A stretch of DNA of 64,000 bases from NCBI GenBank assembly GCA_903863255.1, contig CAIPBJ010000077.1:1-64000 (forward strand), given 5' to 3'. Each line of letters starts with the position of its first letter. The stretch's first letter is position 1. The position numbers and the translations under genes were made by a program. Source of the stretch: an uncultured Methylophilaceae bacterium (lineage in GTDB: Bacteria; Pseudomonadota; Gammaproteobacteria; Burkholderiales; Methylophilaceae). The notes beneath the pieces were generated by a model. The model ran no database searches and was not told where the DNA came from. It saw nothing but the letters and a program-made list of their open reading frames with translations. This document shows, one piece after another, positions 1-64,000 of the stretch.

Positions 1-118
1 AAACAACGGAATCAGACATTTCGGATATTATCCAGATGACTTTGTTCAGAATCATCCTGATATTGAAGAAATCCGACCTGAAATATCCTCTAGATATTTC
101 CCTTATCTTTCTAAATAA
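1..118 (+). CDS. pgaB: PgaB C-terminal end (partial, poly-GlcNAc deacetylase)
   Basis: An open frame enters from the left edge and stops with TAA at 116-118, giving about 38 residues that include GYYPDDFV and end in FPYLSK. The GYYPDDF segment followed by an IRPEIS-like stretch resembles the C-terminus of PgaB, the periplasmic or outer-membrane lipoprotein that deacetylates poly-beta-1,6-N-acetylglucosamine before export. It lies about 50 bases ahead of pgaC and pgaD on the same strand, which is the usual pgaABCD order. The assignment rests mostly on that position because only the tail is visible. Confidence 0.75.
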   Translation, partial: NNGIRHFGYYPDDFVQNHPDIEEIRPEISSRYFPYLSK

Positions 119-169
119 CCAGAATATTTCTTTATATTTATTAATGAGCTTATTTGATAGTTAAAACGA

Positions 170-1471
170 ATGCACCTATTAAACCTTACTATTGAAACTC
201 CTGGCAGTAGCTTTATTCAAGGAATAATGGCATTTGCATTTTATTATCCCTTGTTCATGGCCTATTTGTGGATGATCGGGGGACTGTATTATTATTTCCA
301 TTGGGAGAAAAAAGACAAAGACAGCCACAAACCGCCTTATTTCAACGACTATCCTGCCGTAACCGTAGTGGTTCCTTGCCATAACGAAGGCCTTCACGCA
401 TATGAAACTATTGATGGCCTCCTTGATCTAGATTACCCAAATTATGAAATCATTGCAGTAAATGACGGAAGCAAAGACGATACGGGAAAGATATTAGATG
501 ACATTGCCTCCAAGCATCAGAAAGTGAGAGTGATCCATTTAGCAACGAACCAGGGAAAGGCAATGGGTCTCAAGATGGCCACACTGATGTCCCAAAATGA
601 ATTTCTGGTTTGTATTGATGGGGATGCAATTCTAGATAAGGATTGCATCACCTGGATGATCCGTCATTTTATTTCAGGTCCCAGAGTAGGCGCCGTAACA
701 GGTAACCCACGCATAAGGAATCGATCCACTATTCTTGGAAAACTTCAGGTTGGTGAGTTTTCTTCCATAATTGGTTTGATTAAGCGAGCCCAAAGAATTT
801 ATGGCCGGATTTTTACTGTGTCAGGCGTCGTAGCCGCTTTTCGTAAATCCGCACTCCATCAGGTGGGCTATTGGAGCACAAATATGATTACTGAGGATAT
901 TGACATCAGTTGGAAACTTCAAACAAATCATTATGAGATTCGTTATGAGCCAAATGCAATATGCTGGATTCTAATGCCTGAAACTTTGAAAGGATTATTC
1001 AAACAACGAACACGTTGGGCTCAAGGAGGTGCTGAAGTTCTACTAAAATATGCCGATATCTTCTCATCCTGGCGTAAACGCAGAATGTGGATGGTATACA
1101 TAGAGCTTGTTACCAGCATTATCTGGGCGTATGTGATTGTAGCGATTTTTGCTCTATGGTTACTAGGGAACTTTATAACATTACCTGAAACCCTCAGAAT
1201 CAGAGACATCCTTCCTGGCTGGAACGGAGTGATTCTGGCATTCACTTGTTTAATTCAATTCGCCGTGAGTTTGTTTATTGATAGCAGATATGAAAGAAAC
1301 ATAAGCCGATACTACTACTGGATGATCTGGTATCCAATGCTTTTCTGGATGATTTCGACAGTGAGTTCAGTCATAGGATTCCCAAGAGCAGTTTTTAGAA
1401 ATAAAAAGAACAAAGCCATTTGGACAAGCCCAGACCGAGGACTTGCAGAGAAAACCCAAAACGAAAATTAA
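170..1471 (+). CDS. pgaC: Poly-beta-1,6-N-acetyl-D-glucosamine synthase PgaC
   Basis: This is a family 2 glycosyltransferase of 433 residues, close to the usual PgaC length. It polymerises UDP-GlcNAc into the biofilm polysaccharide PNAG at the inner membrane. Visible features are an N-terminal membrane segment at about residues 18-43, the nucleotide-binding start VVVPCHNEG near 67-74, the DGD metal-binding motif at 150-152, the TED catalytic-base motif at 241-243 and the QRTRW product-binding motif at 279-283. Further hydrophobic segments follow at about 310-345, 355-370 and 385-410. It sits between pgaB and pgaD. The ATG at 170 has only a weak ribosome binding site, but the frame before it offers no better start. 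Confidence 0.95.
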   Translation: MHLLNLTIETPGSSFIQGIMAFAFYYPLFMAYLWMIGGLYYYFHWEKKDKDSHKPPYFNDYPAVTVVVPCHNEGLHAYETIDGLLDLDYPNYEIIAVNDGSKDDTGKILDDIASKHQKVRVIHLATNQGKAMGLKMATLMSQNEFLVCIDGDAILDKDCITWMIRHFISGPRVGAVTGNPRIRNRSTILGKLQVGEFSSIIGLIKRAQRIYGRIFTVSGVVAAFRKSALHQVGYWSTNMITEDIDISWKLQTNHYEIRYEPNAICWILMPETLKGLFKQRTRWAQGGAEVLLKYADIFSSWRKRRMWMVYIELVTSIIWAYVIVAIFALWLLGNFITLPETLRIRDILPGWNGVILAFTCLIQFAVSLFIDSRYERNISRYYYWMIWYPMLFWMISTVSSVIGFPRAVFRNKKNKAIWTSPDRGLAEKTQNEN

Positions 1472-1492
1472 GATGCTTCTAATTATTCAAGA

Positions 1493-1939
1493 ATGAAAAA
1501 CAATTTAATTATCGAGAATCCAAGTTTACAAAGCCTAAGCCAGCGGTATGGATGGTTTTCGGTAACTTTCCTGTTTTGGCTTATCTATGTATATCTATGG
1601 CTACCGCTCTTATCGCTATTTGCATGGTGGCTAGGGTACAAGACTTTCATACATCATATGATAGAGCTGAACGGTCAAGTAGGATTCTTCAACGTTTTAG
1701 GATTTTATCTTGTCGTAATAACCAGCCTCACCATTTCACTTGTAGGCTGGGCACGTTTGGAACTGATGCGCTTCAGGGATAAAAGCCAAAGACTTAAACC
1801 GGAACCCATTTCAGTCAAAGATGCCGCTGATTTTTACCATTTAGATGTAGCGACACTCAAGCTGCTTCAAGAAAACCGGAATGTAACCATTCATTTTGAT
1901 GAGAATGGAAATATAAAACGTTTCGAGGTCGCAGATTAA
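1493..1939 (+). CDS. pgaD: PgaD-like PNAG synthase accessory subunit
   Basis: A protein of 148 residues with two long hydrophobic segments at about 24-48 and 65-90 and a charged cytoplasmic tail. This matches PgaD, the small partner that binds PgaC and carries c-di-GMP control of PNAG synthesis in E. coli. It begins 21 bases after pgaC, so the two are almost certainly co-transcribed. Its TAA at 1937-1939 overlaps the stop of the convergent dehydratase gene. PgaD sequences are poorly conserved, so the call leans on topology and position. Confidence 0.85.
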   Translation: MKNNLIIENPSLQSLSQRYGWFSVTFLFWLIYVYLWLPLLSLFAWWLGYKTFIHHMIELNGQVGFFNVLGFYLVVITSLTISLVGWARLELMRFRDKSQRLKPEPISVKDAADFYHLDVATLKLLQENRNVTIHFDENGNIKRFEVAD

Positions 1940-2307
1940 TCATCATATTTGATGTATTTGAATCTCACATCTTCATTTGGTGTTCCTTCTAGCGCCCCAT
2001 TAAGCTTTCCAGGTTGCCAACTAACAACTTCCTCAATTTTTTTAGCGAGCTCCCAGTCTTTATTAGTGATTCCTTTTGCTGTATGCGTAGAAAGTTTCAC
2101 TATAACAAAAGCATAGGATACTGTTAGATCTGGATGATGCCATGCAGCCTCCGCCAGATGGCCTATCGTATTAACGACCATTAGTGTGGATTTCCAGCCA
2201 CTCGTTTTAAATTTCCGTCTGATCCATCCATCCTCATAATACCAATTAGGAAATTCCGAATCCAGTTTCGCTTGAATCTCTTCCGAACTATAGATGTATT
2301 CAGTCAT
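1936..2307 (-). CDS. Pterin-4a-carbinolamine dehydratase family protein
   Basis: A protein of 123 residues with the family signature EAAWHHPD (active-site His-His-Pro), followed by a THTAKGIT strand and a C-terminal DWELAKKIEEV helix. Family members dehydrate 4a-hydroxytetrahydropterins, and some act in other pterin pathways. Here it is the last gene of the minus-strand operon orf21-orf20-pabB-orf19-pcd, 17 bases after orf19. A role in making or maintaining tetrahydromethanopterin is therefore more likely than phenylalanine hydroxylation, since no phhA is visible. It converges on pgaD with overlapping stop codons and little room for a terminator. Confidence 0.85.
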   Translation of the reverse strand: MTEYIYSSEEIQAKLDSEFPNWYYEDGWIRRKFKTSGWKSTLMVVNTIGHLAEAAWHHPDLTVSYAFVIVKLSTHTAKGITNKDWELAKKIEEVVSWQPGKLNGALEGTPNEDVRFKYIKYDD

Positions 2308-2324
2308 AGCCTCTCCCTAGTTAG

Positions 2325-2951
2325 TTAATTCCATGCACAACGAACTTTCATTCCAACACGATGCATTGTTTCTTGAGAGATTCCACTAGAAAATGCAAAA
2401 TAATCGTCCTTACCTAAAATCCAGGTATGGAACCTCTGGCCAACGGTAAAGTCACCAAAATCCTTGTCCACAATGTTTTCTTTAATCAAATGTTCGATCG
2501 ACATTTGTCTTGTAAGAGGGGGTTGAGATTTAATTAAGATCAGCTGTTCAGCATTAAGTTTGGATGCGAGCCAAGCAGCCAGACTGTCCGAAGTGACATC
2601 CCAAGACTTGGGTATTTTATCGTCTGAAATAACCATCTTAGATGGAAGCCAAACAATTGCCCTGTGTTGCCAGCCTCTCTCGGCAATTTCAAGTTCGGAT
2701 TCAGCTGTAACCAACGAGGGATTGAGGTCGGCCATCAGGATCCCATACTGATCCATTGCCATTACAGCCATCCTATGTGCTGCAGAATCGCTCAGGTTGA
2801 CTTGTTTCTGGGCACGCCTAACTGCATCGGCAAATATTCCACCCCCAGGAACCAATATAACTTTCCCATCCCCGTACCGTGCAAACACATCAAGCCAATG
2901 AATTAACTCTTCAGATCCAAGAAGACTACCCCCGATTTTGATTACCCACAT
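2325..2951 (-). CDS. Amino-acid-kinase-fold protein, MfnE-like (methylotroph orf19)
   Basis: A kinase of 208 residues of the amino acid kinase superfamily. It starts with WVIKIGGSLL, the phosphate-binding loop, and has VILVPGGGIFAD near residue 32 and a DVTSDSLAAWLA segment near 118. Methylotroph clusters carry this gene as orf19 (COG2054). The archaeal homologue MfnE makes the pyrophosphorylated aminomethylfuran unit of methanofuran. By context (with MfnD- and MfnF-like genes upstream) it should phosphorylate the furan precursor of methylofuran. Similarity to uridylate or glutamate kinase is only at fold level. It starts ten bases after pabB ends. Confidence 0.82.
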   Translation of the reverse strand: MWVIKIGGSLLGSEELIHWLDVFARYGDGKVILVPGGGIFADAVRRAQKQVNLSDSAAHRMAVMAMDQYGILMADLNPSLVTAESELEIAERGWQHRAIVWLPSKMVISDDKIPKSWDVTSDSLAAWLASKLNAEQLILIKSQPPLTRQMSIEHLIKENIVDKDFGDFTVGQRFHTWILGKDDYFAFSSGISQETMHRVGMKVRCAWN

Positions 2952-2960
2952 AGATATTAC

Positions 2961-4340
2961 CTATATCTGTTTACTAAAATGTCGGATTAGTTCAAGCATG
3001 GAAGAAGCTTTATCCCATGTTTCCATATACTCCTTTTGCAATTCTGAGTCAGCTACAATGCCGCCACCTGCATAAAAACGAATTTCATTATTAGAGTATA
3101 TTGCTGTTCGAATAGCAATGTTCGTATCCATGTTTCCATCGAACCCAATATACCCAATTGCGCCACAGTATACGCCTCTTCGATTAGGCTCCAGTTCTTC
3201 GATAATTTGCATTGCTCTAAGTTTAGGCGCCCCGGTAATTGAGCCTCCAGGGAAACATCCTCTTAAGAGGTCTAAAGATGTCTTATCAGCCATTAGCTCG
3301 CCTTTAACAGTACTAACCAGATGATGAACATTTGCAAAACTTTCCAGCTTGAACAAACTCTCGGTAATAACCGACCCTGTTTTACAGCTTTTGCCAATAT
3401 CGTTTCTTAGCAAATCGACAATCATGACATTTTCAGCTTGATCTTTTAAACTGCTTAGCAATTCATTAGCATTCTTTGCATCTTGCTCGCTATCATCCGA
3501 ACGTGGCCTAGTCCCCTTGATGGGGCGAGTCTCGACCCGGTTTCCCTTGACTTGAAGAAATCGCTCAGGAGATGCTGAAAGGATTTCAAATGTTGGGAAC
3601 TTCAAATAGGCGAGAAACGGAGCAGGACTGATTTCCCTAAGGTACCGATAAGCAACCCAACCACACCCCTCAGCTTTTGCTGAGAATCTCTGTGCCAGAT
3701 TAACTTGATAACAATCCCCTTCAACAATGTAATCTTTAATTTTTTGAAAGGCTTTTTTATAACTGGTCAAATTCATATTCGATTTAACCTTTGATGTTAT
3801 TTGAAAGGTTAGCGAACTTTTCTTATGGCCATCAGAAATCCCACCAAACAAATTACAAAGTGCTTCCCATTTATTATGGGTTTTTGGATCGAACCCATGA
3901 GAAACGATCCATGCACTCCTTTTTAAATGATCTACAACTACCACCCAATCGTAAACGCCAATCATCATTTCTGGAATGTCCTCATGCTTCATTCCATTTG
4001 AAGGTACATTTTCTATTCTTCCTGATAGGTCATATGCAAAATAACCAATGGCACCTCCTTCAAATGGAAAAGTTGTCTCCCTTATTTGATATGAGGCTAA
4101 TATTCTTTTTAGTACACTAAAAGGATCTTCATCAGTCGTATCAACACTGTCGTCATGTACAACCTCTGTTCTATTATCAATAGAAGAAACCTTTATGAAT
4201 GGATCAGCTGCAATTATGTCATATCGTCCATATTGGCTTCCAGGATGGCCGCTATCTAAAAAAACCGCCCATGGCCTATCGTGAATAAGTGAAAAAAGTT
4301 TAGAACTGTCAGAAAAGTACGGTATTTCTGATTTAAGCAT
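2961..4340 (-). CDS. pabB: Aminodeoxychorismate synthase component I PabB
   Basis: A chorismate-utilising enzyme of 459 residues that aminates chorismate to 4-amino-4-deoxychorismate, the source of p-aminobenzoate. The motif PIKGTRPR at about 273-280, with lysine 275, is diagnostic of PabB; anthranilate synthase has PIAGT there. The GGGIVADS and CFPGGSITGAPK motifs of the chorismate-binding domain are also present. It sits inside the cofactor operon, with its ATG directly next to the orf20 stop. That makes sense because MptG (15528-16526) consumes p-aminobenzoate for methanopterin, in addition to folate synthesis. The amidotransferase partner PabA and the lyase PabC are not in the window. Confidence 0.93.
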   Translation of the reverse strand: MLKSEIPYFSDSSKLFSLIHDRPWAVFLDSGHPGSQYGRYDIIAADPFIKVSSIDNRTEVVHDDSVDTTDEDPFSVLKRILASYQIRETTFPFEGGAIGYFAYDLSGRIENVPSNGMKHEDIPEMMIGVYDWVVVVDHLKRSAWIVSHGFDPKTHNKWEALCNLFGGISDGHKKSSLTFQITSKVKSNMNLTSYKKAFQKIKDYIVEGDCYQVNLAQRFSAKAEGCGWVAYRYLREISPAPFLAYLKFPTFEILSASPERFLQVKGNRVETRPIKGTRPRSDDSEQDAKNANELLSSLKDQAENVMIVDLLRNDIGKSCKTGSVITESLFKLESFANVHHLVSTVKGELMADKTSLDLLRGCFPGGSITGAPKLRAMQIIEELEPNRRGVYCGAIGYIGFDGNMDTNIAIRTAIYSNNEIRFYAGGGIVADSELQKEYMETWDKASSMLELIRHFSKQI

Positions 4341-5396
4341 TTAGTTATCAATTACTAAAGAAGCTAATGCATAGGCAGGGAAACAAGCACTTGACCAACT
4401 ACTTAAACGTTTATCGTCACTTTTAACAAGATTGGAAACATTCATATAAGGCAAGCCAATCTGCTTGGCTAATGATTCAACAACAAAAGCACCAACTCCT
4501 GCACCTATTAAGGGTATTGGTTCTCGAGATGAAGTTCTGGACAAATGAAGCAGCGAGGTCCTTCTTAATTGTTCAAATTGAATACCTCGAAAATACCTTG
4601 CAAGGTCTTTCCATTTCTCCATGGGAACATCTTCAAAGTCGTGTCCAATCATCCTTGCAAGTCTTCTAGCAGAGGATTCGGAGGACTTATTCGTACCATC
4701 AGCGGTTTCACACATATCATAACTTGCATCCAACTCACCCGTTAATCGGTAAATATCTGCAGTTGTAGCAAAATATTCTGAAACTATATTCGTCCATTTA
4801 CCTAAAAAAGGCACTTTTCCTCCGAACGTCATTAACGGCGTTCTGACGACGCCTGTATAAATTAATTCTTCAGTTTCCAATCGTTCAGCATCCGAGAAAC
4901 CCATAACCTTTGTTTGACTATTCTCTATTAGAATGAAATCCGATGTTGTGCTCCCAATATCTATAAATAAGCCATGGCTTATTTTTTTTGCAAGATAAGA
5001 AGCACTGGCTAGCCAATTTGCTGAAGCAATGGATTTTGTTTTATATGGAACGTCCGCAATCGCTACCAGCCCTTCAAGTCCAGCATAGAAACGTATTTTG
5101 CCTTCAAGTAATTGGCTCACCATGTCCGCAATCATCAAAACGCCTTCACTTCTGTCATTAAAGATATCGACTAGCTCTCCTGTCATGGTAATAACATGGG
5201 ATTGAGGTAAGCAGTTAATCTGATCCAGGATAGTCTGGATCGCCTTACCTAAATTATCGATCCCTTTCCAAAGGGGGCACGATACCTGCCTAACCTCCAG
5301 CACAATACCATCTTTATCTACTAACGCAGCCTTGACATGTGCCCCACCTAAATCCCAACCAAGAACATAACCTAACATGGCATATTGATTATTCAT
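4341..5396 (-). CDS. H4MPT-linked C1 pathway protein, MfnF-like (orf20)
   Basis: A protein of 351 residues with an actin-like/hydantoinase-type ATPase fold. Phosphate-1 motif GWDLGGAHVKAA lies at about 13-24 and phosphate-2 motif DIGSTTSDF at 146-154. It corresponds to orf20 of methylotroph clusters (COG1548). The archaeal homologue MfnF joins the furan pyrophosphate to gamma-glutamyl-tyramine, giving the methanofuran core. The start overlaps the end of orf21 by eight bases and its stop abuts pabB, so translational coupling is likely. The bacterial activity has to be inferred from the archaeal enzyme. Confidence 0.85.
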   Translation of the reverse strand: MNNQYAMLGYVLGWDLGGAHVKAALVDKDGIVLEVRQVSCPLWKGIDNLGKAIQTILDQINCLPQSHVITMTGELVDIFNDRSEGVLMIADMVSQLLEGKIRFYAGLEGLVAIADVPYKTKSIASANWLASASYLAKKISHGLFIDIGSTTSDFILIENSQTKVMGFSDAERLETEELIYTGVVRTPLMTFGGKVPFLGKWTNIVSEYFATTADIYRLTGELDASYDMCETADGTNKSSESSARRLARMIGHDFEDVPMEKWKDLARYFRGIQFEQLRRTSLLHLSRTSSREPIPLIGAGVGAFVVESLAKQIGLPYMNVSNLVKSDDKRLSSWSSACFPAYALASLVIDN

Positions 5397-6393
5397 CGAT
5401 GATTACATTTTCAATTAAACGAGGCAGTTCAGGCATTTTAAATACCTTATTATAGAACAACTCTGGAAACATGAATTCCAGAATCAATTTAGCAGGATTC
5501 ATACCTAAAGCCTGATTCAAACCCACATAGGAGGTGGTTATTCGTGGATTAATCTCTAAAAAGTGATATTCCTTATTTTTCACCATAAGATCAATGCCAA
5601 CATAACCTGCAAGCCCGGGAAATAATTCGACTATCTTTTTTACGAAGCATTCAAAATTGTCCCAATGCTCACTTAAGCCATTTACTATGCTACCTTGATA
5701 TTTAAAATAATTGTCTGCTAGGGATACTTTTTGTAAATTACAAGACAATAAATGGAAGGATCCATGATTACACATTATGGAAACACTTGCAGGCTGACCA
5801 TGAAGAAATCGTTGAAAGACATGTGTAAATTCTCGTCCTTCACTTAGCCATCTTTTCAACTCTGCATACGATTGAAAATATCGACTATCCTCACAACCTG
5901 CCCCATCATCCAATTTACCAACCCATCCCTCTTCATCATAAATATAGGGATTATCCAAGTACTTATATGTTGGATTAGAGTTAAATCCAGCATCTTTCAA
6001 ATAATTGTATGTGGCGTATTTACTAGAGGTAATTCGAATTGTGTCTGCACCACTCCCAATTAGAATTTTTCCATTTTTTTCAATTAGCTCGGTTAATTGC
6101 AATAATATGCCATGTGTTTCAGGTGCAACTGGCCAAACAGCGTCCGAATTGACTATACAATCTTCCCAGATTTTCCAAACGTTATCTCCTGAATATATAG
6201 GGATAGATTCACTAACATAGCTAGACTGTTTTAACCTCGAATCATGCGTAGTAAAGATCTGGAAATTTGGAATCTCTGACAAATCACGCAATAAAGATTC
6301 GCTCATTAAATAGCCTTCCTGGAAAAGGCCTGAATTTAAAATATCCCCGCGCATCCCACCTGCAGTGATAAACTCACATACAAATATTCTCAA
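5389..6393 (-). CDS. ATP-grasp ligase, MfnD-like (orf21)
   Basis: An ATP-grasp enzyme of 334 residues (COG1821 type). It starts MRIFVCEFITAGGM, has WVGKLDDGAGCED near the middle and the metal-binding FLEINPRITTSYVG motif near residue 277. Archaeal MfnD ligates glutamate to tyramine in methanofuran synthesis, so this is the probable tyramine or aryl-amine glutamate ligase for methylofuran. It is the first gene of the minus-strand operon. The start is TTG at 6393; no ATG is available in the frame nearby. It is only 17 bases from the divergent ATG of orf22. Confidence 0.83.
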   Translation of the reverse strand: MRIFVCEFITAGGMRGDILNSGLFQEGYLMSESLLRDLSEIPNFQIFTTHDSRLKQSSYVSESIPIYSGDNVWKIWEDCIVNSDAVWPVAPETHGILLQLTELIEKNGKILIGSGADTIRITSSKYATYNYLKDAGFNSNPTYKYLDNPYIYDEEGWVGKLDDGAGCEDSRYFQSYAELKRWLSEGREFTHVFQRFLHGQPASVSIMCNHGSFHLLSCNLQKVSLADNYFKYQGSIVNGLSEHWDNFECFVKKIVELFPGLAGYVGIDLMVKNKEYHFLEINPRITTSYVGLNQALGMNPAKLILEFMFPELFYNKVFKMPELPRLIENVIIDE

Positions 6394-6410
6394 GCTATAC
6401 TTTCTTAAAT

Positions 6411-7118
6411 ATGGAAATTATTCCAGTAATTGATTTATTGAATGGACAAGTTGTCCATGCCAAATTGGGAGACCGTCAAAACTACAAACCCATTTGTTCG
6501 TCACTGTGCAAATCAAGCAAAATCTCTGAAGTAATTGAATCCATTAAAAATCTATATGCATTCACTAACATTTATGTTGCTGATATCGATGCAATACAAG
6601 AAAAAGGTAGCCATTTAAAAGAAATATCGGAAATTAGGAGAAATTGGCCGGATATCAATATTTGGTTGGATGCAGGTGTCACTACCTCTAAGCATATTAT
6701 AGAACTTCAGGATCAGGGTATCAATATTGTCCTTGGAACTGAAAGTATCATAAATTTAAGTCAATACTCGGAATTGGCCTCGGCTTCAGAAAACGATCAT
6801 ATTTTATCGTTGGACTTTCGAAACAACGCATACACTGGACCTATAGAGCTAGTTGAAACCAATAATCACTGGCCTAACCTGACAATTATAATGTCGTTAA
6901 ATAAAGTTGGCAGTAATGAAGGACCGGATTTGCATAGACTGAAAGAACTAAAAATAATAGCCCAAAAAAGACGTATCTATGCCGCAGGCGGAATAAGAGA
7001 TTTGAACGATTTGAAAAAACTGAAATCCATCGGGGTACATGGTGTGCTCATAGCCAGTTCTCTTCACAATGGCATGATTAACGCAAAAGACATCCATTTT
7101 GCTTTCAACCAATTGTAG
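6411..7118 (+). CDS. HisA-like TIM-barrel protein of H4MPT/methylofuran clusters (orf22)
   Basis: A (beta/alpha)8 protein of 235 residues related to phosphoribosylformimino-AICAR isomerase. It starts MEIIPVIDLLNGQVVHAKLGDR, has NIYVADIDAI and WLDAGVTT strands, and a C-terminal AAGGIRD phosphate-binding loop. It belongs to the COG1411 subgroup found with methanofuran/methanopterin genes (orf22), not to the histidine operon: no other his pathway genes surround it apart from a distant hisC. The HisA fold suggests an isomerisation of a phosphorylated sugar or aminosugar intermediate, but I know of no established reaction. It is transcribed away from orf21, and its stop is followed by a strong inverted repeat. 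Confidence 0.82.
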   Translation: MEIIPVIDLLNGQVVHAKLGDRQNYKPICSSLCKSSKISEVIESIKNLYAFTNIYVADIDAIQEKGSHLKEISEIRRNWPDINIWLDAGVTTSKHIIELQDQGINIVLGTESIINLSQYSELASASENDHILSLDFRNNAYTGPIELVETNNHWPNLTIIMSLNKVGSNEGPDLHRLKELKIIAQKRRIYAAGGIRDLNDLKKLKSIGVHGVLIASSLHNGMINAKDIHFAFNQL

Positions 7119-7153
7119 ATAGAATTCAGATACATTCATTTAAATTAACGAAA

Positions 7154-7188
7154 TTAATGCACCCTTGAATTTCCTAAGGGTGCATTAA
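7154..7188. terminator. Bidirectional terminator between orf22 and fae
   Basis: A perfect 13-bp inverted repeat (7154-7166 and 7176-7188) with a 9-base loop lies in the 131-base gap between the convergent stops of orf22 and fae. On the minus strand the stem is followed by a T-rich stretch, so it probably ends fae transcription. In the other direction the T-tract is weak. Confidence 0.75.
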
Positions 7189-7249
7189 CTTAATCATCAA
7201 CCAATAACTAAATTGTAACTGACTGAATTAGAGTGCTGGGATATAAAAT

Positions 7250-7789
7250 CTAGTTCTTTGCGGCAAAAGGATGAGCTGTTTCTTTGTATGTTTTCACCAC
7301 ATCGGCCACTTTTGGTTCACGCGCAATTGCATTTTTCAATGCTTGCTTAGTAGCGCGGTAATTCCAATCCTGAATACGTTCATCAATATCAGCGCGACTA
7401 TCGATAAAGACACCAACACAAATGAAAACATTATCTGCTTCATCTTGCGGAATTGTTCCATCAGCCACGCAATCCATCACTGCCATGGCTACGCCTCTTT
7501 GAGCTGGACCAAACATTTGAACAGCTTGGCGACCGTTTTTAATCGTTACTTTATTAAACATGACAGTAGCAGGCTTAACCATCATATTAGGAGCAACAAT
7601 AGCCAGCAAGCCATTAACACCAAATTTTTGATCCGTTAATGTTCTACAGAATGCATCTTCTGCAGCACTTCCACGTGGCCCTAAAATCAAGTCAATATGC
7701 GCAACGTTAAGCAAGTCCAATCCACTGTGATCAGGACGCTCTTCAATAACAAGTGCCTCACCTACTAATACACGATCAATGACAGCCAT
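7250..7789 (-). CDS. fae: Formaldehyde-activating enzyme Fae
   Basis: Fae condenses formaldehyde with tetrahydromethanopterin to give methylene-H4MPT in the cytoplasm. The protein of 179 residues shows the family core VAHIDLILGPRG (catalytic histidine 31), LLAIVAPNMMVKP, FNKVTI and AVQMFGPAQRGVAMAV, ending HPFAAKN. A longer frame begins with TTG at 7801. I choose the ATG at 7789 because a GGAG sits at 7796-7799, seven bases ahead of it, and family members begin MAxI. The gene stands alone between terminators, with a structured leader, as suits a very abundant protein. Confidence 0.97.
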   Translation of the reverse strand: MAVIDRVLVGEALVIEERPDHSGLDLLNVAHIDLILGPRGSAAEDAFCRTLTDQKFGVNGLLAIVAPNMMVKPATVMFNKVTIKNGRQAVQMFGPAQRGVAMAVMDCVADGTIPQDEADNVFICVGVFIDSRADIDERIQDWNYRATKQALKNAIAREPKVADVVKTYKETAHPFAAKN

Positions 7790-8138
7790 TTTTTTCTCCA
7801 AATATCAAAGTTTCCGCGGAAACAAATAAGTACCACTTTATTAGTGGCACCAGCCTAACAAACGTCTGTTGGACGTATAAACTTAGAACGGATGACAGTT
7901 TATCTCATTAAACAAGCGTTTTGCTATACAAATTCACCTTCATAAAAATATGTATGAACCGATTCTGAAATATAGCTTGTTATTAAACTTCCAAATGATG
8001 AATAAATGCTATTTTTACAATTCAATTCATCAGATAAAAAACAAATAAATGCTAGCGCCTTTTGATTACAATAATTTTAAACCGCAGCTAATATACTGAT
8101 TAATCATTCAATTAATACTGCGGTCTCAAACTTTCGAC
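7790..8138 (-). promoter_or_regulatory. Long structured upstream region of fae
   Basis: This gene-free stretch of 349 bases holds the fae promoter and leader and the end of phi. Close to fae, in the transcribed direction, are three successive hairpins: GACGT/ACGTC arms with a five-base loop (about 7862-7876), an eight-bp stem with arms around CCACT/AGTGG (about 7830-7850) and a perfect 14-bp palindrome at 7810-7823 only about ten bases before the GGAG. No clean sigma70 -35/-10 pair was found by eye. The part near 8081-8124 is the phi terminator listed separately. Confidence 0.5.
8081..8124 (-). terminator. Terminator-like hairpin after phi
   Basis: Arms ACCGCAG (8081-8087) and CTGCGGT (8118-8124) enclose a 30-base loop that can itself fold (ATTAA/TTAAT). 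In the phi direction the stem is followed by an AT-rich TTTAAAATTATT stretch. The long loop makes this a weaker terminator than the others. Confidence 0.5.
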
Positions 8139-8675
8139 TTATTCCAAATTAGCGTGAATTGCTCGCATTCCCTCTTCGGTAAGTCCCTTTGCATGGATCA
8201 ACTCAGAGATAGCAGCCTCAAGAAATATCAATGTTGATAATTCAAATTGAGAACCCATCGGCATACCTTTTGTAAGCGGAAAACTATCATCTTGCCCAAT
8301 TTGAACCACTAAGTCTGCCATATCAGCCATTGCAGAAGACTTTTTCATTGAAATCACAGCAAGTTTAGCACCGACAGATTTTGCTTTCTTCACTAAAGGC
8401 AACAGAGTTTCGGTTCCTCCTGAACCCGAAATCATTATTAATAGGTCTCCAGATTTGATCGCAGGGGTAACAACTTCACCCACCATACTCACATTGTATC
8501 CAGAGTGAACTAAACGCATAGCAAAGAATCTTGAGACCAATCCTGATCTGCCTGCTCCACCAATGAAAGTTCGATTGGCCTTTGCTACTAAATCGAGCAA
8601 TTCTGATGATTTATTCTTATCTGTAACTGCCAAGATGCCTGACAATTTATCCAAAATCAATTTTTGATGATCCAT
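8139..8675 (-). CDS. hxlB: 6-phospho-3-hexuloisomerase Phi (HxlB)
   Basis: A SIS-domain isomerase of 178 residues that converts hexulose 6-phosphate to fructose 6-phosphate in the ribulose monophosphate cycle. Visible motifs are FIGGAGRSGLVSRFFAMRL at about 37-55, the SIS signature LIMISGSGGTETLLPL near 84-99 and a C-terminal helix ending GMRAIHANLE. It follows hps on the same strand but is separated from it by an intrinsic terminator at 8705-8740, leaving only about 30 bases before its ATG. It is therefore probably expressed by read-through at a lower level than hps. Confidence 0.95.
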   Translation of the reverse strand: MDHQKLILDKLSGILAVTDKNKSSELLDLVAKANRTFIGGAGRSGLVSRFFAMRLVHSGYNVSMVGEVVTPAIKSGDLLIMISGSGGTETLLPLVKKAKSVGAKLAVISMKKSSAMADMADLVVQIGQDDSFPLTKGMPMGSQFELSTLIFLEAAISELIHAKGLTEEGMRAIHANLE

Positions 8676-8704
8676 AATTTTTCCTTAAGCGATGTACGAG
8701 CATT

Positions 8705-8740
8705 GTAAAAAAACCCCGACTCATTTCTGAATCGGGGTTT
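8705..8740 (-). terminator. Intrinsic terminator between hps and phi
   Basis: A perfect nine-bp stem AAACCCCGA/TCGGGGTTT (8711-8719 and 8732-8740) with a 12-base loop. On the minus strand it is followed directly by a run of T. This is a textbook rho-independent terminator for hps transcripts, placed upstream of phi. Confidence 0.9.
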
Positions 8741-8794
8741 GATATCTTCACTATAAATTCTTAGCCATTAAAAGCGCCGAGAACCTATTTCGAA

Positions 8795-9430
8795 TTAAGC
8801 AGCGTGAGCGATAGCAGTGATTTCTGCAGCTGAAGCAGCTGGGTCAGCCGCACCGTAAATAGCAGCACCGGCAACGATGATTGTCGCACCAGCATCACGT
8901 ACTTGAGCAGTAGTTCCAGCTTTAACACCACCAGCTACAGAGATATCAACACCAAGGCCTAGGCTTGCAACCAAACCTAAGTCAGCAAAAGGAGTTTGTC
9001 CAGCAGCTTGTTGGTCAAGACCAGTATGAACACCAATGATATGTGCACCTAGCTTAGCAACTTCTTGTGTACGCGCTTTTTTATCAGCAACATTAATTAA
9101 GTCAACTTGAGCCTTTTTGCCGTACTTGTTAGCAACATCGATTACACCTTTGATTGTACCGATATCTGCACAACCCAATACTGTACAGATGTCAGCACCA
9201 GCTTTGTAGAATGGCTCAGCTTCGTAGAAACCAGCGTCCATAGTTTTCAAATCAACTAAGATTTTGTTATTTGGGAATTTAGCACGAAGCGTTTCAAGCA
9301 ATTTAATACCATTGTGCTTAATGCAAGGTGTTCCAATTTCAAGGATGTCAACGTGTGGAGCAACTGTTGTTGCTAGTGCCACTGTTGCATCAAAATCCAA
9401 TGAGTCTAAAGCCATTTGTGTTAATGCCAT
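8795..9430 (-). CDS. hxlA: 3-hexulose-6-phosphate synthase Hps (HxlA)
   Basis: An enzyme of 211 residues of the orotidine monophosphate decarboxylase superfamily. It adds formaldehyde to ribulose 5-phosphate, the fixation step of the RuMP cycle. The superfamily motif DLKTMD is present at 60-65 (Asp60, Lys62, Asp65), with EIGTPCIKHNG at 31-41 and the phosphate loop ISVAGGVKAGT near 164-174. A GGAGG sits seven bases before the ATG. A consensus-like promoter lies 70-100 bases upstream. Adjacent phi and transaldolase complete the local RuMP set. Confidence 0.97.
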   Translation of the reverse strand: MALTQMALDSLDFDATVALATTVAPHVDILEIGTPCIKHNGIKLLETLRAKFPNNKILVDLKTMDAGFYEAEPFYKAGADICTVLGCADIGTIKGVIDVANKYGKKAQVDLINVADKKARTQEVAKLGAHIIGVHTGLDQQAAGQTPFADLGLVASLGLGVDISVAGGVKAGTTAQVRDAGATIIVAGAAIYGAADPAASAAEITAIAHAA

Positions 9431-9498
9431 GATACTTCCTCCGATTAATTACAGGTTATTACTACTTTATGAATACTACTTACAAAAGAAAGCGTAAT

Positions 9499-9526
9499 CT
9501 TATAGTGCTTATAAGACCCATGTCAA
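9499..9526 (-). promoter_or_regulatory. Sigma70-type promoter of hps with overlapping palindrome
   Basis: On the minus strand, a perfect -35 TTGACA (9521-9526) is followed after 16 bases by a -10 TATAAG (9499-9504), with transcription expected near 9491. A 17-base inverted repeat, CTTATA-5-TATAAG (9499-9515), covers the -10 and part of the spacer, as an operator would. Confidence 0.75.
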
Positions 9527-9558
9527 CGCTCACAACCAGTAAAATGATTATGAGCGTG
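9525..9558 (-). terminator. Hairpin after transaldolase gene
   Basis: Arms ACGCTCA/TGAGCGT (9526-9532 and 9551-9557) enclose a second short pairing (AATCA/TGGTT with one wobble), giving a long imperfect hairpin 17 bases after the tal stop. There is no T-run after it. Its far arm abuts the -35 element of the hps promoter, so the site may insulate hps from tal transcription. Confidence 0.45.
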
Positions 9559-9575
9559 GACGAAAATAAAGTTAA

Positions 9576-10526
9576 TTAAAGCTTAGCTGAAAGGGCTACT
9601 TCCAATTTATTCTGGTCGACTACAAACCCGCGAATTCCTTCCGCAAGCTTTTCAGTAGCCATTGCATCTTCATTCAATGCAAATCGGAATTCTCCCTCAG
9701 TCATTTTTGCTGGTGGGGTTGATTTAGCTCCGTTGTCTGCCAACATGCGTGGCAGGTTGCCTTGAGTTGATTCAAGCTCCTGCAAAAGATTAGGCGCAAT
9801 TGTTAAACGATCACATCCAGCAAGTGCAGTTACTTCACCAATATTTCTGAATGAAGCGCCCATAACAACCGTTTTGTAACCATGCTCTTTATAATAAGCA
9901 TAGATTTTACGAACTGACAGAACACCCGGATCGGTTTCAGAAGTATAGGTTTCACCGGTTTTTGCTTTATACCAGTCAAGAATACGACCAACGAAAGGTG
10001 AAATCAAGAAAACGCCAGCTTCAGCACAAGCTCTTGCCTGACCGAATCCAAACAACAAAGTAAGATTACAGTTAATGCCTTCTTTTTCAAGTATCTCACC
10101 AGCTTTAATACCTTCCCAAGTAGAAGCAAGCTTAATTAACACGCGATCATTTTTAATTCCTGCATCGTTGTATAGCTTGATTAGCTTGCGTCCCTTGTTA
10201 ACCATTGCATCAATATTAAAAGATAAACGCGCGTCTACTTCTGTTGATATTCTGCCAGGGATATGTTTTAAAATTTCCAATCCGACTAGAACTGCCAACT
10301 TGTCAGCCGCATCTTCTATTTGCTTTGCCTTGTCGTTACTTTGGGATTTGGCATAGGAAATCGCCTCAGCAATCATTGGTTCGCACTGTGGAAGTAAGCT
10401 TGCTTTCAATAGCAAAGATGGATTGGTTGTTGCATCATATGGCTTAACCGATTTAATTGCTTCGACATCACCCGTATCAGCCACGATGGTAGTCATGGTC
10501 TTCAATTGTTCTAATAAACTAGCCAT
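9576..10526 (-). CDS. tal: Transaldolase
   Basis: Class I transaldolase of 316 residues, which exchanges dihydroxyacetone units between sugar phosphates and regenerates ribulose 5-phosphate in the RuMP cycle. The Schiff-base lysine is in [10 protein letters not shown] (Lys132 with the chosen start, matching E. coli numbering). [13 protein letters not shown] near 30-42 and [11 protein letters not shown] are also typical. The frame extends to a TTG at 10538, but GGAGG at 10532-10536 lies inside that extension, five bases before the ATG at 10526, so 10526 is the start. It lies between the cofactor genes and hps. Confidence 0.96.
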
Positions 10527-10699
10527 TGCATCCTCCAAATATTTACTAAATTAAGATTTAAAAAATGAAATTATCATATTTTAACGAGTGGAGTGACTTC
10601 TTATCCGAGCTAAAGTCACATACCTAAATTAACCTTCGAATGAGGTTCGGAGTATAACTTAATTTACACGTAAACTGAATTGATCATGAAAGAATATGA

Positions 10700-11560
10700 T
10701 TAATTCTGATCATTCTTATTGTTTAACATGCCTATATTGGATACTAACAAGGTCGCTACAACCAAGTCAGCACTTGTACCAGGATTCACTCCCTCGTCCT
10801 TCAATCTTTTATCCCATGCCAATAATTCAGATTGGTAAATTTTAGGGTTGTCTAATTGCCCAAAGACCTGCTCATGAATCTTCGCTTCTTCCTGAAGCGC
10901 CAAGGCCCGATCCAGACCTAACTTCCTTGTAACGTGAGTGTCGGGAAAACATGCCATGTAAGACAAATACAATTTAGTGATTGCCCATGCGGATTTATTC
11001 CATTTTGATAGGTAGCGCCTGTATTCAATTAATCCAAAATCAAACACATCCGCAAAGCAATTTGAATATTGTTTGGCAATCATGTCACGACTTTCTGAAA
11101 TCTTCATAGCCTCTAACAAGCTAATAGATGGCGTTTCGTTGACATCTTGCTTGTTTGATTCCCCAAGCCCAGCTGGCGAAGCCATCCTTATTCCCCGATA
11201 GGTAAGAATGGAATCGGTTACGGTAAGCTCGGTGAGAACCTGATTTAGATTTTTTCGGATGTCGAGATGATTAAGCTTAAAAGCAGCTTCTATAATTGGA
11301 GCTGAAAGTAATATTATCCCCAGGTTGGTGTTGCAGCCAACGGCATTCCAAGTTTCAGTTACTGAATTAAGAACGCGCTCCCCTACTGAATATCCAGCTT
11401 TTGAAATTGGGATCGATGCAACCTCCGCACTCTTGACAAAATCCTGTACGACCATCCCATGGCCATCGGCAAAAATATGGACGTTCCCAGGTTTTAGCGC
11501 AGTGAGCTCCATTAGGCAAGCATCCTTGAAGCAGATTGACAGCCTCTCGCTCAGGCTCAT
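10700..11560 (-). CDS. CitG/MdcB-like ribosyltransferase-family protein (methylotroph orf5)
   Basis: A protein of 286 residues from the triphosphoribosyl-dephospho-CoA synthase family (COG1767). Visible motifs are the N-terminal ACLMELTALKPGNVHIFADGHG, LGIILLSAPIIEAA near 80-93, and the C-terminal KDEGVNPGTSADLVVATLL. CitG itself makes the prosthetic group of citrate lyase, but no lyase genes are present. In methylotrophs this gene is orf5 of the H4MPT cluster and is needed for, or linked to, cofactor synthesis. CitG chemistry builds an alpha-ribosyl ether, which suggests a role in attaching the ribose of methanopterin; that is inference. It overlaps orf7 by four bases. Confidence 0.82.
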   Translation of the reverse strand: MSLSERLSICFKDACLMELTALKPGNVHIFADGHGMVVQDFVKSAEVASIPISKAGYSVGERVLNSVTETWNAVGCNTNLGIILLSAPIIEAAFKLNHLDIRKNLNQVLTELTVTDSILTYRGIRMASPAGLGESNKQDVNETPSISLLEAMKISESRDMIAKQYSNCFADVFDFGLIEYRRYLSKWNKSAWAITKLYLSYMACFPDTHVTRKLGLDRALALQEEAKIHEQVFGQLDNPKIYQSELLAWDKRLKDEGVNPGTSADLVVATLLVSNIGMLNNKNDQN

Positions 11561-12453
11561 ATATTTGACTTTGAAAGAACGTCATCAACCAATGCTTGAG
11601 CGATATCTATCTCCAATACGCTTTGAATTCCCTTCCATGCCGGTATGCTGTTTACCTCAAGAACATACAGCTTACCTTCAACACTTCGAATGACATCCAC
11701 ACCGCAGTAATCAATATTCAATGCTTTCGAAGCTGCTTCAGAAATTTCGGCAATTTCAGCGTAATCCGCGACGACTTCGCAACGCCCACCTTTTGCAACA
11801 TTATTAATCCAAGAGTTTCCTCTCCTGACCATTGCCCCAATTGCCTTGCCATTTATAACGAAAACACGATGGTCATGCCAATTATTTTCCCCACTATCAA
11901 TGTATTTCTGGAAATAATAAAGTCCATCTACGAATTCATCGCCAGGCAAAGGAAAAGGTAAACCCTTTGATAACAACCGGACTCCTTCGCCTTGAGAGCC
12001 AAATAACGGCTTGATAACCAAGTGCTCTTCATTTAACAAATTCTCTCTGATGATGCTGTGAGCCTGATTGCGTGATTCAAGTACCCAGGTTTCAGGTGTA
12101 GGGATATTGTTAAAATGCATCAAGAAACTAGTCATGGCTTTGTCGACAGTATGTTCTATCGAAATAGCATCATTATAAACTTTCACGCCTAACATCTTTA
12201 GCGCATGTAAAATGTCCAGCCTTGAAATGACTTGTTGCAAACTGCCGCCAGGCACCCCCCTGACAAAGGCTATCGGAGGCAATTGGTCTTGAAATCCCGG
12301 TATGAAAACACAAGGTTTTTGGGAACTCAAATGAAAATGACAATCTTTAAGCGAACAAAATACTGATTGGAACCCCCGAACATTAAACGCTTCTTTCAGG
12401 CGTTTCCCATGCCAGCCAGGATCATCAGTAAAAACAACAACGCTTCTATTCAA
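11557..12453 (-). CDS. RimK-type ATP-grasp ligase (methylotroph orf7)
   Basis: A protein of 298 residues with an ATP-grasp fold. HLVIKPLFGSQGEGVRLL near 144-161 is the ATP-binding glycine loop, and LYVLEVNSIPAWKGIQ near 267-282 is the metal-binding end of the active site. RimK relatives ligate glutamate to proteins or cofactors (MptN and CofF in archaea). It lies between mch and orf5, 14 bases after mch, in the H4MPT cluster (orf7, COG0189). A glutamate ligase acting on methanopterin or on the polyglutamate tail of methylofuran is the plausible role; the substrate is unknown to me. Confidence 0.82.
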   Translation of the reverse strand: MNRSVVVFTDDPGWHGKRLKEAFNVRGFQSVFCSLKDCHFHLSSQKPCVFIPGFQDQLPPIAFVRGVPGGSLQQVISRLDILHALKMLGVKVYNDAISIEHTVDKAMTSFLMHFNNIPTPETWVLESRNQAHSIIRENLLNEEHLVIKPLFGSQGEGVRLLSKGLPFPLPGDEFVDGLYYFQKYIDSGENNWHDHRVFVINGKAIGAMVRRGNSWINNVAKGGRCEVVADYAEIAEISEAASKALNIDYCGVDVIRSVEGKLYVLEVNSIPAWKGIQSVLEIDIAQALVDDVLSKSNI

Positions 12454-12467
12454 TCAGTGAACCTAAT

Positions 12468-13451
12468 TCAGAATCCAAAAGATTGATCGAGCAATGCAGC
12501 ATCCAATGCCCCTCCAAAATATGACTTGCCAGAATCCAAAGCAGTCACAGTTACTGCAGCAGGACTGAAAAGCATAGGATCAATTTTATAAAAATCCATC
12601 TTTACACTTTTAAAAATATCGGAAAAGGGCCTTCCATAGTCACGAGAAGAACTACTTGGTAGTTCTTTTGCAAGTTTTGCTGCATTTTCATCGCTTCCTC
12701 TAACGAAGATATGCGCATGGCCACCAAAAAGTATCGCGTCGTTGGTTCTTCCCATTCCAGTGAGAAAATCAGGGGAAGGTGGAGGAACAGGCGCACTGGC
12801 CATTCCGTCTACAACATCGCCCAACGGAAAATGCAGCGCATGGATTTTATGCATTGCGACTTCTAGAACTCGAGCCACGATCTGAATTGTCCCTGCCAGG
12901 CTTCGAGTCGGGGTTAGAATAAAAGTAAGATTCTCATTTGATATCTTTGTATCATGAGCAACCTTTTCAATCACTTCTCTAGGAGGGATCTTCTCACTTT
13001 CAAGAATTAAACAAGCGGAATCTGCACTATCTTGATACATCAGTTCTTTAAATAATTCCTCTTTGTTCGCGATAGCTCGACACGGACCCGAGCCTAAGGA
13101 GAAGAACTTGTCATGAGACAAACTCCAGCCAGCATACTGACTTCCAAGACATGATAAAACTGGATTACTTGAATGCACTGAGAGCATCCATGGCCAGTTC
13201 TTAAAGGTTAATGAAGTTTGAACGGAGACATGTCCGAGGCCTCCCATACAAATTTCAGCAATGAGTCTTCCAGCTTCTATGCCACCAAGACTATTGATAC
13301 CCGCATCAATGATAGTGGCTCCTGTTTCATGCTTAATCAATCCCAAACGCAATTCATCAGCTTTACTTATAAATTCCTTGACCAATGGATTCGCAAGGCG
13401 GTTGACACTAGGCCATTCCTTGACATTACTTGAATTTAAATTAGTATCCAT
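12468..13451 (-). CDS. mch: Methenyltetrahydromethanopterin cyclohydrolase
   Basis: Mch hydrolyses methenyl-H4MPT to N5-formyl-H4MPT, between MtdB and the Fhc complex, in the cytoplasm. The protein has 327 residues, as usual. Characteristic stretches are IDAGINSLGGIEAGRLIAEICMGG early on, CLGSQYAGWSL, GSGPCRA near the middle, and TGMGRTNDAILFGGHAHIFVRG toward the C-terminus. It lies 13 bases downstream of orf17 and 14 upstream of orf7, in one minus-strand operon. Confidence 0.96.
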   Translation of the reverse strand: MDTNLNSSNVKEWPSVNRLANPLVKEFISKADELRLGLIKHETGATIIDAGINSLGGIEAGRLIAEICMGGLGHVSVQTSLTFKNWPWMLSVHSSNPVLSCLGSQYAGWSLSHDKFFSLGSGPCRAIANKEELFKELMYQDSADSACLILESEKIPPREVIEKVAHDTKISNENLTFILTPTRSLAGTIQIVARVLEVAMHKIHALHFPLGDVVDGMASAPVPPPSPDFLTGMGRTNDAILFGGHAHIFVRGSDENAAKLAKELPSSSSRDYGRPFSDIFKSVKMDFYKIDPMLFSPAAVTVTALDSGKSYFGGALDAALLDQSFGF

Positions 13452-13464
13452 GGCATCCTTTTTT

Positions 13465-14565
13465 TCATATCTTTAATAAAATACACAGTTCTTTAAGTCT
13501 TTTCTTGATTAAATCACATGCCAGTTCAGCTTTCTCGGCATCTGCCAATATCGTGCAAACAGGTTGATTCTTTGGGATATCACTGTTTGGCAATGGAATG
13601 TCAGCTATCCATTCAGGCCATTGGGTATGACTTGGAATCTTCAAATCCAAAGGTGCATAAAAAACCTGTCTCGCCTTAGATCGCTTCGAAATCATAGGAA
13701 ACTCATTTAAGGTTCCTTGGCAGGCTTGAATATGCAGGTCAAACAAATTGACATCGGGAGTCTGATATAAATCAAATGTGGAACTCAATCGAGGATTGAT
13801 CTCCAAGATCCAAATATTATCCTCATTCACAATTGCATCAAGACTATTTAATCCTACCAACCCCACTTCATTCGTTATTTTCTTTGCAATGTGAAAAAGC
13901 CGTTCCTTTGAACTATCTTGCAAATCAGCATTTCCTACAATACCTCCATACCGGTATGGCTTTTCCGGTATAGGCGAAACCCACTGCTGATTAAATCCAA
14001 TCTCTCTAATGTTTTTTCCATCTGAAACAAAAAGCATGGAGACTGGGGTGCCTTCAGTTGCTTTTTGAAAATACAACCCTTCAGCTAACAACTCGCCTGA
14101 ACTAGCCGAAACGACATGCGTTCCACCTGAACCTCCGTCTTCCTTTCGAAGCCAGCCATTGGCATTTGTTAGGGGCTTGAAACTTACTTCAGGATGAGGA
14201 ATATCCAACATATCAAGCAAAACAAAAAAGTCCCTTGCCCGTTTGATTCGTTTAACGACATCTGGTCTATTGCCGATAATCGGTAATATTTCGGCGACTC
14301 GTTGAAGAAGTTCAGGTTGTGCTTCAAATCCGCTTCCATAAACGAACCCATGAACGTCTTTTAAATCAATTTGCTTAATTATTTCCAGAAACTGCCTCGG
14401 CTCGAAACCGCTATCCGCATAACTTACCTTGAATACTTCAGATGCTGCGCGTTGCGTGTCTGCGTCTGCAAAAACATCAATGGCAACAACATCGTATCCC
14501 GCCATGGATGCTGCCTTAACAAAGGGTCTAGCAGAAACTGCCGCTATAATTACTTTTTTAATCAT
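13465..14565 (-). CDS. ATP-grasp protein of the H4MPT cluster (orf17)
   Basis: A protein of 366 residues with an N-terminal nucleotide-binding half that begins KKVIIAAVSARPFVKAA and an ATP-grasp half. GWLRKEDGGSGGTHV near 133-147 is the glycine-rich loop and WILEINPRLSSTFDLY near 253-268 the metal site. It matches orf17 (COG2232) of methylotroph clusters. A carboxylate-amine ligation in methanopterin or methylofuran synthesis is expected, but I know of no assigned reaction. It sits between mtdB and mch. Confidence 0.82.
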   Translation of the reverse strand: MIKKVIIAAVSARPFVKAASMAGYDVVAIDVFADADTQRAASEVFKVSYADSGFEPRQFLEIIKQIDLKDVHGFVYGSGFEAQPELLQRVAEILPIIGNRPDVVKRIKRARDFFVLLDMLDIPHPEVSFKPLTNANGWLRKEDGGSGGTHVVSASSGELLAEGLYFQKATEGTPVSMLFVSDGKNIREIGFNQQWVSPIPEKPYRYGGIVGNADLQDSSKERLFHIAKKITNEVGLVGLNSLDAIVNEDNIWILEINPRLSSTFDLYQTPDVNLFDLHIQACQGTLNEFPMISKRSKARQVFYAPLDLKIPSHTQWPEWIADIPLPNSDIPKNQPVCTILADAEKAELACDLIKKRLKELCILLKI

Positions 14566-14589
14566 AACCCTTTTGACACTATCCTTAGA

Positions 14590-15483
14590 TTATAAACTTT
14601 CTCTAGCCATTTCAAAGGCCGAGAGAAAATCAAGGTAAAGTCTATTTTGAGAAGACAGCATCTGTTTTAATAGATTATGCTGAGTAATATATTTAACGTT
14701 TCCGATGCAAAGCGCTCCTATTCCAAACGCCGAAGTACCTTGTATGGCAATGCCATCCGCATTAACATCAACCCCTTCAGCGCCAGTAGGCGGAACAGCA
14801 TTTACATCAGCAACAATTTTCAGGTTTTTGGACAACGCCATCTGCTCAAGTGAAAGTACACGTACTCCAGCCGCTGCAGCACATAAAGCAATCTCTGTAT
14901 TTTCGAGGACTTCAATCTTTAACTCATTTGTACTTCCGTCAGCATATCCGACTTCAATGCCGTACCGTTTGCTATATGCTTCGGCCCGAATTTGAACATC
15001 GACCAGGGAGCGATGGGCGACAAGCTTCACGTTTGCGCCATATTTTGCTGCTATTACCGCAGTGCATCCACCTACTGGGCCGGTTGCACCAAAAATACTG
15101 ACATTTTTTCCAGTCAGGTCACCACCAAAATTTTTTGTAAGATGCTGTTCAACCTTGGCCATCATACCGGCTGCGGTTGTGAATGCTCCTGAAGGATCAG
15201 CAAAAACAGAAACCTCAAATGGCGGAACCATGGATTTCTTTGCAGTTTCCAGCATATCCATTGCTATATCTATGTCTCGACCACCAATAAAAATGTGCTC
15301 ACGCTTCACCCCACTTGGCCCACGAGAAAAAATGGCATCTTGAACCAAAGCTGTGACTTCCTTCAATTCTATGTTTGTGTAAGGCATTATCTTGTCGAAT
15401 CCAGCATCGTAAGCCATATTGACATCGAATGGACTGGCATTTTTTGCTGCAGTGATCAAATGTAGAATCGAAACCTTTTGCAT
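14590..15483 (-). CDS. mtdB: NAD(P)-dependent methylene-H4MPT dehydrogenase MtdB
   Basis: MtdB oxidises methylene-H4MPT, the product of Fae, to methenyl-H4MPT. The protein of 297 residues has the N-terminal HLITAAKNASPFDVNMAYDAG typical of the MtdA/MtdB family, and a Rossmann motif FGATGPVGG at about 131-139. The family context (H4MPT genes on both sides, mch downstream) favours MtdB over the folate-specific MtdA. It is 24 bases upstream of orf17 in the operon order and 44 bases after mptG. Confidence 0.93.
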   Translation of the reverse strand: MQKVSILHLITAAKNASPFDVNMAYDAGFDKIMPYTNIELKEVTALVQDAIFSRGPSGVKREHIFIGGRDIDIAMDMLETAKKSMVPPFEVSVFADPSGAFTTAAGMMAKVEQHLTKNFGGDLTGKNVSIFGATGPVGGCTAVIAAKYGANVKLVAHRSLVDVQIRAEAYSKRYGIEVGYADGSTNELKIEVLENTEIALCAAAAGVRVLSLEQMALSKNLKIVADVNAVPPTGAEGVDVNADGIAIQGTSAFGIGALCIGNVKYITQHNLLKQMLSSQNRLYLDFLSAFEMARESL

Positions 15484-15527
15484 TATTAACCTTTAAGAGT
15501 ATTGAATGGTTTTTACCTATAAGCATT

Positions 15528-16526
15528 CTAATTAATTATATTTACAATGGCACCCTTATTGCGTGCTTTAACCAATTTAAATTCCAGGGAATGCACATGC
15601 TCGAAATGGACCCTTAGAGTATTCATGGCATGACCTGCTTCATTTTCATCGGCAAAAATCGCAAATCCTGTAGGCCCCCAGGAACTCTGACCATAACAAA
15701 AACATCCCTGCTTCCTTAACCATTCGATTACCAAACCGACTTTAGAGCTAGCGTAACGACCTCCCTGAACCTGAGAAAAATAATCTCCTGTTTTTTCCTG
15801 AAGGAGTGTTATTGCTGATCCAAACAACTTAAGGTCCTTTTCAATCAAGGCTGGAAGTGCCTGCATTAAAATTGCTCTGCATAAATCCGAAGATACTTCA
15901 GACGGAAAAACCGGTAAGGAACGGAATGCCTGTTTCTCTTGTTCGCCATGAACGCCCGTATGAGAATGATCAAAGATTAAAACGATTCGCCACTCTTCAG
16001 GAAAATCCAGCCTAGAGATAATAGGGGGGAGAATAGTAGAGGCTCCCCGTCCCCCATCCACAACGACGCCACCTAACTGGAAGGTACCGACGCCAATTCC
16101 GGATCTAGCACCACGGTCAGTAATCACTGCCAATTCCTCAAGTGATGTATTTAAGTTAAATAGTTTACATATGGAATAACCAATTGCTAAAGACAATTGC
16201 GTCCCCGATCCCAGTCCGGAATGCTTAGGGATAGAACTTCTTAGCTGTATATGAACACCCTTCTCCAGATTCAGGAGCTTGCAGATGCTTACTGCAATTT
16301 TCAACGCTCGTTCTGAATCTGGGCCTTCAGTTGTGATTTCTTCTGATTCCGCTGCACAAACCTCAGTTACAGGTTGATCCAGGGAGAGTCCTATGCTCCC
16401 AAAACATCTGCCCAGGGCTCCATTTAAATCAAAAAATCCCATATGCAACCTGGCAGTCGTTGAAACTGCTACGGTCTTTTCTATATTTAACGCGCCATCT
16501 GCGGTCTCAATATAAATCTCTGACAT
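15528..16526 (-). CDS. mptG: Beta-ribofuranosylaminobenzene 5'-phosphate synthase (orf4)
   Basis: This GHMP-kinase-superfamily enzyme of 332 residues condenses p-aminobenzoate with phosphoribosyl pyrophosphate and loses CO2, the first committed step toward methanopterin. It shows TARLHMGFFDLNGALGR near 24-40, the GHMP glycine motif PKHSGLGSGTQ at 100-110, and GVGTFQLGGVVVDGG further on, as in archaeal and methylotroph enzymes. It is the first gene of the mptG-mtdB-orf17-mch-orf7-orf5 operon and diverges from fhcB across 248 bases. pabB at 2961-4340 supplies its substrate. Confidence 0.93.
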   Translation of the reverse strand: MSEIYIETADGALNIEKTVAVSTTARLHMGFFDLNGALGRCFGSIGLSLDQPVTEVCAAESEEITTEGPDSERALKIAVSICKLLNLEKGVHIQLRSSIPKHSGLGSGTQLSLAIGYSICKLFNLNTSLEELAVITDRGARSGIGVGTFQLGGVVVDGGRGASTILPPIISRLDFPEEWRIVLIFDHSHTGVHGEQEKQAFRSLPVFPSEVSSDLCRAILMQALPALIEKDLKLFGSAITLLQEKTGDYFSQVQGGRYASSKVGLVIEWLRKQGCFCYGQSSWGPTGFAIFADENEAGHAMNTLRVHFEHVHSLEFKLVKARNKGAIVNIIN

Positions 16527-16774
16527 AAAACGGCGCCCAGTTACTTAATTTATAGTTGCATTGTAGCCCAGCATGGTTGTTTTTTCTATATAACATTAAT
16601 TTGATAATGGTAATAAATCCAAGGTGAAAGGACATTAAATTAAAATTAATATTTTCTGACATGAAATAAAAAAAAGTGTCAAAATGGATTCTTTAAAAAA
16701 AGAACCAATCCTCATAAAATAGTGGTAATAATAAAAGTATTTTCCTTATTACCTGTTTAAAAAAGGTTTGTCAT
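16527..16774. promoter_or_regulatory. Divergent promoter region mptG / fhcB
   Basis: This AT-rich gap of 248 bases lies between the divergent cofactor and fhc operons and must hold both promoters. It contains an inverted repeat TGACA...TGTCA around 16660-16684 separated by an A-run, and TTCTTT/AAAGAA arms near 16689-16707. Either could be an operator or a leader hairpin. No convincing -35/-10 pair was fixed by eye. Confidence 0.5.
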
Positions 16775-18058
16775 ATGGAAAAAGAATCTAGAATAACCAC
16801 TTATAATTCAGTAACTTGCCCAGCATGTAGTCTTTTATGCGATGACTTAAATGTAATGTCGGATGCTGCTGGCGGTTCAATCAAGATGCTTGAAAACGGA
16901 TGTTCTCGCAGCATCAAGTTTTTTGAGCATACCTTGAATTCAATTGAACCCAGGTTAGAGGGACAAAAAACCAATCTTGATAATGCCATCTCTCACGCAA
17001 CAAAACTAATTAAGGCAAGCAATCACACTCTTATTTCAGGACTTGCAGTTGATGTTCATGGGATGCGATCCATCCTGTCTCTAGCAGATAAAATTGGTGC
17101 GTCCCTCGATCACATGAACTCTTCTGCCATGTTGAGAAATACACTTGTAGTACAAAATTCGGGTTGGCAGGTCTGCACATTGACTGAAGTAAGGAACCGT
17201 GTTGACCTATTGCTCGTGATTGGAACAGATATAGTCAGCATTTATCCCCGATTCTTTGAGAAGGTAGTATGGATTGATGAAATCATGTTTGATCAGGACA
17301 TATCAAATCGAGAAATTGTTTATATTGGTGGTAAGGATTTAAATACAGATTCAGGAATGTCGAAAAATGGCAAGAAACCAACCGTAATCTCATGCGAAAA
17401 TACCGATTTACCCGAAGTGACCAATGCAATTAGAGCGTTGGTACAAGGTAAAAGCGTATCCTCTGAGAAAGTCGGAGGAATCGCTGTTAGCGACCTAAAA
17501 CAACTGGCTGAACGACTCATTGCGTCAAAATACAGCGTAATTACATGGGCAACCAGTACCTTTGACTTCCCTCATGCAGAACTAACCGTACAGAACATAA
17601 CGGAAACCATTAATTTTCTTAATCGAAAAACTCGATGTTCAGGTCTTCCTCTGGCAGGTAACGAAGGTGATGTTACGGCTAATCAAGTATCAACCTGGAT
17701 AAGTGGCTACCCTATTCGAAATTCGTTTATACATGGATACCCTGAATACTCTCCCTATCAATTCAACACCCCTGAACTGTTATCAAATGGTGAAGCAGAT
17801 ATTTTGATTTGGGTGAATACGTTAAATCCTGATCGACTGCCTCCTTCGTGCGACATTCCAACGATAGTTTTTGGTCATCCTGACATGAAGTTCAATAAAG
17901 AGCCCGATCTATTTATTCCAGTTGGGGTGCCTGGCATTGATCATACAGGTACGATGTTCCGATGTGATAATGTGGTTTCGCTTCAATTAAAAAAAATCAG
18001 GGAGTCGAAATTGCCTACATTGCAATCCGTTGTTTCATCCATCGAAAGTAGCTTATAA
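16775..18058 (+). CDS. fhcB: Formyltransferase/hydrolase complex subunit FhcB
   Basis: A protein of 427 residues homologous to the molybdopterin/tungstopterin subunit of archaeal formylmethanofuran dehydrogenase. In methylotrophs FhcB is thought to be a structural subunit of the hydrolytic complex, since formate is released without redox. The N-terminus keeps CPACSLLC (Cys15, 18, 22) with Cys43 downstream, the spacing of an FeS ligand set in the archaeal protein. It is the first gene of fhcBADC and 35 bases precede fhcA. Confidence 0.93.
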   Translation: MEKESRITTYNSVTCPACSLLCDDLNVMSDAAGGSIKMLENGCSRSIKFFEHTLNSIEPRLEGQKTNLDNAISHATKLIKASNHTLISGLAVDVHGMRSILSLADKIGASLDHMNSSAMLRNTLVVQNSGWQVCTLTEVRNRVDLLLVIGTDIVSIYPRFFEKVVWIDEIMFDQDISNREIVYIGGKDLNTDSGMSKNGKKPTVISCENTDLPEVTNAIRALVQGKSVSSEKVGGIAVSDLKQLAERLIASKYSVITWATSTFDFPHAELTVQNITETINFLNRKTRCSGLPLAGNEGDVTANQVSTWISGYPIRNSFIHGYPEYSPYQFNTPELLSNGEADILIWVNTLNPDRLPPSCDIPTIVFGHPDMKFNKEPDLFIPVGVPGIDHTGTMFRCDNVVSLQLKKIRESKLPTLQSVVSSIESSL

Positions 18059-18093
18059 ATAAGTAACTACGTTAATGCTCTAAGGAATAAAAA

Positions 18094-19773
18094 ATGCTAA
18101 TCAAATTAACCGGTGGAAGACTTTATGACCCAGCGCACAATATTGATGGGAAGGTGCAAGACATTTTCATAAAAAATGGCAGGATAGTTGGCCAACCATC
18201 GGATGGAGCGGTTGTTGACAAACAATACGATATTCGTGGAAAAGTTGTTATGGCTGGAGCCATCGATATGCATACCCATATTGGGGGTGGCAAAGTTAAT
18301 ATAGCTCGACTTATGCTTCCAGAAGATCATCGATCCGATATTGTTGCTCATAACGAATTATGCAGAGCTGGCTGTGGCCATGCCGCTCCTTCAACGTTAA
18401 CTACTGGTTATCGATATGCTGAAATGGGCTACACATCTTGTTTCGAGCCAGCCTTACTTCCGGTTAATGCTCGCCAGTCACATCTTGAAATGGGTGACAC
18501 CCCTATCATCGACAAGGGTGGCTACGCCATGTTGGGCAATGATGATTTTTTTCTAAGGATGCTTGCCGCAAAGAAAGATCAAGATGCCATCAATGATTAT
18601 GTTGCCTGGACGCTTCATTCAACCCAGACCATGGGCATCAAGGTTGTTAATCCAGGTGGGATTAGCGCTTTCAAATTTAATCAACGAGCTCTGGATCTGG
18701 ATGAGTTAAATTCCTATTATCAGGTTTCGCCAAGAGACGTCTTGGTTTCGCTTTCTAGAGCCGTGTATGAACTTGGAATTCCTCATCCGCTTCACGTTCA
18801 CGGAAACAACCTCGGTGTTCCCGGGAATATGGAAACCACACTTAAGACGATTAGTGCGGCAGAAGGTTATCCTATGCATCTTACCCACATACAGTTCCAT
18901 TCTTACGGAACGGAAGGCGATCGGAAATTCTCTTCAGGTGCTGCCGAAATTGCGAATGCAATCAATAAAAACAAAAACATCTCGGCTGACGTAGGCCAAA
19001 TATTATTTGGCCAAACTGTCACTTGCTCGGGTGACAACATGAGACAACATGCTAACGCTGGTCTAGGCAGTCCTCACAAATCGGTAATTATGGACATAGA
19101 ATGTGACGCAGGTTGCGGTGTTGTGCCATTCAAATACAAGGATAAAAATTTTGTAAACGCCCTTCAATGGGCAATCGGGCTCGAGATTTTCCTTTTGGTA
19201 GACGATCCATGGAGAATTTTCCTGACTACAGACCATCCGAATGGCGCCCCTTTTACAAGTTATCCACATTTAATAAAGTTGTTGATGGATAAAACATTCA
19301 GAAATGAGATGTTCGCTAAACTTAACCTCGATGCACAGGCTTTGAGTACGCTTAACAGCATTGAAAGAGAATACACACTCTATGAAATTGCCATCATGAC
19401 TCGAGCAGGTGCTGCAAAACTTGTCGGATTGCATGATCGAGGCCATCTAGGAATTGGTGCTGCTGCCGATATAACTGTTTACACGGATAATCCAGACCGT
19501 GAACTCATGTTTTCAAAGCCGGATTACGTCTTTAAAGATGGTGAGTTGGTCGTACAAAACGGTAAAGTCGTAAAAGTCACTTGGGGAAACACTCATACAG
19601 TCAAACCTGAATTTGATCTTAATGGAATTGAAAAAGATTTAAGAACCTATTTTGATAAGTACCATACTATGAAGTTGGATCAATTTAAAATAAATCAAGA
19701 CGAGATCAGCGCCAACGGACGAGGAAATGTAGTGGTTCATCCCTGTGAAGGCAGAAGGGAGAAGACTATATGA
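18094..19773 (+). CDS. fhcA: Formyltransferase/hydrolase complex subunit FhcA (formyl-methylofuran hydrolase)
   Basis: An amidohydrolase-fold subunit of 559 residues that hydrolyses formyl-methylofuran to formate. The zinc-binding MHTHIGGGK motif lies at about 59-67 (His60, His62). HPLHVHGNNLG near 231-241, MHLTHIQFHSYG near 256-267 and TTDHPNGAPF near 378-387 give further ligands and catalytic residues. An AAGGAA ribosome binding site precedes the ATG. Its end overlaps fhcD by four bases, so coupling is likely. Confidence 0.96.
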   Translation: MLIKLTGGRLYDPAHNIDGKVQDIFIKNGRIVGQPSDGAVVDKQYDIRGKVVMAGAIDMHTHIGGGKVNIARLMLPEDHRSDIVAHNELCRAGCGHAAPSTLTTGYRYAEMGYTSCFEPALLPVNARQSHLEMGDTPIIDKGGYAMLGNDDFFLRMLAAKKDQDAINDYVAWTLHSTQTMGIKVVNPGGISAFKFNQRALDLDELNSYYQVSPRDVLVSLSRAVYELGIPHPLHVHGNNLGVPGNMETTLKTISAAEGYPMHLTHIQFHSYGTEGDRKFSSGAAEIANAINKNKNISADVGQILFGQTVTCSGDNMRQHANAGLGSPHKSVIMDIECDAGCGVVPFKYKDKNFVNALQWAIGLEIFLLVDDPWRIFLTTDHPNGAPFTSYPHLIKLLMDKTFRNEMFAKLNLDAQALSTLNSIEREYTLYEIAIMTRAGAAKLVGLHDRGHLGIGAAADITVYTDNPDRELMFSKPDYVFKDGELVVQNGKVVKVTWGNTHTVKPEFDLNGIEKDLRTYFDKYHTMKLDQFKINQDEISANGRGNVVVHPCEGRREKTI

Positions 19774-20681
19774 AAATCAACGGAGTTGAAATCGACGACA
19801 CCTTTGCAGAAGCTTTTGGAATGCGAGGGACCAGGGTAATAATCACCGCTCAAAACTTAAAATGGGCCTATAACGCAGCGACTGCCATGACTGGTTTCGC
19901 GACTTCAGTTATAGCCTGCGGTGTTGAAGCGGGAATTGAAAGGGAAATTAGCCCGGATGCCTCGCCAGATGGACGACCCGGTGTATCCATCCTGATGTTC
20001 GCAATGGGAAGCGCCGTACTTATGAAACAGTTGGAGACACGATTAGGTCAATGCGTACTCACCTGCCCAACTGCGGCGGCATTCTCAGGCATCGAAAATG
20101 TACCCGATCGAATTAACCTGGGAAAGAATTTACGTTTTTTTGGGGATGGTTTCCAAATTTCAAAGAAAATTGATGGTAAACGTTTTTGGCGCATACCGGT
20201 TATGGATGGAGAGTTCTTAACTGAAGAGACGACTGGAATGGTCAGGGCAGTAGGAGGAGGCAATTTCCTTATACTGGCTGAGTCGCAACACCAGGCATTA
20301 GCTGCCTGTGAAGCGGCGATTGAATCCATGAAGAAAATTCCTAACGTCATTATGCCATTCCCTGGTGGCGTGGTTAGGTCTGGTTCGAAGGTTGGATCCA
20401 AATACAAGACGTTAATTGCCTCAACAAATGATGCGTTTTGTCCTACTTTAAAGGGGATTACCAAGTCAGAATTATCAATGGAAATTGAATCCGTGATGGA
20501 AATCGTGATTGATGGGCTTACTGATTCGGACATTCGATTAGCGATGTGCAGCGGTATTCAAGCAGCATGCAGGTTGGGAAAAGAAAATGGAATCAGACGT
20601 ATTTCTGCTGGGAATTATGGGGGGAAACTCGGTCAGTTTCATTTTAAATTACATGAAATCATGCAAGGAGTTAAAGTATGA
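19770..20681 (+). CDS. fhcD: Formyl-methylofuran:H4MPT formyltransferase FhcD (Ftr)
   Basis: FhcD transfers the formyl group from formyl-H4MPT, made by Mch, to methylofuran. The protein of 303 residues begins MKINGVEIDDTFAEAFGMRGTR, the usual Ftr start, and contains TGFATSVIACGVEAGIE, TCPTAAAFSG and the C-terminal GNYGGKLGQFHF. It overlaps fhcA and fhcC by four bases each (ATGA), a tightly coupled arrangement for a stoichiometric complex. Confidence 0.97.
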   Translation: MKINGVEIDDTFAEAFGMRGTRVIITAQNLKWAYNAATAMTGFATSVIACGVEAGIEREISPDASPDGRPGVSILMFAMGSAVLMKQLETRLGQCVLTCPTAAAFSGIENVPDRINLGKNLRFFGDGFQISKKIDGKRFWRIPVMDGEFLTEETTGMVRAVGGGNFLILAESQHQALAACEAAIESMKKIPNVIMPFPGGVVRSGSKVGSKYKTLIASTNDAFCPTLKGITKSELSMEIESVMEIVIDGLTDSDIRLAMCSGIQAACRLGKENGIRRISAGNYGGKLGQFHFKLHEIMQGVKV

Positions 20682-21487
20682 ATCCCCTTACTTTTACTTT
20701 GAATCAGAAACTAGAACAACGTATTGACCTAAGTCCTTTGACGCCGGATCAACTTCATGGCAAAACAATTGAGGAGATACGGTTAATTCATCTTGAGTTT
20801 GGCAAACTTCGCATTCCGACGGGTCAGATTTTTGATATAACAGGCAACGATTCCAATGATATTGTCTTCTCTAATTGTTCATCAAAATCTGATTTTATAG
20901 GTAAAAACATGCAGTCAGGTCGAATAAGTGTTTATGGCGATGTCGGTGCATGTCTCGGGTTCCAGATGAAAAATGGTGAAATCTTCGTTCACGGCAATGC
21001 AGGAACATTTGCTGCTAGCGGAATGTCGGCCGGATTAATTTCCATAAATGGAAATGCAGGGGACTTTCTTGGCGCGGCTTATTTTGGTGACCGAAAAGGA
21101 ATGAAAGGAGGCACTGTCATCGTTAGCGGGAACGCAGGGGACCGTGTTGGAGACCAAATGAGACGAGGTGTCATATTAATTGAGGGGGACGCAGGCAATT
21201 ACTGCGCTTCCAGAATGTTGGCAGGTACCATCGGTGTCCTAGGAAATGTAGGAGAACACATTGGCTTCTCAATGCGCAGAGGAACTGTTCTTTTATTTAA
21301 GCCGCCTAAACTTCATCCAACAATAAATGATTGTGGATCCATCACGCTTCCGTTTCTCAAACTGCTGTTCAAATCGTTTGAACCCCTTCCAACCAAGTTC
21401 GCCAAGATCAAAAAGGACCGCGTTAGAAAATACGCGGGGGACATTGCAAATGATGGCAAAGGAGAAATTCTACTTTTCAATGACTAA
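20678..21487 (+). CDS. fhcC: Formyltransferase/hydrolase complex subunit FhcC
   Basis: A protein of 269 residues with repeated turns of the type NAGxxxGxxMxxGxIxIxG between about residues 75 and 210, the beta-helix repeats shared with the C-terminal domain of glutamate synthase and with archaeal FwdC. It is a structural subunit that helps bind the polyglutamate arm of methylofuran near the catalytic subunits. It is the last gene of the fhc operon. Its TAA overlaps the convergent yigZ stop. Confidence 0.95.
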   Translation: MNPLTFTLNQKLEQRIDLSPLTPDQLHGKTIEEIRLIHLEFGKLRIPTGQIFDITGNDSNDIVFSNCSSKSDFIGKNMQSGRISVYGDVGACLGFQMKNGEIFVHGNAGTFAASGMSAGLISINGNAGDFLGAAYFGDRKGMKGGTVIVSGNAGDRVGDQMRRGVILIEGDAGNYCASRMLAGTIGVLGNVGEHIGFSMRRGTVLLFKPPKLHPTINDCGSITLPFLKLLFKSFEPLPTKFAKIKKDRVRKYAGDIANDGKGEILLFND

Positions 21488-22044
21488 TTGTATTTACTTA
21501 TTAAATTAGGTAACTCTATTTCAGGCAGTAAGACTGTCACTGTGATTCGATTATTAAAACTTTTGTTCAAGATCGTCCCTTTTAGAAGTAAGACATCTCG
21601 AATGAAACCATCGAACATCTTATAATCTACTTCAAAAGCGATTTCTGCCATTTTTACATAAGGTCCAGTTTGTGCATTTTCGATTGCTGCCTTAGCTGTT
21701 CCGCCGTAAGCCCTTGATAATCCTCCCGTTCCAAGGTTAATTCCTCCATAATATCGAATCACGCAGACGCAGAGGTTTATCAGATCACGGCCTTCAATAA
21801 GTTGCAATATTGGTTTGCCAGCAGTACCGGATGGTTCACCGGCATCAGAAAACCTCTGAGCAATTCCGTCTTCGGTCAAAATCCTATACGCGTAGGCTAA
21901 ATGGGTCGCGGTTTTATGTTCCTTGGCTTGATTTCGCAAAAAAGAGATCGCGTCATTTTCATAATCACAATATTGAGCGACGGCTACAAATCTCGATTTA
22001 GATATCGTTTGATCAGATACCCCTGTATTTAATATTTTTATCAA
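21484..22044 (-). CDS. yigZ: YigZ/IMPACT family protein
   Basis: A protein of 186 residues with the UPF0029 N-terminal domain. The signature RFSDAGEPSGTAGKPIL lies at about 63-79, followed by VIRYYGGINLGTGGLSRAYG near 96-115, and then a smaller ferredoxin-like DUF1949 domain. Members are linked to translation regulation and stress, but the bacterial role is poorly defined. It converges on fhcC with overlapping ends and is unrelated to the C1 genes. Confidence 0.92.
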   Translation of the reverse strand: MIKILNTGVSDQTISKSRFVAVAQYCDYENDAISFLRNQAKEHKTATHLAYAYRILTEDGIAQRFSDAGEPSGTAGKPILQLIEGRDLINLCVCVIRYYGGINLGTGGLSRAYGGTAKAAIENAQTGPYVKMAEIAFEVDYKMFDGFIRDVLLLKGTILNKSFNNRITVTVLLPEIELPNLISKYN

Positions 22045-22219
22045 GCTTGACTAAACTCCATCAATTTGAGTGATTCCAGGTCGGTTTATAGCAATGAATT
22101 CGATACTAAAGCAACCTAACCTGATTAAGGATTGAGTCACTTATCAAATAGCACGAATAAACCTGCCCTAGAGGGCGAAGCAGTTGTCATCCATAACTGG
22201 AATCCACGAACCCATAGAA

Positions 22220-22714
22220 TCAAATTTCACCTCTCCTTGCCTTATCAATAATTTTCATTAACGATTGTTCCAGAATTTTTGCCGCATTTTGGGCTCTTTG
22301 TGTTGGATTCTTGATGCTTTTCAAGTCATACGTTGGCCTATCTAATGCTAAATACAACTGACCGTTTCTTTGGTAAATTCCGATTCTGCAGGGCGCAAAA
22401 ACAACGAACTCAGGGTGATCCAGGAAAATGTCAGCACCCAGACTTAGATTGCAGAAAGCTCTTACTTCAAGAATCCCTTTGGGATCCTGGTCCCTGGCTT
22501 TTAAATGATCCGCTATCGGAAAATTGGCTGGATTAACAAAATTCATTCCTTCAGAAACCACTTTAAGACTCAAGATAACATCCTCATAAGTCACGCCTGG
22601 CTCAACTGGAACCTCATAAAGTGCAACGTTCTCATCTACTGGTGGCATTTCAGTTGCCGCATGGGCATGAGCAACCATAAATAACCCTAGTACAAAAAAT
22701 AAAATTTTAATCAT
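22220..22714 (-). CDS. Exported DUF302 domain protein
   Basis: The frame opens at 22765, but I start at the ATG at 22714 because it begins a clean signal peptide (MIKILFFVLGLFMVAHAHA) of the mature protein of about 145 residues. The longer start would bury it. The DUF302 core follows: EDVILSLKVVSEGMNFV, AFCNLSLGADIFLDHPEFVVFAPCRIGIYQ, and a final helix. Function unknown; DUF302 proteins are small periplasmic proteins often found beside sulfur or redox genes. It lies between yigZ and cysB on the same strand. Confidence 0.8.
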   Translation of the reverse strand: MIKILFFVLGLFMVAHAHAATEMPPVDENVALYEVPVEPGVTYEDVILSLKVVSEGMNFVNPANFPIADHLKARDQDPKGILEVRAFCNLSLGADIFLDHPEFVVFAPCRIGIYQRNGQLYLALDRPTYDLKSIKNPTQRAQNAAKILEQSLMKIIDKARRGEI

Positions 22715-22825
22715 TCTTTTGACCGTATTAGTGAAAGTTAATGAATGTAGTTGCGAATTTCTCAATTGCTTATTTAAGATAGCTTTATTAAAGGCATTTT
22801 TAAAATTGTGATTCTATTGAGTTAA

Positions 22826-23755
22826 TCATTCACCACTGTTGCTTAAGGCCTGTTTTACAGCCTTTTTGTCATATGCCGGCGCAAGAAGTCGAATAAATTC
22901 GTAAACAAATCCCCTAAGATAGGCATCCTTTCTAATACCAACATACGTTGTACTCTCTGGAAAGAGATGGCTTACATCCAAAGCGACCAAGTTCGAATCT
23001 CGATCCTTGTCATAAGCCATATTTGCTAGCAACCCGATGCCTAAACCCAGGCCCACATAAGTCTTAATGACGTCAGCATCAATGGCCGTCAAAACCACAT
23101 TTGGCTCAATGTGTTGATCATTGAATACCTTGCTAACCAATGACCCTCCTGTAAATCCGAAATCGTAGGTAACCAATGGAAATTCAGCTATCTTCTTAAG
23201 TGTGAGTGGAAGCTGTTCCAATAATGGATGCCCAGGGGGGACGACGACACAACGATTCCATTGATAAGCAGGTAAGCAAAGTAGTTTATCAAAACTGCTA
23301 ATCGATTCTGTTGCAATGCCAATATCCGCTTCACCGCTTTCAACCTGCTCAGCTACTTGAGTCGGGTTGCCCTGATGGATTGTCAATTTAACTTTAGGGA
23401 AATGATCCACAAATGATTTTACCGCCGTAGGCAAGCGATATCTGGCTTGCGTATGAGTCGTTGCAATTGTGAGCGTCCCTGTATCCTCCAACGTAAAATC
23501 ATCGCCAACCCGTTTTATATTTTCAATTTCCCTCATTACTTTATCAGCCAAGTCCAATATCATTTGACCTGGTGCCGTTACACCAACTAGACGTTTTCCA
23601 TTTCTTAAGAAAATTTGAAGCTTCAACTCTTCTTCTAAAAGCTGGATTTGTTTACTGACACCTGGCTGCGAAGTGTGAAGCACCTCTGCAGCTTGAGAAA
23701 TGTTGAGCCCTTGCTTAGCTACCTCATGAACATAACGCAATTGATGAAACTTCAT
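22826..23755 (-). CDS. cysB: LysR-type regulator CysB
   Basis: A protein of 309 residues with the CysB start MKFHQLRYVHEVAKQGLN and a helix-turn-helix through about residue 60 (AAEVLHTSQPGVSKQIQLLEEEL). The C-terminal effector domain has ATTHTQARYRLP near 98-109 and YVGLGLGIGL. CysB activates cysteine biosynthesis genes when O- or N-acetylserine accumulates. It is divergent from the sulfate assimilation cluster across 110 bases, so it probably controls that cluster and itself from that gap. Confidence 0.94.
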   Translation of the reverse strand: MKFHQLRYVHEVAKQGLNISQAAEVLHTSQPGVSKQIQLLEEELKLQIFLRNGKRLVGVTAPGQMILDLADKVMREIENIKRVGDDFTLEDTGTLTIATTHTQARYRLPTAVKSFVDHFPKVKLTIHQGNPTQVAEQVESGEADIGIATESISSFDKLLCLPAYQWNRCVVVPPGHPLLEQLPLTLKKIAEFPLVTYDFGFTGGSLVSKVFNDQHIEPNVVLTAIDADVIKTYVGLGLGIGLLANMAYDKDRDSNLVALDVSHLFPESTTYVGIRKDAYLRGFVYEFIRLLAPAYDKKAVKQALSNSGE

Positions 23756-23865
23756 ACACCCGCCCCGTTTTATAACTAATTAATATATACATAGAATAAC
23801 ATATTCTTAAATGCAACGTTATTTGCTGTTATATTGTGAAACTCTAATTTTATCGGATACTCCTC

Positions 23866-24636
23866 GTGGAATTCGGATACATCATTGCTGGATTTATTGT
23901 TGGTGGACTTGTGGGACTTACTGGTGTTGGTGGCGGATCACTGATGACGCCGATACTCTTGCTGATTTTCCATATTAAACCTACTTTTGCAGTAGGTACT
24001 GATTTGTTATATGCATCCATTACTAAATCCGTAGGGATATTCGCGCATGGCAAATTAGGCAATATTGACTGGAAAATCGTGAAATTGCTAGCCTTTGGCA
24101 GCATTCCAGCTTCAGTTTGCACCATACTGTATTTGAAAAATATAGACATAGACTCCAGCCACGCAATCGATACGATCAAATTCTGGTTAGGTATTGCACT
24201 AGTAATAACATCGGTTGCGGTTTTGCTCAGGAACAGATTGATAGCGTCTTTAAAAAATGATCAATGGATCAGTGACCGTTACGTAGGGTTGTCAACAATC
24301 TTGCTGGGCGCGATTCTTGGAGCTTTAGTCACCTTGACATCTGTAGGCGCAGGAGCACTTGGAGTGACGGCTTTAATCATGATCTATCCACATAAAAAAA
24401 TTACAACCATCATCGGCAGCGACATTGCTCACGCAGTTCCATTGACGATGGTGGCAGGGTTGGAACATGCGGCACTCGGCACCATAAATTATGGGTTATT
24501 GGGGACGCTATTGATTGGATCAATTCCAGGCATCTATCTAGGAAGTCATCTCAGTTCTAAAGTTTCGGAACACTGGGTTAGAATTGCACTCTCTGCCATA
24601 TTGATTTATGTGGGCTTTAAGTTAGTTTTACATTAA
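23866..24636 (+). CDS. TauE/SafE family membrane transporter
   Basis: A protein of 256 residues with about seven to eight hydrophobic segments. The family hallmarks are GGLVGLTGVGGGSLMTP in the first half and the repeated ALVTLTSVGAGALGV in the second. These proteins move sulfite, sulfonates or sulfate-like anions. As the first gene before cysI, next to cysB, it is the probable sulfur source importer or a sulfite/sulfoacetate exporter; direction cannot be told. It starts with GTG at 23866. Confidence 0.85.
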   Translation: MEFGYIIAGFIVGGLVGLTGVGGGSLMTPILLLIFHIKPTFAVGTDLLYASITKSVGIFAHGKLGNIDWKIVKLLAFGSIPASVCTILYLKNIDIDSSHAIDTIKFWLGIALVITSVAVLLRNRLIASLKNDQWISDRYVGLSTILLGAILGALVTLTSVGAGALGVTALIMIYPHKKITTIIGSDIAHAVPLTMVAGLEHAALGTINYGLLGTLLIGSIPGIYLGSHLSSKVSEHWVRIALSAILIYVGFKLVLH

Positions 24637-24664
24637 AATAATGCCTCATTTAGAAATTTAATTT

Positions 24665-26332
24665 ATGTATAAATACGACGCAATTGACCAAAAAATAGTA
24701 AATCAGCGTGTTGCTCAATACAGAGATCAGACTCGCAGGTATTTAGCAGGCGAACTTAGCGATGATGAATTCAGACCGCTTCGACTTCAAAATGGCCTAT
24801 ACATTCAAAGACACGCTCCAATGCTCCGTATTGCTATCCCATACGGGATGCTCTCTTCAAAACAATTGAGGAAACTTGCAGAGATCTCAAAGCGCTTTGA
24901 CAAAGGATACGGCCATTTCAGTACTCGACAGAACCTTCAACTCAACTGGCCAAAATTAGAAGACACCCCGGACATTCTTTCAGAGCTTGCGACGGTTGAA
25001 ATGCACGCAATACAGACGTCAGGTAATTGTATTCGAAACATTACGACGGACCAGTTTGCTGGTGTTGCCCCAGATGAGATTATCGACCCTCGCGCAATCG
25101 CCGAAATCATTCGTCAGTGGAGCACGTTTCATCCTGAATTTGCGTTGTTACCTCGCAAGTTCAAGATTGCAGTTTCTGGAACGATAAACGACCGCGCAAT
25201 CGTTCAAGCTCATGATATTGGCCTGGAATTCTACAAAGACAACTCCAATAAAACTGCTATTAGGGTTTGGGTAGGAGGAGGACTTGGAAGAACGCCGATT
25301 CTGGGAACAGTTATACGTGAACATTTGGAATGGCAAAACGTACTGACATATTGCGAGGCAATCATTCGAGTTTATAACCTCCACGGAAGACGGGATAATG
25401 CTTATAAAGCCCGCATAAAGATTTTAGTAAAAGCGCTTGGTATAGAAGAATTTCGCAGCCAAGTAGAATCGGAATGGCAACATATTAAGGACAGTCCAAA
25501 CACGATTTCGGAATCTGAATTGCTAAGAGTTTCGAAGTATTTTGACGAAATGCCTTATGAGAACCTTCAAGACTCATGCGAGGCGTTTGAAAATTCATTT
25601 AACAATAACCCAGCATTTAGTGCTTGGGTTAAGCGGTGTGTTCATCCTCATAAGAAAAGCGGGTATCGAGCAGTCACATTATCCCTTAAACCCCATGGCA
25701 AGGCTCCAGGCGACGCCACCTCTGAACAAATGTCAGTGGTAGCTGATTTGTCAGACAAATACAGTTTTGGCGAAATTCGCGTATCTCATGAGCAGAATCT
25801 GATTCTGGCTGATGTAAAGTTATCTGATTTATTCCCTCTATGGGAGCAAGCTCGTGCAGTTGGATTGGCAACACCCAATATCGGTTTGCTTACCGATATC
25901 ATATGCTGTCCTGGTGGGGACTTCTGCTCACTTGCAAACGCTAAAAGCATCCCAATCGCTGAAGCCATTCAGATTCAGTTTGATAATCTCGACTATCTCT
26001 ATGATATTGGAGACATTGAATTGAACATATCAGGATGCATGAACGCGTGCGGTCATCATCATGTTGGTCATATAGGCATTCTGGGAGTGGATAAGGATGG
26101 TTCTGAATGGTACCAAGTGACGATAGGTGGGAAACAGGGTAATGATGCAAGTATCGGAACAGTGATTGGTCCATCTTTTTCCGCTGAAGAAATGCCTGGT
26201 GTTGTAAGTCGAATTATTGACGTTTACATTAAAGAACGTGAACAAGATGAGCTCTTTATCGAAACTGTTCGACGTATTGGAATTGCACCTTTCAAGAATC
26301 ATGTTTACGCAAAGGAAACGACAAATGTCTAA
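24665..26332 (+). CDS. cysI: Sulfite reductase hemoprotein CysI
   Basis: A siroheme/[4Fe-4S] sulfite or nitrite reductase of 555 residues that reduces sulfite to sulfide. The cluster-binding cysteines are C415-x5-C421 (CCPGGDFC) and C458-x3-C462 (SGCMNACGHH). The FSTRQNLQLNW and siroheme-contact ASGNCIRN-like (TSGNCIRN) motifs lie in the first half. It belongs to the sulfate assimilation cluster rather than to nitrate genes. No flavoprotein cysJ is present, so electrons may come from ferredoxin (fdxA nearby) or another partner. Confidence 0.93.
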   Translation: MYKYDAIDQKIVNQRVAQYRDQTRRYLAGELSDDEFRPLRLQNGLYIQRHAPMLRIAIPYGMLSSKQLRKLAEISKRFDKGYGHFSTRQNLQLNWPKLEDTPDILSELATVEMHAIQTSGNCIRNITTDQFAGVAPDEIIDPRAIAEIIRQWSTFHPEFALLPRKFKIAVSGTINDRAIVQAHDIGLEFYKDNSNKTAIRVWVGGGLGRTPILGTVIREHLEWQNVLTYCEAIIRVYNLHGRRDNAYKARIKILVKALGIEEFRSQVESEWQHIKDSPNTISESELLRVSKYFDEMPYENLQDSCEAFENSFNNNPAFSAWVKRCVHPHKKSGYRAVTLSLKPHGKAPGDATSEQMSVVADLSDKYSFGEIRVSHEQNLILADVKLSDLFPLWEQARAVGLATPNIGLLTDIICCPGGDFCSLANAKSIPIAEAIQIQFDNLDYLYDIGDIELNISGCMNACGHHHVGHIGILGVDKDGSEWYQVTIGGKQGNDASIGTVIGPSFSAEEMPGVVSRIIDVYIKEREQDELFIETVRRIGIAPFKNHVYAKETTNV

Positions 26333-26933
26333 TCTTATTGCGAATGGCAAAGTCGTTGATGATGAGTGGACTTTAGTTAAACTTCCACCACCGCCTGATG
26401 AAAAAGTAAGAAAACAGGCTGGAAAAGTCGTCCTTTTTAAATTGACTGGTGAAAACACGCATACAAATAGTCAGATTGAGTCCGTTGAGATTCCTCCTGA
26501 AGGAAAAGTATTGCTACCCCTACCCTTATGGACATTAAAAAAACAAGAACTTTCCAATCGGGTTTCTAAAGGTGAAATTGGCGTTTGGCTGGAAACTCAC
26601 GAATTGGTTGAATCACTCTCCTGTTCAATTAGTGATATCAATAAGCTGCCAGTAATTGGGGTTCATGTTGAACGATTCGCTGATGGCAGAATATTCACAA
26701 TCGGAAATCTTTTAAGGTCCCGATATGGATTTAAAAACGAATTGCGAGCATTTGGAGATGTCTTAAGAGACCAACTTTATTTCTTGAAGCGATGTGGTTT
26801 CGATAGTTACTTAATAAGAAATGATCGGTCTGCAGCAGATGCGCTGGCCAGTTTGAACGATTTTAGTGAGCCTTACCAAGGGGCGGTGGACATTACACAA
26901 CCCGTTTGGAGAAGGATTGATCGTCAAGGTTAA
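26325..26933 (+). CDS. DUF934 protein, sulfite reductase associated
   Basis: A protein of 202 residues. I start at the ATG at 26325 (MSNLIANGKVVDDEW), which overlaps the end of cysI by eight bases; the frame runs further upstream only inside cysI. DUF934 proteins consistently follow cysI in betaproteobacteria. The C-terminal half (HVERFADGRIFTIGNLLRSRYG, ALRAFGDVLRDQLYFLKRCGFD-like pattern) is the conserved region. Exact function is unknown; an accessory role in sulfite reduction is inferred from the fixed neighbourhood. cysH follows after six bases. Confidence 0.85.
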   Translation: MSNLIANGKVVDDEWTLVKLPPPPDEKVRKQAGKVVLFKLTGENTHTNSQIESVEIPPEGKVLLPLPLWTLKKQELSNRVSKGEIGVWLETHELVESLSCSISDINKLPVIGVHVERFADGRIFTIGNLLRSRYGFKNELRAFGDVLRDQLYFLKRCGFDSYLIRNDRSAADALASLNDFSEPYQGAVDITQPVWRRIDRQG

Positions 26934-26939
26934 CTTATC

Positions 26940-27710
26940 ATGAGTATCGAAGTATCCATCATAAACAATAAAGCATCGAATCCGGCGACCTTGCCAACCT
27001 TAACCGAAGAATTAAGGCAATCCATACTGAGAAAAACTGAGAAAACCTCATTGTTTTTAAAGCAGGCTGTTGTTGAATTTCCAAATGTAACTTTTGCCAA
27101 TAGCCTTGGTGCGGAAGATATGGTTTTAACAGATATTATCTCAAGAGGAAGTCTTCCGATCGAGATTTTCTCACTTGATACAGGTCGTTTGCCTAAAGAG
27201 ACTTACGATTTGATAACCGAAGCAGAATCCCATTATCAGAAAAAGTTCAAAATATACTTTCCAAACTTTGAAAAAGTAGAGGATTACGTCAATACAAATG
27301 GGATCAATGCATTTTATCAAAGCACAGATCTAAGAAAGGCATGTTGTTTTATTCGGAAAGTTGAGCCACTTACTCGGGCCCTGGCTTCAAAACAGGCATG
27401 GATCACCGGGATGCGTGCTGAACAATCTAAAACAAGAAGCGATTTGCCATTTCGTGAATATGACTCTTCAAACAAACTTGAAAAACTAAACCCGCTAAGC
27501 GATTGGACCGAAAAGGAAATATGGGGTTACATTCGAATCCATTCCGTACCTTACAACAAGTTGCATGATGAATTCTATCCAAGTATTGGTTGTGCACCCT
27601 GCACTCGAGCTATCGCCATGGGGGAAGACATTAGGGCTGGGCGTTGGTGGTGGGAAGATGAAAACGGTAAAGAATGCGGATTACACGTCAAGCAAAACTT
27701 AAACCCCTAG
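26940..27710 (+). CDS. cysH: Adenylylsulfate reductase (CysH, APS type)
   Basis: A protein of 256 residues that reduces activated sulfate to sulfite. Besides the catalytic C-terminal ECGLH (Cys246), it carries Cys135-Cys136 and the Cys218-x2-Cys221 pair in GCAPCTRA. These are the four ligands of the [4Fe-4S] cluster seen in APS reductases and absent from E. coli PAPS reductase. It therefore uses APS directly, which agrees with the absence of an APS kinase (CysC) domain in cysN. The position between DUF934 and cysD is typical. Confidence 0.94.
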   Translation: MSIEVSIINNKASNPATLPTLTEELRQSILRKTEKTSLFLKQAVVEFPNVTFANSLGAEDMVLTDIISRGSLPIEIFSLDTGRLPKETYDLITEAESHYQKKFKIYFPNFEKVEDYVNTNGINAFYQSTDLRKACCFIRKVEPLTRALASKQAWITGMRAEQSKTRSDLPFREYDSSNKLEKLNPLSDWTEKEIWGYIRIHSVPYNKLHDEFYPSIGCAPCTRAIAMGEDIRAGRWWWEDENGKECGLHVKQNLNP

Positions 27711-27782
27711 TCAATGAAATACAATTTACAATTATTATTTTAAATCTGATTTTAATTTGAGAGTGGGACAGTAAAACTATTT

Positions 27783-28697
27783 ATGACTACACAAAACAAA
27801 CAAACATTAAGCCACTTGGATTGGTTAGAGTCAGAAGCTATACATATTTTAAGAGAGGTAGCTGGTCAGTGTTCCAACCCAGTGTTGCTCTTTTCGGGTG
27901 GTAAGGATTCGCTTTGTCTACTTAGATTAGCAGAAAAAGCTTTCCGGCCTGGTCGTTTCCCTTTTCCTTTGATGCACATCGATACTGGACATAACTACAA
28001 GGAAGTAATTGATTTTCGAGACCAACGGGCACAAGAATTGGGTGAACGATTGATTGTTCGATCCGTTGAAGACTCCATGAAACGCGGAACCGTCGTTTTA
28101 AAATCAGTGGATGAATCTAGAAATAAGCATCAATCTGTGACCTTAATTGAGGCTATCGAGGAATTTGGATTTGACTGTTGTATAGGTGGTGCTCGACGGG
28201 ATGAAGAAAAAGCTCGTGCAAAGGAAAGAATCATGAGCTTCAGGGACGAGTTTGGTCAATGGGATCCAAAAAACCAGAGGCCTGAATTATGGAATCTTTA
28301 TAACGCACGGACGCATAAAGGTGAAAATATTCGCGCCTTCCCAATATCAAACTGGACTGAGATGGACGTTTGGCAGTATATAGAACGAGAAAATTTGGGT
28401 TTACCAAGTATCTATTTTGCCCATAAGCGCCAAATCGTTAGACGCAGCGGTGGGATGATGCCAGTCACAGATATTACACCAGCAAAACCTGGTGAGTTAA
28501 TCGAAGAAATATTAGTTCGATTTAGAACTGTTGGAGACATAACTTGTACTGCACCAGTAGAAAGCGACGCGGATACAGTTGGAAAAATAGTGCTGGAAAC
28601 TGCTACCACAACCATCACTGAGCGTGGCGCGACAAGATTGGATGATCAAACATCCGATGCCTCTATGGAACAACGGAAAAAAGAAGGCTATTTCTGA
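27783..28697 (+). CDS. cysD: Sulfate adenylyltransferase subunit 2 CysD
   Basis: The catalytic ATP sulfurylase subunit, which makes APS from ATP and sulfate. The PP-loop SGGKDS is at 38-43. MHIDTGHNYKEVIDFRD, CIGGARRDEEKARAKER and the C-terminal RQIVRRSGGMMP are family hallmarks. Length 304 is normal. A 72-base gap with no strong hairpin separates it from cysH. Its TGA shares one base with the cysN ATG. Confidence 0.96.
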   Translation: MTTQNKQTLSHLDWLESEAIHILREVAGQCSNPVLLFSGGKDSLCLLRLAEKAFRPGRFPFPLMHIDTGHNYKEVIDFRDQRAQELGERLIVRSVEDSMKRGTVVLKSVDESRNKHQSVTLIEAIEEFGFDCCIGGARRDEEKARAKERIMSFRDEFGQWDPKNQRPELWNLYNARTHKGENIRAFPISNWTEMDVWQYIERENLGLPSIYFAHKRQIVRRSGGMMPVTDITPAKPGELIEEILVRFRTVGDITCTAPVESDADTVGKIVLETATTTITERGATRLDDQTSDASMEQRKKEGYF

Positions 28698-29983
28698 TGA
28701 ATAGTGTAAATGCAAAACAAAATGACAGTTTGCTAAGATTCATGACTTGTGGAAGTGTCGATGATGGCAAGAGTACCCTAATCGGACGTCTTCTTTTTGA
28801 TACAAAAACCATATTGGCTGACACGCTGAACCAAATGGAACGCACTTCGAAAAAGAGAGGATTAGATGCGGTTGACCTTTCTTTACTTACTGATGGGCTT
28901 CAAGCTGAGAGAGAGCAAGGCATTACAATTGATGTCGCATACCGCTACTTTAGTACGGGGACAAGAAAATATATTATTGCAGATGCGCCTGGACATGAAC
29001 AATACACAAGGAACATGGTAACAGCTGCATCCACAGCTAATCTCGCGATAATACTGATTGACGCCAGAAAGGGTGTGCTTACGCAGACGAGAAGGCACAG
29101 TTATCTTGCCCACCTTGTAGGGATACCCCATATAGTCGTCGCAGTTAATAAAATGGACTTGATAAATTACGATCAGGCCACGTTCGAAAAAATTAAATCC
29201 GATTATTTGGTGTTTGCAGAGCAGATTGGACTTCAACATTCAGGAAGAGACATTAAGTTCGTTCCCCTTTCCGCACTAAATGGTGACATGTTGGTGGATC
29301 GTGGTGAATCCATTCCATGGTATGAAGGTCCTACTTTGCTCGAATTATTAGAAATGGCACCCGCTGCACATTCTGAGATAAATGAACATTTCCGCTTTCC
29401 GGTTCAATTCGTTTGCCGTCCTCATGCCTCAGACGACCCCGAACTTCATGATTTTAGAGGCTTCATGGGTAAAGTCGAATCTGGGTTCATATCCATTGGT
29501 GATAATGTGACAGTATTGCCAAACGGGATTAATTCAAGAATTAAATCAATTAAGCTAGGAACCCAAGAATTATCTGAAGCAATAACAGAAGAATCTGTAA
29601 CGTTATTACTGGAAGATGAAATCGATATATCCAGGGGAGACATGATAGTTAAAACTGGTCAATTCTCGGACCCAGTTAAACAAATCACTGCCATGGTATG
29701 TTGGCTTTCTGAAACACCGCTTTCTACTGCTAGGACCTATGTTATTCGTCATACTACTAGGGAATCCAAAGCAAAAATTGCCGAGATTAGCTATAAGGTT
29801 GACGTAAACAGTTTAGAAAAGATACCAACCGAAGGCCTGAATATGAATGACATAGCAAAAGTCAGCTTCAAGTTGGCCCAACCCCTAATGGTTGACAGTT
29901 ATCGTGTTAACCGCGCCACCGGGGCATTTATCATCATAGATGAAACTACAAATAATACCGTTGGTGCCGGAATGATAATCTAA
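28697..29983 (+). CDS. cysN: Sulfate adenylyltransferase subunit 1 CysN (GTPase)
   Basis: The regulatory GTPase of ATP sulfurylase, 428 residues, with P-loop GSVDDGKST at 19-27, DAPGHEQY (G3) near 95 and NKMD (G4) near 150, followed by EF-Tu-like beta domains. It ends without a C-terminal APS kinase domain, so no PAPS is made here, which fits the APS-type CysH. It overlaps cysD by one base. Confidence 0.96.
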   Translation: MNSVNAKQNDSLLRFMTCGSVDDGKSTLIGRLLFDTKTILADTLNQMERTSKKRGLDAVDLSLLTDGLQAEREQGITIDVAYRYFSTGTRKYIIADAPGHEQYTRNMVTAASTANLAIILIDARKGVLTQTRRHSYLAHLVGIPHIVVAVNKMDLINYDQATFEKIKSDYLVFAEQIGLQHSGRDIKFVPLSALNGDMLVDRGESIPWYEGPTLLELLEMAPAAHSEINEHFRFPVQFVCRPHASDDPELHDFRGFMGKVESGFISIGDNVTVLPNGINSRIKSIKLGTQELSEAITEESVTLLLEDEIDISRGDMIVKTGQFSDPVKQITAMVCWLSETPLSTARTYVIRHTTRESKAKIAEISYKVDVNSLEKIPTEGLNMNDIAKVSFKLAQPLMVDSYRVNRATGAFIIIDETTNNTVGAGMII

Positions 29984-30069
29984 CGATTTCTAATCTTTCA
30001 AAAAATCGATTAAAATATAGTTCGATCTTAAATCAATAGATTGAAACATCGCAAAAAGAGGAAAATAAA

Positions 30070-30393
30070 ATGACTTATGTCGTAACTGAGAACTGCATAC
30101 AATGCAAATATACAGACTGCGTTGATGTATGTCCGGTAGATTGTTTTGTAGAAGGCCCTAATTTTCTTGCTATCAATCCAGATGAATGCATAGATTGTAC
30201 GCTTTGTGTTGCTGAGTGCCCTGCAGAAGCGATCTTTGCTGAAGATGATGTGCCAGCTGACCAGCAGGAATATATTGAGCTTAATGCGCGTCTGGCTCAG
30301 ATTTGGCCTGTTATCAGTTCAAGAAAAGAACCTTTGCCTGATGCTGATGCCATGAATGGTGCATCTGGAAAACGTGACCTATTAATTGAGTAA
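30070..30393 (+). CDS. fdxA: 7Fe ferredoxin FdxA
   Basis: A ferredoxin of 107 residues. Its cysteine pattern (9, 17, 21 and 40, 43, 46, 50, with extra cysteines 12 and 25) is that of Azotobacter FdI-type proteins holding one [3Fe-4S] and one [4Fe-4S] cluster. [20 protein letters not shown] is typical. It is a cytoplasmic electron carrier. It stands 86 bases after cysN and may supply electrons to CysI, although that is only inferred from proximity. Confidence 0.93.
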
Positions 30394-30434
30394 TCAATTA
30401 ATAGGATATTCATAAAAGGAGGTTAACCCCTCCT
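30381..30434 (+). terminator. Two small inverted repeats after fdxA
   Basis: A perfect nine-bp AT-only repeat (30381-30389 and 30394-30402) surrounds the fdxA stop codon, followed by AGGAGG/CCTCCT arms (30417-30422 and 30429-30434) just before the convergent stop of the next gene. The second arm pair could end transcription in both directions, but no T-run follows it. Confidence 0.4.
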
Positions 30435-30447
30435 GATCGTGTGTAAA

Positions 30448-31113
30448 TCATGCGAAAACAGCTTCCCTCCTGGTTGTCTTATCAGATACTTTGTCACCCT
30501 TCCAGAAATAGTAAAACTCACGGCCTACCTTAAGAAACATATGGTGTGTCTCCACAACTGTAAAGAAAGGCAAGTTTGAATCTACTGCCTTTCTATAGAC
30601 TTTAGGTTCCTTGTGAGGGGCATCACGAAGACGCAGCATCAGCAATTTAACTAATTTTAGACTTGTATCTATAGAACATTCATCAGTACCGTACGCTCTC
30701 AAAGCCTTCTCATATGTATCAACAGGTAATTTTTCTTGAGAAGTAAGAATATCCTGATCCAACATTGACCATAATTTGTTTAAATCGGCCTTTAATGGCA
30801 TCCATTCATATGGTATCGATTCGTATGCTTTATCAGCATTCAATGCGGCAATTGCCTTGATATCGTCCATCCAGAAAGGAAAATACTCCCTCACGATTGA
30901 TAAGTAAGCTGAGCGTTCAGATGGGTCTAGAATGATTAGAAAGTCATCGACCGCAGACCTATATTCTGCTCCATCGCTTTCAATTTCATTTATAAAAGGG
31001 ATCAGTTTAAGAATGCATACTTCCCTTTGTCTAAGGTTATAACGATCAACACCCTTATTCCTTAATAACTTAAGGTAAGCACTCAATGCAGTATGTTCGC
31101 GGCTTGTAATCAT
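30448..31113 (-). CDS. Conserved-looking hypothetical protein
   Basis: A soluble protein of 221 residues that I do not recognise. It is mostly helical by composition and has no signal peptide, transmembrane segment or metal-binding cysteines (only two scattered ones). Recognisable traits are paired Leu/Tyr-rich helices in the first 100 residues and a C-terminal beta-like segment (PFFTVVETHHMFLKVGREFYYFW). It stands alone between fdxA (convergent) and the bcr-type exporter gene. Codon use looks like that of its neighbours. Confidence 0.65.
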   Translation of the reverse strand: MITSREHTALSAYLKLLRNKGVDRYNLRQREVCILKLIPFINEIESDGAEYRSAVDDFLIILDPSERSAYLSIVREYFPFWMDDIKAIAALNADKAYESIPYEWMPLKADLNKLWSMLDQDILTSQEKLPVDTYEKALRAYGTDECSIDTSLKLVKLLMLRLRDAPHKEPKVYRKAVDSNLPFFTVVETHHMFLKVGREFYYFWKGDKVSDKTTRREAVFA

Positions 31114-31198
31114 TTTAGTTCTCTCATATTGAATACATTATGAGATTACTATCGGCATAAATTAAATATACTTAAAATAAGTTTAATTCAAAAATTAT

Positions 31199-32386
31199 TC
31201 AGGAAGGCTTTTTCCAGATTGAGCTGCGACTGACTGCAAATAAACCTAAAATAAGATACCCAAACATACCTAGCGCCAATCCAGAAATATGATGCCAAAT
31301 CAGGGGAATAACAATCCCAGCTGAAACCGTAGAAAGCAGCATTTGAATAAACGCCTGCCCTGATGCAGCGGTTCCTCTTAATCGTGGAATTCTATCAAGA
31401 GCGGCGATAGATAATATTGGAAGTACCATAGCCATCCCGATATTATAAAAAGCAATTGGGGCAATATTAAGGAATGGATTGGGCTTAAAGAGAAGACAAA
31501 TGGACAAATTTGATACCACAGCAAGAGTCATCCAACCGTAACCAAAACGAACAACCTTATAAGGTTCATATTGTCCTGCAGAGTGCCTGGCCAGATAAGA
31601 CCCGGTAACCATGCCACATACTGTAGGAACAAACATAAAACCAAACTGATTCTGATTCAAATGCAAATGCTCCAATAGAAATACTGGCGATGCTAAAACA
31701 TAGACAAAAAAACCAGCAAAATTAGCCCCAATGGCAATCGTCAGTTTAAGGAATTCGATATCTCCAAAAACAGATTTGTAACTACTCAGCACATTCTTTG
31801 CTGAAAGTACTATCCTTTTTTCCTTGGGAACAGTTTCTGGAAGGTAAATCTGGGAAAAAATCAGTGTTAGAGATGAATATAGAAAAAGAAATATAAAAAT
31901 TGCCTGCCAGTGAATTCCCAATAATACCCCGCCAATCATTGGAGCAACAGCTGGGGCCAACCCAAAAATCATCTGTACTTGAGCCATTACCCGTTGCGCG
32001 GTGACTCCTTCGAACAAATCTCTAACCATTGCCCTTGCAACGACATTCCCAGCCCCACCTGAAATACCTTGAATCGCTCGAAAAAACCACAACGTCTCAA
32101 CATTAGTAGAAAACGCACATCCGAGCGAAGCCACCGCAAAAACACCCAAACCCCAACGAAGAGTGGATAAACGACCGATTGAGTCTGAAATTGCACCATG
32201 CCATAACGTCATGATTGCATAAGGAAACAGATAGGCTGTAAGACTCTGTTGCAATTCCAGATTGGTCCCACCTAGTGCCTTAGCAAGTGATGGAAAAGCA
32301 GGAAGATAGGTATCTATAGCAAATGGGGCTAACGCGGCCAAACTTGCCAGTACTAGGGAAATAAAGAAGGTGGATCTTGTTTTCAT
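31199..32386 (-). CDS. Bcr/CflA-type MFS drug exporter
   Basis: A major facilitator of 395 residues with about 12 hydrophobic segments. The Bcr/CflA pattern is visible in APFAIDTYLPAFPSLAKAL near the start, HGAISDSIGRLSTLRWGL (loop 2-3 motif) at about 63-80, and the RAIQGISGGAGNVVARAMVRDL stretch near 104-125. Such proteins export drugs or small metabolites such as bicyclomycin or cysteine in E. coli. It follows pqqE on the minus strand beyond a large hairpin, so it is probably transcribed separately. Confidence 0.9.
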   Translation of the reverse strand: MKTRSTFFISLVLASLAALAPFAIDTYLPAFPSLAKALGGTNLELQQSLTAYLFPYAIMTLWHGAISDSIGRLSTLRWGLGVFAVASLGCAFSTNVETLWFFRAIQGISGGAGNVVARAMVRDLFEGVTAQRVMAQVQMIFGLAPAVAPMIGGVLLGIHWQAIFIFLFLYSSLTLIFSQIYLPETVPKEKRIVLSAKNVLSSYKSVFGDIEFLKLTIAIGANFAGFFVYVLASPVFLLEHLHLNQNQFGFMFVPTVCGMVTGSYLARHSAGQYEPYKVVRFGYGWMTLAVVSNLSICLLFKPNPFLNIAPIAFYNIGMAMVLPILSIAALDRIPRLRGTAASGQAFIQMLLSTVSAGIVIPLIWHHISGLALGMFGYLILGLFAVSRSSIWKKPS

Positions 32387-32431
32387 GGGATACTTTAATC
32401 ATATATTGGGAACGATCAGTTTACGAAAGTC

Positions 32432-32487
32432 CTGATTGGATGATAAAACCACATTAACCCAATGGGTCTATCATCCATGGTAATCAG
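32432..32487 (-). terminator. Large imperfect hairpin after pqqE
   Basis: Nested arms CTGATT/AATCAG (32432-32437 and 32482-32487), TGGATGATA/TATCATCCA (32437-32445 and 32469-32477) and inner ACCC/GGGT form a long, stable structure ten bases beyond the pqqE stop. There is no T-tract, so it may be a processing or stability element as much as a terminator. Confidence 0.5.
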
Positions 32488-32496
32488 TATATAGAA

Positions 32497-33681
32497 CTAA
32501 GGTAATGCGTGAAACTCTTTAACAAGTTCCTTTAGATCCCCTTCAACGAACTTCTTAGAATTCTTATCGGTTCTAAAGTGTATGGGTTGAGATTGGAGTT
32601 TGGGATTTTTAGCGTCTTCTATGGCTTGTAAAATCACATGATGATTAGGTGACAACGAACAGACGGGATCAGCCGCTTCCGCGTCCCCAGTTAAAAGAAA
32701 AGCCTGACACCGACAGCCGGCAAGATCCTTTTCCTTCTCAGGGCAAGTCTGGCATGGCTCCTTCATCCATTTGTCCCCACGGTATTTATTAAACGTGGGC
32801 GAATCTTTCCATGCCCATTCTAGACCATGCTGTTTTATATTCGGAAACTCCATTCCTGGTAAAACTCTGGCTGAGTGGCATGGAAGCACATCGCCATTTG
32901 CAGTCACAATCATAAAAACTTCGCCCCAGCCGTTCATGCATTTCTTTGGCCGTTCAGAAAAATAATCAGGCACAACAAAGAATATTTTCATTTTACTTCC
33001 AACTCTAGAGCGGAACTCATTGGTTACTTTTTCAGCGAATTCAATCTGCTCTTTTGTAGGCATTAATTGGCTTCTGTTGATCAGCGACCATCCGTAGTAT
33101 TGGGTATTCGCCAACTCAACAAAATCGGCCCCTAATGATTCTGCCATTTCTAATATTTCTTTAATATGACCTATATTGTAACGGTGAATAACTACATTTA
33201 AGACCATTGGGTAGCCGTGATCCTTAATCATGGCTGCAACTTTTTTCTTAAGTTCAAATGTTTTTGTATTCGTAATAAAGTTATTTATCTCTTCAGTAAT
33301 ATCATGCATTGAAAGTTGGATATGATCTAATCCGCCATCTTTAAAAGCTTTTATTCTTTTTTCGGTTAATCCCACACCCGAAGTAATAAGATTGCTGTAA
33401 TAACCTAATTTACGCGCTTCAATAACAATATCTTCAATATCATCTCGTAACAATGGCTCCCCACCAGAGATGCCCAATTGAATAGCTCCCAATTTACGTG
33501 CATCTCTTAGCGCCTGAATCCATTGCTCAGTAGAAAGTTCATTTTCTGTATGTTTGGCATAATCCGTTGGGTTATAACAAAAAGCACAGTGCAATGGACA
33601 ACGGTACGTCACTTCTGCCAATAACCATAAAGGCTGCGTTTGAGTTACTGATGCAGCTACCCCATTATTTTGTTGCGTCAT
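32497..33681 (-). CDS. pqqE: PQQ biosynthesis radical SAM enzyme PqqE
   Basis: PqqE crosslinks the Glu and Tyr side chains of PqqA, the first step of pyrroloquinoline quinone synthesis. In 394 residues it shows the radical SAM cluster C28-x3-C32-x2-C35 and GISGGEPLLRDD near 96-107. Toward the C-terminus is a cysteine-rich SPASM region: CMNGWG, PCHSAR, CQTC, CRCQ and PVCSL. It is the last gene of the pqqABCDE operon, eleven bases after pqqD. Confidence 0.97.
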   Translation of the reverse strand: MTQQNNGVAASVTQTQPLWLLAEVTYRCPLHCAFCYNPTDYAKHTENELSTEQWIQALRDARKLGAIQLGISGGEPLLRDDIEDIVIEARKLGYYSNLITSGVGLTEKRIKAFKDGGLDHIQLSMHDITEEINNFITNTKTFELKKKVAAMIKDHGYPMVLNVVIHRYNIGHIKEILEMAESLGADFVELANTQYYGWSLINRSQLMPTKEQIEFAEKVTNEFRSRVGSKMKIFFVVPDYFSERPKKCMNGWGEVFMIVTANGDVLPCHSARVLPGMEFPNIKQHGLEWAWKDSPTFNKYRGDKWMKEPCQTCPEKEKDLAGCRCQAFLLTGDAEAADPVCSLSPNHHVILQAIEDAKNPKLQSQPIHFRTDKNSKKFVEGDLKELVKEFHALP

Positions 33682-33691
33682 TTTTCTACCT

Positions 33692-33964
33692 TTAATTGGC
33701 TAACACTAGCCAAGATTTTTCAACTGCCAATTGAATCATAGCAACGACATCAGACTCGATATCGTCAACATCTGGAAAAGCCAATTTCAATTCATGAACA
33801 ATTTCATCTACGGATCTCTTACCATCAACTCTTCGGATAACTTCACCCGCACCGCCATTTAATTTGATCATTCCCTCAGGAAAAAGCATGACGTAAGACT
33901 GCTGCGCTTCTTCCCATTGAAAACGATAATGAGGTGCTAATGTATAAATTTCAGTATTATTCAT
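33692..33964 (-). CDS. pqqD: PQQ biosynthesis peptide chaperone PqqD
   Basis: A 90-residue RiPP-recognition protein that presents PqqA to PqqE. It shows the family pattern APHYRFQWEEAQQSYVMLFPEG, followed by LNGGAGEVIRRVDG and a helical end. It lies between pqqC and pqqE at 12- and 10-base spacings. Length is normal for a stand-alone PqqD. Confidence 0.95.
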   Translation of the reverse strand: MNNTEIYTLAPHYRFQWEEAQQSYVMLFPEGMIKLNGGAGEVIRRVDGKRSVDEIVHELKLAFPDVDDIESDVVAMIQLAVEKSWLVLAN

Positions 33965-33976
33965 AATTTATTGAAT

Positions 33977-34729
33977 TCAAAATTTTGGCTGGCGCAAATA
34001 ATCACGACCATCAACCTTAATATCTGTGCATGCCAACATTATAGAATCGGCTATTACCCAAAGTACATCAAGTTTGAACTGGAGGATGTCAAGGGCCTTC
34101 TCTTGCATTTCCCTGGATTGACTGAAGTATTCCAAAGTAACACTTAATCCCTGCTCTACATCTCGCCTAGCTTCTGTTAGACGTTTTTTGAAATAAATCA
34201 GCCCTTCTTCTTTTACCCAAGGATACATTGAAGGCCATGAACTTATTCTTTGTTGATGGATATGAGGCGCAAATAGTTCTGTTAACGATGAACATACCGA
34301 TTCTTGCCAAGGACGTTGTCTGGCAAAATTAATATAGGCATCAACCGCGAAACGAACACCTGGACTAACAAATTTCAATGAAGTGACATCCTCACGACTC
34401 AAACCAACAGCTTGCCCGAGCTTAATCCAGGCCTCTATCCCGCCTTCTACACCGTCCACGCCATCATGGTCTGTGATTCTGACTATCCATTGTTTTCGAA
34501 CTTCCTTATCTGGACAGTTTGAAAGTATAGCTGCGTCCTTTTGAGGTATGCCTATTTGATAGTAGAACCGGTTTGCCACCCAACATTGCAACTGCTCCTT
34601 GTTTAATTTCCCTTCATACATCATCACATGAAAAGGATGATAGATATGATAGCCCTGGCCTTTTTCCCGAAGTTTTGATTCGAATTCTTCTTTAGACCAT
34701 GGCAAATTATTTGATGTTAAAGCGTTCAT
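33977..34729 (-). CDS. pqqC: Pyrroloquinoline-quinone synthase PqqC
   Basis: A cofactor-free oxidase of 250 residues that performs the final ring closure and eight-electron oxidation to [15 protein letters not shown] near 27-38, [17 protein letters not shown] near 45-61, and [15 protein letters not shown] near 92-106 carry the conserved active-site residues. Ten bases separate it from pqqB. Confidence 0.97.
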
Positions 34730-34739
34730 TTACATTTCC

Positions 34740-35657
34740 CTATAGAATTATATCCATACCATCGAAAGCAACTTCGATCCCATGACGGGATAACTCTTCC
34801 CGCTCGGAAGAATCCTCTCTCAAAATTGGATTGGTATTATTGATATGAATCAATATCTTACGATTTGCATTAAATTGATCTAGTTTTTCGATCATTCCAT
34901 CTTTTCCTGATTGTGGGTTATGCCCGATACTGCGGGCTGTTTTTGTCATCAGTCCCAGATCAATCATTTCAGTATTTGTCCAGAACGTACCATCAACCAT
35001 AATACAATCTGCCTGATTCATAAGCACCGGCAAATGGGATTCGATTTCACACAATCCTGGAGCATAAAAACACTTCTTACCATTCAAGGTATCTTCAATA
35101 AGCATACCGATTGTGTCACCCGGATGAGGATCATTTCGATGAGGCGAGTAAGGCGGAGCAGCACTCTTAAGAGCAACGGCTGTAAATTTCAAGTTCTTTG
35201 CACCCTCAATCTCAAATTGAGTCACACCATCGGCAGCGATTTCATGGTGATTCACGCCACAATAAAAATCCAGAATATTTAAAAGCGGATTACCCGTTGT
35301 TAGATCCTGGTACACCATATTTGTGCAGTATATTTCTTTCTTTACAGATCCCTCACGTAACATGAGCAAGCCAGTTGTATGGTCAATTTGCGCATCGATG
35401 AGAACAATTCCAGCGATTCCTGTATCGCGAATGGAACGCCCAGGCTGCAATGGAGGGAATTCTTGAATTTGCTGCAGTACGTCCGGAGAGGTATTGAACA
35501 ATACCCAGTTTACTCCATCCCCACTTACGCATATAGATGACTGTGTACGACGAGAGGCTTTGATTGTGCCTTTTCTTAAACCATCACAATTATAACAATT
35601 ACAATTCCACTGGGGAAATCCGCCGCCAGCACCAGAACCTAAAACATGAATATGCAT
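34740..35657 (-). CDS. pqqB: PQQ biosynthesis hydroxylase PqqB
   Basis: A metallo-beta-lactamase-fold protein of 305 residues. It starts HVLGSGAGGGFPQWNCNC and contains IDAQIDHTTGLLMLREG, where the family has D-x-x-D-H in place of the HxHxDH motif. PqqB hydroxylates the tyrosine of the PqqA-derived intermediate. It follows pqqA after 78 bases that contain a strong hairpin. Confidence 0.96.
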   Translation of the reverse strand: MHIHVLGSGAGGGFPQWNCNCYNCDGLRKGTIKASRRTQSSICVSGDGVNWVLFNTSPDVLQQIQEFPPLQPGRSIRDTGIAGIVLIDAQIDHTTGLLMLREGSVKKEIYCTNMVYQDLTTGNPLLNILDFYCGVNHHEIAADGVTQFEIEGAKNLKFTAVALKSAAPPYSPHRNDPHPGDTIGMLIEDTLNGKKCFYAPGLCEIESHLPVLMNQADCIMVDGTFWTNTEMIDLGLMTKTARSIGHNPQSGKDGMIEKLDQFNANRKILIHINNTNPILREDSSEREELSRHGIEVAFDGMDIIL

Positions 35658-35696
35658 GAGTTTCCTAAATCAAAACAATATTAATACACGGTTAAA

Positions 35697-35728
35697 TACC
35701 ACGAACAATCTTTTGATCGTTCGTGGTA
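35697..35728 (-). terminator. pqqA-pqqB intergenic hairpin
   Basis: A perfect ten-bp stem (35697-35706 and 35719-35728) lies eight bases after the pqqA stop. On the minus strand it is followed by ATTTAA, a weak T-tract. It probably lets a short, abundant pqqA transcript form while allowing some read-through to pqqB, as reported for other pqq operons. Confidence 0.75.
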
Positions 35729-35735
35729 GCGATAC

Positions 35736-35807
35736 CTAGCGATTGCAAACGTACATTGTCACTTCAAAGCCAAAACGCATTTCTGTAGCAGCTGGTTTAG
35801 TCCACAT
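35736..35807 (-). CDS. pqqA: PQQ precursor peptide PqqA
   Basis: A peptide of 23 residues beginning [19 protein letters not shown]. The E-x3-Y pair in EVTMY supplies the glutamate and tyrosine that become PQQ. The ATG at 35807 has an AAGGAG ribosome binding site seven bases upstream (35815-35820). The gene is too short for routine ORF finding but is unmistakable by motif, size and position ahead of pqqB. Confidence 0.97.
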
Positions 35808-35837
35808 TGTAAATCTCCTTATTAAATTTTAACCAAA

Positions 35838-35862
35838 ACATCAAAATTAATGTATTTGATGT
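35838..35862. promoter_or_regulatory. Inverted repeat upstream of pqqA
   Basis: Arms ACATCAAA and TTTGATGT (35838-35845 and 35855-35862) separated by nine bases lie about 30 bases before the pqqA ATG. The spacing fits either a dimeric regulator site or a leader hairpin. The pqqA promoter itself was not resolved. Confidence 0.4.
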
Positions 35863-36029
35863 GATGGGTATTCTCTACGTCCTGACAACATTCGCAAAGT
35901 GCAAAAATAAGGAAACTAACCTCATGATTATCATGATGGCTTATCTGCGGTGCATAAAAGCATTTAGACCGGTTGACAGGCATCAGTTAGCAATGCAGGA
36001 TAGCTCTTTTCTAAATCTCTATAATAAAA

Positions 36030-37846
36030 TTGAAGCATACCACTCGAGATATTATTACACCTGAAGTAGCTGTTACCTTAGATGGCTTATTTCAGGAAAG
36101 AGCAAACCGCTCGCCAAATGCAATAGCTTATCAATATTATGATGACGTTTCTTCAGACTGGCTTGAAATTTCTTGGTACGAAATGACTCAAGAAATTTCA
36201 AGGTGGCAATCTGCAATGATTAATGAAGGACTGCGTGAAGGTGATAGAGTTGCAATAATGCTAAAAAATTGTCCCAAATGGGTAATTTTTGATCAAGCCG
36301 CTCTTGGTCTTGGACTTATAACAGTCCCTTTATATACTGCTGATCGTCCTGAAAATGTTGCCCATGTGCTTGGGGATTCCGGAGCAAAACTGCTGTTAAT
36401 TGATAGTGCTGAACACTGGCATCCTCTTCACGAAGCGACAAACGAATTGCTGGAATTAAAACGAATTGTTTGTATTAAAACCCCACCTGAAGGTGATGAT
36501 GACAATCGACTAAGGGGAATTGATGAATGGCTTCCAGAACATGGCGATCAATTTCATCATAAAATTAAATGCAAGGATCAACTAGCAACTATTGTCTATA
36601 CATCCGGGACGATGGGCAAATCTAAAGGGGTAATGTTAAGTCATTACAACTTACTTTATGACTCTTGGGCATCCGTTCAAACTTACGATGTCAATGAAGG
36701 TGATACACTCCTTTCTCTGCTTCCCCTTTCACATACACTTGAAAGAATGGGTGGTTATTGCATCCCAATAATGGTCGGGGCAAAAGAGTTGCCCACGCAA
36801 GATCGATTCAACAACTCCAAGAAGATCTTGCAAAGATTAAACCAACTGCGATCATTACGGTTCCGAGAGTGTTTGAAAGAATTAAATCAAGAATTGAAAA
36901 GCAACTGGATAAACAATCTATCCATAAGAAATTCTTATTTAAGCTCGCAGTCGATACTGGATATAACTTATTCGAATACAAACAAAAAAGAGGTCGTTGG
37001 CGACCTGGCTTTTTATTATGGCCAATTTTGAAAAAATTAGTTGCCGATAAAGTCACAAAACTTCTCGGTGGTCATTTACGTATTGCCGTTTCCGGGGGCG
37101 CCGCATTATCACCAGAAATATCAAAAACGTTCATAGGGTTAGGAATCAATATACTACAAGGATACGGACTGACCGAAACCAGCCCAGTTATCTCTGTTAA
37201 TAGAACAGACAACAATCATCCATCGAGCGTGGGTTTGCCAATTGAAGGAGTCAAAGTAAGATTAGGCATTCAAAACTCCATTGAAGTAAAAGGACCCAAT
37301 GTGATGTTAGGATATTGGAACAACCCAGAAGCAACGAGTCAAATTTTTACTGAAGACAAATGGCTTAATACTGGCGATGTTGGCAAATTTGATGCTGAAG
37401 GCAGAATCTATATTGTTGGTAGGATCAAAGAAATAATCGTACTCTCAAATGGAGAGAAAATCCCTCCTAATGATATAGAGGCAGCGATCTTGAACGATCC
37501 CTTATTTGAACAAGTTATGGTCTTAGGTGAGGGAAAGCCTTATCTTAGCTTGCTGGCTGTTGTCAATCGTGAACTTTGGCAATTATCTGCAGAAGACCGA
37601 TCCTTAGATAAAAACTGGCCACTTAATTTATCGCAGCAACAATCAAGGGCATTCGCATTATCTCGTGTAGCAAAACAAATCAAAGCATTCCCAGGTTATG
37701 CCAAAGTCAGAAGAATTGCGTTAATGAGCGAACCTTGGACGATTGAGAACAATCTTCTCACCCCAACCTTAAAATTAAAGCGGGACTTTGTAACAGAAAA
37801 ATATAAGCATGTGATAGACGAACTTTACGAAGGTTATAACTCTTAG
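36030..37846 (+). pseudogene. Long-chain acyl-CoA synthetase (AMP-dependent), frameshifted
   Basis: Two overlapping frames together make one AMP-forming ligase of about 600 residues, related to long-chain fatty acid-CoA synthetases. The first frame (from TTG 36030) covers the N-terminus, the AMP-binding motif YTSGTMGKSKGV and LPLSHTLERMGG. The second, in another frame, resumes at VAHARSIQQLQEDL, then has GYGLTETSPV, YWNNPEATS, WLNTGDVG and the C-terminal GRIKE motif to the stop at 37846. The break falls at the A4 run at 36782-36785; one extra base there would restore a single frame. Whether this is real decay or a sequencing error cannot be told from the window. No other frame damage was seen. 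Confidence 0.8.
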
Positions 37847-38023
37847 GAATTTCTATCCATGCGACTATTTTTTAATAAAGTTTATTGGTTTTTAAGTTAT
37901 TATCATAATTACATGATTAATCATAAGAATTTTTTAATTCAACTAGTTTCAATAACTATAATTGATTTTTCTATCCGATTAGAAGAAATATTATTTGAAT
38001 CAGAAAGTTATATTACAAATAGA

Positions 38024-38032
38024 GGGGGGGGG
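38024..38032 (+). repeat. Poly-G tract (nine G) ahead of the FadL-like start
   Basis: Nine consecutive G bases end six bases before the chosen TTG start and overlap the region where the ribosome binding site must lie. Such tracts change length easily by slippage. Confidence 0.85.
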
Positions 38033-38038
38033 TGTATT

Positions 38039-39370
38039 TTGAAAAAGTACGATTATGTTTCAATATTTTTGTTTACAACTTTAATCGGTCTATCTAATTA
38101 TGCTGGCGCTTCGGGTTTCGCATTGATTGAACAAAGTGGAAGTGGATTAGGCAATGCCTTTGCAGGAAGTGCGGCTAGTGCCGAAGATGCCAGTACGATA
38201 TTTTATAACCCGGCTGGAATGGCCTTTTTACCTGACAACCAAGTCGTTCTAGGCATGCACGTTATCAATCCAGACATTAACTTTTCTTCCACCGGTTCAA
38301 GATCAGGGTTAGGGTTCCCAGAATCTGGTGATAACGGCGGGAATACCGGCAGTCTGACTTTCCTTCCAAATTTCTACTTTGCAAAATCGATTACAGATAC
38401 TATCCATTTAGGCATAGGAGTCAATACTCCATTTGGACTCAAGACAGAGTATAACGACCAGTGGGTTGGACGCTACCAAACAGTTAAGTCAGAAGTAAAC
38501 AGCATTAATATCAATCCTTCTATCGCTTATAAAGCGAACGATAAACTTTCCTTGGGATTTGGTGTATCTGCTATGAGAATAGATGCCGATTTGACAAGTG
38601 CTGTGGACTTTGGAACCATATTAGGTTCCCTGACTTCAAATCCATTACTCTTTCAAAAACTGGATGGGACGACACGAACCAAAGGGGATGACTGGGGATT
38701 TGGATGGAATGCAGGTGTAATCTTCCAACCAACTGACGATACGCGCATCGGTCTCTCATATCGATCACAGATTCATGAAACCCTCAAAGGCACCACCAGC
38801 TTTTACAATGTTCCAGCTCCTTTGGCAGCTAGCTTCCAAAACGGCCCGGTCACTGCCAAGCTAGTGACCCCAGATAGCGCTTCTATTTCAATTTTTACTA
38901 AGCTGGACGAAAAATGGGATCTGCTAGGAGACCTTAGCTGGACTGATTGGAGTAAATTTCAGAATCTAACCATCATCAGGACAAGCGGGACAATTGTGAG
39001 TTCCAATTCCGAAAACTGGCATAACACTTTGCGTGTGTCCGCAGGGGCTAACTACCATGTCGATGAGAATTTGAAGTTGAAAGTAGGCGTTGCGTATGAT
39101 GAAAGTCCAGTTTCAGATTTGTATCGTACTGCACGCATTCCGGACAACGATCGAATATGGCTTTCCTTTGGTGGGCAATACAAGCTAAGTGAGACATCCA
39201 AAATTGACGTTGGATATACCCACATCTTTGTTAAAGATGCCAGTTTGGATAAGACGAACGAAATTCAAACGGCTTCACCCGCACTGACAGCGGCGCTTCA
39301 GGATAAATTAATTGGTAATTACAGTAGCTCCATTGATATGATGAGTGTTCAGTTCTCTCATTCGTTTTAA
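38039..39370 (+). CDS. OmpP1/FadL/TodX family outer membrane transporter
   Basis: Outer membrane beta-barrel of 443 residues that takes up hydrophobic compounds such as long-chain fatty acids. The frame reaches back to an ATG at 37859, but that adds about 60 AT-rich residues before the signal peptide. The TTG at 38039 starts a normal signal sequence (VSIFLFTTLIGLSNYAGA) and gives family length. The mature N-terminus SGFALIEQSGSGLGNAFAG and ASTIFYNPAGMA are FadL hallmarks, and it ends in the aromatic residue Phe. It follows the acyl-CoA synthetase, suggesting a fatty acid uptake unit. Confidence 0.88.
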   Translation: MKKYDYVSIFLFTTLIGLSNYAGASGFALIEQSGSGLGNAFAGSAASAEDASTIFYNPAGMAFLPDNQVVLGMHVINPDINFSSTGSRSGLGFPESGDNGGNTGSLTFLPNFYFAKSITDTIHLGIGVNTPFGLKTEYNDQWVGRYQTVKSEVNSININPSIAYKANDKLSLGFGVSAMRIDADLTSAVDFGTILGSLTSNPLLFQKLDGTTRTKGDDWGFGWNAGVIFQPTDDTRIGLSYRSQIHETLKGTTSFYNVPAPLAASFQNGPVTAKLVTPDSASISIFTKLDEKWDLLGDLSWTDWSKFQNLTIIRTSGTIVSSNSENWHNTLRVSAGANYHVDENLKLKVGVAYDESPVSDLYRTARIPDNDRIWLSFGGQYKLSETSKIDVGYTHIFVKDASLDKTNEIQTASPALTAALQDKLIGNYSSSIDMMSVQFSHSF

Positions 39371-39375
39371 TCAAT

Positions 39376-40086
39376 CTATGACAGATGAGCCTTTAGTTTT
39401 ACGGCAAATCCCGCTATTAAGATAAGGGCCCTTGATAATATTTCCATATCAAGGGGCATCCCTTTTCTTTTAACGTCGAGTAAAAGTGCAATCCTTACCT
39501 CTTTGGTTTCATTGCGCACTTCGTGTTCAAATGTATCATCCCACAACAATGCATCGCCGTTACCCAACCGATAGTCCTTACCATCTAGTGTAAGGGTTGT
39601 ACCAGGCAAACCATCTGCACCTGTCGGGACTGATAACCCTAGATAATAGCGAGTTATGCCTCTGAAAGGCCCCCTATGGATTGGAATGTGTTTTCCTGGG
39701 GCAAGAAATGAAAACGATGCAGAAAGCACCTCTGGATGAGCTTTAATCAGCTTTGATAGAACCGGGCACCTGACTGAATTTTCCTGAATAGTTACGCCAT
39801 AGGCTTTTATAATAAACATGCGCCAATCACGTTTGTCATAATCAGAAATATCTGCCTGTTGTGGCATGATTTCATGAAAACGTGGCACTATCGATAAGTC
39901 CCTTGCAATATCCAGAGCTTCGTTTCTTATCTGGACCCAATTATTTAGGAAATCTGAGGCATATGGGAAATGTTTATTTGAATCAAGAATTGCCGTATCC
40001 GAGAAGCGATGACTATAAATTGTTCTTAATAAATCAACTGAATATTCATAAAATATATTTGCAATTTTCAAACTTAACTCCCACAT
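39376..40086 (-). CDS. Aspartyl/asparaginyl beta-hydroxylase-like dioxygenase
   Basis: A protein of 236 residues with the Asp_Arg_Hydrox fold. HIPIHRGPFRGITRYYLGL near 133-151 and DDTFEHEVRNETKEVRIALL near 187-206 carry the two histidines and the arginine expected for iron and 2-oxoglutarate binding. Relatives include LpxO, which hydroxylates lipid A acyl chains, and protein beta-hydroxylases; the target here is unknown. A hydrophobic stretch near the C-terminus (ALILIAGFAVKL) may anchor it. It converges on the FadL-like gene with only five bases between the stops. Confidence 0.82.
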   Translation of the reverse strand: MWELSLKIANIFYEYSVDLLRTIYSHRFSDTAILDSNKHFPYASDFLNNWVQIRNEALDIARDLSIVPRFHEIMPQQADISDYDKRDWRMFIIKAYGVTIQENSVRCPVLSKLIKAHPEVLSASFSFLAPGKHIPIHRGPFRGITRYYLGLSVPTGADGLPGTTLTLDGKDYRLGNGDALLWDDTFEHEVRNETKEVRIALLLDVKRKGMPLDMEILSRALILIAGFAVKLKAHLS

Positions 40087-40218
40087 TCTACTGATTTCGG
40101 TCTAAACGGAGAGTAGTTGGTTTATATTAACTGTCTATAAATCGTATTACTCAACACTCCTGATAAGAACGATTATCTATATCATTTATTAGATACGAAT
40201 AAAATTAATCGCACTATT

Positions 40219-41319
40219 TCATTTTGTTTTAACAATGCTTTCGAGCGAATCTAAGAATTTTTCATTTTCTTTGAACAATCCAATACTTACTCTTAAATAA
40301 TCAGGCATTTCGTAATTAGCTACCGGTCTAACTATGACACCTTTCAATAACAATTCATTGTATATTTCAGTTGCGTTCCCGACTCTAAAACTTATAAAAT
40401 TCCCAGAAGATGGAATAAAATCCAGATTTAATTTTCTCAATCCCTCTTCAATCTGATGCAACCCCGCTTGATTCAGTGCGCGACTTCTTTCAACAAAGGA
40501 ATCATCAAATAATGATGCAGCACTTGCCGCCTGGGCTAGGCTATTAACATTGAAAGGCTGCCTTACCCGATTCATTATATCGATTATTTGAGGTGAGGCC
40601 AGACCAAAACCAATTCTCAAACCAGCCAATCCAAAAGCCTTCGAGAAAGTTCGGGATATAAGCAAATTTTCGAATTCGCCAATCCAATTAATCGCTTCAG
40701 ATTTTTTTTGATTCGAGAGGTATTCATCATATGCCTCATCCAAAACGACAAGAACATTTCGAGGAATGATTTTAAGAAAGCTATAAATTTGATCACCATC
40801 AAGCAAAGTCCCAGTAGGATTGTTGGGATTCGCAATGAAAATAACTCGAGTACTTGAATTAACCGCTTTCGCCATTTCTTCCAGATCGTGGCCAAAGTTT
40901 TTTGCCGGGACTTTATTTCCTCTCGCGCCAACTGCTTGTGTAACTAGAGGATATACCGCAAATGCATGCTGAGAATATATAGACTCAACGCCATTACATA
41001 AGAAAGCACGTGCGGCCAATTCTAGAATATCGTTTGATCCATTTCCAAAGATTATGGAATTAGGCTTCACACCAAACTTTTTAACAATAGCCTCTCTTAA
41101 CAGAAAACAATTTCCATCGGGGTATCTTGCCACTTCCGCCAGCGCCTCTTGAATGGCCGACTCTGCTTTTGGACTCATGCCAAGTGGATTTTCATTTGAA
41201 GCCAATTTGACTATAGCTGAGGCATCCATACCGATTTCGCGTGCAAGTTCACTTATGGGCTTGCCAGGTAAATACGGTGCGATTGATTTAATATAATCGG
41301 GGGCGAGGTCACATAACAT
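40219..41319 (-). CDS. hisC: Histidinol-phosphate / aromatic aminotransferase HisC
   Basis: A class I/II PLP aminotransferase of about 366 residues. LASNENPLGMSP near the start, ANPNNPTGTL, VLDEAYDEYL and SRTFSKAFGLAGLRIGFG (PLP lysine in SKAF) are HisC motifs. I start at the ATG at 41319 (MLCDLAPDYIKSIAPYLPGK), with AAGGGA upstream, because the longer frame overlaps the preceding gene. In betaproteobacteria the hisC copy beside pheA usually serves phenylalanine and tyrosine synthesis as well as, or instead of, histidine synthesis. Confidence 0.92.
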   Translation of the reverse strand: MLCDLAPDYIKSIAPYLPGKPISELAREIGMDASAIVKLASNENPLGMSPKAESAIQEALAEVARYPDGNCFLLREAIVKKFGVKPNSIIFGNGSNDILELAARAFLCNGVESIYSQHAFAVYPLVTQAVGARGNKVPAKNFGHDLEEMAKAVNSSTRVIFIANPNNPTGTLLDGDQIYSFLKIIPRNVLVVLDEAYDEYLSNQKKSEAINWIGEFENLLISRTFSKAFGLAGLRIGFGLASPQIIDIMNRVRQPFNVNSLAQAASAASLFDDSFVERSRALNQAGLHQIEEGLRKLNLDFIPSSGNFISFRVGNATEIYNELLLKGVIVRPVANYEMPDYLRVSIGLFKENEKFLDSLESIVKTK

Positions 41320-41356
41320 TAATAGCAGGTCCCTTGAGTAATGTGTAAAATGGGAA

Positions 41357-42478
41357 TTATACAAATCTTTCAGACATTTCACTTTCAGCACGTGAAACTA
41401 TGTCTACTGAAGTTGCATCCTTATATGGAAATAAACAGATACCAAGGCTTATCTTGGAAATGGTAAATCGTTGGTCATCAATAATATTAATCGGCAATTT
41501 TAATTGGTTTATCAATTTAGACACTAAATTCTCGGTATCATCATAGTTCTTCACATCTATCGCCAGAATGAAGAATTTCCCATCCCCAAGATAAGCCAGG
41601 GTGTCAGAATCTCTTGAAACTTCCCTGAATCGTTTTGCAGTTTCCATTAATACCTTATCCTGCAATTCCTGATTATAACGTTCATATATCCTATTTAAGG
41701 ATTCGATTTCAATTAAGATTCCCGCGCAAATTTGTTCATGACGTTGAGAATAATAAATTGTTTGTTCGATTCTGTCGTAAAGAAGATTTCGATTAGCTAG
41801 CCCTATCATGTCATCGTATAAAACTGCTTTTGCAGCACGCGTTAAACTTGAACCACCCATCTTTTCTTTTAGAAAAGTCACCCTATTACTCATTTCCAAA
41901 CGATAACTTGTGACAATTCCAATCAAACTTGTAGCAACTAAAATAAAATTATCATGCATCAAATTGAATATCGGCAAATCGCGAAATTTAAAATTAAACA
42001 AGATGATGAGAATCAAGGAAAAGGAAACTGCATAGGGGAACCGTATAACAGACAAACATTGGTAACCCAATCCTAACAAAACAATGCCAATGAAAAAGAA
42101 ACTCTTTAGTTCGCTAGGGATATCAAGCATTCTCATTAAGAAGATATTTGCACATAACATCACTAATGAAAAAAGAATTAATTCTTTGAATTGAATGAAG
42201 AACTTATTAGCAGTTAAGGTAAAGGCTATCAGTAAAAATAAAATTGATGCTATATAGCGATACGATATATTAGATAATCCGGTATTCTGGATATATAAAT
42301 AATCGAGAATAGAGAAAAAAGACATGGTGCAAATAATGAACATGACAAAAAGTCGAATTTGTTGCTTGGATTTAATTGTATTTTGATGCTTAAATTCCCT
42401 TTCAATTGAGCTATCTTTGAAATCCAAAGTCATCCTATGAATTTGAGGAATTCGTAACTGTGGATGCATCATATTCAT
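41357..42478 (-). CDS. Membrane protein with degenerate GGDEF domain
   Basis: A protein of 373 residues with about six hydrophobic segments between residues 42 and 190, then a diguanylate cyclase-like domain (LYDDMIGLANRNLLYDRIEQ at about 220-239). The active-site loop reads LGDGKF at 297-302 in place of GGDEF or GGEEF, and the metal-binding DxDxFK region is replaced by EIESLN. Cyclase activity is therefore unlikely; nucleotide sensing or a structural role remains possible. The C-terminal helix is short. It lies between pheA and hisC, 26 bases after pheA, where betaproteobacteria often place other aromatic amino acid genes. Confidence 0.82.
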   Translation of the reverse strand: MNMMHPQLRIPQIHRMTLDFKDSSIEREFKHQNTIKSKQQIRLFVMFIICTMSFFSILDYLYIQNTGLSNISYRYIASILFLLIAFTLTANKFFIQFKELILFSLVMLCANIFLMRMLDIPSELKSFFFIGIVLLGLGYQCLSVIRFPYAVSFSLILIILFNFKFRDLPIFNLMHDNFILVATSLIGIVTSYRLEMSNRVTFLKEKMGGSSLTRAAKAVLYDDMIGLANRNLLYDRIEQTIYYSQRHEQICAGILIEIESLNRIYERYNQELQDKVLMETAKRFREVSRDSDTLAYLGDGKFFILAIDVKNYDDTENLVSKLINQLKLPINIIDDQRFTISKISLGICLFPYKDATSVDIVSRAESEMSERFV

Positions 42479-42504
42479 TTAATAAGCCAAATTAATAAAA
42501 ATAA

Positions 42505-43575
42505 TTAATTTACGGCAGTTGGATAAGAACCAAAAACTTTAAGAATTGATGCCCTATTCTCAAGAACGGCAAGCGCGTTAGAAAGCTTATTATCTTTCAA
42601 GTGTCCCTCAACATCTATAAAGAACACATATTCCCACAAGCCAAGCTTTGATGGTCTAGATTCAAACTTAGTCATGCTAACTCCATACTCGGCAAAAGGC
42701 TCAAGCAAAGACACCACTGCACCAGGTACGTTCTTTGTGGCGACCATTAACGATGTTTTATCATGTCCAGATGGGGCAACATCGTGTTTCGAAAGTACTA
42801 AAAAACGAGTGGTGTTTCTTGGGTCATCCTCTATGTTTTCAGCTAATACCTTCAACCCGAATAACTCAGCTGCACGATTACTGGCAATTGCTGCCATATG
42901 GTTATTACCTTGGTTGACTATAGATGCTGCTTCAGCGTTGCTTATAGATGACTCTCTAGAAGCTTGCGGTAAATTCTTGTTCAGCCACTCGTGACATTGA
43001 GCCAGCGATTGCGTATGAGCAATCACAGTCTTAACATCATCAAGATTATCATGTTTGGAAAGAAGGAAATGATGCACTGGAATATTGACTTCGCCACAAA
43101 CACGAAGCTTTGTTTGCATCAGCAGATCCAATGTTCGACCGACTGCTCCTTCAGTTGAGTTCTCAACTGGAACGATTCCATAATCGGAATTACCGACCTC
43201 AACTGATCGGAAAACTTCATCTATTGAAAAACAATCAACCATTTTAGCTGCTTCGCCAAACTGCTTAATGGAAGCCTCTTCACTATAGGTTCCCTTGGGG
43301 CCAAGAAAGGCGACGGAGAGCTCTTTCTCAAGCGCGCGGCAATTTGACATGACTGAGCGAAAAATCGCAGTAACCGAATCTGATGAAAGAGGACCTTGAT
43401 TCATTTCGACAAGTCTGCGAAGAATCTGGGCTTCGCGCTCGGGCCTGTAAATTACTCCGTCATCCTTTAAACTTCCAATTTGCCTTGCAAATGACGCTCT
43501 TTGGTTAACCAAGTCCAGCAATTGGTTATCAATTGAATCGATTTTGTCTCTATATTGTTTTAATAAATCGCTCAC
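42505..43575 (-). CDS. pheA: Bifunctional chorismate mutase / prephenate dehydratase
   Basis: A protein of 356 residues: chorismate mutase domain at about 1-90 (KYRDKIDSIDNQLLDLVNQR-like start), prephenate dehydratase at about 93-275 with VPVENSTEGAVGRTLDLL and NNTRFLVL (here RNTTRFLVLSK), then an ACT regulatory domain with ESRPSKLGLWEYVFF that binds phenylalanine. It makes phenylpyruvate. It starts six bases after serC in the gyrA-serC-pheA order and is probably feedback-inhibited through the ACT domain. Confidence 0.96.
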   Translation of the reverse strand: MSDLLKQYRDKIDSIDNQLLDLVNQRASFARQIGSLKDDGVIYRPEREAQILRRLVEMNQGPLSSDSVTAIFRSVMSNCRALEKELSVAFLGPKGTYSEEASIKQFGEAAKMVDCFSIDEVFRSVEVGNSDYGIVPVENSTEGAVGRTLDLLMQTKLRVCGEVNIPVHHFLLSKHDNLDDVKTVIAHTQSLAQCHEWLNKNLPQASRESSISNAEAASIVNQGNNHMAAIASNRAAELFGLKVLAENIEDDPRNTTRFLVLSKHDVAPSGHDKTSLMVATKNVPGAVVSLLEPFAEYGVSMTKFESRPSKLGLWEYVFFIDVEGHLKDNKLSNALAVLENRASILKVFGSYPTAVN

Positions 43576-43581
43576 TTATTT

Positions 43582-44664
43582 TTATCCGTGCTGACGAGCA
43601 AAAGCTTCCATGAAATTAACGAGTTCGATGACTCCCTCAATGGGCATAGCATTGTAAAGTGATGCCCTCATACCGCCTACAAGCTTGTGTCCCTTTAATT
43701 GCAATAAGCCATGCGCTTCAGCCCTTTTCAAAAAAAGATCATCAAGAGCACTCTCTTTAAGCGTAAAGGGAATATTCATTCTCGAACGGTCTTCAATTCG
43801 AATTGGAGATGAATAAAAGTCAGATGCATCCAGATAGTTGTAGAGGATATTTGCCTTTTTAGTATTTATCTTTTCAATTTCAGAGAGTCCACCCAGATTC
43901 TTCAACCATTTAAAGACCAATCCAGCAATGTAAATACCAAAAGTTGGCGGTGTGTTATACATGGATTCATTATCTGCATGGGTCTTGAAGTCCAGCATTG
44001 TTGGGGTATTATTCCTAGCATGTCCTATCAGGTCTTCACGAATAATCACAATTGCCAAACCAGCTGGCCCTATGTTCTTCTGTGCTCCAGCATAAATTAT
44101 TCCAAATTTACTTACATCCACAGGCCGGGATAGAATATGCGAGGACATATCTGCTATCAGCGGAACATTATCAACGTCGGGTGTCCAAAAGAACTCCACA
44201 CCACCAATCGTTTCATTTGAAGTGAAATGTATATATGAAGCATCCTTATTTAGCCGCCATTGGTCTTGGCTTGGTACATAGGTAAAACCCTTATCTTCCG
44301 ATGAAGCTGCAATGTTTACATTACAGAATCTACTTGCTTCATCGATAGCCTTTTTAGACCATATGCCAGTATTGATATAATCCACTTGAGATGCTTCTCC
44401 CGCTAAATTAAGTGGAATCATCGAGAATTGCAAATGAGCACCCCCCTGTAAGAAAAGGACTTTATAATTCGAGGGTATTGCTAGCAGATCTCTTAGATCA
44501 GTCTCGGCTTCGTTAATGATTTGAAAGAACTCTTTTCCGCGATGAGACATTTCCATTACGCTCATTCCAGAAGAATGCCAGTCAAGCATTTCGGATTTAG
44601 CTACTTCCAAAACCTCCTTAGGCAAAACGGCTGGGCCAGCTGAAAAATTATATATTTTACTCAT
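43582..44664 (-). CDS. serC: Phosphoserine aminotransferase SerC
   Basis: A PLP enzyme of 360 residues that makes phosphoserine (and 4-phosphohydroxythreonine for pyridoxal synthesis). It starts IYNFSAGPAVLPKEVL, contains LFLQGGAHLQFSMIP, and the PLP lysine is in YAGAQKNIGPAGL. Length and motifs are typical. It lies 12 bases after gyrA. Confidence 0.97.
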   Translation of the reverse strand: MSKIYNFSAGPAVLPKEVLEVAKSEMLDWHSSGMSVMEMSHRGKEFFQIINEAETDLRDLLAIPSNYKVLFLQGGAHLQFSMIPLNLAGEASQVDYINTGIWSKKAIDEASRFCNVNIAASSEDKGFTYVPSQDQWRLNKDASYIHFTSNETIGGVEFFWTPDVDNVPLIADMSSHILSRPVDVSKFGIIYAGAQKNIGPAGLAIVIIREDLIGHARNNTPTMLDFKTHADNESMYNTPPTFGIYIAGLVFKWLKNLGGLSEIEKINTKKANILYNYLDASDFYSSPIRIEDRSRMNIPFTLKESALDDLFLKRAEAHGLLQLKGHKLVGGMRASLYNAMPIEGVIELVNFMEAFARQHG

Positions 44665-44676
44665 GCCTTAAGAACT

Positions 44677-47223
44677 CTATTCAGTTTCCTCATCTGTTTC
44701 AACAACCTTCTCCAATCCGGATAATTTCTCACCATCACCCAGATTAATTAATGTAACACCTTGAGTTGCACGACCTAGTTCACGGATTTCTTTAACCCGA
44801 GTCCTAATCAGCACCCCACCAGTCGTAATCAACATGATTTCGTCTTCATCATTGACTAACCGAGCTACTACCACAGCTCCATTTCTTTCACTTGTCGCGA
44901 TCGCCTTCACGCCCTGAGTTCCCCTTCCCGAATGTCGGAAATCAGACAAAACGGTTCTCTTGCCGAATCCATTCTCAGTTGCGACAAGAACGGTCTGCTT
45001 GTCATCAGCAGCAATTAGTAACGAGATGACCTGCTGTTTGGCTTGCAATTTCATACCTCGAACGCCGCGGGTGTTTCGACCCATTGGCCTAACATCCTCC
45101 TCGTCAAACCAAACAGCCTTGCCTGCATTCGAGACTAAAACGATATCACTTGCGCCACTAGTGATTTCAGCTCCAATAAGGTAATCACCATCGTCAAGAT
45201 TTATAGCAATAATTCCTGATTTACGAGGGTTTGAGAATTCAATTAGGGCTGTCTTTTTAACCGTACCTTCTGCTGTTGCCATAAAGACAAAGTGGTTTTC
45301 ATCAAACTCTTTGACAGGCATAATTGCATTGATCTTCTCGCCCTCCTCCAGAGGGAACAAGTTAACGATCGGTTTGCCCCTGCTTACCCGACTTCCTTGA
45401 GGAACCTCATAAACCTTTAACCAATATACTCGACCTCTGCTTGAGAAACAGAGTATATATTCATGGGTATTTGCCACGAACATTTTATCAATGAAATCGT
45501 CTTCCTTGGTTGCCGCTGCTTGCTTACCTCTGCCACCTCGCTTTTGTGCTCTGTACTCGTCCAAGGGTTGAGATTTAATGTAACCAGTATGCGACAAGGT
45601 AACAACCACATCTTGTGGGGTAATCAAATCCTCTAAAGACAAATCTTGTGCATTCTGAACAATTTCACTTCTACGTTTATCGCCAAATTGTTGTTTAATT
45701 CCCGTTAGTTCTTCAACAATAATGGCCGTAACTCGTTCTGCTTTAGCTAATATATCTAACAGATCGGCAATCACATCCATAATTTCTTTGTATTCGTTAA
45801 CTATCTTGTCTTGTTCAAGACCCGTTAAACGTTGCAATCGCATTTGAAGAATCTCTTGAGCCTGTATATCCGACAATTTGTAACCATTTTGTTTTAATCC
45901 AAAATCAGGAGAGAGTCCTTCAGGTCGGGCAGCCTCCATCGCCGCACGTTTAAGCATTTCTTCAACAACAGGTGACTTCCATTCCCTTGCCATTAATTCA
46001 CGTTTGGCATCCGGTGGCGTCGGCGCCGCCTTAATTAAAGCTATCATTTCATCCACGTTTGCCAAAGCAACGGCCAATCCTTCAAGTACATGTCCGCGGT
46101 CTCTTGCTTTGCGAAGTTCGAAAACCGTCCTGCGGGTTATGACCTCTCTCCGATGCCTCAAGAATGCTTCGAGCATTTGCTTCAAGTTTAGGAGTTTAGG
46201 CTGGCCATCAAGCAATGCCACCATATTCATGCCAAAGGTGTCTTGAAGCTGAGTTTGTTTATAGAGATTGTTCAAGACAACTTCAGGCACTTCTCCTCGC
46301 TTTAGCTCAATAACGACACGCATCCCAGATTTATCAGATTCATCACGTAAATCCGATATACCCTCTATCTTTTTATCATTTACTAATTCTGCGATTTTCT
46401 CTATCAATGATTTCTTATTTACCTGATAAGGTAATTCATCAATGATTAAGGCTTGCCTATTGCCTTTTTCCATGTCTTCAAAATGAGTCCTGCCTCTCAT
46501 TACTACACGACCACGGCCTGTCCGGTATCCTTCCTTGACACCGATTGTGCCGTAAATTATCCCTGCAGTCGGGAAGTCGGGCGCCGGGATAATTTCTATC
46601 AGCTCATCGATCGTAATTTCAGAATTCGCGAGAACTGCCAAGCACGCGTCAATAACTTCATTGAGGTTATGCGGAGGTATATTGGTTGCCATTCCAACCG
46701 CAATACCAGAGCTACCGTTTATAAGTAAATTAGGAATCCTTGCAGGCATAATCAAAGGTTCGTGTTCTGAACCGTCATAATTAGGTCCGAAATCAACCGT
46801 TTCCTTATCGATATCAGCTAGCAGTTCATGCGCGATTCTAGACATACGGATTTCGGTGTAACGCATGGCTGCGGCGTTGTCGCCATCTACAGAGCCAAAG
46901 TTACCCTGACCATCAACAAGCATGTAACGTAACGAGAAATTTTGGGCCATTCGAACAATAGTGTCGTAAACGGCTGTATCACCATGCGGGTGGTATTTAC
47001 CGATGACGTCACCCACAATACGTGCAGATTTTTTGTAAGGTCGATTCCAGTCATTTGAGAGCTCATGCATTGCATAGAGAACACGTCTGTGAACTGGCTT
47101 GAGTCCATCGCGGACATCAGGCAAAGCGCGTCCTACAATGACACTCATTGCGTAATCGAGATAAGATCTTCTCATCTCATCTTCAAGACTTATAGGTAAG
47201 GTTTCTTTAGCGAACTGATCCAT
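44677..47223 (-). CDS. gyrA: DNA gyrase subunit A
   Basis: The DNA cleavage subunit of gyrase, 848 residues. The catalytic tyrosine is Tyr122 in AAAMRYTE. The quinolone-determining region [11 protein letters not shown] has Thr83 and Asp87; threonine at 83 occurs naturally in several proteobacteria. The GyrA box QKRGGRGK, which distinguishes gyrase from topoisomerase IV, begins the C-terminal DNA-wrapping domain, and an acidic tail ends the protein. The gene starts a minus-strand unit and is divergent from the peroxiredoxin gene across 226 bases. Confidence 0.98.
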
Positions 47224-47360
47224 AATATTGCATGCTTTTTATAGTTTAAATTATCACGTAATTTTAACATGATAAGCGTATAAAGACTGGTTTTAGAATA
47301 AAGTTTCGCTTACTTATTCATTTAAAGAATTGTGAATTTTTTCACCTATCGAATTGCCTG

Positions 47361-47397
47361 ATCAGAAATTCGAAAGTTTAATATTAAAATTTCTGAT
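47361..47397. promoter_or_regulatory. Ten-bp inverted repeat upstream of peroxiredoxin gene
   Basis: Perfect arms ATCAGAAATT/AATTTCTGAT (47361-47370 and 47388-47397) with a 17-base spacer lie about 55 bases before the peroxiredoxin ATG, between it and the divergent gyrA. This could be an operator or a hairpin. It does not resemble the OxyR consensus. Confidence 0.45.
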
Positions 47398-47449
47398 ATT
47401 TACGCTATTATATTGATGTGATTATTACCAACCATTAAGGAGAAATAAT

Positions 47450-48052
47450 ATGGCTGTATTAGTAGGCAAGCCAGCGCCAGATTTTACGGCTGCTGCCGTT
47501 TTGGGCAACAACAACATAAAAGAAGATTTCAAGTTATCCAAGCATATTAAGAATAAATATGCCGTTATTTTCTTCTATCCTCTTGATTTCACTTTTGTGT
47601 GTCCATCCGAATTGATTGCTTTTGACCATAGACTTGAAGAATTCAAGAAACGAGACGTTGAAGTTATAGGCGTTTCAATAGACTCTCACTTCACGCATCT
47701 AGCTTGGAAAAAAACACCGATAAATGAAGGTGGGATTGGCCAAGTTGGATACCCACTTGTTGCAGATATCAAACATGAAATTTGCAAAGCATACGATGTT
47801 GAAGCTGATGGTGGTGTTGCTTATCGTGGATCATTCTTAATAAATAAATCTGGGGTTGTTGTTCACCAGATCGTCAATGATTTACCATTGGGTCGAGACA
47901 TCGATGAGATGTTGAGAATGGTTGATGCATTGCAATTCTTTGAAGAACATGGCGAAGTTTGTCCAGCAGGTTGGAAAAAAGGAAAATCCGGAATGGACGC
48001 TTCACCTGAAGGGGTAGCAAAATACCTGGCGAAAAACGCAAAAGATCTTTAA
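47450..48052 (+). CDS. Typical 2-Cys peroxiredoxin (AhpC/Prx1 class)
   Basis: A peroxidase of 200 residues that reduces hydrogen peroxide and organic peroxides. The peroxidatic cysteine is Cys51 in DFTFVCPSE and the resolving cysteine is Cys171 in GEVCPAGWKKG, typical of 2-Cys enzymes of the Prx1/AhpC class. A good AAGGAG site precedes the ATG. It is transcribed alone, ending at the terminator at 48070-48094. No ahpF is adjacent, so thioredoxin probably recycles it. Confidence 0.95.
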   Translation: MAVLVGKPAPDFTAAAVLGNNNIKEDFKLSKHIKNKYAVIFFYPLDFTFVCPSELIAFDHRLEEFKKRDVEVIGVSIDSHFTHLAWKKTPINEGGIGQVGYPLVADIKHEICKAYDVEADGGVAYRGSFLINKSGVVVHQIVNDLPLGRDIDEMLRMVDALQFFEEHGEVCPAGWKKGKSGMDASPEGVAKYLAKNAKDL

Positions 48053-48069
48053 TAAGTTCGATCATCAAT

Positions 48070-48094
48070 AAAACGGGGCTTTCGCCCCGTTTTT
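48070..48094. terminator. Bidirectional terminator between peroxiredoxin gene and metZ
   Basis: A ten-bp stem AAAACGGGGC/GCCCCGTTTT (48070-48079 and 48084-48093) with a four-base loop and flanking T/A runs serves the convergent ends. Its right arm reaches the metZ stop codon. Confidence 0.92.
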
Positions 48095-49259
48095 AAGTCA
48101 GCATCGTCAAGTCTAATTTTAGATCCTCAATATTCTCCAATCCAACAGCAATCCGTACCAACCCATCGACAATACCTGCTTCAGCCCTTGCTTCGGGCGA
48201 TACTCGACTATGCGTTGTTGTTGCAGGATGAGTTATGGTAGTTTTAACATCCCCAAGATTTGCAGTAATTGAGATCAACCTGGTTGAATCGATGAGTTGC
48301 CATGCGACATCCTTTCCTCCCTTCACCTCGAAAGAGACAATGCCACCTCCGTATTTTTGCTGTTTAGAAGCAAGGGCGTGCTGAGGATGAGACTCCAGTC
48401 CCGGGTAATAAACACGCGCCACCCCTTTTTGCAATTCCAGCCATTTAGCCAACTCAAGTGCATTTTTGGAATGTGCTTCCATTCGAATAGGTAAGGTCTC
48501 CAAGCCTTTTAGAAACACCCAGGCATTAAATGCACTCATCGTAGGGCCTGCTGTCCTTAGAAAAGCATAAACCGGTTCAAGTAAATTCTTGTTCCCCAGC
48601 ACAGCACCACCTAAACACCTACCTTGACCGTCAATATATTTAGTTGCTGAATGGATTACGATGTCGGCTCCCATTTCAAGAGGTCTTTGCAAAATTGGAG
48701 TACAAAAACAGTTATCTACGACCAGCAAAGCTCCAACCTTATGAGCAATATTCGCAAGTAACGAAATATCACATACTTCAGTTAACGGATTGGATGGGGT
48801 TTCAACAAAAAACAATTTTGTATTTTTCCTTATCGCGGATTCCCATTCATTAGTGTCAGTCAGTGATACAAATGTAGTCTCCAGCCCCCAACGCTTCAGA
48901 ATATTGCTAAATAGTTGCACTGAAGTACCAAAAATACTTCTAGACGCAACTATATGGTCGCCTGATGAACACAAACCCATGACACAGGATAAAATTGCGG
49001 ACATGCCGCTTGAAGTTGCGACACAAAACTCGGCCCCCTCCAAAGAGGCAAGTTTATTTTGAAACATGGTTACTGTTGGGTTAGTGAATCGAGAATAAAT
49101 GTTGCCAGGCTCATTACCTCCAAACCTTGCAGCTGCTTGAGCAGCATTTTTAAACAAAAAGCTAGAAGTAAGAAACATTGCTTCTGAATTCTCTCCAAAT
49201 TCAGTATGTTCTGAGCCACCTCTTACCGCCTTCGTTTCTGCTTTCCATTGCTCTGTCAT
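48093..49259 (-). CDS. metZ: O-succinylhomoserine sulfhydrylase MetZ
   Basis: A Cys/Met-metabolism PLP enzyme of 388 residues that makes homocysteine directly from an acylhomoserine and sulfide. The PLP lysine is Lys207 in SATKYIDGQGR, and YSRFTNPT near 56-63 and ATSSGMSAI near 81-89 are family motifs. A GAAAGGA ribosome binding site lies before the ATG. It uses sulfide from the cys pathway. It is controlled by a SAM-II riboswitch and terminator upstream (49297-49405), which is direct evidence of its place in methionine synthesis. Confidence 0.95.
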   Translation of the reverse strand: MTEQWKAETKAVRGGSEHTEFGENSEAMFLTSSFLFKNAAQAAARFGGNEPGNIYSRFTNPTVTMFQNKLASLEGAEFCVATSSGMSAILSCVMGLCSSGDHIVASRSIFGTSVQLFSNILKRWGLETTFVSLTDTNEWESAIRKNTKLFFVETPSNPLTEVCDISLLANIAHKVGALLVVDNCFCTPILQRPLEMGADIVIHSATKYIDGQGRCLGGAVLGNKNLLEPVYAFLRTAGPTMSAFNAWVFLKGLETLPIRMEAHSKNALELAKWLELQKGVARVYYPGLESHPQHALASKQQKYGGGIVSFEVKGGKDVAWQLIDSTRLISITANLGDVKTTITHPATTTHSRVSPEARAEAGIVDGLVRIAVGLENIEDLKLDLTMLT

Positions 49260-49296
49260 GTTAATCCTTTCAAAAATTCCACACTTTCAACGAGGC

Positions 49297-49333
49297 AAAA
49301 AAAAACCCGCAAGCACATAAGCTAACGCGGGTT
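49297..49333 (-). terminator. Terminator of the metZ riboswitch expression platform
   Basis: Arms AACCCGC/GCGGGTT (49304-49310 and 49327-49333) with a 16-base loop, followed on the minus strand by seven further T bases. It lies between the SAM-II aptamer and metZ. Its 3' arm shares the nine-base word GCTTGCGGG (minus strand, 49306-49314) with the aptamer P1 (49369-49377). Confidence 0.88.
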
Positions 49334-49340
49334 ATTTCTC

Positions 49341-49405
49341 AACTCGCTTTAGCAGAATTTTTTATGCGCCCGCAAGCTGAGTTAATTAACTCAAATCAGC
49401 GCATT
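49341..49405 (-). ncRNA. SAM-II riboswitch (SAM-responsive leader of metZ)
   Basis: On the minus strand, P1 is formed by ATGCGC (49399-49404) and GCGCAT (49364-49369). The loop starts CTGATTT, as in the SAM-II consensus CGCTGATTTAA. After P1 an A-rich stretch leads to the conserved GCTAAA (49348-49353). The pseudoknot can form between AACTC in the loop (49379-49383) and GAGTT at the 3' end (49341-49345). An extra hairpin GAGTT-AATT-AACTC inside the loop competes with the pseudoknot. Location directly before metZ is a known SAM-II position. Confidence 0.85.
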
Positions 49406-49408
49406 CAA

Positions 49409-49438
49409 ATCATAGACTTAACACAACTAACTCGTCAA
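49409..49438 (-). promoter_or_regulatory. metZ promoter overlapping the purF stop codon
   Basis: Minus strand -35 TTGACG (49433-49438) overlaps the purF TGA, and -10 TATGAT (49409-49414) follows after 18 bases. Transcription would start near 49402, exactly at the 5' edge of the riboswitch P1 stem, which supports both calls. Confidence 0.8.
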
Positions 49439-50967
49439 GCCACTTCTTCATTTTCATTTACAAGGTTCAAATCCAGCTGAGTACTCGAGTTCTTGGGTTT
49501 TTGCATTTTTGCATTATCCCCTCGAACACTCTCTATTTGATTTAGATAAGTTTCGTCAATATCACCTGTAACATATTTACCATCAAAACATGAACAGTCA
49601 AAAACCTCAATTTCCGGGTTGCTCATCTGGATTGCTTTTACAAGTGATTCTAAATCCTGGTAAATAAGTGCATCCGCACCAATTTCCTTACATATTTCCT
49701 CATCCGTTCTGCCGGTTGCCAGTAGCTCGTTGCGTGTAGGCATGTCAATTCCATAAACATTTGGGAACCTTACTGGTGGCGCGGCCGAAGCAAAGAAAAC
49801 CTTATTTGCACCTGCATCTCTTGCCATCTGGACTATTTGCTGCGAAGTGGTTCCTCGAACGATTGAATCGTCCACTAACAATACATTTTTTCCTTTAAAT
49901 TCCATCCCGATCGGATTGAGTTTCTGGCGAACGGATTTTTTTCTTAATGCCTGCCCTGGCATAATGAATGTTCGTCCTATATATCGGTTTTTTATAAAAC
50001 CTTCACGGTAAGTAAGATTGAGGGCATTAGCAAGTTCCAACGCACTTGGCCGGCTTGTATCGGGTATAGGTATTACAACATCAATTTTTAAATCCGACCA
50101 TTCCCTTGAAATTTTCCTAGCAAGACTTTCTCCCATATTAAGTCTTGTTTGATATACAGAAACATTATCAATTACAGAGTCGGGTCTTGCCAAGTATACA
50201 TATTCAAAGATACATGGGGTCAATTTAGGATTTTCTGCACATTGCCTCGAGTAGAAATTCCCATCCATATCAATAAAGATCGCTTCACCAGGCTCCACGT
50301 CTCTTACTAATTTGAAGCCCAATACATCAATTGCAACACTTTCAGAAGCGACCACATATTCAACACCCAAGTCACTTTCCAGCTTACCGATAACAAGTGG
50401 TCGAATTCCATGAGGATCTCTGAAAGCAAGCAATCCAAAATTTGCCACCATAGCCACTACGGCATACGCTCCCTTGCAACGTTTATGAACTGCTGTCACA
50501 GCATCAAACACCATGTCGGTATTAAGCGCTACGTTACGGGCATTGTGTTCTATTTCGTGAGCTAATACGTTTAAGAGCACTTCAGAATCCGAATTAGTGT
50601 TAATGTGCCTTAAATCTTGCCGAAACATTTCTTGTTTCAATTGAGCTGAATTGGTGAGGTTACCGTTATGTCCTAATACAATCCCAAATGGCGAGTTTAC
50701 GTAGAAAGGCTGGGCTTCTGCTGCTGATGATGAACCTGCAGTAGGATATCTAACGTGCGCTATACCAGAATTACCGTGCAGACTTCTCATATGTCGTGTT
50801 TGAAAAACATCTTGAACAAGCCCATTGTTTTTGTGCATGTAAAATGTATTTCCATCACACGTAACAATTCCAGCGGCATCCTGACCACGATGTTGCAATA
50901 CAAGCAATCCATCATACAGCAATTGGTTAACGGGATTTTTACCTACTATACCGATAATTCCACACAT
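49435..50967 (-). CDS. purF: Amidophosphoribosyltransferase PurF
   Basis: The first enzyme of purine synthesis, 510 residues. The N-terminal glutaminase begins MCGIIGIVG with nucleophile Cys2, and the phosphoribosyltransferase half has the PRPP motif [14 protein letters not shown]. It lies 71 bases after cvpA in the order conserved in proteobacteria. The last codons hold the -35 element of the metZ promoter. Confidence 0.98.
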
Positions 50968-51038
50968 GAAGGAACACCTTTTATAAGAACTAGAACGATT
51001 AAATTAAATTTATTAAATAGACCAATTGGTTAATACTG

Positions 51039-51530
51039 CTAATCGTATTTCACATATTTGGATATTGAGTCAGGTAACCATTGTAAAGCACTTGTTACCA
51101 ATTTCTCTAAAGGGGGCGAGAACATTGCGTCACGCCATAAAGGCTCTTTAGGGAGACTGGTAAGTCCAGCTAGGAAAACTAACACACATACAATCAGCAA
51201 TCCTCTTAAAATACCAAAAATGGCACCTAGAAACCGATCCAAGCCATTTAATCCTGTCTTTCTAAAAATTTGAGAAACTGCTATAGACAATAAACTCGAC
51301 ACAAGTAACGTACTTAAGAACAAAATAATAAAAGCGGCAAATAAACGCAAACCCTCGGAAGGAATGCCTTTGGGCAATAATGGAGCAAGCTCTGTCGTGT
51401 AGAACCTAGCAATGAGAAAGGCAGCTACCCAACTGATCAATGATAATAATTCCTTTACAAATCCTCGCATCATGCTGACTAGAACAGAAAAACCAACAAT
51501 TGAAAGTACAATGTAATCAAAGCTAGTCAT
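51039..51530 (-). CDS. cvpA: CvpA family membrane protein
   Basis: A protein of 163 residues with four hydrophobic segments and the family start FDYIVLSIVGFSVLVSMMRGFVKELLSLISW. CvpA is needed for colicin V production in E. coli and, more generally, for envelope stability; the exact function is unclear. It lies five bases after the SPOR-domain gene and just ahead of purF, its usual partner. Confidence 0.94.
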   Translation of the reverse strand: MTSFDYIVLSIVGFSVLVSMMRGFVKELLSLISWVAAFLIARFYTTELAPLLPKGIPSEGLRLFAAFIILFLSTLLVSSLLSIAVSQIFRKTGLNGLDRFLGAIFGILRGLLIVCVLVFLAGLTSLPKEPLWRDAMFSPPLEKLVTSALQWLPDSISKYVKYD

Positions 51531-51535
51531 AGTGA

Positions 51536-52264
51536 TTATTTATTACTCAGAACCATACCTGTGAGTCCAATTTGCTTCACTTTGCTGAGCGTGTTTTCCG
51601 CTTCTTGTTTAGAAACAAATGGGCCCAGTCTTAATCTGGTTTTCTCTCCCTTAGGAGTCATTATTTTTTCAGTATGCGGTTTCAGACTGGCAGAGATTAA
51701 TTTTTGCTGCAACTGCCGAATATTGTCTGGATCTGTAAAAACTCCTATTTGAACAAAAAAACCATCCGGCAATGCAGTTAAGTTCGCTGGCTTTTCTTCC
51801 GTTTGTTTTGACTTTTTCGAAGATTGAGAAATTTTTTGAGTTGTTTCAGGCTTGATTTTTTGCTGTGAATTCGATAAAGGCTTATTAGCAACATCCGCTT
51901 CTCGATTAATTGGCTGACTTACAGTCTTATCTTCTTGCTGTTTTGCGGGATTAGAAGGTGCGTTAGAAGTTTCTACTGCAGAATTGGATGTGTTTTGCGG
52001 GGAAGCACCAACCTCTTTTTTATCCACTTGCTGATCTGGATTGGAAGGAACGACCTTAGATGAGAAATCACCAGCTTCCTGACTAGGAATACTTATGGAT
52101 ATCTCCTCTTTTGGTGACTTGTCTGCCCTGTCCTCAACCACCCAAGGCAATATGATCATCATAGCAAGCACTAACGCTATCGCACCCACAAGTCTTCTTC
52201 TAGCTCGCTTTTTGAACTGAAGTTCCTGTTCAATCATTTGCGCTTTTGAATTTTCCTGCGGCAT
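51536..52264 (-). CDS. SPOR-domain protein (DedD/FtsN-like)
   Basis: A protein of 242 residues: cytoplasmic RRR-rich start, a transmembrane helix at about 26-42 (LVGAIALVLAMMIILPWVV), a long Ser/Lys/Gln-rich periplasmic linker and a C-terminal SPOR domain at about 168-242 (GFFVQIGVFTDPDNIRQLQQ). SPOR domains bind denuded peptidoglycan at the division septum. Position between folC and cvpA matches dedD of other proteobacteria. Confidence 0.9.
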   Translation of the reverse strand: MPQENSKAQMIEQELQFKKRARRRLVGAIALVLAMMIILPWVVEDRADKSPKEEISISIPSQEAGDFSSKVVPSNPDQQVDKKEVGASPQNTSNSAVETSNAPSNPAKQQEDKTVSQPINREADVANKPLSNSQQKIKPETTQKISQSSKKSKQTEEKPANLTALPDGFFVQIGVFTDPDNIRQLQQKLISASLKPHTEKIMTPKGEKTRLRLGPFVSKQEAENTLSKVKQIGLTGMVLSNK

Positions 52265-52273
52265 TTTTTCATC

Positions 52274-53569
52274 CTATTGAATGGAGTTCATATTGCGATG
52301 ATGGTGCATCACTTCAGCAACTGTATAGAAAGACCCGAACACGAGTATTCTATCATTTTCGCAAGCATCTAAACAGGCTTGTCGAAATGCCAGACTAACT
52401 TCATTAAATATTTTTACATTCTTCAACGGAAAATAAGCTTTTATAATATCAGCCATAAAGTCTGCTTTAGCACTTCTTGGATTATGATTTTCAGATACGA
52501 ACCAAGTATCTATGTTTTCCCCAACTGCTTTTACCACTGCACCGATATCCTTATCTGCCAACATCGAGAAGACGGCGATTGTTTTTCCTTTTGGCGTTGT
52601 TCTTTTTAGATTATCTGACAACGTTCTGGCTGCGTGAGGATTGTGCGCAACATCAAGAATTACATCTGGATTGGTTGATAACGTTTGGAACCGCCCCTTT
52701 AATTCAACAGAGTTGAGTCCATTAACAATATGCTCCTCTCCTAAAGGCAGTTTTTCTTGCATTAGACTGATTGCTTTAATTACGCAGCAAGCATTACTTA
52801 TCTGGAAGCTGCCCTCGAGCTTTGGAATAGGCAGATCCTGAATTGAATCATTAGTTGACTGATAGGCCCATTTAAATTTGTCGATTGATTTCGGTTGAAA
52901 ATCGCATCCGATGACATAAAGTTCGGCTTCTATTTTTTTTGCATAGTCTATTAATGTGACTGGTGGATTATAGTCACCGCAAATTGCCGGAACGCATTTA
53001 CGAAATATTCCTGCTTTTTCATAACCTATGCTCTCACGTGTATTGCCTAAAAACTCTACATGATCAATATCAATGTTGGTTACTATAGAACAATCAGGTT
53101 CGAATACATTTACGGCATCTAATCGCCCTCCTAATCCAACCTCAAGAATTGCGAGATCAACACCTTTTTTTATCATATGCCACATAGCCGCTAACGTCCC
53201 GAATTCAAAATACGTTAGGGCGATTTCCTTTCGGGCATTTTCCACAGCAACAAAAGATTGACATAATTCCGAGTCAGTTATTTCAATGCCGTGGATTCTT
53301 ATTCGTTCGTTATAAGTTAGCAAATGAGGAGATGTATAACACGCAACATTATAGCCAGCGATTTGGTATATTCTTTCGAGCATGGCGCAGGTCGAGCCTT
53401 TTCCATTTGTCCCTGATACGGTGATAATTGGGAAATCTGGATTAAGATTCAGGCGGCTTCTAACAACTTCGACCCTTTCTAAGCCCATAGCGATAGTTTT
53501 AGGGTGGAGCGCTTCTATATAGACAAGCCAATCTGCCAAAGACTGTGGCAGGGTATTGGATTTGAGCAC
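52274..53569 (-). CDS. folC: Folylpolyglutamate / dihydrofolate synthase FolC
   Basis: A Mur-ligase-family enzyme of 431 residues that adds glutamate to dihydropteroate and folates. The P-loop TVSGTNGKGSTCAMLE lies near 51-66, the Omega-loop YTSPHLLTYNERIRI near 80-94, and the C-terminal domain has DVAHNPHAA. It lies 14 bases after accD and nine before the SPOR gene. Confidence 0.96.
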   Translation of the reverse strand: MLKSNTLPQSLADWLVYIEALHPKTIAMGLERVEVVRSRLNLNPDFPIITVSGTNGKGSTCAMLERIYQIAGYNVACYTSPHLLTYNERIRIHGIEITDSELCQSFVAVENARKEIALTYFEFGTLAAMWHMIKKGVDLAILEVGLGGRLDAVNVFEPDCSIVTNIDIDHVEFLGNTRESIGYEKAGIFRKCVPAICGDYNPPVTLIDYAKKIEAELYVIGCDFQPKSIDKFKWAYQSTNDSIQDLPIPKLEGSFQISNACCVIKAISLMQEKLPLGEEHIVNGLNSVELKGRFQTLSTNPDVILDVAHNPHAARTLSDNLKRTTPKGKTIAVFSMLADKDIGAVVKAVGENIDTWFVSENHNPRSAKADFMADIIKAYFPLKNVKIFNEVSLAFRQACLDACENDRILVFGSFYTVAEVMHHHRNMNSIQ

Positions 53570-53583
53570 GATTGAATGATGAT

Positions 53584-54450
53584 TTAAGTTGTGATTGGAA
53601 GCCGCATCAACGTAGTAAGAATATTAGCCAATTTGTCTTTCATCTCTCGACGATCGATAATCATATCTACAGCTCCATGTTCAACTAGGAACTCTGCTCT
53701 TTGGAAACCATCAGGAAGCGTCTCTCGAACAGTTTGCTCGATGACTCTTGGCCCAGCAAAGCCGATCAATGCTTGCGGTTCTGCCACAATAATATCCCCA
53801 AGCATGGCGAAGCTAGCAGAAACACCACCCATGGTTGGATCGGTAAGTACTGAAATGTATGGCAATCCTTTTTTACTTAAGGCAGTTAAAGCAGCGCTTG
53901 TCTTAGCCATCTGCATCAGTGAAAAAAGACCCTCTTGCATTCTGGCTCCACCGCTTGCTGAAATACAAATAAACGCAGACTGACTTTCAATTGCCGCCTG
54001 AACGCCTCGAACAAAGCGTTCTCCTACAACTGAACCCATCGATCCACCCATAAATTTGAATTCAAAAGACGCGATTACCACCGGAACAGATTTCATGCTC
54101 CCTTGCATTACAATTAGCGAATCAGTTTCGCCAACCTCCTGCTGAGATTGTTTGATACGCTCAGTGTAACGTTTACTATCTTTGAACTTTAGGGGATCGA
54201 TCGGTTGAACTTCGGAACCTATTTCGGAACGTCCGTGTTCATCCAACAACAAATTCAACCGCGCCCTGGCTGATATTCGATTATGAAACCCACACTTGGG
54301 ACAAACTTCAGCATTTAAATCAAGATCTGTTCGATAAAGAACGGATTCGCAAGATTGACATTTGCTCCAAAGCCCTTCTGGAACGTTCTTTTTACTTGGT
54401 CCTATGGCACGTTTGATTTTTGGGGGTAATAATTTTTGTAACCAGCTCAT
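53584..54450 (-). CDS. accD: Acetyl-CoA carboxylase carboxyltransferase subunit beta
   Basis: The beta subunit of the carboxyltransferase that makes malonyl-CoA, 288 residues. The N-terminal zinc ribbon has Cys31, Cys34, Cys50 and Cys53. The crotonase-fold domain contains [21 protein letters not shown] and [16 protein letters not shown]. It sits between trpA and folC, as in many proteobacteria. Confidence 0.97.
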
Positions 54451-54473
54451 GGAATATCCTTTAGCAACATTGC

Positions 54474-55274
54474 TTATAGACTATTAATAGCCGCTCGCAA
54501 CTCTAACATTAACGCACCAACTGTTTGAAGAATATTTTCTTCTTGAGATTGCTCAATAGCTTGAACTATTCTGCTACCGACAACGACTGCATCAGCGATA
54601 TTGGCAACGAGTTTGGCAGTTTCCGGATCCCGGACACCAAATCCGACACCAATAGGTAGATTCGTAATTGATCGTATATTATTCACTCGTTCTGATACTT
54701 CATTAATATCCAAATTCGCTGCGCCAGTAACACCTTTTAAGGAGACATAATAGACAAATCCGCTAGCCTCCTTAGTTATCGTGTCTAAACGAGAGTCTTC
54801 TGTCGTAGGGGACAAAAGAAAAATTGGATCAATTTCATGCGATTTCAGAATTGATACGAAATCCTTGCATTCTTCAGGCGGATAATCCACTGTTAGCAAT
54901 CCATCCACGCCTGCTAGCTTTGCAGATTCTGCAAATTTTTCCTGACCCATCGCCTCAATCGGATTCGCATACCCCATAAGTACAATAGGTGTGTGATTAT
55001 CCCTTTCGCGAAACTCCCTAACCATCTCAAGCACTTTTCGTAATCCGACTTTATATTTCAAAGCACGCTCACTTGCTCTTTGGATTACCGGACCATCCGC
55101 CATCGGATCAGAAAATGGAACCCCAAGCTCGATGATGTCAGCCCCTGATTCTACGAGCTTATGCATGATTGGAACTGTTAGTGCGGGATTCGGGTCTCCT
55201 GCAGTGATATACGGGATCAAGGCCTTCTTACCTCCCGATCTTAAGGTATTGAATACTGTGGTTATTCTGGACAT
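54474..55274 (-). CDS. trpA: Tryptophan synthase alpha subunit
   Basis: A TIM barrel of 266 residues that cleaves indole-glycerol phosphate. The catalytic residues Glu49 ([11 protein letters not shown]) and Asp60 (ADGP) are at exactly the classical positions. It starts three bases after trpB and forms the alpha2beta2 channelled complex with it. Confidence 0.97.
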
Positions 55275-55277
55275 AAA

Positions 55278-56486
55278 TTAAATATTGAGGTTAATATTGG
55301 ATAGTTTTGCGACTGTGTTTATGTCCTTGTCGCCACGACCAGACAAATTAACAAGCACGACTTGATCGGGACTCATAGTTTTAGCTATTTTTTCAGCATA
55401 GGCTAGAGCATGGCTAGATTCCAACGCGGGGATGATTCCTTCAGTTCGGCACAGACTATGAAAAGCAGCCATAGCTTCATCGTCGGTAATCGCTACATAT
55501 TCCGCTCTTTTACTGTCTTTTAGCCAGGCATGTTCTGGACCGACACCTGGATAATCAAGCCCAGCAGAGATGGAATGAGTTTCAATGATTTGTCCGTCTT
55601 CATCCTGCATTAAATAAGTACGATTTCCATGAAGCACGCCAACTGCACTGTTAGCTGTAAGTGGTGCGGCATGCTTTCCAGTCTCAAGACCCAAACCAGC
55701 TGCCTCTACTCCGATTAGTCTAACATTTGACTCATTAATGTATGGATAAAAAATACCCATTGCATTTGAACCTCCGCCAACACATGCTAGAACAGCATCA
55801 GGTTGACGACCGATCATCTCCTGCATTTGAATCTTGGCTTCAACTCCTATTACTGCCTGAAAGTCTCGAACCATCATAGGATACGGATGAGGTCCAGCAA
55901 CGGTACCGATGATGTAGAAAGTATTTGAAATATTCGTCACCCAATCCCGCATTGCTTCATTCAATGCATCCTTAAGTGTCTTTGACCCACTTTCTACAGG
56001 CACGACCGTTGCCCCTAATAATTTCATTCTATATACGTTAGGGGCTTGCCTTTGGACATCTTCGGATCCCATATAGACAACACATTCTAAACCCAACCTT
56101 GCAGCTATTGTAGCGGTAGCAACACCATGCTGTCCTGCTCCAGTCTCTGCAATGACTCTTGGCTTGCCCATACGTTTTGCAAGCAGGGCTTGACCCACAG
56201 TATTATTAACCTTATGAGCACCGGTATGATTAAGATCTTCTCGCTTTAGGTAGATCTGTGCCCCACCCAATTTATCAGACCATCTTTTAGCATGATAAAT
56301 CGGACTTGGACGTCCCACGAAATGTTTTAGGTCATAGGCAAACTCGGCTAGGAATTCTGGATCTCTACGATACTTATCGTAGGTTAACCTAAGCTCCTCA
56401 AGGGCTTCAACTAAAGTCTCAGCAACAAATATTCCACCATACGGACCAAAATGACCACGTTCATCAGGCATATCATATAAATTCAT
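55278..56486 (-). CDS. trpB: Tryptophan synthase beta subunit
   Basis: A PLP enzyme of 402 residues that joins indole and serine. The PLP lysine is Lys92 in [11 protein letters not shown], and the phosphate site GGGSNAMG lies near 238-245. It starts inside the end of trpF (14-base overlap), so translation is probably coupled. Confidence 0.98.
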
Positions 56487-57096
56487 TATTCACCCCTCGC
56501 ATAAATGCCTCAATCTTTTCAGGATCCTTAATACCCTTTGTTGATTCCACACCCCCGCTTACGTCGACTGCATAGGGTCTAACCTTGCGTATCGCTTCTC
56601 CTACATTGACTGATGATAATCCACCAGCCAAAATAATAGGTTTTTTAATATTGGAGGGTATTATATTCCAATCGAAAGTTGTACCTGTTCCACCATGAAC
56701 CCCTACAGAGAAGGAATCGAGTAATAGAGCCTTGGCATCAAAATAGTCAATCTCGTATTGTAACAAATTTGTATCCGATTTTACTCGAATTGCTTTCATA
56801 TAAGGCAATTCAAATGTTCTGCAAAATTGAGGTGGCTCTTCACCATGAAACTGCAGAAGATTTAACTCTACATTTCCTATTGCCTGATTAACATAGCTTT
56901 CGTCAGGATTAACAAACAATCCTACTGAAGTAACAAAAGGCGGCAATTGTCTACAAATTTCTTTGGCTTTCTCAATAGTGACATACCTTGGACTTTTCTC
57001 ATAGAAAACAAAACCTAGTGAATCGCAGCCAGAATTGATTGCAGATAGTGCATCTTCTATGCGCGTGATACCACAAATTTTTACTCTAGTTCTCAC
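56473..57096 (-). CDS. trpF: Phosphoribosylanthranilate isomerase TrpF
   Basis: A TIM-barrel isomerase of 207 residues. [12 protein letters not shown] near 5-16 has the catalytic cysteine, and [22 protein letters not shown]-type strands carry the phosphate site and acid residue (split here as TFDW and LAGGL). It lies 130 bases after truA, a gap that may hold the promoter of trpFBA-accD. Confidence 0.96.
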
Positions 57097-57226
57097 AGAT
57101 TGTCTCTAAAATTCATTTTTTATATAAGCAAGATTAACTCAAATTAAGGCTCATGTCATGAAATTCGATATGACAAAAAATAACCATATTAATATTGAAT
57201 TTGCTTGATATACAGGAAGCATTTAA

Positions 57227-58003
57227 CTAAATTGGTATATGCCTTATGGTTTCAGGTAAGCCCCAAGCGTTATCATAAGAAACGCCACACAAATATAAGC
57301 CGTGCGGTGAGAAAGTAGGTGGGGATAATTTTCGATCCCTATTTTTTAGCAACTCCCTTACATCATCAGGAATTAAATTACCTTTTCCTACATAAATTAA
57401 TGCACCAACCATATTTCTTACCTGATGATGCAAAAAAGCATTCGCACAAAATTCAAAAATGATGAAGTTGCCTATTTTCTTTACACTTGCATGCAATAGG
57501 GTTCGATTTGGAGACCTTGCTTGACACTCAGAGGCTCGAAAGGCACTGAAATCATGTGTTCCAACCAAATGTTGGGCAGCAATAGTCATTGGCTCAACAT
57601 TCAAGGGTTTGTGAAACCAACCTACTTTCCCATCTAAAATTGCAGATGGAATCGAATTGTTATAAAGCAAATACTGATAATTTCTACTTTTTGCACTAAA
57701 TCTTGCATGAAAATCAGGGTCGACCTCCTTTGCCCATATAACTCGGATATTGGATTCCATATTTGCGTTGACACCCCTTACCCAGGCACTTAGAGGCCTT
57801 AGGGTTGTCGTATCAAAATGAACAACCTGAGAAAGGGCATGTACCCCGGTATCGGTTCTCCCAGCAGCGACTACTTTAACTGGATGGCCTGCAATTTTCT
57901 CAAGTGCACCTTCGATTGCATTCTGTATTCCTTTTCCATTGGATTGGGACTGCCATCCAAGGTAGTTTAGTCCATCGTATTCAATTCCTATAGCAATTCT
58001 CAT
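57227..58003 (-). CDS. truA: tRNA pseudouridine(38-40) synthase TruA
   Basis: A protein of 258 residues. The catalytic aspartate is Asp51 in AAGRTDTGVHA. NYLGWQSQ near 13-20, the FSAFRASEC stretch and VRNMVGALIYVGKG are family motifs. It modifies the anticodon stem-loop of several tRNAs. It starts two bases after the EcfT-like gene. Confidence 0.96.
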   Translation of the reverse strand: MRIAIGIEYDGLNYLGWQSQSNGKGIQNAIEGALEKIAGHPVKVVAAGRTDTGVHALSQVVHFDTTTLRPLSAWVRGVNANMESNIRVIWAKEVDPDFHARFSAKSRNYQYLLYNNSIPSAILDGKVGWFHKPLNVEPMTIAAQHLVGTHDFSAFRASECQARSPNRTLLHASVKKIGNFIIFEFCANAFLHHQVRNMVGALIYVGKGNLIPDDVRELLKNRDRKLSPPTFSPHGLYLCGVSYDNAWGLPETIRHIPI

Positions 58004-58005
58004 AA

Positions 58006-58548
58006 TTACAAAAGGATTACCAACGAAATGATTACTATCATTGCAATCAAATCCAGATAAGTAAATGGTTGAATTTTTAATGTTATGCTCTTCATTTCCG
58101 GTTCGATTTGGATATTATCAAGTTCAAGTTTTAGAAAATCTGACCATGTATTTATATTTCGTTCATTTACTTCGGCCTTTTCTACATAATGTAGAGTTAA
58201 CCATAACCTAGCAGTAAATCGATCCGGTGAGATACCAATTAATTTCAATGGCTTTAGCAGATTATAGATGCCTGACATTAAAGTTTCCCTTGATGTTGTA
58301 GCTAAGAGTAAAGATAACCCAGACAGAACAATTACTATACGAATTAGCTGGATTAAACCATTCTCAATACCTTCATAAGTTGGTGAAATTTCAAATGGCC
58401 AAAATCTTATGTATTCACCTGGCGTATTGAATGAATAGATCAACAGCAAAAATATTGAAATCCAACGTAAACGGGAAAGTAATTTAAGAAAATGGTTTGG
58501 ACGATTTATAAATAGCACTATCAAAAGGGAGAGTTGAATTAACAACAA
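58006..58548 (-). CDS. EcfT/CbiQ-like membrane protein with uncertain start
   Basis: A hydrophobic protein of 180 residues from the first standard start (TTG at 58548). The motif pattern RETLMSGIYNLLKPLKLIG followed by RFTARLWLTLHYVEKA resembles the coupling helices of EcfT/CbiQ transporter T-components. No ATPase or substrate-binding partner is next to it. The frame stays open for 38 more codons upstream, to a TAA at about 58663-58665, and those codons spell another hydrophobic helix with the NPLIK motif expected at an EcfT N-terminus. Only CTG (58650) or ATT/ATA codons could start it there. Its place between fimV and truA is seen in other betaproteobacteria. Confidence 0.7.
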   Translation of the reverse strand: MLLIQLSLLIVLFINRPNHFLKLLSRLRWISIFLLLIYSFNTPGEYIRFWPFEISPTYEGIENGLIQLIRIVIVLSGLSLLLATTSRETLMSGIYNLLKPLKLIGISPDRFTARLWLTLHYVEKAEVNERNINTWSDFLKLELDNIQIEPEMKSITLKIQPFTYLDLIAMIVIISLVILL

Positions 58549-58679
58549 AGCCTGATAACTTAGTTTATAAATGATTATTGCAAGCGAAACTAAATATATG
58601 ATTTTTATTAAAGGGTTAAATTTAATAATTTTGACAAGCCCAAATGCCAGACAGATATCCGGGTGTTACCTGAAATAAA

Positions 58680-61600
58680 TCAGGCTAAACCGATTAAAAG
58701 CTCTTGGGCACGAAGTCGCTGATGTGGCCCACCTTCTTTAACGACCTCTTCAAGCAATTCCTTCGCCCCCTCCTTATCTCCCATATCAAGATAAGCAGCT
58801 ACAAGATCTAGCTTGGTATCGACTTCAGATGGTTCGTTATTACTTGGAACTTCACTGGATAATGAAGTATCTTCAGCAGCCAAATCTAAATTAATACCCG
58901 ATAGATCCAATTCAGGAACGGAGGTTGGCAACTTGGAATTCTCATGAATGATATCTAAATCTTCATTTTTAGAAACCGCGTCCAGAGTATTCAAATTCTC
59001 AGCTGGTTTAATTATTTGAGTTGAATCATCCTTAAAAAGAGGGTTTTCAGCAATCTCATTGAAATTGACGATCGTTTTTGCTTTAAGCAGTGATTGTGGA
59101 CTCATTGATTCTTCATGTTCCTCAGCAACGCCTGAGCTCTCTACCGACTCAGGAAGATTAAAATTCATTAAATCAGACTCTGAATTTGAATCATTTATCT
59201 CTTCACTAAGTTTTAATTCCGGCAAATCAAGATGCTCACGATCACCCGATAGATCAAGATCGAACTTTGAAATATTATCTTCAATAACTGGCTCATGTAA
59301 ATTTTGTTCACTTCCAGTATTGATCTCCGGCAATTCCATCGATATTTCTTCAAATGGCTTTTCATCATTTGATTCGAATTTAATCTCGGAATCATTGAAC
59401 TCTTCGAGAATCGGAGGCATTGACTCAGAATCACCAAACTTTGTCGTATCCATAACAAGAGTTTGATCGTCATTCAATTTAGGTTCATCAAGGGAATTTG
59501 CATCATCAAATTGTAATGCTGGTTTCTCTTCAAGAACTTTAGGCAAGTCGTTCAGTGTCTCCTCATTTGCGTCACTCAAATCAAAATCAAGTGGCTTATC
59601 AACGTTACCAAAATCGGAATTCTCTGAAGCAAAATCTGCAATTTGTGGTAAAGATTCAGCCTCATTCATTCCCAATGGATCTTCTGACATCACTTCAGCA
59701 TCATTAAAGTCTGACGACTCTAACTTGCTGGAAAGGATCACAGCATTCTCTTTATCCTGACTTGGGTTTTCAGAGATTGGCGTTTGATTATCTATTGAAA
59801 CTTCACTTGGAGCATTCACACCCTGGTACAAAGGATTGTTTGGTTCCATGTTACGGCCGATTTCAGCAGCTTTTGCCCATATTGGGTGACTGGATCCGAG
59901 TGTTGAATATAATTCACCCGCAACGGTCTCGAAAGCTGAAGAATCTTTTCTGGCAGCATAAACTTCAAGCAACTTCAGATGAAGCTCATATCGTTTTGGG
60001 TCTTTAGATATGGCATCCTTAAGTATCTCTTCTGCCTGATTATCCCGCCCATATGCCATGTATACTTCTGCTTCTGCTATTGGGTCAACATCATGAGTGT
60101 CGATCATCCCACTGCCTACCTGAGTAAAATCAGTCAGGAACGAAGTATTACCGCTACCCGTACCCATTGTATTCCCAAATACGGTATTCGATTTTAACCC
60201 ACCAGACGTAAGGATGGATTGCTCCAGGCTATCCAGGCCCCGCTTGCGTTTATTTCTTAAGTATAACCAACCTCCGGCTAGCAAGGTAATTGCTATTCCC
60301 GCACCTGATAAAAGAAGAGGATCTATTCCATCAAGCATTCCTGGCTCTGCAGCTGGTTCATTCTTGGGAGGCTCTGGCTTGATTACTGGTTTTGGATTCT
60401 GTGGTTTGACTTCCTGCTTAACTTCAGGCTTAGATACTTGAACTGGCGGCTCAACCGGAGGAGGGACGGGGATATTCACATCTGGCTGTTTTACTGTCGC
60501 TTCTTTTTGTGATTCTGATAATGCCTGATTTCTAACCGTTATGAGTTTTTGCAGATCTTGAACCTGCTTTTCCAAAAGTGCAGTTCTTTCGTTTGAATCC
60601 TTTAATGAATTCTCTTTTGCACTGATTTCCTCTTGAAGGGCATTTATTTTGTTCTGCATCTCCTTCTGGTTAGAATCATCAATCTGAGAAGGCTTAGCAG
60701 CAGTAGAGTCGCTCTTAGAAAGTTTAACAACGTCACGCGGCCCAGAAGTGGCTGATGCTGCCTTATCCTCAGCACGTGTTACTACCTTGCCACTTTTTGA
60801 CTGGTTAGTTTCCTGATCCTCATGTGCAGTTGAGGCAGTTGCTACTGACCCTGCTAATTTTTCTCTATAGCTTTGCCAATCTGCTGACTGAGCCTTCACT
60901 TCCTGTTTCGCATCTTCCTGTGAGATGGATTTAAGTTCGTCTGAAGTAGGAACATGAATTATCTGGCCCACTTTCAGACGATTCATATTATTTGATTCAA
61001 ATGCATCCCTATTGGCTTTGTATAAACCAACCAGCATTTGATCCAGATTAACACCTTCAACTTGATTTTGTTTGGCAATGGAACTCAGCGAATCACCTTT
61101 TACCGTACGATGCGTATTTGAACCATCAGAAGCTACTGTTTGTTTAGATGGGGTCGACTTCTTCTTCGCATTCATCTTCCCATTAGTTGGTATTTTATTT
61201 TGATTTGCGTTATCGCTAGAATTAACAGATTTAAGCTCTGTCTCGTCTGAATTCGGTTTAGGACCCTCAACAGATGGCTTGCTGATGCTTTGACTTTCAT
61301 ACCCAGGAGGGTCGAGAAGGACAGTATACTCCCTTAACAATTGCCCGTTTGACCAAGAAACTTGAATAAGCATATCCAGAAAGGGCTCTGTCACAGGCTG
61401 ACTTGTTGTAAGTTTTACAACAGAAACGCCGCCTGCCTTCTGTGTGACATCAGCTTTAATTAAACCATGCAGAGACGTTCTCTCAATACCTTGAGCTTCG
61501 TAGGTTTCCTCAGATGCAATCGATGCATTCAATGAAGCCAGCTCATCAGGACTTGCTGATAAAATCTCTATCTCAGCATTTAGGGGCTCCCCTAATCCTG

Positions 61601-61700
61601 ATAAAACATTCAATTTACCAAGTCCAGCAGAGTTTGCCAGCAATGGTACCAATGTCAAAAATAGAGCGAGCGCTATTTGCCTGAAATTATACTTATGCAC
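58680..61700 (-). CDS. fimV: FimV-family peptidoglycan-binding polar hub protein
   Basis: A protein of 1006 residues. A signal peptide (about 1-25) is followed by the FimV N-terminal domain (LNVLSGLGEPLNAEIEI), a LysM domain at about 197-252 (KGDSLSSIAKQ), a Gln/Lys-rich coiled coil near 345-400, a Pro-rich stretch, a transmembrane helix (LLLSGAGIAITLLAGGWLYL), TPR-like helices, a long acidic Asp/Glu/Ser region and the conserved FimV C-terminal motif (VAAYLDMGDKEGAKELLEEVV). FimV organises cell-pole structures and type IV pili in Pseudomonas. Its place between asd and truA is typical. Confidence 0.95.
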   Translation of the reverse strand: MHKYNFRQIALALFLTLVPLLANSAGLGKLNVLSGLGEPLNAEIEILSASPDELASLNASIASEETYEAQGIERTSLHGLIKADVTQKAGGVSVVKLTTSQPVTEPFLDMLIQVSWSNGQLLREYTVLLDPPGYESQSISKPSVEGPKPNSDETELKSVNSSDNANQNKIPTNGKMNAKKKSTPSKQTVASDGSNTHRTVKGDSLSSIAKQNQVEGVNLDQMLVGLYKANRDAFESNNMNRLKVGQIIHVPTSDELKSISQEDAKQEVKAQSADWQSYREKLAGSVATASTAHEDQETNQSKSGKVVTRAEDKAASATSGPRDVVKLSKSDSTAAKPSQIDDSNQKEMQNKINALQEEISAKENSLKDSNERTALLEKQVQDLQKLITVRNQALSESQKEATVKQPDVNIPVPPPVEPPVQVSKPEVKQEVKPQNPKPVIKPEPPKNEPAAEPGMLDGIDPLLLSGAGIAITLLAGGWLYLRNKRKRGLDSLEQSILTSGGLKSNTVFGNTMGTGSGNTSFLTDFTQVGSGMIDTHDVDPIAEAEVYMAYGRDNQAEEILKDAISKDPKRYELHLKLLEVYAARKDSSAFETVAGELYSTLGSSHPIWAKAAEIGRNMEPNNPLYQGVNAPSEVSIDNQTPISENPSQDKENAVILSSKLESSDFNDAEVMSEDPLGMNEAESLPQIADFASENSDFGNVDKPLDFDLSDANEETLNDLPKVLEEKPALQFDDANSLDEPKLNDDQTLVMDTTKFGDSESMPPILEEFNDSEIKFESNDEKPFEEISMELPEINTGSEQNLHEPVIEDNISKFDLDLSGDREHLDLPELKLSEEINDSNSESDLMNFNLPESVESSGVAEEHEESMSPQSLLKAKTIVNFNEIAENPLFKDDSTQIIKPAENLNTLDAVSKNEDLDIIHENSKLPTSVPELDLSGINLDLAAEDTSLSSEVPSNNEPSEVDTKLDLVAAYLDMGDKEGAKELLEEVVKEGGPHQRLRAQELLIGLA

Positions 61701-61812
61701 TATTCACCTTCATTTTAACTTATACATGCTTTATTAAATTAACATCAAATAGTTAGAGATGCAAGCTCATAATACACATTATATTTGGGAGCTAACCTAA
61801 TAATGTCATATT

Positions 61813-62934
61813 TTAGATTCTTTCACTCTCGGTCAAAATCCTTAGCATTCGTCTCAAAGGTTCTGCCGCACCCCATAAAAGCTGGTCTCCTACAGTAAAT
61901 GCAGAGAGATACTCATTTCCCATCGCCATCTTTCTCAGCCTCCCCACTGGGGTTTTAAGGGTGCCTGTAACGGCTGCAGGTGTTAAATTCTTTATTGTCG
62001 ATTCCCTATCATTAGGAACAACGTCCGACCATGGATTCGCTTCAGACAAAATCGAGTCTATTTCATCTAACGGCAAATTCTTCTTAAGCTTTATAGTCAG
62101 AGCTTGTGAATGACATCGCATCGCACCTATTCTCACACAAAGACCATCTATTATTACAGGTTGATCAACAGACCCTAAAATCTTATTGGTTTCAGCACCA
62201 CCCTTCCACTCCTCTTTGCTTTGTCCATTTCCAAGATCTTTATCGATCCATGGAATCAAGCTTCCAGCTAATGGAACTCCAAAGTGGGGGGTTGGAAAAT
62301 CATCAGATCGAATTGTATCTGCAACGGTCTTATCAATTTGCAAAATTGCAGACATTGGATCCGATAACAATCCACTGACAGACTGATTAACGGTACCCAT
62401 TTGTTTAAGCAGTTCTCGCATGTTCTGCGCACCAGCACCTGAGGCTGCCTGATAAGTCATTGAAGTTGCCCATTCGATTAAATTCTCTCTGAATAAACCA
62501 TTCAATGCCATCAGCATCAATGAAACCGTGCAATTTCCCCCAATCCAGTTATTTACTCCAGACACCATTGCTTGCTTTATCACATCCATATTGACTGGAT
62601 CCAAAACAATCACTGCATCTTTTTCCATTCTTAAGGTTGAAGCTGCGTCTATCCAATGACCTTTCCAGTTTTCGTTTCGAAGCTTTGGAAAGATCTCACT
62701 CGTATAGTCTCCTCCCTGACAGGAAAGGATTACATCCATTGGCTTCAGGTCATCCAAATTTTTTGCATTTTTCAGAGGTCCAGACTTCTTTCCGAAATCT
62801 GGCGAATCCCCGCCAATCTGAGACGTAGAAAAAAAATAAGGTTCAATATGCAAAAAATCATTCTCTTCCATCATGCGTTGCATCAAGACTGATCCAACCA
62901 TGCCTCTCCAGCCAATAAAACCAACCTTTAGCAT
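61813..62934 (-). CDS. asd: Aspartate-semialdehyde dehydrogenase Asd
   Basis: An enzyme of 373 residues making aspartate semialdehyde for lysine, threonine and methionine. It begins [21 protein letters not shown] (NADP-binding), with the active-site cysteine in [12 protein letters not shown]. The frame opens at an ATG at 62946, but the GGGGA just after it serves as ribosome binding site for the ATG at 62934, and homologues start there. It lies 79 bases after leuB. Confidence 0.96.
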
Positions 62935-63013
62935 AATTTTCCCCATATTCCCAATTCGAATCGACTGTGGTCCTCTAATAATTCAATCAATTCATAGGGT
63001 TCCAAATCTAATA

Positions 63014-64000
63014 TCATAATGCGGCCACGACAGCATCACCCATTGCATTACAACCCACTTTCAAAGTTCCTGCCGTATATATATCAGCTGTTCTATATCC
63101 TAACTCCAATGCTTTTTTTACAGCAAGTTCAATACGACCTGCGTTAAATTCATCATTGAAAGTGTACCTTAGCATCATGGCTGCGGAAAGAATTGTTGCT
63201 AGTGGATTGGCTATATCCTTATTGGCTATATCCGGAGCTGATCCGTGGCTTGGCTCGTACATTCCCTTGTTATTTGAATCCAATGAAGCCGATGGCAGCA
63301 TCCCAATTGATCCAGTAAGCATTGAAGCTTCGTCAGAGAGAATGTCTCCAAAAATATTCCCCGTGACCACAACGTCAAATTGCTTAGGCGCACGAATCAA
63401 CTGCATCGCCGCATTATCAACATACATGTGACTGAGCTCAACCTCTGGGTAATCCTTTGCCACCTCGATCATAACTTGACGCCAAAGTTCGGTAGTTTCT
63501 AGAACGTTAGCCTTATCAACCGAACAAACCTTTTTATTTCTTTTCATTGCAATATTAAAAGCAACATGGCCAATTCTTCGTATTTCTGACTCCGAATAGC
63601 GCATCGTATTAATTCCTTCCCGCTGGCCATCTGCGAGAACAGAAATTCCTCTTGGCTGACCAAAATAGATATCCCCTGTCAGTTCTCGAACAATCATGAT
63701 ATCCAGACCAGCCACCACCTCTGCTTTAAGAGTCGATGAAGATGCCAACTCTGGATATAAAATTGCAGGTCGTAAATTTGCAAATAAGTTCAATTCCTTA
63801 CGAATACGTAAAAGTCCTCTTTCCGGCCGACTCTCACGGGGTAATGAATCATACTTCCAATCCCCCACAGCCCCAAGCAAAACGGCGTCCGATTCCTTTG
63901 CCAAATTCAATGTCCTGCTAGGCAAGGGATCGCCATCCGATTCGTAGCCAGCGCCCCCGATAGGAGCCTCCTGCATTTCGATTCCAATGTTCAATGCGTT
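63014..64000 (-). CDS. leuB: 3-isopropylmalate dehydrogenase LeuB (partial, N-terminus outside)
   Basis: About 328 residues are present; roughly 30 N-terminal residues, including the GDGIG start, lie beyond the right edge, and the frame is open to base 64000. [47 protein letters not shown], the catalytic YVDNAAMQL and [14 protein letters not shown] are all LeuB motifs. It oxidises isopropylmalate in leucine synthesis. An in-frame ATG at 63994 is internal and not the start. Confidence 0.96.

Follow-up and report, generated by a model that had tools for sequence, protein, structure and literature searches.

The window, i.e., the whole stretch of 64,000 nucleotides that was analysed (contig CAIPBJ010000077.1, from an uncultured Methylophilaceae bacterium), carries an island of tetrahydromethanopterin (H4MPT) genes. 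Within it lies an open reading frame for 286 amino acids with an ATG start, orf5, at positions 10700–11560 of the minus strand. The initial annotation had assigned this reading frame to the CitG family, and the profile search agrees, since residues 10–273 of Orf5 match PF01874 (CitG) with 224.2 bits against a cut-off of 27. A profile search of the genome from which the window comes revealed no other gene of this family. The gene overlaps by 4 bp that of Orf7, an MptN-like ATP-grasp protein, and is the last of an H4MPT run in the order MptG, MtdB, Orf9, Mch, Orf7 and Orf5. The fhcBADC genes, on the plus strand, point away from this run, and Fae, PabB and methylofuran-like genes are found at 1.9–7.8 kb. 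The features are as follows:

1936–6393, minus strand: remaining cofactor island, made up of the next five genes
at 1936, minus strand: pterin-4a-carbinolamine dehydratase-like
at 2325, minus strand: amino-acid-kinase/MfnE-like
at 2961, minus strand: PabB
at 4341, minus strand: TIGR03123/MfnF-like
at 5389, minus strand: ATP-grasp, MfnD-like
7250–7801, minus strand: Fae, formaldehyde-activating enzyme (PF08714 and TIGR03126, over cut-off)
10700–11560, minus strand: Orf5, CitG-like, candidate H4MPT alpha-ribosyltransferase (PF01874; TIGR03125 and TIGR03132 below cut-off; 3h9p fold)
11557–12453, minus strand: Orf7, RimK-type ATP-grasp protein, MptN-like (PF08443; NF040720 MptN at 208 bits, below the cut-off of 350)
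12468–13451, minus strand: Mch, methenyl-H4MPT cyclohydrolase (TIGR03120, 401.7 bits, over cut-off)
13465–14565, minus strand: Orf9, ATP-grasp protein (PF02655)
14590–15483, minus strand: MtdB, methylene-H4MPT dehydrogenase (PF09176, 129 bits)
15528–16526, minus strand: MptG, beta-RFAP synthase, catalysing the first committed step towards the H4MPT side chain (TIGR00144, 188.8 bits, cut-off 113.5)
16775–21487, plus strand: fhcB, fhcA, fhcD and fhcC, formyltransferase/hydrolase complex (FhcA TIGR03121, FhcD TIGR03119 and FhcC TIGR03122 over cut-off; FhcB at 310.6 bits, below the TIGR03129 cut-off of 327.8)

A HisA/HisF-like gene (6411–7118, plus strand; TIGR00734 below cut-off) lies in the same island, on the strand opposite to that of its cofactor-gene neighbours.

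The surroundings of orf5 are repeated in other genomes. Eighty loci with Orf5 relatives were fetched, of which 56 are bacterial; within the flank covered, 49 of these 56 carry Mch and 48 carry Orf7, which directly abuts or overlaps orf5 in 42, so that the CitG homologue is indeed fixed in H4MPT clusters, as had been proposed from the window. A DHPS-like pterin-binding gene is present in 37 of the bacterial loci and a DUF447 gene in 32. The latter also abuts or overlaps the CitG gene in all 17 Archaeoglobi loci, and the same holds for 22 of another 30 loci from the Archaeoglobus phylum. DUF447 proteins (for example L010:10636-11214 and L093:2379-3005) are flavin-reductase-like and possibly represent a reductase of H4MPT assembly. 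In 16 of the same 30 loci a gene for a Dus-like protein (for example L093:327-1454 and L102:293-1438) lies directly next to CitG on the same strand; the L093 member, the only one tested, has a 'methanogenesis marker 9' domain.

In the Bathyarchaeota phylum, a nucleotidyltransferase of the GS...SDxD type is encoded near CitG in 15 of 30 loci; this count takes in the L086 locus a second time, as well as one fragment without the motif. Examples are L139:2498-3511, L140:380-1489 and L142:2445-3485, which score over the Pfam cut-off of 21, and the L086 protein (minus strand), which falls just under it with 19.7. The L086 locus (Bathyarchaeota RBG_13_60_20) is the clearest cluster, and unites MptG, CitG, Mch and Fhc:

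5512–7074, one direction: DHPS-like
7081–8133, same direction: MptG
8031–8678, same direction: DUF447
8718–9722, same direction: nucleotidyltransferase
9755–10717, opposite direction: CitG
12274–13221, opposite direction: Mch
opposite direction: FhcBADC and an Orf7-like gene

The association extends from gene neighbourhoods to gene content. As a yardstick we used RFAP synthase (TIGR00144), and its presence was compared with that of CitG in four genome samples, whose phylum labels were inferred from the phylum of a named locus:

Family of the window, 60 genomes: both genes 50, neither 9, CitG only 1, RFAP synthase only 0
Archaeoglobus phylum, 146 genomes: both 139, neither 3, CitG only 1, RFAP synthase only 3
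Bathyarchaeota phylum, 161 genomes: both 63, neither 79, CitG only 15, RFAP synthase only 4
Planctomycetota, 147 genomes: both 21, neither 125, CitG only 1, RFAP synthase only 0

RFAP synthase is thus found in 50/51, 139/140, 63/78 and 21/22 of the CitG-positive genomes, respectively. RFAP matches were counted at E<=1e-20 in the Bathyarchaeota and Planctomycetota samples, because weaker ones resemble other GHMP kinases; in Planctomycetota the same limit was applied to CitG, and three weak CitG matches (E ~3e-4) were left out. Fisher values range from 1.5e-4 to 5e-25, and are inflated by phylogenetic dependence given that kinship is ignored. Among the genomes behind the fetched loci (38 of the 80 loci covered), 37 of 38 were positive for RFAP synthase, 35 of them over the cut-off. 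In a set of 14 control genomes, RFAP synthase was detected in Methanocaldococcus jannaschii, Haloferax volcanii, Sulfolobus acidocaldarius and Methanosarcina acetivorans. These four archaea were also positive for CitG, as was Escherichia coli, which is negative for RFAP synthase. Physical linkage alone cannot explain this pattern, since CitG and RFAP synthase are 82 kb to 5.7 Mb apart in seven Planctomycetota genomes where a single contig carries the two (at least one further such genome, G533, was left out).

The two genes can also be lost together. In the family of the window, the nine genomes with neither gene and the single CitG-only genome, which is 76% complete and has CitG as a fragment, all lack Mch. 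Three genomes of the Archaeoglobus phylum (G105, G145 and G196) have kept Mch but lack both CitG and RFAP synthase, therefore the pair can be missing jointly while the C1 enzyme stays; these genomes offer a natural test of the roles of CitG and RFAP synthase where the carrier used by Mch is a different one. In this phylum, the three genomes with RFAP synthase alone keep Mch and have no CitG match. S. acidocaldarius has CitG and RFAP synthase and is negative for Mch, and this agrees with the folate analogue of Sulfolobales, which mixes features of tetrahydrofolate and methanopterin according to one report (PMC3261824).

Two observations do not follow this trend. First, 15 of the 78 CitG-positive genomes of the Bathyarchaeota phylum have no detectable RFAP synthase (G236, G287, G335, G341, G365, G377, G393 and eight more), and these count against a strict association; several of them fall within a clade whose other members have RFAP synthase, and some carry the nucleotidyltransferase near CitG. 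Second, H. volcanii gave matches for both genes, and haloarchaea are held to use tetrahydrofolate, the authors of a curated review (PMC8305020) doubting that the RFAP-like protein of Haloferax makes RFAP.

The relationship of Orf5 to the characterized members of its family was addressed by a phylogenetic tree, by conserved residues and by structure prediction. In a tree of 65 of the 157 sequences, obtained by a quick search without bootstrap, with 24 of 62 inner branches open and a root placed on CitG/MdcB by choice, Orf5 and the archaeal proteins are split from CitG/MdcB with 100% SH-aLRT support, and the 21 Orf5 proteins from bacteria group in a single clade (99%) that is embedded among 36 archaeal CitG-like proteins. 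Eight residues (K23, G25, N77, G81, D207, G261, A264 and D265) are invariant in 65 bacterial Orf5, 84 archaeal and eight CitG/MdcB sequences, so the core pattern of CitG/MdcB, i.e., K-x-G, N-x-x-x-G, D and G-x-x-A-D, is kept in Orf5; residues N26, G60, P88, K213 and N259 are common to Orf5 and most archaea and absent from CitG/MdcB. Comparison of the Orf5 profile with that of CitG/MdcB (hhalign) gave a probability of 99.5% over 253 columns. The structure predicted for Orf5 (pLDDT 95.6, pTM 0.94) has a single clear match, 3h9p, with a Z score of 23.2, 2.7 A over 219 residues, the next best having a Z score of 4.4. The predicted secondary structure places all four invariant motifs in loops that precede helices 38–52, 80–94, 208–214 and 261–285, or at the beginning of these helices, and the motifs may thereby sit where phosphates often bind. 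By tree, fold, KPGN motif and the company of RFAP synthase, Orf5 belongs together with 3h9p to an H4MPT-linked, archaeal-type clade of CitG-like proteins.

The list of 50 structure matches for the Orf5 model includes seven entries of ARH3 (Z 2.2–2.7). A kinship with the ADP-ribosylglycohydrolases (ARH/DraG) was a tempting lead because these enzymes cleave alpha-O-ribosides; however, the lead was dropped because profile comparison gave nothing: against an ARH alignment of seven rows, hhalign returned a probability of 0.3% for an Orf5 alignment of 47 members (the window protein and 46 of 72 loci passing a length filter, from the 80 fetched) and of 0.1% for CitG/MdcB. No ARH relatives were found in the viral contigs searched.

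CitG transfers the ribose of ATP, through its C1, to the 2'-hydroxyl of dephospho-CoA, forming an alpha linkage and releasing adenine. Methanopterin bears an alpha-ribofuranosyl unit on ribitol, and the 5-phosphate of this ribosyl is esterified to 2-hydroxyglutarate; Methylobacterium has the dephospho form of H4MPT. Orf5 is a distant relative of CitG and travels with MptG across bacteria and archaea, which makes it the leading candidate for the ribose step, and we consider it probable (roughly two chances in three) that Orf5 is an alpha-ribosyltransferase acting on the ribitol of H4MPT-type coenzymes. Whereas the linkage, the conserved residues and the tree are direct results, we infer the reaction and its place in the pathway, its stereochemistry, and which molecules donate and accept the ribose. 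Orf5 would put the alpha-ribofuranosyl unit on a hydroxyl of ribitol during H4MPT biosynthesis, in bacteria that of the dephospho form. In a CitG-type reaction, the alcohol would attack C1 of a ribosyl donor phosphorylated at its 5-position, and inversion would produce an alpha-O-riboside. With ATP, a beta-N-glycoside from which adenine leaves, the alpha configuration would arise by simple inversion as in CitG, and the resulting triphosphate could then enter a CitX-like transfer to 2-hydroxyglutarate; the alternative donor would be PRPP. The CitG core residues retained in Orf5 are compatible with alpha-ribosyl transfer.

The attachment of the methanopterin ribose by Orf5 had originally been proposed from chemistry. 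This proposal is partly supported: its factual premises hold, the subfamily is tied to H4MPT side-chain assembly, as indicated by the co-occurrence with RFAP synthase in four samples, the shared loss and the archaeal clusters, and the CitG core residues are conserved; the 15 of 161 Bathyarchaeota-phylum genomes with the gene and without detectable RFAP synthase speak against it. The ribose-step reading has therefore moved from a chemistry-based guess to the best-supported candidate. In the literature searched, which left most subscription journals outside and hence makes for a weak negative, no enzyme was named for the methanopterin ribosyl step, and no paper joined CitG or triphosphoribosyl chemistry, or DUF447, with methanopterin.

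There is a bolder, tentative extension of this reading, in which the ribosyl-phosphodiester arm of methanopterin would be built by the logic of the citrate lyase prosthetic group, i.e., by a CitG-type and then a CitX/MdcG-type enzyme; as a whole we regard it as rather unlikely. The archaeal-type CitG (Orf5) would move the 5-triphosphoribosyl of ATP to the ribitol pterin in alpha linkage, with release of adenine, and a nucleotidyltransferase of the CitX/MdcG class would join the alpha-phosphate to 2-hydroxyglutarate, with release of pyrophosphate; bacteria with the dephospho form would run the first step only. In the malonate decarboxylase system, the carrier protein receives phosphoribosyl-dephospho-CoA at a serine through the joint action of MdcB and MdcG (PMC5534430). 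The GS...SDxD nucleotidyltransferase encoded next to CitG in Bathyarchaeota is a candidate for the 2-hydroxyglutaryl phosphodiester step. In a profile alignment with MdcG, its GS...SDxDL stretch was weakly matched over 38 columns with an E value of 0.0022 for this single comparison and a probability of 12.8%, and a GS...DxD regular expression was absent from three CitX proteins and gave no clean match in five MdcG proteins; the link to MdcG is one of broad catalytic class and not of orthology. The tree leaves its root undecided, so CitG and MdcB could have branched off from a methanopterin enzyme.

The first alternative concerns the donor. Orf5 could carry out the same ribosyl step with PRPP, as a phosphoribosyltransferase that has departed from the ATP chemistry of CitG and makes the ribosyl 5-phosphate directly. 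Positions that are constant in the eight CitG/MdcB sequences are changed in Orf5 and in most archaea (L41 to N26, R231 to K213 and S275 to N259, as well as H50), so the site for donor or acceptor has partly changed; furthermore, in the classical cell-extract work of White, the ribosyl source was reportedly PRPP and not ATP. However, PRPP is an alpha-1-diphosphate, so that with simple inversion a beta linkage would be expected in place of the alpha linkage of methanopterin, and the invariant core is common to Orf5 and the ATP-using enzymes. We consider this alternative unlikely, although its chance is appreciable and is shared with the preferred reading, which admits either donor.

Another possibility is that Orf5 acts elsewhere in the assembly of the RFAP-derived side chain, for example on RFAP-pterin before the ribitol is formed, or in the methylofuran branch. 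Co-occurrence and clusters assign Orf5 to the pathway but single out no step within it, and methylofuran-type genes share its island. Nevertheless, the only chemistry known to us for the CitG family is the transfer of a ribosyl to an alcohol, which occurs once in the pathway; the presence of CitG and RFAP synthase without Mch in S. acidocaldarius is in line with a role in making the pterin and not with that of a C1 enzyme. We regard a different step as unlikely.

The last alternative takes Orf5 for an ordinary triphosphoribosyl-dephospho-CoA synthase, serving citrate lyase or malonate decarboxylase, or else an unknown enzyme that carries the same prosthetic group. Orf5 shares PF01874 with CitG, and its relatives carry this product name in database records, such as those of plasmids (H48-H62, for instance). 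Against the equivalog models, however, Orf5 scores 26.5 bits with TIGR03125 (cut-off 272.3) and 19.4 bits with TIGR03132 (cut-off 282.35), about 250 bits short of the CitG and MdcB cut-offs in each case; the best E values of the 47-member alignment with these two models were 7e-18 and 1e-19. The acyl carrier protein CitD/MdcC (PF06857), acceptor of the CitG product, was found in none of the 60 genomes of the family, that of the window included, and E. coli was the sole positive in the control search of 14 genomes. As tested through this acceptor, the initial annotation was right to describe the gene as occurring without citrate or malonate lyase genes. The citG gene of E. coli lies within its citrate lyase operon, and this gene and seven plasmid CitG/MdcB genes all have citX, mdcG or a holo-ACP synthase gene adjacent or one gene away, whereas none of these was present among the window genes scanned around orf5. 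In addition, Phyllobacterium zundukense has, besides its Orf5 relative, a distinct MdcB in an mdc operon. Given the sub-cut-off scores, the lack of PF06857 in 60 genomes and a tree position apart from CitG/MdcB, it is very improbable that Orf5 is such a synthase, and the product name given to its relatives is most likely misleading.

Biological methane formation and much of aerobic methylotrophy rely on methanopterin as the carrier of their carbon. An inventory from 2011 estimated that seven proteins for methanopterin synthesis were still unknown (PMC3087415). For the ribose step there is now a named candidate, with a solved archaeal relative and with relatives in genetically tractable bacteria, which makes an old gap testable; a ribosyltransferase role, if true, would amend the product name in public records.

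With regard to known systems, CitG and MdcB (PF01874; TIGR03125 and TIGR03132) are homologous to Orf5 from end to end and share its invariant core; however, Orf5 is far under their equivalog cut-offs, lies across a branch with 100% support, has other genomic partners and occurs without the carrier-protein acceptor. The motif KPGN of Orf5 is KPGL in CitG/MdcB, and there are other fixed differences. The sole solved relative of Orf5, by sequence and by fold, is 3h9p, a putative triphosphoribosyl-dephospho-CoA synthase from Archaeoglobus fulgidus, which is about 28% identical to Orf5 and whose PDB title gives this homology-based name and no other function; among Archaeoglobi, the close relatives of 3h9p are encoded directly against DUF447, and 16 of the 17 genomes concerned have RFAP synthase. 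With MptG and the known enzymes of the H4MPT side chain, Orf5 shares the pathway, as judged from co-occurrence and clusters. In contrast, MptG belongs to the unrelated GHMP kinase family, and its product, made with PRPP, is a C-riboside; the substrates of RFAP synthase are PRPP and pABA (PMC6787355).
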